Position numbers and translations under genes: made by a program. From contig PRDI01000042.1 in NCBI GenBank assembly GCA_003345595.1, positions 1-32,716 of the forward strand: 32,716 nucleotides of DNA. Direction: 5' to 3'. This document shows positions 1-32,716 of this stretch, in pieces. The notes beneath the pieces were generated by a model. The model was not told the origin of the DNA. It worked only from the letters and a program-made list of their open reading frames with translations, and did no database searches. This DNA is from Candidatus Thorarchaeota archaeon. Lineage in GTDB: Archaea > Asgardarchaeota > Thorarchaeia > Thorarchaeales > Thorarchaeaceae. Position 1 is the stretch's first letter. Every line of letters starts with the position of its first letter.

Positions 1-263
1 CTAAACAATGAGGATTTCGTTGAGCCCTGCTCACCATAACTACCGGTATAGGATGAGGTACATTAGGGGCTAGAGAGAATACCATTAGAACAAGGAAGAG
101 CAGTTCGTATTCAGGGTCGTAGTTCGATTAGAATGTCTGCGTCTAGTCCATGATTCTTGCTCTTTGACGGTTCTCAATGAGCTGCATAAAGGTGCTAATT
201 GCATTTTGCCCCCGGAGAAGCCCGTCCGAAGCTCGAAGAAATGCTAACATTCAAAGTCCAAGT
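1..263. other. Left-edge stretch without a recognised gene
   Basis: I see no convincing gene here. A short match to the repeat's right end (GAGCCCTGC, near 23-31) could be a trace of a further tRNA-fragment repeat cut by the window edge, but it is too short to call. The stretch lies downstream of the minus-strand DUF4256 gene, so it would hold that gene's terminator; I see no clear T-run. Confidence 0.3.
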
Positions 264-866
<603 letters not shown>

Positions 867-1035
867 CCTGAGTTTTTGAATTCATCTATGCAGGGTGACA
901 CAAAAGGGCGGACATGGGTGCGCGCCGCACGAGACATCTATCATCTGCACACAATTCCTTACACGGAAAGAATGAGGAACGTGTCGGTGAGAGCTGGATT
1001 CGTTCTGCGTCGTGGCTCTGCATAACAGAAAGAGA

Positions 1036-1071
1036 TGGTAGCGGGGTCGATTTGAACGACCGGTCTCAGGG
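1036..1071 (-). repeat. tRNA-Met 3'-fragment repeat R1 (truncated type)
   Basis: In tRNA sense it reads CCA, acceptor strand, T-arm with TTCAAAT loop and variable region, but it loses similarity inside the anticodon stem (plus strand CTCAGGG then GCGTTTC). The CAT anticodon is absent. Confidence 0.85.
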
Positions 1072-1188
1072 CGTTTCAGACATCTGTCATCGAAACCAAA
1101 GAGACAACATGACAGGGTGCGAGGGAGCGTCTGATGGACAGCGAATCTTCATATCTCTCAGAACACAATACGTTTTGAGGGAAGCATA
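1072..1188. promoter_or_regulatory. Leader and TATA-like box of zinc-ribbon gene
   Basis: A CTTCATATCTCTC segment near 1147-1159 resembles an archaeal TATA region about 40 nt before the TTG start at 1189. The same CTTCATATC element, followed by a similar ACAATA and TTGAGG pattern, precedes the paralogue at 28216, so the promoter and leader are conserved between the two cassettes. Confidence 0.5.
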
Positions 1189-1719
1189 TTGAGGCAAGGG
1201 GAGCGGTCGGATAACATCTACGTCGTCGTGGACTCATCCAAAATAGCTCGATGTGCTTGGTGCGGCACTATGGAGAGCAAGAACTGGAGGGTCTCCCGCT
1301 ATGGTCTCTACTGCTCGCATGCGTGTTCTTTTGCAGCCGGTGCGCCGGTCTTAATCTGTACGAGTGTTTTCTTTCTAGCCCTGGGTTTCGGTATAGTAAT
1401 GACGGTTGGCTGGGGGGCCGTCGGTATCTTTTCTTGTTTCCTGATGTTGGCGTTGCCTCCACTCTGCTGCGGCCTACAGGGGCAGAGCCACAGACGATCA
1501 GTGCCGAGGAATTCAATGGCAGACGAAGTCTCCCTTCATACTGCATTGCTCGCAACAGTGGCAACTTCCGTAGTGTGTCCTAGGTGTGATGCAGAACTAG
1601 ACCTGCGGAGCATCGGCAAGGACAGGGTCTATGCGTGTGGTTACTGTGGGACCACAGGTACCATCGCAGTCATCGACAAGAGCAAACAGAGAGGAAGTAG
1701 TGGCGGTCAGTCGGACTGA
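1189..1719 (+). CDS. Double zinc-ribbon membrane protein (family B, copy 1)
   Basis: A 176-residue protein of unknown function. Residues about 20-45 hold a Cys pair CAWCG and a YCSHAC pair, like an FCS-type treble-clef zinc site. Residues about 52-98 form two membrane spans. Residues about 133-157 hold a second ribbon with CPRC and CGYC. It is about 50-60% identical by eye to the protein at 28216-28743, including the N-terminus, which supports the unusual TTG start: both begin TTGAGG and read MR.GE.SD.IYVVVDSS. The last codons run into a decayed repeat remnant (1697-1720). The layout suggests a membrane-anchored sensor or adaptor with cytosolic zinc ribbons; this is inference. Confidence 0.75.
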   Translation: MRQGERSDNIYVVVDSSKIARCAWCGTMESKNWRVSRYGLYCSHACSFAAGAPVLICTSVFFLALGFGIVMTVGWGAVGIFSCFLMLALPPLCCGLQGQSHRRSVPRNSMADEVSLHTALLATVATSVVCPRCDAELDLRSIGKDRVYACGYCGTTGTIAVIDKSKQRGSSGGQSD

Positions 1720-1720
1720 T
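1697..1720 (-). repeat. Decayed tRNA-fragment repeat remnant
   Basis: The sequence just before it (AGAGGAAGTAGTGGCGG) matches the left flank and acceptor part of better copies, for example AGAGGAAGTGGTAGCGG at 26608-26624. The T-arm part is then lost (GTCAGTCGGACTGAT). It sits exactly where the paralogous gene at 28743 meets repeat R22. Confidence 0.5.
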
Positions 1721-1722
1721 AT

Positions 1723-2244
1723 CTACACCTTGGCTTCATCCTGCTTCTCAACACCCGGGAGTGCCAACCAGACAAGCCTACCGAGCACTCCATTTGGAAT
1801 CGATGTGATCAGGACTGATAGCCCAAACAATGCAATCGAGGCCTCTAGATTGCTGGCAAAATGCCCGCCGGGTTGGATCCCTGCCAGTAGCGCCATAAAG
1901 AGAATTACCGGCAGCTGCATGATGCAGAGGAGCGCGAACAGGGCTGCTCCATCTCTGAGAGCCACTTCGGTTTCTTGCCGTGTCTGTTTAGTCTGAGTAG
2001 ACCACAGGCGTGCGGCTATTGCAGAGTTGACTGCCCCCAGAACAATAAACCCTCCTAGGAAGCCATACACAGTCGCAATCAGGGCCAAGATCGGCTCATA
2101 GGTGAGCGGACGAGGTTCGTAGCTCAATATCCAATCAGCGGAAAAAGCAAGGGGCCAGAGTCCGGCCAACAGTACCGAGAAGAGAATCCCGTGCAGGAAG
2201 TGTCTGCCTACGGACAATGCGCCGAACATGCCTCTCTCACTCAT
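1723..2244 (-). CDS. Four-span membrane protein of unknown function
   Basis: I do not recognise this 173-residue protein. It has about four hydrophobic segments: residues 15-35, 50-78, 99-123 and 133-155. A conserved-looking RLWSTQTKQTRQETEVALRD stretch forms a charged loop in the middle. The ATG at 2244 has a GGTGA ribosome-binding-like sequence six bases upstream. The gene converges with the zinc-ribbon gene, with their ends three bases apart, the decayed repeat lying at that junction. It may belong to a separate, older cassette. Membrane location is seen; function is not inferable. Confidence 0.65.
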   Translation of the reverse strand: MSERGMFGALSVGRHFLHGILFSVLLAGLWPLAFSADWILSYEPRPLTYEPILALIATVYGFLGGFIVLGAVNSAIAARLWSTQTKQTRQETEVALRDGAALFALLCIMQLPVILFMALLAGIQPGGHFASNLEASIALFGLSVLITSIPNGVLGRLVWLALPGVEKQDEAKV

Positions 2245-2338
2245 CGTATATCACCATGCGAATAGATGAAATACGCCCAGTACCGGAGATCGCTGTATTC
2301 CTATGAACTTTCCGTAGCAAAGGCAGGCCGTAATGACA

Positions 2339-2364
2339 CTTCGGAAACGCTCCGTTTCCGGAAG
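2339..2364. other. Perfect 8-bp inverted repeat (hairpin)
   Basis: CGGAAACG (2342-2349), a 3-nt loop, then CGTTTCCG (2353-2360); the flanking CTT and AAG can extend it around one bulge. It lies between the divergent starts of the membrane protein gene (2244) and the tautomerase gene (2438). It could be an operator or an RNA hairpin; no T-run follows, so an intrinsic terminator is less likely. Confidence 0.5.
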
Positions 2365-2408
2365 GGACAAAGATGGGTCTTGACGGGACAGGATCCGAAA
2401 TCAGAGCC

Positions 2409-2437
2409 GTTTAATACCTGTAGTCCAAGGTCAACAT
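2409..2437 (+). promoter_or_regulatory. Promoter of tautomerase-like gene
   Basis: A TTTAATACC TATA-like box at about 2410-2418 lies about 20-25 nt before the ATG at 2438. That spacing predicts a leaderless transcript, common in archaea. Confidence 0.5.
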
Positions 2438-2641
2438 ATGCCAAGTGTTGACGTCAAGGTGTGGAAAGGCCTGTCAGAAGACGCTGCAGAGCATATCATC
2501 TCGGGGATCACCAAGGTCTTTGTTGAGTTAGGAATCCCCGAGCGAGCCGTCGAAGTCATCATTCATGAGATCCCAAAGACGCACTGGGGTGTCGGGGGGA
2601 GGCCCGCCTCCAAAGCGATGGCAGACGCACGGCCTCCCTAA
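2438..2641 (+). CDS. 4-oxalocrotonate tautomerase family protein
   Basis: A 67-residue protein of the size of 4-OT subunits. It begins Met-Pro, giving the N-terminal proline that acts as catalytic base in this superfamily after Met removal. It then has the family pattern: beta strand SVDVKVWKG, helix with ITKVFVELG, second strand AVEVIIHEIPK and a HWGVGG turn near residue 50. Members are homo-oligomers that tautomerise enol/keto acids or dehalogenate; the substrate here is unknown. The start is fixed by the Pro and by the promoter 20-25 bases upstream. It stands alone, followed by more than 600 bases with no recognised gene. Confidence 0.85.
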   Translation: MPSVDVKVWKGLSEDAAEHIISGITKVFVELGIPERAVEVIIHEIPKTHWGVGGRPASKAMADARPP

Positions 2642-2933
2642 GCACTCCCTCAGTAGTCACCCCGGCTTGCTCACAGTTAGCAGTAGGTTGCATCCGGTGT
2701 GAAGTTCCTGTAGGCTGCTGCAAGAGGAATGGAGAGAGAGGTCCACGCTTTCCAGTTCACTTCCAGCGAAACACAATTCCTAGTGGCTGGTGCAGGAAGA
2801 CGGCGGCGTGAGGTCCATTCTCTTAATACCACTCCCCAGCAGGTTACGCTCTTGGACAGTGTACGAAATCGAGAGGTTTCTTCTATGCTCTCGATGACAG
2901 ATGGCCGTAAGGAGGAGCAGTTGGAAAGGAGAT

Positions 2934-2970
2934 TGCAGCGGGCCCTCGATTTGAACGACCGGTCTCAGGG
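2934..2970 (-). repeat. tRNA-Met 3'-fragment repeat R2 (truncated, acceptor side)
   Basis: Keeps the T-loop and variable region (plus strand TCGATTTGAACGACCGGTCT) and most of the acceptor, with changes at the T-stem edge (GGGCCC instead of GGGGGT). It stops at CAGGG in the anticodon stem. Together with R3 it looks like one R20-type copy split by 183 bp. Confidence 0.7.
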
Positions 2971-3153
2971 TATGCAACAGCTGCGTAGAAGTTGGACAAT
3001 CTTGGACATTTTCGAGTAGGGGCTTGAATAGCTCGAATCAGACGTCTCTTTGAGGCTGGCTCGACACAATCCAGCCTCAAGGAGTACGACCCCAGTGCCG
3101 TTTCTGGGAGGACAAAGACTCCTGTGTCCAACTCTGTCCAACTTACAATGAAC

Positions 3154-3204
3154 GGCTCTACTCATCCAGCTCCGATTGAGCTCTAGAAGCGAGCCCTGCG
3201 GGAT
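3154..3204 (-). repeat. Repeat R3: anticodon/D side with intron-like insert
   Basis: Contains the right end GAGCCCTGCGGGAT (3191-3204) preceded by about 35 nt (3154-3190) that match the insert in R20: GGCTCTACTC, then CCAGCTCCGATTGAGCTC. In tRNA sense this follows CAGGGCTC, near the anticodon. The T-arm and acceptor are missing here and are found at R2. Confidence 0.65.
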
Positions 3205-3292
3205 TATATGATGGTTGCAGAAGATACTCTGTCTGCACTGCTGTCTCACCTTCTGCACCATGATTGTCATCCTTTGCCATTCGTGGCGGCAG

Positions 3293-4162
3293 CTATTCGC
3301 GCAAGAAATCGACCATTACCCTGTTGACCTCCTCCGGGTAGTCACGCTGAGTCCAGTGCCCGGCTCCCTCGATGATGTGCAGCTTGGCATTCGGGATACG
3401 CCCCGCTGCTTCTCTGGCATACTTCACGGGCACACCGATGTCCGCCGTTCCGTGCACGATTAGCGTCGGTACCTTAATCTCGCCCAAGCGCGGCACGTAG
3501 CAAGTCTTCACCCCTGTCCAGCGCGCCTCGTCCCTCTGGAACTGCGCGAACATCTTCCCGGCATTTGGATTCCTGAGCGCCACCACTGCCTCATCGATCA
3601 GCGCTTCAGTCAATGAAGCCGGGTCGCGGATAATTGTCTTCATCGTTTCTCTGATCATCCAGCGCGAAGAGCGGACCATCGCATAGAAGAGATTGTTGAC
3701 CAGCGGCAGCTTGACTAGTAGAACGCTGAAGAAGTGAGCCGATGTCTTGTCCTGCAAGCCGTAGGTCCCAATCAAGATGAGCTTTTCAACACGCTCCGGG
3801 TGCGCCAGCGTGAAACCCAACGCTGCCCCCCCGCCCATCGAGATGCCTGCCAGCGACGCCTCTTTCAACCCCCAAGCCTCCAGCAGACCTGTAGTGACCT
3901 CTATCAGCAGTTCCTGTGTGAATGGCTTTGGAGGAGGGGGACTGCTGCCATAGCCCGGCCAGTCCGGCAGGTACACTTGGAACCCTGCCTCGACCAGCGC
4001 CGGGACGGTATCCCGCCAAGACAGCATGGCCGAGTCCACTCCGCCACCGTGCAGCAACACCACTGGCTTGCCTTTCTTTCCACCGAAGAGATAGGTATTG
4101 ACCTCATATCCCCCCGGGAGGGATACGGTTTCCTGCTGTCCCTGCGGCACGGATATTATCAT
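3293..4162 (-). CDS. Alpha/beta-fold hydrolase
   Basis: A 289-residue cytosolic serine hydrolase. HGGG near residue 38 forms the oxyanion region. The nucleophile elbow is GISMGGG (Ser near 107). The acid is likely the Asp in HGTADIGVP near residue 240, and the catalytic His is in GAGHWTQRDYP near 268. Length and order fit the epoxide hydrolase / C-C hydrolase branch; the substrate cannot be told. The ATG at 4162 has a GGTAGGAG ribosome-binding site 6-10 bases upstream. The leader (about 4190-4282) is shared with family A membrane-protein cassettes, so this gene seems to sit behind a re-used promoter region. Many prolines and GC-rich codons make its composition slightly different from its neighbours. 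Confidence 0.88.
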   Translation of the reverse strand: MIISVPQGQQETVSLPGGYEVNTYLFGGKKGKPVVLLHGGGVDSAMLSWRDTVPALVEAGFQVYLPDWPGYGSSPPPPKPFTQELLIEVTTGLLEAWGLKEASLAGISMGGGAALGFTLAHPERVEKLILIGTYGLQDKTSAHFFSVLLVKLPLVNNLFYAMVRSSRWMIRETMKTIIRDPASLTEALIDEAVVALRNPNAGKMFAQFQRDEARWTGVKTCYVPRLGEIKVPTLIVHGTADIGVPVKYAREAAGRIPNAKLHIIEGAGHWTQRDYPEEVNRVMVDFLRE

Positions 4163-4208
4163 TTGGTTCTCCTACCTTGGTATGTTTTCGCGTCTTGCGT
4201 CCTCTCTT

Positions 4209-4282
4209 CTCTCCAGTCTTCATGCATTCACTGGTGCACGGGAGTCGCTACCTTTTCTGTATTGTCGTTCGGTGAGAATCGG
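4209..4282 (-). promoter_or_regulatory. Shared leader of minus-strand cassettes (class IV), copy 1
   Basis: The block CCTTTTCTGTATTGTCGTTC (plus strand, 4251-4270) and about 40 nt on its gene-proximal side (CTTCATGCATTCACTGGTGC) resemble the regions upstream of three family A genes, and in part the DUF488 gene. In gene sense the core is ACAATACAGAAAAGG. It probably contains the promoter. Confidence 0.5.
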
Positions 4283-4321
4283 GACGGTGATTGTTTCGTC
4301 CACGAGATGATGAGAATGATA

Positions 4322-4376
4322 TGGTAGCGGGGGTCGATTTGAAAGACTGATCTCAGGGTCATGAGTCCTGCGGGAT
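4322..4376 (-). repeat. tRNA-Met 3'-fragment repeat R4 (full type)
   Basis: Full-length copy with CAT anticodon. The T-stem is damaged: GAAAGACTG replaces GAACGACCG, so the T-arm no longer pairs fully. The right flank GATATGAGCTTG belongs to the extended consensus. Confidence 0.85.
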
Positions 4377-4492
4377 GATATGAGCTTGTAAGCGGCAGCT
4401 GCGATTGCACCATGAATTCGTGGTTTCTTGGTTGCGTGTTTCACGGGGATTTATACAGCAGAAGAACGATCCGAAGACTGAGGGGTTCCCGA

Positions 4493-4700
4493 ATGGAATC
4501 AGAAGAAATCATGAAGACTGTAGATGATGTAATCGAGCTAGTGAAGGACGTACCTGAGCCGTGCCGTCTGACAGATTTCCCGACCAGACCCCCAGAAGAC
4601 ACAGGAGGATAACAGTCTGCTTGCTGATTTTCACATTGACCCTACCAAGGATCCGGCTCATGATTTCCGAGAGAACTGGATATATCGGGCTTCGCGGCGC
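4493..4700 (+). pseudogene. Possible frameshifted small-gene remnant
   Basis: A coding-like start, MESEEIMKTVDDVIELVKDV followed by PEPCRL, runs in one frame from 4493 to 4612. A coding-like tail, SLLADFHIDPTKDPAHDF then RENWIYRASRR and stop, continues in the +1 frame from about 4602 to 4700. One frameshift near 4590-4602 would join them into about 69 residues. I do not recognise the family. It lies directly before the luciferase-like gene and may be the stump of an earlier cargo gene. Confidence 0.3.
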
Positions 4701-4725
4701 TGAAACATGCTGGAGGAACAGGTCT

Positions 4726-5574
4726 ATGAGGTATGGCATCTCAATAGAGAACTTCGGATGGTTTGGGGACATCAACCTCATGCTCAAGTTCGCGGTCGAA
4801 GCAGAGAAGGCAGGCTGGGATGGTTTCTTTCTTTGGGACCATCTTCAGATATTCCCGCCAAGCGAGGCCATGCCCTTCATAGATTCTTGGATGGCCCTCG
4901 CTTCGATAGCCGTGAAGACGAAGAAGATGCGACTTGGGCCAATGGTGACACCGCTTCCCAGAAGAAGACCGTGGAAGCTCGCGAGGGAGGCAGCGACACT
5001 GGATCATCTGTCTAATGGTCGGTTAACACTAGGTGTCGGTATTGGTGCGCCGCCTAATCCTGAGTTCGCGTCCTTCGGGGAAGACACGAATCCGCGCACA
5101 CGAGCAGAGAAGCTTGACGAAGGTCTTGATGTGATCACTGGACTATGGTCTGGTGAAGCGTTCTCCTATGAGGGCAAGCACTACCATGTGCATGAGGCTC
5201 GATTCCTGCCCAAGCCCAAGCAACAGCCGCGAGTTCCCATATGGATCGGCGGAGGGTGGCCGAAGACAAGCCCTTTCAGACGGGCGGCCAAGTACGATGG
5301 TGTAGTACCTGTTCACACAGACTGGCCCAAGAGAATAACCACTGCCAATCTTGAAGAGATACTCCGACTAATTGAGTCTGAGAGAGGAAATCTTCGTGAC
5401 TATGATGTTGCAGTATCAGGTCACACTGCCGGCAACGATTCCACGGAAGACCGCGAACTCATGCAGTCTTGGATTGATGCTGGCGCGACTTGGTGGCTGG
5501 AGGAAATCGAGAGTCTGCGTGGCGGCCTCGAAGAGCTGAGAGAGAGGGTCGAAAGAGGTCCTCCTCAAGCTTGA
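4726..5574 (+). CDS. LLM-class flavin-dependent oxidoreductase
   Basis: A TIM-barrel, luciferase-like monooxygenase/F420 oxidoreductase of 282 residues. Typical blocks are the start MRYGISIENFG, then AEKAGWDGFFLWDHL near residue 30, LASIAVKTKKMRLGPMVTPL near 70, the WKLAREAATLDHLSNGRLTL block near 90, and VPIWIGGGWP near 170. Archaeal members often use coenzyme F420, but FMN is also possible. The start at 4726 is chosen because GGAGG (4712-4716) lies nine bases upstream and the family motif starts there; the open frame goes back to 4561 without family similarity. The substrate is unknown. It is the only gene recognised between R4 and R5. Confidence 0.9.
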   Translation: MRYGISIENFGWFGDINLMLKFAVEAEKAGWDGFFLWDHLQIFPPSEAMPFIDSWMALASIAVKTKKMRLGPMVTPLPRRRPWKLAREAATLDHLSNGRLTLGVGIGAPPNPEFASFGEDTNPRTRAEKLDEGLDVITGLWSGEAFSYEGKHYHVHEARFLPKPKQQPRVPIWIGGGWPKTSPFRRAAKYDGVVPVHTDWPKRITTANLEEILRLIESERGNLRDYDVAVSGHTAGNDSTEDRELMQSWIDAGATWWLEEIESLRGGLEELRERVERGPPQA

Positions 5575-5642
5575 GAGCAAACACGCTGGGCTCTGCCATA
5601 ACTATGGAAACCCTTTCGAACCATGACCAATCAGTTGAGAAG

Positions 5643-5697
5643 TGGTATCGGCGGTCGATCTGAACGACCGATTTCAGGGTCATGAGCTCTGCGGGAT
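5643..5697 (-). repeat. tRNA-Met 3'-fragment repeat R5 (full type)
   Basis: Full-length with CAT anticodon and a G at tRNA position 58 (TTCAGAT loop). The flank GTATAATCTGG is the same as at R17, whose neighbour is a paralogous gene, so the similarity extends from the repeat into the cassette. Confidence 0.88.
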
Positions 5698-5717
5698 TGT
5701 ATAATCTGGACGGCCCG

Positions 5718-6437
5718 CTATGCTGGTATCTGTCCTTGCTCCATGGTCCTAACGTATCTACGCCTCGAGAAGTACGTGAAAAGACCGAGTTGGAGGAGGC
5801 CTAAGGCAGCGGAAGCCAATAGAAACACGCTTGACAGTCGGGCAAGATTGATGTAGCCCACGAGCGCTAGGTCCCCGAAGATGAGCAGGTACGCAACGCG
5901 CTGAGCCAATACCCAGACGACGATGGTCAAGACGAGCACGGAATAGGAGGAGTTCGTTATCGTATTATTACGGATTGTTCTACCCACCCGAAGGAATGGA
6001 ATCGCAACGGTACAGTAGAAACCCGCCACGAATGACGAGCTCGCGAGTAGGGACTGAGTGATACTCTCATAGATGCCCAGCATTAGCACGATGGTGAGCA
6101 CTCCTCCAATAAGCAGTGTCACGAACCATGCATGGTCCCACAGTTTCCAGTAGAAAGGTTCCTGGAGTTCCCGCGCATTGGCGCCGGCAGTTTCAGGACT
6201 TGCTCTCCCTGGCACTTGAGTAGAGGGTGACTGCCTGACCCCCCTCTCGCGAAGAATCTCGCCCACTTCGGTGTAGAGGCCAAAGAGAATCAGGCCAAAG
6301 AACAAGATCTGAACGGTGATCATTCCGTCTACGTCGAATCCGAAGCGGAACAAGTCTGGCGAGAAGATTCCGCCGAGTACGCCCGCGGCCAGTGTGGTCG
6401 CAGCGAGCAGCCACGATGACTTCGCTTCCTCATTCAC
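5718..6437 (-). CDS. Polytopic membrane protein, family A copy 1
   Basis: An unrecognised integral membrane protein of 239 residues with about six hydrophobic segments (roughly residues 8-28, 38-62, 100-125, 128-152, 160-185, 195-230). It is clearly related to the proteins at 21057-21824 and 23237-23953: shared LAAGVLGG, SPDLFRFGFDVDG, LFGLYTEVGEILRERG, SFVAGFYC, and a C-terminal FSRRRYVRTMEQGQ like FSRPKGLRTVEPAQ. The GTG start at 6437 is preferred to an ATG at 6473: alignment with the paralogues begins there, and GGAGG lies ten bases upstream, as in copy 2. Function unknown. Confidence 0.75.
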   Translation of the reverse strand: MNEEAKSSWLLAATTLAAGVLGGIFSPDLFRFGFDVDGMITVQILFFGLILFGLYTEVGEILRERGVRQSPSTQVPGRASPETAGANARELQEPFYWKLWDHAWFVTLLIGGVLTIVLMLGIYESITQSLLASSSFVAGFYCTVAIPFLRVGRTIRNNTITNSSYSVLVLTIVVWVLAQRVAYLLIFGDLALVGYINLARLSSVFLLASAALGLLQLGLFTYFSRRRYVRTMEQGQIPA

Positions 6438-6452
6438 GTCCTGCGTCCTCCC

Positions 6453-6523
6453 TCGTTTCCAATCTTCATGCATCTGCTGGTCTGAGGGACCAATTGGCTT
6501 TTCTGCATTGTCTTTCGATGAGT
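6453..6523 (-). promoter_or_regulatory. Shared leader of minus-strand cassettes (class IV), copy 2
   Basis: GGCTTTTCTGCATTGTCTTTCG (plus strand, near 6496-6517) with the proximal CTTCATGCAT and CTGGTCTGAGGGACC segment matches the leader of the alpha/beta hydrolase gene at 4209-4282. Confidence 0.5.
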
Positions 6524-6564
6524 CTGGAACGGGGTCACGCTGTCCTTGAGCTGAGGAAAAGAGA

Positions 6565-6616
6565 TGGTATCGGGCGGCCGATCTGAACGACCAATCTCAG
6601 GGTCATGAACCCTGCA
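6565..6616 (-). repeat. tRNA-Met 3'-fragment repeat R6 (full type, altered end)
   Basis: Has the CAT anticodon and G58. The right end changes from CCTGCGGGAT to CCTGCAGACG and passes directly into the leader type also found after R20 and R23. Confidence 0.85.
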
Positions 6617-6700
6617 GACGCGATGAGATTTGCTAGCGCACTCGTCAGTGACACACGCGACCCGCGTCTGCGCGATAGACATGGGTAATGCATCATGGCA
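6617..6700 (+). promoter_or_regulatory. TPR-type leader (class III) in front of an ATC-hydrolase gene
   Basis: GCGATGAG, then CTAGCGCAC, then GTCAGTGAC, then CGCGTCTGCG, then ATGCATCATGG follow the order and spacing of the leaders of the two TPR genes (26697-26810 and 29570-29680). The TATA-like TTTCATATCA part of those leaders is not preserved here. Confidence 0.45.
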
Positions 6701-6790
6701 GACATAGTGCAACGGCAGGAGCAAGTTCCCTGGTAATGGGAAACCGTCCTGACTTCGAAGTCATCCAATGTGGATAACGAAGGAGCCATA

Positions 6791-7330
6791 ATGGCTGCTC
6801 TGAGCCATTCTCTTTTACGTATCTCAGCCTCAACCAAAGACATGACACAGGTGGATACACGAGCTGATGAGCTCACCGAGTTGATCAGACAAATACGCGG
6901 TGCTCGGCCAAATCCAAAGAAGCTGAAAGCTCTGCTTGAGAAGTATGAGAGAGAGTTCGGGTTTGAGGCAGAGAAACAGGCTCTAGATATTATAGCGAAG
7001 ACAACCACAAGAGCATGGTCTAAACTCGCGGAGGAAAGAGAGAGTCGCGGCATTGATGACCTTCTTGATATGCTGTGGGGGTCTTTTGAACAAGCAGGGG
7101 GTGTCTTTACTGTTGAAAGAACTGAGGACTCTGCGCAGATTCACTGCACGAGATGCCCAATAGCAGATTCGTATCTCAGCATTGGTAAACCCAAGTACGG
7201 GCTAATATTCCACTGTAGTACGGATCCACACATTGTTGCAGGGTTCAATCCGGAGATAGAGTTCAGAGTAACGAAGAGGCTCATGAGTGGGGATGACTGC
7301 TGTGATCACTATTATCGCTTGAGAAGGTGA
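6791..7330 (+). CDS. ATC-hydrolase family (L-2-amino-thiazoline-4-carboxylate hydrolase-like) protein
   Basis: A 179-residue protein whose C-terminal half carries the pattern I associate with this family: a Cys-containing HCTRCPIADSYL, then FHCSTDPHIVAGFNPEIEF, then RLMSGDDCCDHYYRL near the end. The N-terminal half is helical and charged. Named members hydrolyse a cyclic thiazoline amino acid, but most have unknown substrates, so only the family is claimed. The start at 6791 follows AAGGAG (6779-6784) seven bases upstream; an ATG at 6842 is an alternative. A longer relative lies at 30968-31705. Confidence 0.65.
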   Translation: MAALSHSLLRISASTKDMTQVDTRADELTELIRQIRGARPNPKKLKALLEKYEREFGFEAEKQALDIIAKTTTRAWSKLAEERESRGIDDLLDMLWGSFEQAGGVFTVERTEDSAQIHCTRCPIADSYLSIGKPKYGLIFHCSTDPHIVAGFNPEIEFRVTKRLMSGDDCCDHYYRLRR

Positions 7331-7451
7331 ACTGCTCCAATTATCCGCGTTTTCAGAGAACCTCGGTGTATCAACAGGTTCACGAGTGGGAAGTTCTCCA
7401 CAAGACGACCGTATTCGAGTCTGACAATACTTAGAAAACCGAGAAAGGAAA

Positions 7452-7506
7452 TGGTAGCGGGGGTCGATCTGAACAACCGGTTTCAGGATCATGAGCCCTG
7501 CGGCAT
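7452..7506 (-). repeat. tRNA-Met 3'-fragment repeat R7 (full type)
   Basis: Full-length with CAT anticodon and G58. AACAACC instead of AACGACC gives a G-U wobble in the T-stem, so pairing is kept. The end is CGGCATTGTGTG. Confidence 0.87.
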
Positions 7507-7509
7507 TGT

Positions 7510-7677
7510 GTGTTGGAGGCCGGTGCCGTAGCTATTCACGTTGGGGTGAATCTGGAGCCCATGTTGAGTGATTACTATAGACTGCGTGGGTGGAACCTAG
7601 AAAACGGACTTCCCACGGACGATACATTGCGAAGACTATCTCTCAAGTGGACTCGTACCAGCTTCCTACGGAAGTAG
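7510..7677 (+). pseudogene. C-terminal fragment of aldehyde:ferredoxin oxidoreductase
   Basis: An open frame of 55 codons ending at TAG 7675-7677 reads NLEPMLSDYYRLRGW, then NGLPTDDTLRRLSLKW. This is the characteristic last stretch of tungsten-containing AOR-family enzymes (pattern ML..YY.LRGWD..G.PT..TL..LGL). A full AOR is about 600 residues, so more than 90% of the gene is missing. The fragment begins four bases after repeat R7, suggesting a recombination event at the repeat removed the rest. It has no start or promoter of its own and is not expected to be functional. Confidence 0.7.
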
Positions 7678-7767
7678 CCAATCCCAGCCGACCGAATAGG
7701 ATATAGACAAATGCCCGTATCTGGAAATAGGCATTTTAAGCATGCCATCAGGGAGAGCTCTCAGATA

Positions 7768-9978
7768 ATGGTGAACAAGAACTTAGCAGTATCTCTATTC
7801 GTAGTCTTCTTGGTGTCTTCCTTCACGGCCTTTGCACAGACGACGCTCCCACAATCACAGAATGTCCCTCAAGTAACGCCTCAAATGACAATTAATCCAA
7901 CTGGTTACAGCATAAATTCGGACTTGCCCGGATCAAGTGTTTTGATACGGGAATACGTACTACCTGCGGGTAGTCCGGCCACAACCTATGTGCCATCGAC
8001 AGGTCCGAGTTTTCCCACAGACGTAACCTATGATGCTCTTGGATTCATATGGTTCACTGACATCTTCAACAACAGGATATATCGTCTGACGCCAGCGACG
8101 GAGATTAACCAAACCTCAACTACAGCATTGAAGTGGCAACTGCCTCTGACTTTGAACATGACGCGTGGTCCGGCCCACATCATTGTTGATGATGCTCATA
8201 CCTGCGTCTGGTTCACTGATTACGCAAGTATGCAAATCAGTCGTCTCGACTGGATAACCAATCTACTCACAGACTGGACTATCCCAAGGAACTTGAACAT
8301 TCACCCTTGGGATTTGATCATGGATACGGAAATTGGCAACATCTGGTTCACCGCATTCAACATGTCCAAGTTCTGCGAGCTTAACCCTGGCAGCGGCACC
8401 CTGTTCGTCTACAACTTGTTGGTGCCGGGTGCCACTGGGGGGTTCCTGCCTGCACGTCTTGCAGAAATGAAGCCGAGTGGGGATCATTTCTATATGACAG
8501 ACTTGGGTTTTGACTATCTCTACAAGGTCAAATTCGTCAATCCTATGGCGACAGGAGCTCTCGTTTACCCGCTCGTAGCTGATGGATCCAGCTTAGCACT
8601 AGCAGTAGACAGCAAGGAGAATGTGTGGGTCACTCAGCCCACGAATGACCTCGTGAATGAACAGGTCGTCGGAAGCACGAACAAGTACGTCGGAAACTTG
8701 ACTCTCATACAAACAACTCTGCCCGACGACAGGAATTACGTTAACCCTCAGATAATAGAAATCAGGATTCAGATAACTCCAGTTCGACCCGAGGAATACA
8801 ACATTCCTCCTCGAATAAAGGGTGACCCCTTGGCGATATGGACAGTCCCCTCATCACCGTCCGGACCTTGGGGGATTGATGTCGACACCAATGACAGCGC
8901 ATGGTACACTGAATTCTCCGGCAATCAAATCGGAGTAATCGTCCCGGCATCCAACAAGACAGTGGAGTACATGGTTCCGACAGCTAATTCGCATCCGTTA
9001 TACGTTACTGTGCCGCGGAGTACAATGCCACCTTTTGAAACTCACGTGTGGTTCACGGAGCTTACGGGCGGTAAGATTGGTGAGCTCTTCAGCGCCACCT
9101 ATGTCGATATCCGTGTGGCTCCATCTCTTCCGCCGCAGTATCCTCCACCAAACCCCGGTTCCATACGCTGGACTACCGAGCCTGGTGCGGAGATTTGGAT
9201 TGATGCACCCAGCAACGGGTACAGCTCTGCTCATCATGATGTGCCAGAGAGGGGGGTGGTGAACCATCTCTATGCTCAAGTGACGAACTTGGGCTTCTCG
9301 ACAGCTAGCAACGTTGAGGTCACATTCTACTACCACAACATGTCTGTGTCGTTTGCACAGTTGATTCCGTTGCCGCCCACTGCACCGTTGTCCTCATGCT
9401 GGATCCTAATAGGTAGCACGACAGTATCATCACTGGCACCCAGCCTCTCGATAGATGTGTACGTGAACTGGACAATCGCTTCCAGTGTGCCCGATCACTT
9501 CTGCATAGGTGTGCAAGCTGACGCCGCAGGCGACATTAACCTGTATGATAACGTTGCATACCGTAACTTCGAGATATACAGCATTCTTGCAGGGGTTCCC
9601 ACAACACTCTACTTACCAGTCTGGGCCACGAACTCCCTCAATGGTACAGGTTACATGAGTCTGTCATTATCTGGCGTTCCTGCAGGCTGGACGGCTGAAG
9701 TAAAGCCGAATGGCTTTGAACTTGGAAAAGGCAAGTCCAAGCTGCTGAACCTCACAATCCAGGTGCCCTCATCCACACGGGCTGGCATGCGTGCCGTGAT
9801 AAGACTCACTGGCATGATAAACGGAACCACGACTGGAGCGGTTTGGATTGAAGTGGACATCATTGCCGCAACCACGACGGGGCCATCCATACCCATAGTG
9901 GACATAGCTCTCTTGGGCGGTGGGTTTGTAGCAGGCATTGTGTTAATGCTAGCCATTGGATCTAGGCACAAAAAGTAG
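7768..9978 (+). CDS. Secreted, membrane-anchored beta-propeller protein (Vgb/streptogramin-lyase-like)
   Basis: A 736-residue surface protein. Residues about 1-24 form a signal peptide ending in TAFAQ. Residues about 60-440 hold six or more WFT-type blades (IWFTDIFNNRIYRL, VWFTDYASMQISRL, IWFTAFNMSKFCEL, VWVTQP, AWYTEFSGNQIGVI, VWFTELTGGKIGEL), as in virginiamycin B lyase-like propellers. Residues about 470-620 look like a CARDB/Ig-like domain, and about 630-700 resemble an NEW3-type domain (VPAGWTAEVKP). A final membrane span plus RHKK anchors it. Catalytic activity is not implied. The ATG at 7768 directly precedes the signal peptide, with GGGAGA upstream. It is the largest cargo gene here. 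Confidence 0.82.
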   Translation: MVNKNLAVSLFVVFLVSSFTAFAQTTLPQSQNVPQVTPQMTINPTGYSINSDLPGSSVLIREYVLPAGSPATTYVPSTGPSFPTDVTYDALGFIWFTDIFNNRIYRLTPATEINQTSTTALKWQLPLTLNMTRGPAHIIVDDAHTCVWFTDYASMQISRLDWITNLLTDWTIPRNLNIHPWDLIMDTEIGNIWFTAFNMSKFCELNPGSGTLFVYNLLVPGATGGFLPARLAEMKPSGDHFYMTDLGFDYLYKVKFVNPMATGALVYPLVADGSSLALAVDSKENVWVTQPTNDLVNEQVVGSTNKYVGNLTLIQTTLPDDRNYVNPQIIEIRIQITPVRPEEYNIPPRIKGDPLAIWTVPSSPSGPWGIDVDTNDSAWYTEFSGNQIGVIVPASNKTVEYMVPTANSHPLYVTVPRSTMPPFETHVWFTELTGGKIGELFSATYVDIRVAPSLPPQYPPPNPGSIRWTTEPGAEIWIDAPSNGYSSAHHDVPERGVVNHLYAQVTNLGFSTASNVEVTFYYHNMSVSFAQLIPLPPTAPLSSCWILIGSTTVSSLAPSLSIDVYVNWTIASSVPDHFCIGVQADAAGDINLYDNVAYRNFEIYSILAGVPTTLYLPVWATNSLNGTGYMSLSLSGVPAGWTAEVKPNGFELGKGKSKLLNLTIQVPSSTRAGMRAVIRLTGMINGTTTGAVWIEVDIIAATTTGPSIPIVDIALLGGGFVAGIVLMLAIGSRHKK

Positions 9979-10443
9979 CATCTCTTGGGCTAGGACTTCG
10001 CGTTCCTAGCCTCACCTCTTTCTTCTTCTATGGACTGTATACAACTTCCAGATGTCTGGTCAATGCGTCGTGAATGAGAAGTCCGCCCGAATTTCTGAGT
10101 CTTGTGGCATCCTAGACATTCTGCAGACTTCAAGCGCAGGGAATTGCGGCGAAGCAGCAAGAGGAAGTGGGGGCGGGGGGTCGATTTGAACGACAGGTCT
10201 CTGTGGTTAGCCTTTGACATCAGAGAGCTTAATATCTGAAGGGTCGCTATACAGAAATCTCACCCCGTGTGAAGCGTCTTACGGGCCCGCACTTTCTCCT
10301 CTGACTGCGCTATGTCATCTGCAGTGAATATGGCCGACGTGAGGAGCGGGAATGCAGGAGCCTCGGTTTCCCATGACACGTCTGGAAAGAACACCTTGCC
10401 TGCATTGAGGCAAGTGTCACAAATGCTTGGGGCGTGAAGATAG
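9979..10443. other. Intergenic stretch with repeat R8 and a possible gene fragment
   Basis: Holds repeat R8 (10168-10202) and a right flank resembling the beta-helix gene leader. On the minus strand at about 10260-10430 an open stretch reads ICDTCLNAGKVFFPDVSWET then EAPAFPLLTSAIF and looks coding-like, but it has no clear start and I do not recognise it. It could be a fragment of a lost gene. Confidence 0.35.
10168..10202 (-). repeat. tRNA-Met 3'-fragment repeat R8 (truncated type)
   Basis: Acceptor altered (GGGGGCGGGGGG); T-arm present with A58; the anticodon stem is lost after GGTCTCTG. The next bases (TTAGCCTTTGACATCAGAGA) match those after R25, so this short repeat type has its own conserved right flank. 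Confidence 0.75.
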
Positions 10444-11412
10444 ATGGATTCGTGGCGTAAGCAACTCAGATTCAACCCAATCAAGCCTCTGCTGGATTCA
10501 GGAAATGAGGCTATTGTCTTCTTCACAAAGAGAGACCTATTGAATGAGGATGCGGGTGACATTGAACAGCTGTGGCATATGGAACAGCCACAGAAACTGC
10601 TTGAGAAGCAACAGAATGACGGTTCGTGGAAATACAGAGGAAAGAAGAGTCTGCAGCGTGAGTACAACAAGCTGGAAACATATAGGACGATCGGCTGGCT
10701 TGTTGAGAAATATGGCATGAATAGAGCGCACGTTTCAATTCAGAAGGCAGCGGAATTCCTGTTTAGCTTCCAGACAGACGAAGGTGACTTTCGTGGCATC
10801 TACGGGAATCAGTACAGCCCGAACTACTCCGCCGCCATAATGGAGCTGCTCATCAAGGCAGGGTATGAGAATGACCCCCACATAGACAGGGGTCTGAAAT
10901 GGCTAATTTCCATGCGCCAGAGTGACGGCGGCTGGGCAGGCCCGCTGCGCACACACAAAGTCGAATACAGTGTGATCAGGGATAAGGAAACGCTTCAACC
11001 CGACAGATCCAAGCCGTTCTCGCATTTGGCCACAGGAATAGTCCTCCGAGCATTTGCTGCTCATAAAGAATATAGGAAGAGGAGGGAGATAGTCCACGCA
11101 GCAGAACTGCTCGCATCCAGATTCTTTCAGAAGGACGCCTATCCTGACAGGGCGGACGTCAGCTACTGGACGAGATTCAGATATCCCTTCTGGTGGACGG
11201 ATATACTGTCATCACTTGACTCATTGTCTCTAATTGGCGTGACAGTTGGGAATCAGAACGTCAGAAAAGCACTGGACTGGTTTGTAGGGAAGCAGAACAA
11301 AAGCGGCATCTGGAAGGTGTACCTCCTTGCCAGCGCCAATGACAGGAGGTTTAATGACCTCTGGATCTCACTGGCTATCTGCCGGGTGTTCAAGAAGCTT
11401 TACGTGGGATGA
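10444..11412 (+). CDS. Prenyltransferase/squalene-cyclase-like alpha/alpha-toroid protein
   Basis: A 322-residue soluble protein built of helical repeats of the terpene-cyclase / prenyltransferase-beta type. QW-like repeat signatures recur: LLEKQQNDGSWKYRG near residue 55, FSFQTDEGDFRGIYG near 110, LISMRQSDGGWAGPL near 155, and FVGKQNKSGIWKVY near 280. No DXDD cyclase acid motif is evident, so it may bind rather than cyclise isoprenoids or may act on other ligands. The ATG at 10444 immediately follows an in-frame TAG. It is followed 137 bases later by a GPH transporter with no repeat between, so the two probably form one cassette. Confidence 0.75.
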   Translation: MDSWRKQLRFNPIKPLLDSGNEAIVFFTKRDLLNEDAGDIEQLWHMEQPQKLLEKQQNDGSWKYRGKKSLQREYNKLETYRTIGWLVEKYGMNRAHVSIQKAAEFLFSFQTDEGDFRGIYGNQYSPNYSAAIMELLIKAGYENDPHIDRGLKWLISMRQSDGGWAGPLRTHKVEYSVIRDKETLQPDRSKPFSHLATGIVLRAFAAHKEYRKRREIVHAAELLASRFFQKDAYPDRADVSYWTRFRYPFWWTDILSSLDSLSLIGVTVGNQNVRKALDWFVGKQNKSGIWKVYLLASANDRRFNDLWISLAICRVFKKLYVG

Positions 11413-11549
11413 TTCTATGGTAAAGGACAATGGGGGTTCAATTGATTCTTATCTAGGATAGACTTGTTGCTCCAATGGTTGTGTTAGTCACAAGGCGCCC
11501 GCTGGTTGTGTCTTTGTAGCATCATAGGAAGCGCCAGAGAGTATCCAAG

Positions 11550-13037
11550 ATGACAGACCTTGAAAATCAGCCTAAGGAAGACCCCGATATTGACTTTGAC
11601 GAGCGTTTGCCGGTCAAGTCGAAGATAGCCTTTGGCACGTCTCAGGCTTCCATCAACCTGCTTCAGGTCATAGCTCTTGGTTCCGCAATCACTTTCTACT
11701 ACAATGTCAAGCTAGGCCTAAGCGAAGAATGGATATCCCTTGCCTGGCTCCTGTTCGGGGTTTGGAATGCTCTTAACGACCCCCTGTTTGGCATTCTCCA
11801 AGAGAGGATCAATACAGACATTGGCAGACGCATCCCAGTCCTGCGTTACGGTGCACCATTCTATGCTCTTACCTTCATCATTTGCTGGGTCCCGTTTCTG
11901 GGAAACTCTCAGATAGCCCTGTTCTGGAATCTTCTGCTGGTTCTCTTCTTGTTCGATTCCATGTTCACTATGGTCGGACTGGTACAGACAGCTTTGCCCG
12001 CCGAGATGTGCATTACTCAGAAGGCCAGGTCCAATCTCAACTTGTACAACGTGATTCTGGGCTCTATTGGTGGGCTATTGGCTATGGTACTACCATTGGT
12101 CTTGCTCACCAGTGAGTCATCGACCGAACTCAACCCTCTCTTCAAGCCCGCGATGGTGCTGGCAGGGGTATTTGCTGGAACAGTCCTGTTTCTTTCTAGC
12201 TACGCCTTGACCGAAAACGAGTATGCAAGGACTGAAGAGCCGCTGGGTTTCGTGGAATCGATGGTCAAGGCCCTCAAGAATAGGGAGTTCTTGGCATTTG
12301 AAGCTATGAACTTCCCTCACGAAATGGCTTTCACGATAGTGACTGGTTCCATGATATACTTTGCACAGTACGTCCTGAGATTTCAAGGTCTGATGGCTTC
12401 CATTCCGTTTGCTGCGGTCTTCGGACTCATTCTTCTGTTCAGTTACTTCGCTGACAGGACGGTGAGAAAGCGGGGGCTGAAGCGGGTCTATATTGATGGG
12501 CTATTGATAACGAGTGCCGGGCTCATACTACTGCTCTTCTCGGGGAGCTGGCTGATTGGTGTGGTGCTAAGTCTTGCGGTTGTCGGAATAGGTCTAGCTC
12601 CGGTCTTGTTGATATGGTCCCCGCTGCTGGCTGACGTAATCGACCATGATGAAGCATTGACTGGCAAGAGGCGGGAAACGACTTACGCTGGAATGAACGC
12701 ATTGATCACGAAACCTGCAATCTCCATTGCCAATGCATTGTTCTTGCTGGTCATTAGTGCATTCGGGTTTGACAGCACGCTGAATACGCAGCCAGAGCTG
12801 GCGATCTTTGGGATACGGGTAGGATTCGCGCTGATTCCCTCGATATGTTTCATAGTCAGTGCAGCCACGTTGTGGAAATGGTACAAGCTGGATGGCAAAG
12901 AGTGGGTTGCTAGGAAAGCCGAACTTGGAATGATACACCTGCAGAAAGAAAAGGAGTACATCAGGTTGCTCCAGAAGGAGGGAAAGATATCCAAGGTCTA
13001 TCAGAAGCTCTATAGAGAACCAGCAGAGGAGTCATGA
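11550..13037 (+). CDS. GPH-type MFS transporter
   Basis: A 495-residue integral membrane protein of the glycoside-pentoside-hexuronide:cation symporter group. The signature NDPLFGILQERINTDIGRRI (residues about 88-107) matches the family's N-D-P..G...D.....GRRRP loop. About 12 hydrophobic segments follow; a second loop FADRTVRKRGLKRV and the DVIDHDEALTGKRRETTYAG motif (near 360) are typical. Substrate could be a sugar, glycoside or other solute. It shares a repeat-bounded block with the alpha/alpha-toroid gene. The C-terminus is charged and cytosolic. Confidence 0.87.
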   Translation: MTDLENQPKEDPDIDFDERLPVKSKIAFGTSQASINLLQVIALGSAITFYYNVKLGLSEEWISLAWLLFGVWNALNDPLFGILQERINTDIGRRIPVLRYGAPFYALTFIICWVPFLGNSQIALFWNLLLVLFLFDSMFTMVGLVQTALPAEMCITQKARSNLNLYNVILGSIGGLLAMVLPLVLLTSESSTELNPLFKPAMVLAGVFAGTVLFLSSYALTENEYARTEEPLGFVESMVKALKNREFLAFEAMNFPHEMAFTIVTGSMIYFAQYVLRFQGLMASIPFAAVFGLILLFSYFADRTVRKRGLKRVYIDGLLITSAGLILLLFSGSWLIGVVLSLAVVGIGLAPVLLIWSPLLADVIDHDEALTGKRRETTYAGMNALITKPAISIANALFLLVISAFGFDSTLNTQPELAIFGIRVGFALIPSICFIVSAATLWKWYKLDGKEWVARKAELGMIHLQKEKEYIRLLQKEGKISKVYQKLYREPAEES

Positions 13038-13059
13038 TGGAAAAGGCAACCGGGACCCT

Positions 13060-13191
13060 GGTGAGATGAGAACGGATTCTATAGAACCGGTCATTCTGCC
13101 AATCATCGTCCTTTGGGTCCAGTTTCACTGCTTTTCTGAAGGCCCCTTCTGCTGATGTATGCTTGGAATCAGGTTTTGGATCGGGTGTCAT
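13060..13191 (-). pseudogene. Single-TPR gene remnant
   Basis: A minus-strand stretch starting at ATG 13191 encodes SAEGAFRKAVKLDPKDDDW, the second helix of a TPR unit, followed by QNDRFY and then non-TPR sequence. The TPR genes at 26833 and 29702 use the same AE.AFRRA.ELDP phrase. It is probably the broken end of a TPR cassette; it overlaps nothing essential. Confidence 0.4.
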
Positions 13192-13354
13192 GTCCTCACA
13201 GCCTGAAATGCCTTACGAACCGTGACAGGCTTCACTCAACCTTCCTCTTGAGAAGGTACGCCGTCCTGTTTTGAGAGGGACATGTGACATACTGCGTTCT
13301 TAGTCTATGAACTTAGTTCATAAGCGGACGAAAGATGGAGTGATTAGAAAGAAG

Positions 13355-13407
13355 TGGTAGCGGGGGTCGATTTGAACGGCCGATCTCAGGGTCATGAGTC
13401 CTGCGGA
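13355..13407 (-). repeat. tRNA-Met 3'-fragment repeat R9 (full type)
   Basis: CAT anticodon and A58 kept; GAACGGCCG instead of GAACGACCG in the T-stem; the end is CTGCGGA rather than CTGCGGGAT. Confidence 0.87.
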
Positions 13408-13614
13408 ACGGAAGGGGAACCCCAGAGTCCTACAAGGGTATCCTTGCTGCCATTGTAGCTTCAATTCGCTCGTTGTCTACGCAACGATTCCTACCTGAAT
13501 GATGACCTAGGTGGTGAAAGCCTCATCTTATGCTGGGTTTCGAGTACACGCGAGAAGAGGAATAACCTCAATGTGGAACAGTAGGCCGCTCTGTCAGGTA
13601 CGCAACTGCGCCCA
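13408..13614. other. Intergenic stretch, nothing recognised
   Basis: About 200 bases between R9 and the end of the toxin gene. I see no gene, strong hairpin or promoter. Confidence 0.4.
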
Positions 13615-14025
13615 CTAGGTCAAGCACGGATCTATGACTTCTATGTTCGGCACATGTCTGAACGACTGATCATGAGTCATGATGCTCCTAATCGCTTCCT
13701 TATCCATCGTCGCCAGAAGCGAGGCATCACGACCCCCGATTCCCAGATGCACGAATTCACACAGCTTCGTTATTGTCAACATCAGTGTTGGCCTGTCCAA
13801 GGCGTACACCGGAATGTCATAGTCCATGAAGATTCGGGCTTTCTCTCCTCCCGCCAGCGGACCCAAGCGTTTCACGAGATAGTGCAAGGTCTCGACAGCC
13901 ACTGTAGCGTTTATCGATGCCTCATTTCGTTTCAGCACTTTCTCAAGAGGTTTCACAACCTGTGTGTGCTCGGGAAGAGTCGAGTCGAAGTAGTACGCCC
14001 AGATATTGGTGTCCACGAGAATCAA
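13615..14025 (-). CDS. vapC: VapC-like PIN-domain toxin
   Basis: A 136-residue PIN-domain ribonuclease. The first acid is in ILVDTNIWAYYF; the middle acid is the Glu of TVAVETLHYL; the third lies in GIGGRDASLLA, followed by IRSIMTHDQSFRHVPNIEVI, giving the usual D-E-D-D set. PIN toxins cut tRNA or rRNA when free of antitoxin. A TTG start at 14025 is chosen: it overlaps the antitoxin stop (TTGA) and has GGAGG eight bases upstream; a longer open frame to 14088 would overlap the antitoxin by 67 bases. The pair is co-transcribed with translational coupling. Confidence 0.85.
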   Translation of the reverse strand: MILVDTNIWAYYFDSTLPEHTQVVKPLEKVLKRNEASINATVAVETLHYLVKRLGPLAGGEKARIFMDYDIPVYALDRPTLMLTITKLCEFVHLGIGGRDASLLATMDKEAIRSIMTHDQSFRHVPNIEVIDPCLT

Positions 14026-14270
14026 GGCACTGTCCTCCAAATCTCCTTGAGACGCAATGGGTCCAAGTCGCTCTCCACGGTTATGCATCCTCGAAGCTCG
14101 GCAATGAATGTGTCAAGACTGACGACTCTCTCTATTGTCACACCGTCCTTCTTTGCAGATATCCGGACTCGGTCCCCAGTCTTGAGACCTGTCCTCTCGC
14201 GAATTTCCTTCGGAATGGTCACTCTACCCCGCTCGTCAATCTCGTTCGTTTCACCCATGAGTTCACCCAT
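14022..14270 (-). CDS. vapB: AbrB/SpoVT-type VapB antitoxin
   Basis: An 82-residue protein. Residues about 10-50 are a swapped-hairpin AbrB DNA-binding domain: IDERGRVTIPKEIRERTGLK then TGDRVRISAKKDGVTIERV. The C-terminal tail would wrap the toxin. It precedes the toxin in a four-base overlap. ATG 14270 is used; ATG 14258 is an alternative. A TATA-like TTAATACC lies about 25 bases upstream, within a tandem repeat that looks like an autoregulatory operator. Confidence 0.85.
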   Translation of the reverse strand: MGELMGETNEIDERGRVTIPKEIRERTGLKTGDRVRISAKKDGVTIERVVSLDTFIAELRGCITVESDLDPLRLKEIWRTVP

Positions 14271-14280
14271 TCCCACAATC

Positions 14281-14328
14281 GTGCCCAAAGGTATTAACTG
14301 TATCGCACCCAAAGGTGATGGCTGTACC
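14281..14328 (-). promoter_or_regulatory. Tandem 24-bp direct repeats over the vapB promoter
   Basis: Two adjacent 24-base units, 14281-14304 and 14305-14328, agree at 17 of 24 positions. Both contain CCCAAAGGT followed by CTGTA eight positions after it begins to diverge. The first overlaps the presumed TATA box (minus strand GTTAATACC). Position and symmetry suggest the binding site for the AbrB-type antitoxin. Confidence 0.55.
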
Positions 14329-14405
14329 ACATCTTCGGTGAGATCTCGTCCGAATTGGTGTGCGGTCAACAAAGAAGCACAAGAAGCCACGCAGAAGTTG
14401 AGAGA

Positions 14406-14461
14406 TGGTAGAGGGCGATTGGTTTGAACGACCGATCTCAAGGTCATGAGCCCCGCGGGAT
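14406..14461 (-). repeat. tRNA-Met 3'-fragment repeat R10 (full type, diverged T-arm)
   Basis: CAT anticodon and right end kept (CCCCGCGGGAT). The acceptor and T-stem have changed (TAGAGGGCGATTGGTTTGAA), so the T-stem cannot pair normally. Confidence 0.8.
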
Positions 14462-14611
14462 ACGGTGAATCTTAATCATATAGTGCAAGGATACTCTTCG
14501 CCTACCACCCCTCGTCTCCAAAGGCTACTTGTCCTGCATGCCGTCTCCTCAGCGGTGGGAACAAGGACGCCACATTCAGGAGCACAGGCTGCTTCTCATA
14601 AGGACATTACA

Positions 14612-15190
14612 CTAGCGAACCCTACACTCTTGGATGAAGAGCAAGAACGCCAGAAGGCTCGACACACTGGCGATCAACCAGACGATTCGAAATGGTGCCG
14701 CTATCGCTATTCCTCCTACTATCAGACCAATTCCAGTGATTCCCATGAGCATTCTGTTTCTGGACCTTTCTCTTGTTTGCCTCAGTGCGTATCCTACCAT
14801 TGCAAGAGTGGTGACCGTCCCGACAGGTAAATAGCTAGATACGATCAGATACGGGTATACGGCAGTCTGGTCCACAATGGCAATAAACACTGACGGTAGC
14901 ACACTCTCAAGTATCTGAAGTGCTGCTGTTACGAGACCTAGCAGAGTGATCGATGATGGGCATGTCCGTCCATATCTTCGATGGAACCCCAAGAAACCGA
15001 GCCCCATCAGAGAGTACCAGAGCGCCCATAGGATCGTGTCAAGCCACAGATAGAAGGAAGTCTGCAGAATCTCCGGCTCATAGATCACGTAGCGACTGAT
15101 TGGTGCAATCACTCCAACTATGCTGCCCAAGGCTCCAATGATGAACAGCAGTCTGCTAACAATATCGTGTTGCTCTGTCGCTGCTAGCAC
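14612..15190 (-). CDS. Membrane protein of unknown function, about six spans
   Basis: I do not recognise this protein of about 192 residues. Hydrophobic segments lie near residues 10-30, 48-68, 80-100, 110-135, 150-172 and 172-192. A short cytosolic loop reads RQTRERSRNRM, and FHRRYGR links the second and third spans. The GTG at 15190 is preferred because GGGAG lies five to six bases upstream; a GTG at 15202 is also open. A TATA-like CATAAATG lies near 15239-15247. It is the only gene between R10 and R11 apart from the convergent one that follows. Confidence 0.65.
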   Translation of the reverse strand: MLAATEQHDIVSRLLFIIGALGSIVGVIAPISRYVIYEPEILQTSFYLWLDTILWALWYSLMGLGFLGFHRRYGRTCPSSITLLGLVTAALQILESVLPSVFIAIVDQTAVYPYLIVSSYLPVGTVTTLAMVGYALRQTRERSRNRMLMGITGIGLIVGGIAIAAPFRIVWLIASVSSLLAFLLFIQECRVR

Positions 15191-15313
15191 TTCAACTCCC
15201 ACCGCAAGAGCTCAGATGCTACTGCCCTATTGCTGGTGAGCAGCATTTATGCTTGTCCCTGCACGCGTCGCATCTTAGTGGGCATATAGACAGTTCAAGC
15301 TCGGAAAGTGAAA

Positions 15314-15351
15314 TGGTAGCGGGCGGTCAATCTGAACGAGCAATCTCAGGG
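15314..15351 (-). repeat. tRNA-Met 3'-fragment repeat R11 (truncated type)
   Basis: Acceptor and T-arm present with G58 (AATCTGAAC), T-stem imperfect (GAACGAGC). Similarity ends at CTCAGGG, in the anticodon stem. Confidence 0.8.
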
Positions 15352-15372
15352 GCCTCCATCCGAGTATGGCAG

Positions 15373-16176
15373 CTATGTCTGGTCTTGATTCTGTTGGCCT
15401 GTAGTGTTCTCAACATCCTGCGACTGATTGCCCTTCTGAACAGGTGAAACGGACTTCTTCAGACCTGCAGAAAGCAGTGACAACCCCGTGTATTCCCAGA
15501 GAGTCAGAATGGCGGTCAATGGCCATGCATGAAATATGACGACTGCCTGCCTTACTCCGAAGTGTTCGTCCGCTATCACGGCCATGGAATTAGTGATGAA
15601 ACCATGGATGCTTTCATTCTGGCTTGGGTTGTAGAGGCCGATTGTCCAGTTCGCGACCACAAACGCGTAAGAGTACCGGTACGGAAGTCTGAGGTTCAAA
15701 ACGCAAGCATGAGAGCAGTTCCCTTGCTCGAACTTGTTCTGCGGGATGTTCTCGTCTACTATGTAGAATGTGACGTTGCCGGACCAATCAAAAAGCTCTA
15801 GATACAGATTCTCTACCGTATACCAGTTTGATAGCGACTTGCTATGATAGGTCCCCTCGGGCGGAAGGTCTACAGATTCCTCCCACCCGGTTCTATTGAT
15901 TTCACCTTGGTAGTAAGACTGGAGGTCATAGACAAGTCCTGCCTGTAGTACTAGAAGAGCCGAGGTGCATACAGTGAGCACAAGAGTGCGACTCCTCCTG
16001 TTTGCCGTCCAGCCAGTTCGCACGTTGAACAATGAGAGGACTGCAATCTCGGGGAAGATCAGGAGCACTGCAATCTCAAGTGGGAATAGCCTGATGCTGG
16101 TGATGATCAACATCACTATCAACGTCATCATGACGGTTCGAAGTTCATAACCATCCCTCTGCCAGCGCCCGGTCAT
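15373..16176 (-). CDS. Membrane protein with a large external loop
   Basis: A 267-residue protein I do not recognise. Three hydrophobic segments lie in residues about 14-32, 33-51 and 64-84. A region of about 110 residues follows (YYQGEINRTGWEE to VVANWTIGLYNP), rich in aromatic residues and N-x-S/T sites and containing two Cys (GNCSHACVLN). A last span lies near 215-235, followed by a polar Gln-rich tail. The loop looks like an extracytoplasmic beta domain and may bind a ligand. ATG 16176 has GAGGG seven bases upstream. The gene ends 21 bases from repeat R11. Confidence 0.65.
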   Translation of the reverse strand: MTGRWQRDGYELRTVMMTLIVMLIITSIRLFPLEIAVLLIFPEIAVLSLFNVRTGWTANRRSRTLVLTVCTSALLVLQAGLVYDLQSYYQGEINRTGWEESVDLPPEGTYHSKSLSNWYTVENLYLELFDWSGNVTFYIVDENIPQNKFEQGNCSHACVLNLRLPYRYSYAFVVANWTIGLYNPSQNESIHGFITNSMAVIADEHFGVRQAVVIFHAWPLTAILTLWEYTGLSLLSAGLKKSVSPVQKGNQSQDVENTTGQQNQDQT

Positions 16177-16384
16177 GTCACATCCCTCTGGGAAGGATCA
16201 CTTCCTGCAGCAATTGCCCTATACATAACAGGGTCCGAGAACATCCTGAGCCCTCTGACTGCACAATCTGCAGACCTGTAATATGAATTCTTCTCTCGCT
16301 ATCGAATCTTCCTCGCAAATGGACAAATGAGGCCGCGTGAGCACAGATGTGGCAAACCGGTTGGTCATGGCAGGTCAGAAGAAG

Positions 16385-16439
16385 TGGTAGCAGGGGTCGA
16401 TTTGAACGACCGATCTCAGGGTCATGAGTATCTTGGGAT
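16385..16439 (-). repeat. tRNA-Met 3'-fragment repeat R12 (full type)
   Basis: CAT anticodon and A58 kept. The right end is diverged (ATGAGTATCTTGGGAT), with the extended flank GTGCGATGGTCTGCAG still visible. Confidence 0.85.
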
Positions 16440-16520
16440 TGTGCGATGGTCTGCAGAAGGATGATGGCCGGGAGCCATAAAGCAGTATCTACTCTATGAA
16501 TCACCGTGCTGGCATAACCA

Positions 16521-16534
16521 TGCATATATCTAGC
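16521..16534 (+). promoter_or_regulatory. TATA box of the MFS gene
   Basis: TGCATATATCTA is the clearest TATA-like element in the window. It lies about 50 bases before the chosen ATG (16579) and predicts a short leader. Confidence 0.55.
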
Positions 16535-16578
16535 ATGTGGTCGCCGCCGTGCGCCAAAGACAGTCCCTTCAGAGTGGG

Positions 16579-18012
16579 ATGACAAACATGCCTAGTGCGG
16601 ACAACGCCTCGAATTCTGCGGCGGAAACACCGGGCGCTGCAGAGAATGAACCGACCAGAATCACGTGGAGAATGTCGGTCAGGAAACTCTTCACCAATCG
16701 CAACTTCACCGTCTTCCTGATTACCAACTGGATATTCGCGAGCCTCCAGGTGGCTGGCCAGTATTTCAACCTCTACCTCAGAGACATAGGAATCCCGTAC
16801 ATAGGAATAGGGGCTCTCATGTCCGCGATGCTCATCATGGTGCTCATTGCCACGGCTATCGCGGGTTACTTGGCTGACAACTACAACAGGAGAAACCTCG
16901 CAATCATCACCATGGTGGTCAATGGTCTGGGGTTTCTGTTAATGTCGTTTGCAGTTAACTTCTGGACGGCGGGACTGGCACTCTTCGTGATAGCATCATC
17001 GAACTTCACGGGACAAGGAGGCACTGCATACATATACGAAACGATGGACCGGAAACACAGTGGCGTGGCCGTAAGCCTGTTCACATTGGGAACATTGTTC
17101 GGTCTCGGGCCTCTCTTCGTGATCGCACTTATGCTCAACAGTGGACTCACACTAGTGGAGGCCATGCGACCGATCTTCTTCTTCGGGGCTGTGGTCTACT
17201 TCGTATCTGCTGGAGTCAGAGTGGTATGGCTTGAATCGACGAAGATTCGGGAGAGGCAGAAGTCCGGCGGTATGCTCAGGGACTTTTTACACGAGAACGC
17301 GAGAGGTCTCAGGATGCTCGCTAGGGTCTTCCCAGTGTTTATCACCGTGATGATGCTCGATGCTCTGAGCGACAGTTTCTACAGTTTCTCGAACCTGTTC
17401 TATGTGAACGAAACGCTCGCGTTCGGCTTCGGCGAGATCAATCTCATGCTCCTGATAACGTTGGCAGTCTCTATCCCAATCACCCTCTATCTGGGCCAGG
17501 TGTTCGATAGACACGGAGGAAGGAGAATAACAGTCGCAGTCTATTCCGTGATGCCCTTCGCACTATCCCTCTTGATACTCGCGAGGGTCGTGCAGTATGT
17601 TGCACCCGCGACTTGGGTGAACTATCTCCACAGCCTCTACCCCGGACTGGAGGTGGTCTTCTCACTTGCATTCATTGCAGTAGCCACAAAGGCCACAAAC
17701 GACGTTCTCTGGGGTTCGGTAATATCGACGTACGTCCAGAAATCCCTCCCACGACAGGAGCTCGGAAAGATGCTTGGCCTCACAACTCTTTTGATTCTGG
17801 TTACAGGAATCTTCGGGCCCTTCATTTCAGGATACATCTACCAGACCTTTCTCGACGCCACGCCACTCTTAGTGATGGCGATAGTCCTGAATGTGATGAT
17901 TCTCATCGTGCTCGTGACGAAGAGCATTGAGCCAAGAGTCAAGGTCGAGGAATTAGAACAGGAAACCACTACTGGACCCAAGTTGCAGCCAGACGCCACT
18001 GCCAACAAATAG
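16579..18012 (+). CDS. MFS transporter
   Basis: A 477-residue, 12-span major facilitator protein. The loop between spans 2 and 3 reads GYLADNYNRRNLAI, matching the MFS motif A (G.LAD..GRR). The corresponding loop in the second half is YLGQVFDRHGGRRI. The N-terminus (about 40 residues) is hydrophilic. It looks like a drug/metabolite efflux type, but the substrate cannot be told. ATG 16579 is chosen from the TATA spacing; ATG 16588 and an upstream GTG 16537 are possible. It is not closely related to the GPH transporter at 11550. It heads a cassette that also contains a small membrane protein and a convergent DUF488 gene. Confidence 0.87.
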   Translation: MTNMPSADNASNSAAETPGAAENEPTRITWRMSVRKLFTNRNFTVFLITNWIFASLQVAGQYFNLYLRDIGIPYIGIGALMSAMLIMVLIATAIAGYLADNYNRRNLAIITMVVNGLGFLLMSFAVNFWTAGLALFVIASSNFTGQGGTAYIYETMDRKHSGVAVSLFTLGTLFGLGPLFVIALMLNSGLTLVEAMRPIFFFGAVVYFVSAGVRVVWLESTKIRERQKSGGMLRDFLHENARGLRMLARVFPVFITVMMLDALSDSFYSFSNLFYVNETLAFGFGEINLMLLITLAVSIPITLYLGQVFDRHGGRRITVAVYSVMPFALSLLILARVVQYVAPATWVNYLHSLYPGLEVVFSLAFIAVATKATNDVLWGSVISTYVQKSLPRQELGKMLGLTTLLILVTGIFGPFISGYIYQTFLDATPLLVMAIVLNVMILIVLVTKSIEPRVKVEELEQETTTGPKLQPDATANK

Positions 18013-18180
18013 TGTGCCAAGTCTTCATGCGACGTGATGCAGTTGGCAGCTCTGAGTGGGCAACACTCGCAGTCATCGTCCGAGAGCTGTGTCGCCAGCG
18101 TTTCAGCTAGCTTCTCCTAGGTCGTGGGCCGTTACTTGGGGGAATGGGCCTCCCAACTCCCTGATAGAGGACCACAACGC

Positions 18181-18226
18181 TTGACATATATACAGAATAA
18201 CTATAGTTAGTCCGAGGCGTAAAGGC
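18181..18226 (+). promoter_or_regulatory. Promoter of small membrane protein gene
   Basis: TGACATATATACAG (18182-18195) is a strong TATA-like element about 35-40 bases before the TTG at 18227. The 170 bases before it (from 18013) hold nothing else I recognise. Confidence 0.5.
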
Positions 18227-18502
18227 TTGTCTACGGAAACATTGGTAAGGGAAAGACGACATATCGTCACCCGTCAGATTGTCGGGTCCTTCATGGTCGG
18301 ATTCCTTCTGGGTGCCCTACTGACTTACCTCTATCCCAATCTGATACTGCCAGCAACTCAGCTATTGTTCGCTGGAACGAGTTCTCTCCAAGATCCAGCG
18401 GTATACATCACGAGAATCATCCTCAATGGTGCGGTCTATGGAGTGTTCACGGGTCTGGCGGCGTGGATTGTGACGAAGGGCAGGAAGACGCACGAGGACT
18501 GA
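18227..18502 (+). CDS. Small two-span membrane protein
   Basis: A 91-residue protein I do not recognise. A basic N-terminus (RERRHIVTR) is followed by a span near residues 17-37 with small-residue packing (GSFMVGFLLGALLTYL). A short outer loop follows, then a second span near 63-83, and a charged tail KGRKTHED. The TTG start follows GAGGCGTAAAGG and a good TATA box; no ATG is available. It lies in the same repeat-bounded block as the MFS gene but with its own promoter. Confidence 0.6.
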   Translation: MSTETLVRERRHIVTRQIVGSFMVGFLLGALLTYLYPNLILPATQLLFAGTSSLQDPAVYITRIILNGAVYGVFTGLAAWIVTKGRKTHED

Positions 18503-18619
18503 CCGGACCTGCCGAAGCGGCAGAAACCCTGCTCTTGGGTTGGCTGTGCGAGGAACACTTTTGTCGAACGCAAGAGTCCCGCACGCGCAATCACGGCTCG
18601 GGCCGCAGGCTTGGCCTCT

Positions 18620-18985
18620 CTACTTCGTGGGGTGCTCGAGCAGGTAATCGCGAAGAGCTGCAGCGTTGTTGAGCTCGGCATTCTTGGCCGCAAAGAGGAG
18701 GGTGACAGGACCGCGCTTCAGGGCCTCACGGATGGGATCCAAAGCCTTCGGATTGGCGTCGAGCTCCTTGAAGTATCGTTCTCGGAACTCGGTCCAGAGC
18801 TCCGCCTGGTGGTGGTAGCGGCGGCGAAGCTCATCACTGGGCGCCGCCTCCTTCAGCCAGGCATCCAGCCGGGCCCGCTCCTTGCTGATCCCCCGGGGCC
18901 ACAACCGGTCCACGAGGAACCGTACGCCGTCCGTTGAGGCCGGCTCGTCGTAGATCCGTTTCAGGAGAATCGTTGGTTTCACCAT
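18620..18985 (-). CDS. DUF488 family protein
   Basis: A 121-residue soluble protein typical of the short DUF488 group (YeaO-like): LLKRIYDEP near the start, then GVRFLVDRLWPRGISKERAR, the AWLKEAAPSDELRRRYHH block, FRERYFKEL, and GPVTLLFAAKNAELNNAAAL near the end. The conserved Trp-Pro-Arg-Gly motif is intact. Function is not established. Its base composition is clearly more GC-rich than its neighbours, and many relatives are bacterial, so recent acquisition is likely. ATG 18985 has a GGGGTGA sequence upstream. It is convergent with the small membrane protein gene. Confidence 0.88.
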   Translation of the reverse strand: MVKPTILLKRIYDEPASTDGVRFLVDRLWPRGISKERARLDAWLKEAAPSDELRRRYHHQAELWTEFRERYFKELDANPKALDPIREALKRGPVTLLFAAKNAELNNAAALRDYLLEHPTK

Positions 18986-19078
18986 TCCATCACCCCAGTA
19001 AAGGTGCGGTCAGTCGAGTTTCGGCCGAAACATGTCCGGGATTGCCTGACAGGCGCAGTTGGAGTTTCAGCATTTCTC

Positions 19079-19101
19079 GCCTTTTCTCCATTGCTGTCAA
19101 G
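19079..19101 (-). promoter_or_regulatory. Shared leader core (class IV), copy in front of DUF488
   Basis: GCCTTTTCTCCATTGCTGTC matches the leader core of family A copy 3 (24011-24030) and others, but the gene-proximal 40 nt are different here. Confidence 0.4.
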
Positions 19102-19125
19102 TAAGGCGATGCGGGACTGGAGAGA

Positions 19126-19158
19126 TGGTAGGGGGTCGATTTGAACGACCCCTCTCGG
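19126..19158 (-). repeat. tRNA-Met 3'-fragment repeat R13 (truncated, diverged)
   Basis: A shortened acceptor (TGGTAGGGGGTCG), an intact T-loop with A58 and a T-stem GACC, then CCTCTCGG in place of GATCTCAGG. No anticodon. Confidence 0.7.
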
Positions 19159-19256
19159 CTGCCATGGTTCTGGACTCTTCTTATGGCATGCCACATCCCA
19201 TGAGAATCAGCCTGCGACTGTTTCATGAAACTGGCGCGTCATGGTCCATGGAATGA

Positions 19257-19300
19257 GCTTAAATCCATACATGCACATACATACACAGAGTGTGAGAGGA
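19257..19300 (+). promoter_or_regulatory. Promoter region of second vapBC pair
   Basis: CTTAAATCC (19258-19266) is a TATA-like box about 35 bases before ATG 19301. Repeated ATACAT/CATACA steps follow (19267-19285) and could be an antitoxin operator. GAGAGGA directly precedes the start. Confidence 0.45.
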
Positions 19301-19537
19301 ATGGGTTACAAGACAATCTCTCTCTCAGACGAGGCTTACGAGATTCTCAAGAAAGCGAAGAGAAACAGTGAGAGCTTCAGTCAGGTCGTCATCAGACTAG
19401 CCAGTAGACGGTCACTCGATGACTTCGTTGGATGCATCTCCAAGGAGTCCATCGAGAGGATGTCTGCCGCAATAGACGCCTTCCGGAAAGGGCGAGGTGA
19501 GGTCTGGTCCGAGAGTATGGAAGAGATGATGGGATGA
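19301..19537 (+). CDS. vapB: VapB-type antitoxin
   Basis: A 78-residue antitoxin of the short archaeal ribbon-helix-helix type: KTISLSDEAYEILKKAKRNS then ESFSQVVIRLA at the N-terminus (DNA-binding), and a charged C-terminal region that would cover the toxin site. It is unrelated to the AbrB-type antitoxin at 14022, so the two toxin-antitoxin pairs are independent acquisitions. The toxin starts seven bases after its stop. Confidence 0.85.
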   Translation: MGYKTISLSDEAYEILKKAKRNSESFSQVVIRLASRRSLDDFVGCISKESIERMSAAIDAFRKGRGEVWSESMEEMMG

Positions 19538-19544
19538 GGCCCCA

Positions 19545-19937
19545 ATGATAGCTGACTCATCTTTCATCATTGACCTCATGCGCGAGAGCGAACCGGCTCT
19601 GAGGAAGCTGGCAGAGATCAGAGAGAGTGGCCAGCCGCAGTATGTCACATCTCCTACAGTCATGGAACTGGCAGTCGGTGTTGCACTGGCCAGTCTGCCC
19701 AAGGATGAACAGAAGAAGGTCGGCGATATCCTAGGAGGTTTCCAAGTCCTCCCACTGGACACGGTTTCCGCATGGCGCGCAGGGATTGAAGTAGGACGAC
19801 TGCGAAAGACGGGCAAGATAGTGGATCCGATAGATGGACAGATAGCAGGAATAGCTCTTCAACATGACGAGTCCATCGTGACACGGAATGCGGGGCACTT
19901 CCAGATGTTCAAGGGCCTAAAGATCGAGCCCTATTAG
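19545..19937 (+). CDS. vapC: VapC-like PIN-domain toxin
   Basis: A 130-residue PIN-domain RNase. Acidic residues lie in the start MIADSSFIIDLMRE, in TVMELAVGV near residue 42, in DPIDGQIAGIAL near 97 and in HDESIVTRNAGHF near 107. It is translated just downstream of its antitoxin. Sequence and length differ from the toxin at 13615-14025. It probably cleaves RNA when the antitoxin is degraded, so loss of the cassette would be toxic. Confidence 0.87.
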   Translation: MIADSSFIIDLMRESEPALRKLAEIRESGQPQYVTSPTVMELAVGVALASLPKDEQKKVGDILGGFQVLPLDTVSAWRAGIEVGRLRKTGKIVDPIDGQIAGIALQHDESIVTRNAGHFQMFKGLKIEPY

Positions 19938-20413
19938 CTCCCCACCACGAGATGACGGGAAATGCGGTACAGTCGATAGGTTACCCCGACGCCTAGCATG
20001 TAGATGCGGGAAACGCCATCAGTCATCGTCGCAGGATTCCCGGGTCTTGTACAGGTGCCCCAATCACGTGGATTGCTGACGGTTGCACGAAGAGTGAGCA
20101 GGCACGACCGACCGCGTGCATGATTCAGGTCGGAAGGGAACCGGTGGCGGGCGGTCTATCTGAACGACCGATCTCAGGGTCATGAGCCCTGCGGATGGTT
20201 CTGTGACTACATCATCGGGGCGCCCAGACCACGGACCGGGTACGACTCGAGTCCGCGATAGATTCACTGACACCTACAAGACACGAAAGCGTGTCGCAGT
20301 TATCATGTCAAAGGCAGAGAACGAGAACGGTGGCGCCAAGCGTACTTATTAAGGAGTTCCGTTTCACGGACGCCGGCTGTTCTAAATCAGAAACGCTAGG
20401 AGGAGAATTGTGT
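19938..20413. other. Intergenic stretch with repeat R14 and a promoter
   Basis: Nothing gene-like is seen from 19938 to 20141. After R14, a TACTTATTAAGG element (20341-20352) resembles a TATA box for the small membrane protein that starts at 20414. Confidence 0.4.
20142..20196 (-). repeat. tRNA-Met 3'-fragment repeat R14 (full type)
   Basis: CAT anticodon and G58 kept; the acceptor reads GGTGGCGGG and GGTCTATC puts one mismatch in the T-stem. Confidence 0.85.
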
Positions 20414-20704
20414 ATGAGGAATGAGAAACCCAGTGAAGGCTTGGAAGGCGAACTGAAACCAGCGCCGACGCCTCAAGGTCGATGCATCACCCTTACCGTA
20501 TCGGCTTGCATGTTCATCCTTGGATTGGCAGGCATAATCTACGCTGTGATGGCCCTGACGAGGTTCACATCCCCCGGCCAGATCCTCCCCGTCTTCACGA
20601 TATTGCCCGGGTCGGAACTTCCGTTTGCATTGAACGCAGTGAATGCAATCTTGCTTGTCGTGGCCTCATGTCACATCTGGAGGAGCAGGACGCCTTCGAC
20701 ATGA
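20414..20704 (+). CDS. Small two-span membrane protein
   Basis: A 96-residue protein I do not recognise. The first 25 residues are polar (KPSEGLEGELKPAPTPQG). One span lies at about 27-49 (ISACMFILG-like, with GLAGIIYAVMAL) and a second near 70-88. ATG 20414 follows AGGAGGAG by nine bases. The open frame goes back to 20291, but the ribosome-binding site and composition argue for the later start. It is separated from the next small gene by about 50 bases without a repeat. Confidence 0.6.
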   Translation: MRNEKPSEGLEGELKPAPTPQGRCITLTVSACMFILGLAGIIYAVMALTRFTSPGQILPVFTILPGSELPFALNAVNAILLVVASCHIWRSRTPST

Positions 20705-20753
20705 AAGGTGTATGGCAGCATTCGTTTCTTAGCGGACCGGATTGAGGATTTGT

Positions 20754-20960
20754 GTGAGCAAAGAGTACATGTACACCCGAGCGTACCGGCTGTACCGCGA
20801 GGAAGATCCTCATGGTGCAGAAAAGGCATATCGTAGGGCTGTAGAACTTGACTCACATCTTGTGTTCGGTGCAAGTAGGAAGTTCGAAGATCTCAAACAA
20901 TGGCTAGTCGATATCACTGGTGAGGGACAGAACACTGAGAGCGCGGCAGACGATGTATGA
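20754..20960 (+). CDS. Single-TPR small protein or TPR gene remnant
   Basis: A 68-residue open frame with one TPR-like pair of helices: YRLYREEDPHGAEKAYRRAV then ELDSHL, followed by an unrelated, acidic tail (FEDLKQWLVDITGEG). Repeat-rich TPR proteins elsewhere in this window use the same AE.AYRRA.ELD phrase. GTG 20754 is likely; TTG 20742 is open as well. One TPR alone rarely folds stably, so it may be the remnant of a larger TPR cassette. Confidence 0.45.
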   Translation: MSKEYMYTRAYRLYREEDPHGAEKAYRRAVELDSHLVFGASRKFEDLKQWLVDITGEGQNTESAADDV

Positions 20961-20981
20961 GGCACAATACAGGAAGAGAAA

Positions 20982-21036
20982 TGGTGGCGGCGGTCGATCT
21001 GAACGACCGATCTCAGGGTCATAAGCCCTGCGGGAT
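20982..21036 (-). repeat. tRNA-Met 3'-fragment repeat R15 (full type, anticodon changed)
   Basis: Full-length, G58. The plus strand reads GGTCATAAGCCC, so the anticodon CAT-loop neighbourhood becomes CTTATGA (anticodon position TAT). The right end CGGGATTCTATG follows the extended consensus. Confidence 0.87.
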
Positions 21037-21056
21037 TCTATGTTCTAAAGAGGCGT

Positions 21057-21824
21057 CTATACAGGATTCTGTGTTGGTTCCGCAGTCCCAAGACCCTTGG
21101 GTCTGAAGTAGTACATGACAAAGCCATTTGCGAGCGCACCTATGGCGGAAACAGCCAATAGATTCCTGCTTGACAATCCAGCCAGAGCAATGTGGTCCGG
21201 GATCTCTATGTAACCCAAGTACTCTAGGAGAATCACATATGCCGTCCGCTGTGCGAACGCCCACAAGAGGATAGTCAGGATTAGCAGGAGCGAAGACACC
21301 CTGACCATTGTGTGATGGCTGCCCATCCCAGCTCGAAGGCATGTCGCGATTCCGATGAGGAATGCGCCTGCCACAAATGATGTACTTGTGAGTAGGTCGA
21401 CAGCGTAATCAACGGTGTCTTCTGGGAATACAGAAAGCAGGCCATATGAAGCATACATGACTCCCACCCACATTAAGAAGACAACTACTATCATAGCAGT
21501 CCCTAGCAGGGCAGATAGGCTGTCCACCGAGTTTCGGTTGACGTTTGCTTGGGGCCCCTCAACACCGGCACTAGGAGTTTCGGTATTCGGGCTTCTTGGC
21601 ATTGGGACCGAAGGCGACTGCGTAGACCCCCAGTCTGGACGAATCTCGCCCAGTGTGATGCAGAAGCCCAAGAGAAACAGACCAATGAACAACGCTTGGA
21701 GAGCAATCACTCCGTCTACGCTGGCCCCATAACCAAATAGTGTTGAAGAGAGAAGTTCGCCAAGTGCACCTGCGATGAGTGCAGTCAAAGCAAGGAACAC
21801 CCGCGGCTTTGTTCTCTTGCTCAT
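21057..21824 (-). CDS. Polytopic membrane protein, family A copy 2
   Basis: A 255-residue paralogue of the proteins at 5718 and 23237. Shared blocks are GALGELLSSTLFGYG, SVDGVIALQALFIGLFLLGF, an Asn/Gln/Pro-rich cytosolic linker (residues about 70-100), TSTSFVAGAFLIG, LLWAFAQRTAYVILL, and a C-terminal YYFRPKGLGTAEPTQNP. It has about six spans. ATG 21824 has GGAGGACACAAGAC upstream, nearly identical to the site in copy 1. The linker varies in length between copies, while the membrane segments are conserved. Function is unknown. Confidence 0.75.
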   Translation of the reverse strand: MSKRTKPRVFLALTALIAGALGELLSSTLFGYGASVDGVIALQALFIGLFLLGFCITLGEIRPDWGSTQSPSVPMPRSPNTETPSAGVEGPQANVNRNSVDSLSALLGTAMIVVVFLMWVGVMYASYGLLSVFPEDTVDYAVDLLTSTSFVAGAFLIGIATCLRAGMGSHHTMVRVSSLLLILTILLWAFAQRTAYVILLEYLGYIEIPDHIALAGLSSRNLLAVSAIGALANGFVMYYFRPKGLGTAEPTQNPV

Positions 21825-21849
21825 GTCTTGTGTCCTCCCTCACGTCCAG

Positions 21850-21910
21850 TTTTCAAGCACGGGTCGGTATGCAGGCGTCCTGCCTTTTCTGTACTACTGT
21901 TCAATCAGGA
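21850..21910 (-). promoter_or_regulatory. Shared leader of minus-strand cassettes (class IV), copy 3
   Basis: TGCCTTTTCTGTACTACTGT (21881-21900) plus proximal TTTTCAAGCACGGGTCGGT correspond to TTTTCGAGCACCTGTCAGT and the core in copy 4. Confidence 0.5.
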
Positions 21911-22007
21911 CCGGCACAGCAGCCGCCCCGACCACACTGCAGTGTTGGCTCAAACGTACTCGCACCCTGAATCACGGTGAGTCGCAGCAAAGCTGGAAGA
22001 TGAGAAG

Positions 22008-22045
22008 TGGAAGCGGAGGGTCGATCTGAACGACCGGTTTCAGGG
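22008..22045 (-). repeat. tRNA-Met 3'-fragment repeat R16 (truncated type)
   Basis: Acceptor slightly changed (TGGAAGCGGAGGG), T-arm intact with G58, break after GGTTTCAGGG in the anticodon stem. Confidence 0.82.
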
Positions 22046-22064
22046 TTTTCCGAGCTTCTGTACA

Positions 22065-23057
22065 TCATTCTTCTATGGTTATCCGATGCGTTCTGAGAGC
22101 CTTGGGCCAATCAGCTCTGGGAGGTGCCTGTCTTGCGACAAGCTGTGATCCACTGGCATAGAGCTTCAAGAGACTGAAACTCTGGAACAGAGGAGAGATG
22201 TCTATTCTTCCGATGTCGTTCAGACTAATAGTTTCCAATCCGGGTATTGATGCCAGAGGGAGGAGGTTCAGGTCCTCCAGCTTGTTGTCACCCACGACTA
22301 GTGCGCGCAGTTCTTTGCACTGACTAAGAGGGCCCAAATCCAAGTATTGCAGGCGATTGCTGCCCAGACCGAGTGTCTCCAGTTTCGGACATGACCTGAG
22401 CGGGCTTAGGTCGATTGATCCAAGGCTATTGCCACTGAGGTCCAGGTATTCAAGAGCAGACAGCGCAGCGAGCGGGCTCAGGTCAATACTCCTGATTCTA
22501 TTCGAGTGCAATACTATCTCTTTCAGATTCATGAAACTCCTTAGTGGGGAAAGGTCAACCTCCCTCAGTTCGTTTGTATGCAGAACAAGCTCCTCGATTC
22601 CCGAGCAGGTGGCCAATGGCCGCAAGTCTATGGACTCCAGTTGGTTAAAGCTCAGGTCAACTTTCCTGAGCTGGATGTTGCCGCTCAGTGGGGACAGGTC
22701 GATACTGGTGAGCCTGCTATTCGAAGCAGTAAACTCTTCAATACCCGGTTCAATTGATAGATGCTCGAAGTCTGTCTGGCTCATTCTCCTGCTCGACAAA
22801 TCAAGCCTTGGCACGTATGTTGCAGCATCATGGTGTTTCTTCTTGTACATGAGCCATTTCAGGTCTAGATACATAATACCAAACCCGCATGACCCCCACG
22901 TTCCGATAAGAACCGCGAAAGTTAGGAGTATACCATCGGCAAGGCCTGAACCTACGTTGGACCAGAACCACCATCCGGCCAGTACTGACGGAATCAGCGA
23001 TAGAAGAGCCACGAAGGCGTCTCTCAAACTCCTGCCACCCGACGTCAAAGGTTTCAT
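22065..23057 (-). CDS. Membrane-anchored leucine-rich-repeat protein
   Basis: A 330-residue protein. Two N-terminal hydrophobic segments lie near residues 16-34 and 42-66, followed by a basic KKKHH stretch that suggests a cytosolic C-terminal part. From about residue 85 to 300 it holds about nine leucine-rich repeats of 22-24 residues with the recurring phrase IDLSPL followed by LE.L.L..N.L, for example LRKVDLSFNQLESIDLRPL. Such LRRs usually bind proteins. Repeat-unit similarity is high, so units may have been duplicated recently. ATG 23057 fits; it is the only gene between R16 and R17. Confidence 0.82.
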   Translation of the reverse strand: MKPLTSGGRSLRDAFVALLSLIPSVLAGWWFWSNVGSGLADGILLTFAVLIGTWGSCGFGIMYLDLKWLMYKKKHHDAATYVPRLDLSSRRMSQTDFEHLSIEPGIEEFTASNSRLTSIDLSPLSGNIQLRKVDLSFNQLESIDLRPLATCSGIEELVLHTNELREVDLSPLRSFMNLKEIVLHSNRIRSIDLSPLAALSALEYLDLSGNSLGSIDLSPLRSCPKLETLGLGSNRLQYLDLGPLSQCKELRALVVGDNKLEDLNLLPLASIPGLETISLNDIGRIDISPLFQSFSLLKLYASGSQLVARQAPPRADWPKALRTHRITIEE

Positions 23058-23160
23058 TGTTCTGATGTGTTGCGCAGATATTAGCCTACCGACAGTCTGT
23101 GAATGAACTGAGTATGAACCTCACTGATTCTGGTGGCTCGAACGGACTCCTTGGTATGAG

Positions 23161-23216
23161 CGGTAGCGGGCGGTCGATCTGAACAACCGATCTCAGGGTC
23201 ATGAGCCGCGCGGGAT
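23161..23216 (-). repeat. tRNA-Met 3'-fragment repeat R17 (full type)
   Basis: CAT anticodon, G58, wobble T-stem (AACAACC) as in R7. The right end is GCCGCGCGGGATGGTATAATCTGG; the last 11 bases equal those after R5. Confidence 0.87.
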
Positions 23217-23236
23217 GGTATAATCTGGCCAGTAGT

Positions 23237-23953
23237 CTATGCCTGCTTCTGTGCGGGCTCCACAGTCCTAAGACCCTTAGGTCTAGAAAAGTAGATGACA
23301 AGACCCAATTCGAGCAGGCCTAAGGAGGCATAAGCCAATAGAGCCTCGCTTGACAATTGGGCCAGCGCAACGTAGCCCGAGGCCGCTAGGTCCCCTACGA
23401 GAGTCAGATACGCAAACCGCTGAGCGGCCACCCACAAGACGTTGGTCACGACCAGCACGAAAGAACAGAAGTTGACTATTGCATGATTATGGCTGATTAT
23501 CCCCATCCGAAGGATTGGAGTAGACACGGCACAGTAAAAACCTGTCACGAGTGACGAAACCTCGAGCAGGAAGATAGTGCTATCTGGCTCCGCCGAGAAT
23601 AGCAGGATGTAGAGCAATCCTCCTACAAGAATCGTAAAGAACCATATACGATCCAACACTTTTTGGTCGAGCCGTGTTTGGAGTTCCTCGGCACTGGCAC
23701 CGGGGGTTTCAGTGCTCACGTTCTCTGGCACTGGGACAGAGGGTGACTGCGCAAGCCGTCTTTTGCGAAGAATCTCTCCCGACGCAATGTAGAGGCCCAA
23801 CAGGATCAGGCCAAAGAACGAGATCTGAAGGACAATCACTCCGTCCACGCCGACTCCGTAGAGGAATAAATCCGGCGAAAGGAGTTCGCCAAGTGCGCCT
23901 GCAGCCAGTGTAGCCGCGGCGAGGCGCAGTCGTGACCCTGCTGATTCAATCAT
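23237..23953 (-). CDS. Polytopic membrane protein, family A copy 3
   Basis: A 238-residue paralogue, closest by eye to copy 1 (5718). Blocks: LAAATLAAGALGELLSPDLF then GVDGVIVLQISFFGLILLGL, a linker with QSPSVPVPENVSTETPGASA (copy 1 has QSPSTQVPGRASPETAGANA), LVTGFYCAVSTPILRMG, VLWVAAQRFAYL, and FSRPKGLRTVEPAQKQ at the end. About six spans. ATG 23953 has GGAGGGTAGGAAGC upstream. The cassette including its two flanking regions is shared with copies 1 and 2, which argues for cassette duplication rather than gene duplication alone. Confidence 0.75.
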   Translation of the reverse strand: MIESAGSRLRLAAATLAAGALGELLSPDLFLYGVGVDGVIVLQISFFGLILLGLYIASGEILRKRRLAQSPSVPVPENVSTETPGASAEELQTRLDQKVLDRIWFFTILVGGLLYILLFSAEPDSTIFLLEVSSLVTGFYCAVSTPILRMGIISHNHAIVNFCSFVLVVTNVLWVAAQRFAYLTLVGDLAASGYVALAQLSSEALLAYASLGLLELGLVIYFSRPKGLRTVEPAQKQA

Positions 23954-23971
23954 GCTTCCTACCCTCCGTCA

Positions 23972-24042
23972 TGTCCGGTTTTCGAGCACCTGTCAGTGCG
24001 TAGGTGCCATGCCTTTTCTCCATTATTGTTCAGAGAGAATCG
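23972..24042 (-). promoter_or_regulatory. Shared leader of minus-strand cassettes (class IV), copy 4
   Basis: TGCCTTTTCTCCATTATTGTTC (near 24010-24031); gene sense core ACAATAATGGAGAAAAGGCA, about 60 bases upstream of ATG 23953. The same distance holds for family A copies 1 and 2. Confidence 0.5.
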
Positions 24043-24132
24043 TGACGGCAACTGCGCCCATGATATCACACATTCGGTTGACATAGTCTGCACCCTAGAC
24101 CACCGCGATCGCAGCGAAGCAGCAGAAGGAAC

Positions 24133-24187
24133 TGGTAGCGGGGGGTCGATCTGAACGACCGATCTCAGGGTCATTAGCCCTGCGGGA
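24133..24187 (-). repeat. tRNA-Met 3'-fragment repeat R18 (full type)
   Basis: G58; the anticodon loop is altered (GGTCATTAGCCC). Long G-run in the acceptor (TAGCGGGGGG). Right flank TGCGGGATTGTATGAGAAG fits the extended consensus. Confidence 0.87.
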
Positions 24188-24428
24188 TTGTATGAGAAGA
24201 TAAGGCCATCATTCGAATTGTTCGCATCGAGTTGAGGGGGTTTCTCAAGAGCACATTGGCGGGGACGCTGAGAAGGGTGCGGGGGCAGGAATCTGGTTCT
24301 CGGTGAAAGATGGTCTCTCAATGTTCGGGTGCCTCTGCCATTCCGAGGTCAAGCAACAGAAATAGGCATTCATATTACTGAACCGGCAATCCAGTGAGCG
24401 TTATCAACGCAACTTGGAGGGTAATTCC

Positions 24429-24692
24429 TTGCCGGAAGACGCGATAATTGTCAAGAGCGATAGAGAAACAGCATCTCTCAGCTGGGACCACTATGTTCAT
24501 CTGCTCGGGTGGGCACTTGTATCTCTAGTGGCCTACTCGTTATGGGGAATTCTGGCCAGCTTCATCTCAATCTGGATCTCAGATTACTGGCTTTTGGGCT
24601 TCTTGAGCTCATTTGGTTTTATCATATTCTGTGCAGAAATCATTGTGCTGCTACTTGTAGCTATTGAATGCCTACAAGCAAGCTCAAGATGA
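24429..24692 (+). CDS. Small two-span membrane protein
   Basis: An 87-residue protein I do not recognise. A polar N-terminus (PEDAIIVKSDRETASLSW) is followed by a span at about 25-48 (GWALVSLVAYSLWGILASF) and another at about 54-80 (WLLGFLSSFGFIIFCAEIIV). The TTG at 24429 is chosen because GGAGGG lies eight bases upstream. The gene ends 25 bases before R19. From R18 to the start (24188-24428) I see no other gene. Confidence 0.6.
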   Translation: MPEDAIIVKSDRETASLSWDHYVHLLGWALVSLVAYSLWGILASFISIWISDYWLLGFLSSFGFIIFCAEIIVLLLVAIECLQASSR

Positions 24693-24717
24693 CAACAAAG
24701 CAGGAATTGGAAGAAGA

Positions 24718-24753
24718 TGGTGGCGGGGGTCGATCTGAACGACCGATCTCAGC
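24718..24753 (-). repeat. tRNA-Met 3'-fragment repeat R19 (truncated type)
   Basis: T-arm intact, G58, acceptor GGTGGCGGGGGT. Ends at GATCTCAGC and passes directly into the beta-helix leader (CCTTTGATATGAC), as do R8 and R25. Confidence 0.85.
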
Positions 24754-24837
24754 GGTCCTCCTTTGATATGACAAAACCTATTTTCGGAAAGGACAGCATA
24801 CAGATGGTAACCACACTATGTGTGAAGCGTGGAGGAA
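24754..24837 (+). promoter_or_regulatory. Beta-helix gene leader (class II), copy 1
   Basis: CCTTTGATATGACAAAACCT, then ATTTTCGGAAAGGACAGCAT and ACAGATGG; nearly identical blocks precede the second beta-helix gene (31831-31913) and, in part, follow R8. Confidence 0.55.
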
Positions 24838-26511
24838 ATGTCGAGTTTCATCATAAAGGGAATGAGGACGTTTCTGCTGCTCGCCCTAGTCGTCATGCTC
24901 CAATTCTCAAGTGGCAATCTGGTCCCCCAAACCATTCAAACATCGAGCGTTGGAGCAGCAGAACTGGGATACCTACATCACGATCCGATATCAATCATGG
25001 AGAATCAGGACTTCCTATCTCAAGGATGGCCCGGCAACGGAACAATAGATGAACCATATCTATTGGAGAATCTTGAGATGGACTGCGATGATGAAACTGG
25101 CATCTTCGTAGCGAACACCACAGTCTTCTTCGAAATCAGCAGCTGCAGGTTTACTGCGACTGATGGGGGTCAGGGACTATGGCTTATTAACGTAACAAAC
25201 GGTGAAGTCATGAATTGCATATCTGAACGCTGCCATTGGGATGTCTGGAACTCTTCGCAGTGCAGAATAGAGTCAACTGATGCATCGAATCATGCAGACC
25301 TCACACTATGGGGGTGCACCAACTGCTCAGCTGTTGGCAACAGCTATACCGGGGGTGGCCTGATTTATGATACTTGCACGGACTGCAAGTTTATCGGAAA
25401 CACTGTAATAGGAAGTGGAGCCGAGGGAATCTATCTCATCAGAGCCGCCAACTGCTCAGTAATAGAGAACGAATTCGCAGAAAACGACGTAGGCATAGGT
25501 CTACTGGGATCAAATGGCACTCTGATTAGCCACAACAACATACATGATAATGTGCACTATGGAGTTGAGCTCTACTCCTGCGGAAGCACTAGATTGATCG
25601 AGAACTCATTCAAGAATGATGGAGTCGTCCTGCACTACTGGGGCTGGGGGTGGGACGGTCATGCAATCTCTGGGCAGGATTTCGTGAATGTTAATCACGT
25701 CTTTCAGGACAATGTCGTCAATGGAAAGCCGCTAGGCTTCTTTAAGAATGTGTGTGGAGATGCAATTGACGGAAGCCCATACGGGCAAGTCATTCTGGTG
25801 AACTGTAGCAGCCTAACTATTGACCATGGGGTAATCGCCAATACGTCCATTGGCGTTCAGATTCTCTTCAGTGACAACTGCACTGTGACGCACATGACTA
25901 TGGCTAATTGCAGTGTATCTGGGGTAGTGGTTGAGGAATCGAACTACACTAGTGTGTTGGATTGTATCGTTTCCAATAATGTGGACGATGGTATAATGTT
26001 TGAGCGCTCCTTCGACGCTCTAATTGCCAATTGCTCAGTATCTGGAAACCGCGCGGGCCTAAGGCTATTGTTTTCAGGGCGCTCTACTACCCTCAACAAT
26101 ACTCTGACCCTGAACACATGGGGAGCTGAGTTCTACTCCACCTCAGACTCTATGTTCGTGAACAATACAGTTCTGTACAATAAGGGTGGAGTACATCTAG
26201 CCGACGACTGCGACAATAACGTGATCTATGGTAACTCAATAGGATGGAACGAATGGTGCAATGCCCAGAGCGACAACTACGACAATCAATGGGATGACGG
26301 GATAAGCAGAGGTAATAGGTGGAGTGACTATGATGGCTCTGGCGTCTACGAAATCAATCATATAGAGGTGGACCGATTCCCTGAACTGCTGGGGGAACGT
26401 CTCCCGTCCATCGATTTGGGCCTGATTAGCATTGGCGTGTTTGCGGGGGTCATAATCGTGGCTGCTATTGTTCATGTAGGCAGGTCACGCAGAATCTCCC
26501 ATGAAGTGTGA
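24838..26511 (+). CDS. Secreted right-handed beta-helix (NosD-like) protein with membrane anchor
   Basis: A 557-residue surface protein. An N-terminal signal segment spans residues about 8-25 (TFLLLALVVMLQFSSG). Residues about 60-510 form a parallel beta-helix of the NosD/pectate-lyase-like type with coils such as LISHNNIHDNVHYGVELYSC and NCSVIENEFAENDVGIGLLG and many N-C-S turns. Cysteines stack regularly (NCS at each turn). A C-terminal span near 527-548 (IGVFAGVIIVAAIVHVG) is followed by RSRR. Such proteins bind glycans or form surface layers; no catalytic role is claimed. ATG 24838 is chosen over GTG 24829 to match the paralogue at 31914. Confidence 0.8.
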   Translation: MSSFIIKGMRTFLLLALVVMLQFSSGNLVPQTIQTSSVGAAELGYLHHDPISIMENQDFLSQGWPGNGTIDEPYLLENLEMDCDDETGIFVANTTVFFEISSCRFTATDGGQGLWLINVTNGEVMNCISERCHWDVWNSSQCRIESTDASNHADLTLWGCTNCSAVGNSYTGGGLIYDTCTDCKFIGNTVIGSGAEGIYLIRAANCSVIENEFAENDVGIGLLGSNGTLISHNNIHDNVHYGVELYSCGSTRLIENSFKNDGVVLHYWGWGWDGHAISGQDFVNVNHVFQDNVVNGKPLGFFKNVCGDAIDGSPYGQVILVNCSSLTIDHGVIANTSIGVQILFSDNCTVTHMTMANCSVSGVVVEESNYTSVLDCIVSNNVDDGIMFERSFDALIANCSVSGNRAGLRLLFSGRSTTLNNTLTLNTWGAEFYSTSDSMFVNNTVLYNKGGVHLADDCDNNVIYGNSIGWNEWCNAQSDNYDNQWDDGISRGNRWSDYDGSGVYEINHIEVDRFPELLGERLPSIDLGLISIGVFAGVIIVAAIVHVGRSRRISHEV

Positions 26512-26529
26512 TTCGACTTCATTCTGCGA

Positions 26530-26615
26530 TTCAATTGCGCTCTGCTCTATGCGTGTGGTTGCTGTGGAGCCACCGCAACTATCACGGTCGTCGACAAGAG
26601 CAAACAGAGAGGAAG
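26530..26615 (+). pseudogene. 3'-end remnant of a zinc-ribbon (family B) gene
   Basis: Directly before R20 the frame reads CACGCCGATATITVVDKSKQ then RGSGSGG. It corresponds to the last 30 residues of the family B proteins (YVCGYCGATGTVAVIDKSEQ in the copy at 28216). The rest of the gene is missing; the beta-helix gene ends just upstream. This is a cassette fragment left beside its own repeat. Confidence 0.75.
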
Positions 26616-26696
26616 TGGTAGCGGGGGTCGATTTGAACGACCGGTTTCGGGGCTCTACTCTCCAGCTCCGATTGAGCTCGGGAACTGAGCCCTGCG
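26616..26696 (-). repeat. tRNA-Met 3'-fragment repeat R20 with intron-like insert
   Basis: Acceptor and T-arm are intact with A58. In place of TCAGGGTCA the plus strand has a segment of about 40 nt before TGAGCCCTGCG. In tRNA sense, CAGGGCTCA is followed by an insert containing AGCTC-loop-GAGCT and ending in GAGCCCCG, so the outer GGGCTC and GAGCCC can pair. It lies near the place where archaeal tRNA introns sit. Confidence 0.75.
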
Positions 26697-26832
26697 ACAC
26701 GCAATGAGTGGGAATAGCACAGCTGTCACTGACGCGAGCCGCGTGCGTCTGCGTCAAAGGCATCGAAGATACGTCATCACACAACTGAGGGGCAACTTTC
26801 ATATCATGGAAAGCCCTCTGCTGAGTTCAGGA
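26697..26832 (+). promoter_or_regulatory. TPR-type leader (class III) and promoter, copy 1
   Basis: Begins at the repeat end (CACGCAATGAG), then GCTGTCACTGACGCGAG, GCGTCTGCGTCAAAGGCATC and TACGTCATCACA. A TATA-like TTTCATATCATGG (26798-26810) lies about 30 bases before ATG 26833. Confidence 0.55.
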
Positions 26833-27912
26833 ATGAGGGATTCATTGGGCGTCATTCAGTCTCTTATGTTGGCTGGGCAGGAGTGCTTTGCACAAGGGAT
26901 GTTCAGAGAAGCAGAGGCTGCATACCGCCGTGTGACAGAGCTGGACCCCGCACATGCAGGAGCGTGGTCCAATCTCGGCACCATCCTTGGCCTTCAGAAC
27001 AGACCCATAGAGGCGGAGGCTGCATGCCGCCGTGCAACGGAGCTGAACCCCACAGACGCGGTGGCATGGTACAACCTTGGGACGGCATTAGGCCATCAGA
27101 ACAGATACCCGGAGGCCGAGGTTGCATCCCGCCGTGCTGTAGAGCTGAACCCCACGCACACAGGAGCATTGTTCAATCTGGGGACTTCCCTTGAACGCCA
27201 GAAGAGATACCCAGACGCCGAAACTGCCTGTCGCCGTGCGACCGAACTGAACCCCAAGTATGCAGAAGCATGGGCAGAACTCGGAACCGTTCTCTTCGAA
27301 CAGCACAAATTCCCTAGCGCCGAAGCTGCATTTCGCTGCGCAATCGAGCTCGACCCCACAGATGCAGATTCATGGTATAATCTCAGCACCCTCCTTAGTC
27401 GTCAGAGCAGACACCGAGAGGCTGAGGCTGCGGCTCGCCGCGCGACAGAGCTCAATCCCACACATGCAGGATCATGGTTCAGTCTCGGAGTCGCGCTTGG
27501 CGGTCAGAATAGAATCCCCGAAACCGAGGTTCCGTACCGCCGCGCAATTGAGCATGATCCCAAGTTGCCATTGGCATGGACCGGTCTCGGAAACGCTCTC
27601 GCCTTTCAGAATAGAATCTCTGAGGCCGAGGCTGCGTACCGCCGCGCAATCGAGATTGACCCCAGATTGACGGTGGCGTGGACTGGTCTCGGTAATTCGC
27701 TCTCCGACCAGAAGAGGCACTCGGAGGCTGAAACGGCGTTTCGTCGTGCGACCGAGCTAGACCCCCGTCATCCATTGGGCTGGTTAGGTCTAGGGGGCGC
27801 GCTGTTCTATCAGAATAGACGCTCGGAGGCAGAAGCTGCGTTCCGCCGCACAACAGATTTGGAACCTAGGCTGCGCGGGGTGGTTGAACGTTTCATGCGG
27901 ACGCCCAAGTAA
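26833..27912 (+). CDS. TPR-repeat protein (copy 1)
   Basis: A 359-residue protein made almost wholly of tetratricopeptide repeats: after about 30 residues there are nine 34-residue units and a partial tenth, each with AE.A.RRA.ELNP...AW..LG. Such superhelices bind other proteins. The units are very similar even at DNA level. ATG 26833 is used because a TATA box lies 30 bases upstream and the paralogue at 29702 has the same start (MR.S.G) and the same total length. A longer open frame to 26704 lies inside the leader. Cytosolic. Confidence 0.85.
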   Translation: MRDSLGVIQSLMLAGQECFAQGMFREAEAAYRRVTELDPAHAGAWSNLGTILGLQNRPIEAEAACRRATELNPTDAVAWYNLGTALGHQNRYPEAEVASRRAVELNPTHTGALFNLGTSLERQKRYPDAETACRRATELNPKYAEAWAELGTVLFEQHKFPSAEAAFRCAIELDPTDADSWYNLSTLLSRQSRHREAEAAARRATELNPTHAGSWFSLGVALGGQNRIPETEVPYRRAIEHDPKLPLAWTGLGNALAFQNRISEAEAAYRRAIEIDPRLTVAWTGLGNSLSDQKRHSEAETAFRRATELDPRHPLGWLGLGGALFYQNRRSEAEAAFRRTTDLEPRLRGVVERFMRTPK

Positions 27913-28085
27913 GCAGTAAAGTCAGGCCAGTTCTATCTCTTCTGTGTATGAGAAAGCACACTGGTTTCTAGTAGTCCAGAAGTTGTGTCAAAAGGCCGTG
28001 GCGTACTATGGGGAGGTACTATGATTGGCGTTTGACATGACGTTGAATCCAATGGCCTGAATCTGCTGAACTCAGAAGACGAAGA
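27913..28085. other. Intergenic stretch, nothing recognised
   Basis: About 170 bases after the TPR gene. No gene, clear terminator or repeat is seen before R21. Confidence 0.4.
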
Positions 28086-28140
28086 TTGTAGGGGGGGTCG
28101 ATTTGAACGACCGATCTCAGGGTCATGAGCCTTGCGGGAT
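28086..28140 (-). repeat. tRNA-Met 3'-fragment repeat R21 (full type)
   Basis: CAT anticodon, A58, a poorer acceptor (TTGTAGGGGGGG), right end CTTGCGGGAT followed by the extended flank TAGTATGATTTAGAG. Confidence 0.88.
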
Positions 28141-28215
28141 TAGTATGATTTAGAGAGGCCTCAGATAACGAATCTTCATATCCCTCCAAGTACAATAGGT
28201 CTTGAGGACTGTGTC

Positions 28216-28743
28216 TTGAGGGAAGGAGAGCCATCGGACAGAATCTATGTCGTCGTGGATTCATCTATGATATCTCGGTGCGAGTGGTGTGGCGTCATGG
28301 AGAGCGAGAGCCGGCGCTTCTGCTCAACTGAGTGTGCGTTTGCAGCTGGCGCACCGGGAATGATCCCAATCCTCATGGTCGGTGCTGTGCTGTCTTCTCT
28401 ACTTATCTTGAATGTAGGCCAACCCACGTACATGAGTACACCTGGCTACCTTAAACTCCTCTCGCTGGTGCTGCCGATACCACTACTTATTATGGCCATT
28501 CAGGGAATCGAGCACAGAAAATCAGTGCCAAGAAACTCAAGGAGAAACGACGCCCCTCTTGATACAGCCCTACTCAGAACTGTGTCTACATCTGTAGCCT
28601 GTCCCAGATGTGACGCCAACATGGACGTGAGGGGCATCGGCAAGGACGGGGTCTATGTGTGTGGCTACTGTGGAGCCACCGGGACAGTCGCTGTCATCGA
28701 CAAGAGTGAACAGAGAAGAAGTGGTAGCGGGGGGTCGATCTGA
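28216..28743 (+). CDS. Double zinc-ribbon membrane protein (family B, copy 2)
   Basis: A 175-residue paralogue of 1189-1719. Zinc ligands: CEWCG and FCSTEC at the N-terminus, CPRC and CGYC at about 138-157. Two membrane spans lie between (about 50-70 and 78-96), followed by a basic GIEHRKSVPRNSRRND. The start is TTG 28216, with a CTTCATATC TATA-like element about 40 bases upstream. The reading frame enters repeat R22, and the TGA stop is formed in its T-loop (ATC TGA), so the last residues SGSGGS come from the repeat. Role unknown. Confidence 0.8.
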   Translation: MREGEPSDRIYVVVDSSMISRCEWCGVMESESRRFCSTECAFAAGAPGMIPILMVGAVLSSLLILNVGQPTYMSTPGYLKLLSLVLPIPLLIMAIQGIEHRKSVPRNSRRNDAPLDTALLRTVSTSVACPRCDANMDVRGIGKDGVYVCGYCGATGTVAVIDKSEQRRSGSGGSI

Positions 28744-28763
28744 ACGACCGATCTCAGGGTCAG
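28722..28763 (-). repeat. tRNA-Met 3'-fragment repeat R22 (truncated type)
   Basis: Acceptor with six Gs, T-arm intact, G58; breaks after CTCAGGGTCA, at the anticodon. It provides the stop codon of the zinc-ribbon gene. Confidence 0.85.
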
Positions 28764-28788
28764 AAGATGGGGTACTCTTGGTAAGTTT

Positions 28789-29346
28789 GTGGCAGTTGTC
28801 GCCACAACATATCTGCTTCTGCTGGCTGCTGGGAACACAGAGGGGGCAAGCGGAGCGACATCCACAGGAACGCTGTTCTGTATGTCAGACTCACAGGGCC
28901 CTTCGTTCGACCTCAGCTGGATGCCCGGTTTCATGGATCTGGTTTCTGACACCGAACCCGTCAATCTGACTCTAAGGCTTTCCGTCGGGGTCACGGACCC
29001 AGATGGCGTGGATTCTGTCATTGGGAGTTATAGGAACAGCTCCCAAATAGAATGGACCAATGTGACCATGTCTGAGAATCTCTCGTACAATCAGTCAGGC
29101 ATCTACATAGCGGACGCTCTCAACTATACAACGCCCGCGGGCGGGTTCAATATAGTCTGGCAATATGTCTTCTATGCCAACGATAGCCTTGGCAATTGGA
29201 ACCAGTCCGCAATGGGAAACATGTCAGTGGCCAGACAGGTAGGACCAAGCATTTTCGATAATGTGACTGGAGTTGTTGTCGGTAGTGCGCTCATCCTAGC
29301 AGAGATAGCTGTGGCCGCGCTGTGCTATGTCCGCTACAGAGAATGA
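28789..29346 (+). CDS. Secreted, C-terminally anchored extracellular protein
   Basis: A 185-residue protein I do not recognise by name. A hydrophobic signal segment (VVATTYLLLLAAGNTEGASG) is followed by one beta-rich domain with SVGVTDPDGVDSVIGSYRN, many N-x-S/T sites and FYANDSLGNWNQSAMGN, resembling Ig/cadherin-like domains common in archaeal surface proteins. A C-terminal span near 160-180 (VTGVVVGSALILAEIAVAAL) ends in RYRE. GTG 28789 is the best start; codons back to 28744 are open and would lengthen the signal region with basic residues (RRWGTLGK). The promoter would lie in or upstream of R22. Confidence 0.65.
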   Translation: MAVVATTYLLLLAAGNTEGASGATSTGTLFCMSDSQGPSFDLSWMPGFMDLVSDTEPVNLTLRLSVGVTDPDGVDSVIGSYRNSSQIEWTNVTMSENLSYNQSGIYIADALNYTTPAGGFNIVWQYVFYANDSLGNWNQSAMGNMSVARQVGPSIFDNVTGVVVGSALILAEIAVAALCYVRYRE

Positions 29347-29529
29347 GAATGCCCTACTCACACGTGGTTTCAGGCTTCTCAACGAAGATGGGTTTTCAGA
29401 CTGCAGGCCTTGTTTGATGTCACATCGTCATCTCTCCACTACCGGCACTGCCTGCGTGGTTAGTTCTCGGAAACTAGCCACTCGATCAGAAAAGATACTC
29501 ACAGGCAGAGCCTGCGCTAGTCGTACGAT

Positions 29530-29569
29530 AGGGGTTTTCGTCAATCTCAGGGTCATGAGCCCTGGGGGA
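29530..29569 (-). repeat. tRNA-Met 3'-fragment repeat R23 (anticodon side only)
   Basis: The anticodon part is good (AATCTCAGGGTCATGAGCCC) but the T-arm has decayed to GGGGTTTTCGTC and the acceptor is gone. It is the reverse of the truncated type. Confidence 0.7.
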
Positions 29570-29701
29570 CACAATGAGCCACACTAGCGCAGTTATGAGC
29601 GATGCGAACGATGCATGTCTGCGTCAAGGGCATCAACAATGCGTCATCACAGTATTAGGACACAAATTTCATATCATGGAGAGCCGGATATGTACGTAGG
29701 C
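29570..29701 (+). promoter_or_regulatory. TPR-type leader (class III) and promoter, copy 2
   Basis: CACAATGAG, then GCGCAGTTATGAGCGATGCG, then TGTCTGCGTCAAGGGCATC and TGCGTCATCACA, then AAATTTCATATCATGG (29665-29680), in the same order as copy 1. Confidence 0.55.
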
Positions 29702-30781
29702 ATGAGGAGTCCGTCGGGCAACAAAAGCTCTCTCATAGAGACTGCGGTGCTACTTTTCGAACAAGGGCAGTATGAACTGGCCGCGGCTGTGTTCCGCCGC
29801 TTGATTGAGCTCGACCCCAAAGATGCAGGAGCTTGGTCCTCCTTAGGAACCCTTCTCCTCCTTCTGGAAAGATACCCAGAGACTGAGGCTGCGTGCCGCC
29901 GCACAGTCGAGCTCAACCCCAGAGACGTAGCAGCATGGTCCAATCTCGGCATCGCGCTTGCCCGTCAGAGCAGAGACCCGGAGGCCGAAGCTGCCTTACG
30001 CCGCGCGATCGAGCTGGACTCCACAAATGAAGCAGCATGGTACAATCTAGGAATTATGCTTGGTGATCAGAACAGACCCTCAGAAGCCGAGGCTGCTCTT
30101 CGTCGTGTGGTCGAGCTCGACCCCAAGAATGCAAAAGCGTGGTTCCGCCTCGGAGCCGAGCTTGCCCGTCTGGGCAGACACCCGGAGTCTGATGCGGCAT
30201 GCCGCCGCGCAATCGAGCTCGATCCCAGGAATACAGACGCTTGGGTCAATTTAGGGACCGCACTTGTTCATCAGAACAGAAACCGAGAGGCTGAGGCTGC
30301 CTTTCGCCGCGCGGTAGAGTTAGACCCCGCAGACGCAAGAGTATGGTACAATCTGGGGACCGCACTTCTCAATCAGAACAGATACTCAGATGCCGAGGCT
30401 GCTCTTCGTCGTGCCATCGAGCTTGACCCCAAGAATACGAGAGCGTCGTCCAATCTCGGGGCCGCCCTTCTCGGCCAGAATAGACTTTCAGAGGCCGAGG
30501 CTGCGTGCCGCCGCGCAATCGAGCTCGATTCCACAGATGAGGGTGCGTGGTTCAATCTCGGCTACGCGCTTGTCCGTGAGGAGAAATGTCCAGAGGCTGA
30601 GGCTGCTCTTCGTCGTGCCATCGAGCTCAAACCCACAGATGCAGCAGCGTGGTTCAATCTCGGTGCCGCGCTTCTCGGTCAGAAAAGGCGCTCAGAGGCC
30701 GAAACTGCCCTGCGCCGTGCGACAGAATTGGATCCCGCCCGGCGTCAGGCAGCCGATTATCTCATGCGCGCAATCAATTAG
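29702..30781 (+). CDS. TPR-repeat protein (copy 2)
   Basis: A 359-residue paralogue of 26833-27912, with exactly the same length when the aligned ATG 29702 is used. About 25 leading residues are followed by nine 34-residue TPR units and a capping half-unit (LDPARRQAADYLMRAIN). Unit consensus AEAALRRAIELDP.N..AW.NLG.AL..QNR. Neighbouring units share long stretches of DNA, so unit number may change by slippage or recombination. It likely acts as a protein-interaction scaffold; the partner is unknown. It ends 27 bases before R24. Confidence 0.85.
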   Translation: MRSPSGNKSSLIETAVLLFEQGQYELAAAVFRRLIELDPKDAGAWSSLGTLLLLLERYPETEAACRRTVELNPRDVAAWSNLGIALARQSRDPEAEAALRRAIELDSTNEAAWYNLGIMLGDQNRPSEAEAALRRVVELDPKNAKAWFRLGAELARLGRHPESDAACRRAIELDPRNTDAWVNLGTALVHQNRNREAEAAFRRAVELDPADARVWYNLGTALLNQNRYSDAEAALRRAIELDPKNTRASSNLGAALLGQNRLSEAEAACRRAIELDSTDEGAWFNLGYALVREEKCPEAEAALRRAIELKPTDAAAWFNLGAALLGQKRRSEAETALRRATELDPARRQAADYLMRAIN

Positions 30782-30807
30782 ACTGTAGAGTCTGTACAGG
30801 AAGGAGA

Positions 30808-30844
30808 TGGTAGCGGGCGGTCGATCTGAACGACCGATCTCAGG
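30808..30844 (-). repeat. tRNA-Met 3'-fragment repeat R24 (truncated type)
   Basis: Good acceptor (TGGTAGCGGGCGG) and T-arm, G58; breaks at CTCAGG in the anticodon stem. Confidence 0.85.
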
Positions 30845-30913
30845 ATGTTCTAGGCACTTGCCACCTAGGTCTGAGCGTTCATGCGATGAGAGAGCAGGAA
30901 CAGTTCTCTGGTA

Positions 30914-30997
30914 TGAGGGATTCTGTGAATAGCGTGCAGAAGGCACAAGTCCGTGTGAATCGAGTGGCTAGTCTTGTTCTGCTTGGGAACGCGTCTT
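30914..30997 (+). pseudogene. Possible TPR-gene N-terminal remnant
   Basis: ATGAGGGATTCTGTGAATAG resembles the start of the TPR gene at 26833 (ATGAGGGATTCATTGGGCGT) and continues open for 28 codons (VQKAQVRVNRVASLVLLGNAS) to TGA 30995-30997. The match is short and could be chance. It overlaps the end of the convergent ATC-hydrolase-family gene. Confidence 0.25.
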
Positions 30998-31705
30998 GAA
31001 CTCCTCGAGATTCTCGGGCGGCCAACCCCTAGGAGTCTGATATCCCCTTACGAATCTGAAATCGCACATTGGACTGCCACACGCGCGTGTCTGGGTGCGC
31101 ATGAAGCCAACTCCCAGCGCCCGCATTCTGATGAAGTCTCCTAAACAGGCGTAGGGGGCGGCCTCCTCAGCATGATGTTCTCCTATCAACTTGAGCCAGC
31201 CACACTCCACGAGATTCAGTCCCCAGTCGAACGATTTGCCATCTCCTTCAACGAACTCTCCAACCCAGTCCCCCGGATACTGGCGCCTCTGAGTTTCGGC
31301 CGCCCATCGCTTCCAGCCTTGTTTCATATGACCGGAAAACGCCATCCATCGAAACATCCGCTTCTTTATTCCTGAAAGTGAGTCATAATACGCTTCACCC
31401 ACTTCGTACATCAACTGGGCGAATTCCCTGACTTCCATCCCGACACTCTTGCAGGCTTTGTAGAACGCGAGGGTCTGAGCAGACTGGAGCATCAGCGCCC
31501 AGGAGAGGCTCTTTTTGCCGCCCAAGTAGGGCAGACTCGGAAGAAGTGCTTCAAGTTCCTCCCGCGATCTCCTAGTCAGGTTGCTCAGGGTTTCTTCACT
31601 CAAGTGATTCTGTCCGACCTCGGCTGCCACGAGCACCATTTTCTCAAACTGATCCATTATCTCATTTTTGTATCGAATGTAGTAGTCATGCGAGTCTTCG
31701 CTCAT
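30968..31705 (-). CDS. ATC-hydrolase family (L-2-amino-thiazoline-4-carboxylate hydrolase-like) protein
   Basis: A 245-residue protein with the full family layout: a helical N-terminal half (WALMLQSAQTLAFYKACKSV, FAQLMYEVGEAYYDSLS), a FDWGLNLVECGWLKLI segment with a conserved Cys, then PYACLGDFIRMRALGVGFMR, and RTQTRACGSPMCDFRFVRG near residues 205-222. The shorter protein at 6791-7330 keeps only the later motifs in another form. The natural substrate is unknown. ATG 31705 (MSEDSHDYYIRYKNEIMDQF) is preferred; the frame is open to 31771. It is the only gene between R24 and R25. Confidence 0.78.
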   Translation of the reverse strand: MSEDSHDYYIRYKNEIMDQFEKMVLVAAEVGQNHLSEETLSNLTRRSREELEALLPSLPYLGGKKSLSWALMLQSAQTLAFYKACKSVGMEVREFAQLMYEVGEAYYDSLSGIKKRMFRWMAFSGHMKQGWKRWAAETQRRQYPGDWVGEFVEGDGKSFDWGLNLVECGWLKLIGEHHAEEAAPYACLGDFIRMRALGVGFMRTQTRACGSPMCDFRFVRGYQTPRGWPPENLEEFKTRSQAEQD

Positions 31706-31795
31706 CCCAGAACCACGAGCGCAATTCCGCGACTGTCTGCTCATAAGGCTGTTGAGAACAGCAACCGTCACTCCTCTTGGGTTTCCCGCCAGATT

Positions 31796-31830
31796 CCGCT
31801 ACGGGGTCGATTTGAACGACCGATCTCAGT
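31796..31830 (-). repeat. tRNA-Met 3'-fragment repeat R25 (truncated type)
   Basis: CGCTACGGGGTCGATTTGAA: acceptor shortened, T-arm intact with A58; stops at GATCTCAG and passes into the class II leader. Confidence 0.82.
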
Positions 31831-31913
31831 AGTCGGCCTTTGACATCATAGAGCTTATTTTCGGAAAGGACAGCATACAGATGGTGCCATATTATGTGTG
31901 AGGCGTGGTGGAT
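31831..31913 (+). promoter_or_regulatory. Beta-helix gene leader (class II), copy 2
   Basis: GGCCTTTGACATCATAGAGC, then TTATTTTCGGAAAGGACAGC and ATACAGATGG, then TATTATGTGTGAGGCGTGG. Nearly the same sequence precedes the gene at 24838. Confidence 0.55.
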
Positions 31914-32716
31914 ATGTCGAGTTTCATCGTGAAGGGAATGGGGACGCTTCTGCTGTTCGCCCTACTCATCATGTTCCAATTCCTAAGCGGCAATCTGGTC
32001 TCTCAAACCATTCAAACATCGAGCGTTGGACCAGCAGAACTGGAACACCTACATCATAATCCGATATCAATCATGGAGAATCAGGACTTTCTAGCTCAAG
32101 GATGGCCAGGCAACGGAACGATGGACGAACCATATGTATTGGAGAATCTTGAGATAGACTGTGATGAGGGGACTGGCATCTTCGTAGCGAACACCACGGT
32201 CTTCTTCGAAATCAGCAATTGCAGGTTTACTGCAACTGATGCGGGTTGGGCACTTTGGCTTGTTAACACAACAAACTGTGAGGTCAGAAGTTGCATCTCT
32301 GAAAACTGCTATTGGAGCATCTTGAATTCTTCGCAGTGCAGCATAGAGTCAACCAATGTATCGGGTCATGGAAGCTTTGTACTATCGGGGTGCGCCGACT
32401 GCGAGTTTATCGGAAATGCCGTAGTAGGAAGTGGAACCGAGGGAATCTGGCTCATCAGAGCTGCCAACTGCTCAATAAAAGAGAACGAATTCGCAGAAAA
32501 CGGCGTAGGCATAGGTCTACTGGGATCAAATGACACTCTGATTAGTCACAACATTATCCATGATAATGTGTACTACGGAGTTGAGCTCTACTCTTGCGGA
32601 AGCACTCAACTGATTGAGAACACATTCCAGAATGATGGAGTTGTCCTGCACTACTGGGGCTGGGGGTGGGACGGTCATGAAGTTGATGAGCGGGATTTCT
32701 TGAGTTTTGATCACCT
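31914..32716 (+). CDS. Secreted right-handed beta-helix protein, copy 2 (cut by window end)
   Basis: The first 267 residues of a close paralogue of 24838-26511. Signal region SSFIVKGMGTLLLFALLIMF, then the same HHNPISIMENQDFLAQGWPG and beta-helix coils. One coil of about 30 residues (the CSAVGNSYTGGG part of copy 1) is absent here, so copies differ by whole structural units. The frame stays open to the last base of the window, so the C-terminus and membrane anchor lie outside. Identity with copy 1 is about 75-80% by eye over the shared part, making it the most recent duplication in the window. Confidence 0.8.
   Translation, partial: MSSFIVKGMGTLLLFALLIMFQFLSGNLVSQTIQTSSVGPAELEHLHHNPISIMENQDFLAQGWPGNGTMDEPYVLENLEIDCDEGTGIFVANTTVFFEISNCRFTATDAGWALWLVNTTNCEVRSCISENCYWSILNSSQCSIESTNVSGHGSFVLSGCADCEFIGNAVVGSGTEGIWLIRAANCSIKENEFAENGVGIGLLGSNDTLISHNIIHDNVYYGVELYSCGSTQLIENTFQNDGVVLHYWGWGWDGHEVDERDFLSFDH

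What the first reader, a model, noticed from the sequence alone, without database searches (positions are those of the whole stretch)
7452..7677. Stranded AOR C-terminus four bases from a repeat
Seen: the last 55 codons of an aldehyde:ferredoxin oxidoreductase-like gene (LEPMLSDYYRLRGW...GLPTDDTL) begin directly after R7. A complete gene must once have been here or elsewhere and been cut by recombination at or near the repeat. It hints that cassettes can carry large metabolic genes.
Basis: partly seen in the sequence, partly recalled or inferred. Interest (0 to 1): 0.55.

Follow-up and report, generated by a model that had tools for sequence, protein, structure and literature searches.

The report
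Gene tail trapped in archaeal cassette
A 43-codon scrap of an enzyme gene sits in a long string of small gene cassettes in a Thorarchaeote; a sister genome suggests that it came along when the neighbouring gene was picked up into a string built from copies of the end of a transfer-RNA gene.

Summary
The fragment is real: window 7546-7677 encodes the last 43 codons of an aldehyde:ferredoxin oxidoreductase (AOR; Pfam AFOR_C 347-385, 35 bits). AOR homology starts 35 bp beyond the repeat, not four. In same-genus genome G001 an intact 642-aa AOR is followed directly by a homologue of the window's next gene (755-aa beta-propeller protein); homology is collinear (74%) over window 7546-10030, stops inside the AOR on one side and at a terminator-like hairpin on the other, and repeats flank both sides. 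The complete cargo is the propeller gene; the AOR tail is a passenger, so whole metabolic genes in cassettes are not shown by it. This genome's own AOR locus is intact and keeps another gene order, so the cassette probably came from another lineage. The repeat is the 3' part of the initiator tRNA-Met gene: 24 copies in the window, one orientation. Genus g4 has short arrays that start at the intact tRNA, with cassettes exchanged mostly at a 20-bp tRNA-end core. The recombinase is unknown. Closest known kind: additive genomic islands on tRNA ends; it works like an integron.

The parts
7546..7677 (+). Last 43 codons and stop of an AOR gene (passenger fragment)
   Evidence: AFOR_C 35 bits; collinear with the intact AOR of G001 C39
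7511..7545 (.). 35 bp of unknown origin between repeat and AOR homology; junction inside the AOR reading frame
   Evidence: No alignment to C39 or C12 AOR upstream of 7546; gap counted
7448..7510 (-).
   Evidence: Profile hit; tRNA identity from intact genes of relatives
7711..9978 (+). Complete cargo gene, 755 aa (possible start at 7768): Vgb-like beta-propeller with CARDB domain
   Evidence: Pfam PF24684 75 bits, PF08450, PF07705; only NCBIfam Vgb models far below cut-off; 72% identical homologue in G001
9987..10030 (+). Terminator-like hairpin followed by a pyrimidine-rich run; the homology with G001 ends here
   Evidence: 9-bp hairpin, z -3.94; the G001 counterpart also folds, z -4.01; end of alignment
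10031..10163 (.). 133 bp of unknown origin between the captured block and the next repeat
   Evidence: Beyond the alignment with C39; counted
10164..10222 (-). Next repeat, closing the cassette (tRNA 3' part, right side degenerate)
   Evidence: Profile hit
1032..31843 (-). Extent of the array: 24 copies of the tRNA 3' part, starting at 1032, 2929, 4319, 5639, 6561, 7448, 10164, 13351, 14402, 15310, 16381, 19122, 20138, 20978, 22004, 23160, 24129, 24715, 26612, 28083, 28718, 29543 (partial), 30804, 31803
   Evidence: nhmmer at E <= 0.05, no hit on the other strand; recounted

Best explanation
The fragment is passenger DNA on a cassette. A segment of about 2.5 kb, holding the last 43 codons of an AOR gene and the complete gene behind it up to its terminator-like end, was captured from a locus where the two genes were neighbours, and now lies between two repeats of an array. 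The repeats are copies of the 3' part of the initiator tRNA-Met gene. Shown: the intact gene pair in a sister genome, the collinear match with sharp ends, repeats on both sides, a complete native AOR with another neighbour in this genome, the tRNA origin of the repeat, and blocks shared by genomes in changed order with many ends at the repeats. Inferred: a site-specific recombinase or integrase acting at the tRNA 3' end; entry of new cassettes at the tRNA-proximal end; a donor other than this genome's own AOR locus. Unknown: the enzyme, and how the segment got its repeat.
For: Of 47 family genomes only G000 and G001 have the 755-aa protein at E <= 1e-10; in G001 it lies directly behind an intact AOR. 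1842 of 2490 aligned positions identical, window 7546-10030. No repeat-profile hit at E <= 1 in the 34 kb of G001 C39 examined. G000 C12 is syntenic with C39 up to the complete AOR, but a convergent 331-aa gene follows, as in 15 of 18 relatives compared. Tail DNA: 89/114 to C39, 76/114 to C12. The complete cargo ends at a hairpin. Repeats match the 3' part of intact initiator tRNA genes. Blocks shared between arrays: 12 of 26 ends within 40 bp of a repeat, 1.7 expected at random places, none of 5000 trials as high. In g4, 9 of 15 block ends that are not sequence ends lie in or within 10 bp of the 20-bp core (my count).
Against: No recombinase is tied to the arrays: PF00589 gives 0 matches in G000, G001 and G023, although G004 has 8 and G015 has 3. 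Ends of the AOR block lie 35 and 133 bp from the repeats, not at them, so the repeat did not make these cuts directly. 14 of 26 block ends are not near a repeat, one inverted block lies 2-5 kb from any, two ends are a contig end, and BLAST can run into similar repeats, which favours ends there. Protein identity of the tail does not single out G001: 33/43 to G001, 31/40 to G019's AOR. No reads were available to check the junction.
Confidence: 0.75

Rival explanations
1. The whole AOR plus propeller pair entered the array as one large cassette, and a later deletion removed the first 600 AOR codons.
For: A larger AOR-propeller unit exists in a relative; other units in the array are multi-gene or long.
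Against: No other AFOR_C match on C42 or C22. The left junction would need a second event 35 bp from a repeat.
Confidence: 0.12
2. The block reached the array by homologous or illegitimate recombination unrelated to the repeats; the repeats are old tRNA fragments that happen to flank it.
For: The block ends 35 and 133 bp away from repeats; T-stem pairs of the copies show no covariation, as expected for decaying copies.
Against: Block ends cluster at repeats and at the 20-bp core in g4, so the repeats take part in exchange in general.
Confidence: 0.08
3. The junction is an assembly misjoin or C42 is a contig of another organism.
For: The genome is a draft of 129 contigs, 83% complete, 2.9% contamination.
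Against: The junction is not inside a repeat. GC of C42 (0.521) equals that of C12 (0.521), and tetranucleotide correlation to other G000 pieces is 0.90; but G001 C39 gives 0.89, so this does not exclude a related organism. C22 carries the same repeat type.
Confidence: 0.05

Closest known systems
Additive flexible genomic island with repeats of a tRNA 3' end ('Ca. Methylopumilus' fGI-2, tRNA-Lys; PMC10872708, passages read)
   Different: Here an archaeon and the initiator tRNA-Met; dozens of degenerate, longer repeats; small units; and a cargo that can be traced to a chromosomal gene pair
Integron cassette array / archaeal CALIN (PMC9668308; abstract, two sections and a word search)
   Same: Array of small gene units between sites of one orientation; units reshuffled between genomes; a toxin-antitoxin-like pair among the cargo
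   Different: The site is a tRNA end, not attC; no tyrosine integrase found in G000; genes lie in both orientations, and some units are long
Integrative element in a tRNA gene (for example Heimdallarchaeum elements, PMC8813620, passages read)
   Same: Insertion at a tRNA 3' end that leaves the tRNA gene whole and a 3' fragment behind
   Different: Units of about 0.4-3 kb in g4 with no integrase seen in the ORFs listed, repeated many times in genus g1
Casposons and Cas1-type integration at tRNA ends (listing only; details recalled)
   Same: Integration that duplicates a tRNA end
   Different: No Cas1 search was made; lengths of the repeats vary here

Membership tests
AOR/AFOR (fragment 7546-7677) | Match to the curated AFOR_C profile | tested here: met
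   35 bits, cut-off 27, positions 347-385
AOR/AFOR (fragment 7546-7677) | Complete enzyme with cofactor-binding domains | tested here: not met
   Only the last 43 codons are present
Additive island on a tRNA end | Direct repeats of the 3' end of one tRNA gene between variable cargo | tested here: met
   24 copies in the window, one orientation; tRNA identity from relatives
Additive island on a tRNA end | Array adjoins the intact tRNA gene | tested here: inconclusive
   Met in g4. In G000 and G001 the R1 matches lie only on C42, C22 and C13, and no 5' exon of the gene was found there; contigs end inside the arrays
Integron | Integron-type tyrosine integrase | tested here: not met
   0 PF00589 matches in G000 and G001; drafts 83% and 93% complete
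Integron | attC sites with conserved folded structure and GTTRRRY core (motif recalled) | tested here: not met
   Consensus has GTTCAAA; the tested T-stem shows no covariation. Other folds were not tested
Integron | Cassettes exchanged at the sites | tested here: met
   Shared blocks in changed order; ends enriched at repeats
Integrative element in a tRNA gene | Integrase carried by the element | tested here: not met
   No recombinase among the C42 and C22 ORFs scanned with Pfam; small ORFs were not all scanned
Casposon | Cas1-solo gene and target-site duplication of fixed length | not tested
   No Cas1 search of the genomes was made

The most novel reading that the evidence does not exclude
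Thorarchaeia have an integron-like system of their own: an enzyme that is not a usual tyrosine integrase adds ordinary chromosomal DNA segments beside the initiator tRNA gene, leaving a copy of the tRNA end each time. The AOR-tail cassette would then be a case of cassette birth with the kind of source locus and the product both in hand.
Probability: 0.2. Interest if true: 0.85.

Novelty: new variant of a known kind. Interest (0 to 1): 0.6.

Why it matters
How new gene cassettes form is named as an outstanding question for integrons (PMC8618304, one passage of the conclusions). Here one cassette can be compared base by base with a locus of the kind it came from, which shows where the ends fell: inside the upstream gene, and just past the terminator-like hairpin of the cargo gene. 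It also points to tRNA-end cassette arrays in Asgard archaea at the initiator tRNA gene, with an apparent series from a few cassettes (g4) to dozens (g1).

Tried and rejected
Chance match: rejected by the Pfam score and by the collinear locus in G001.

An AOR in the genome that lacks just this tail: L011 (C58) matched AFOR_C only to position 345, which looked like the missing partner. It is a different AOR type, 31.6% identical to the C39 AOR, with its own ending, and was rejected (for the ending, for identity).

Repeat as a working tRNA or other structured RNA: ARAGORN found no tRNA in the window; Rfam gave one match far below its gathering score; the T-stem shows no covariation, equal to shuffles.

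A virus carrying the site: three pattern scans of viral contigs found none. The genome-contig scan returned mostly single matches in other archaea, taken to be tRNA genes and not examined one by one.

Order of insertion: repeat scores fall away from the presumed tRNA side in C42 (rho 0.54, p 0.009, n 22) and, not significantly, in C22 (rho -0.46, n 7); G001 C13 goes the other way (rho 0.26, n 6). The scores come from a model built on these copies, and C42 31801 was left out. Weak.

Did the tail of G001's AOR come from a cassette? Identity of C39 to C12 along the AOR shows no clear step before the tail. A tree with the 43-residue tail is too short to place it.

One search read three AOR loci (L002, L009, L011) on the wrong strand; one search mended this.

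Full report
What was claimed.

The fragment. The frame is open from 7495 to the stop at 7675-7677. Its last part matches AFOR_C 347-385 with 35 bits, above the cut-off, and PDB ferredoxin oxidoreductases weakly. The genome has 11 other AFOR_C matches, in long open frames; nearest in sequence is the AOR on C12. Alignment to AOR genes starts at 7546, so 43 codons remain, 35 bp beyond the repeat.

The source arrangement. The fragment matches in 46 of 47 family genomes at E <= 1e-4, since AORs are common. The 755-aa protein behind it is in 2 of 47 at E <= 1e-10: the window's genome, in the window only, and G001. In G001 an intact 642-aa AOR and the homologue are neighbours on C39. One alignment, 1842 of 2490 positions identical, joins window 7546-10030 to C39 40615-43083. 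It starts inside the AOR and ends in the pyrimidine-rich run behind a hairpin that folds in both genomes. No repeat-profile hit at E <= 1 lies in the 34 kb of C39 examined.

The home locus in this genome. C12 is collinear with C39 up to and including a complete AOR, 76.7% identical in protein. Behind it lies a convergent 331-aa gene without a Pfam match. A relative of that gene follows the AOR in 15 of 18 relatives compared (L169-L186; not seen in L175, L184, L185), whereas G001 has the propeller gene there. So the window cassette shows the G001 order, not that of its own genome. Tail DNA agrees (89/114 to C39, 76/114 to C12), but protein identity alone does not: 33/43 to G001 and 31/40 to G019's AOR. 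Differences between window and C39 tail fall mostly in third codon positions (7, 4, 19), like those between C39 and C12 (11, 11, 30), so most divergence arose while the tail was part of a working gene. The numbers are small.

The repeat. On the minus strand it reads CAGGG-CTCATGA-CCCTG, a five-base link, GGTCG-TTCAAAT-CGACC, then CCCGCTACCA: anticodon arm, T arm, acceptor end with CCA. Intact genes of relatives give the same 3' part, several with an intron in the D loop or anticodon loop. Three G:C pairs in the anticodon stem and an A1:U72 pair mark an initiator tRNA (criteria recalled). The profile finds 24 copies in the window, 8 on C22 and 7 on G001 C13, none on the opposite strand. Some copies keep the tRNA sequence only up to about the anticodon. 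A covariance model searched in 47 genomes gives 30 matches in G000 and 6 in G001; in genus g4 G015 has 3, G023 2 and G004 2; G017 and G027 have 2 each on different contigs; 27 genomes have one and 13 none (strict filters). In 227 genomes of the phylum a shorter exact pattern occurs more than once only in G000 (9), G001 (2) and G059 (2, on two contigs).

A series of arrays. In g4 the intact initiator tRNA is followed by further copies. A 20-bp core, CACCCGCTACCATTTCTTCT, occurs at three or four places per fetched stretch at up to 5 mismatches, none on the other strand; one of them, at 5 mismatches, may be chance. Units with a 261-aa and a 116/117-aa gene lie between cores and stand in different order in G004 and G015. 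By my count 9 of 15 block ends that are not sequence ends lie in or within 10 bp of a core; the other six are 27, 42, 58 and 237 bp past a core or upstream of the tRNA. Locus L214 (genus g6) also has two core-like sites behind its tRNA at 3 and 4 mismatches; at 5 mismatches opposite-strand matches occur too. Between G000 and G001 five blocks are shared in changed order, one inverted. Of 26 ends of shared or captured blocks 12 lie within 40 bp of a repeat against 1.7 expected, with the caveats given under evidence against.

Mechanism. A 20-bp core is short for homologous recombination, so a site-specific enzyme is inferred. PF00589 is absent from G000, G001 and G023 but present in G004 (8) and G015 (3), and in 18 of 47 genomes overall. 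The enzyme stays open. T-stem pairs in the copies are no better kept than in shuffles, which speaks for copies read as DNA, not as folded RNA. Cargo elsewhere in the window includes MFS transporters, a luciferase-like monooxygenase, TPR proteins, DUF488, a tautomerase and a VapB-like plus PIN pair.

Literature. Ten searches listed no paper whose title or opening abstract describes initiator-tRNA cassette arrays in Thorarchaeota; the library lacks most subscription journals. Nearest is fGI-2 of 'Ca. Methylopumilus' with tRNA-Lys end repeats (PMC10872708, passages). Archaeal integrons use attC sites (PMC9668308, abstract and two sections); its main text holds neither 'Thorarchaeota' nor 'tRNA'.

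Verdict. The fragment is a passenger on a captured neighbour gene, inside an array that is a new variant of tRNA-end islands and behaves like an integron.

Noticed in passing
L216, L217, L218, L219 (genus g4 genomes G015, G023, G004): Short arrays start at the intact initiator tRNA, with a 20-bp tRNA-end core between units shared by these genomes.
   Followed up: partly
L214 (G223, genus g6): Two core-like sites 350 and 710 bp behind the initiator tRNA, same orientation, at 3 and 4 mismatches.
   Followed up: no
window 19241-19937: VapB-like antitoxin and PIN-domain genes side by side in one unit of the array.
   Followed up: no
window 24726-25698 and 31803-32714: Two units of the array are near copies (85-88% identical), with NosD/beta-helix genes; the second runs off the contig.
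   Followed up: no
window 13346-13684 and C22 1-340: 93% identical stretch at the end of C22 and in the window: a duplicated unit or a trace of how the contigs join.
   Followed up: no
G003:C15 and G012:C92 initiator tRNA genes (L221, L222): The T-arm region holds an extra insert of about 30 bp, which looks like an intron at an unusual place.
   Followed up: no
window 26704-27912 and 29615-30781: Two related TPR-protein genes made of 102-bp units in separate array units.
   Followed up: no
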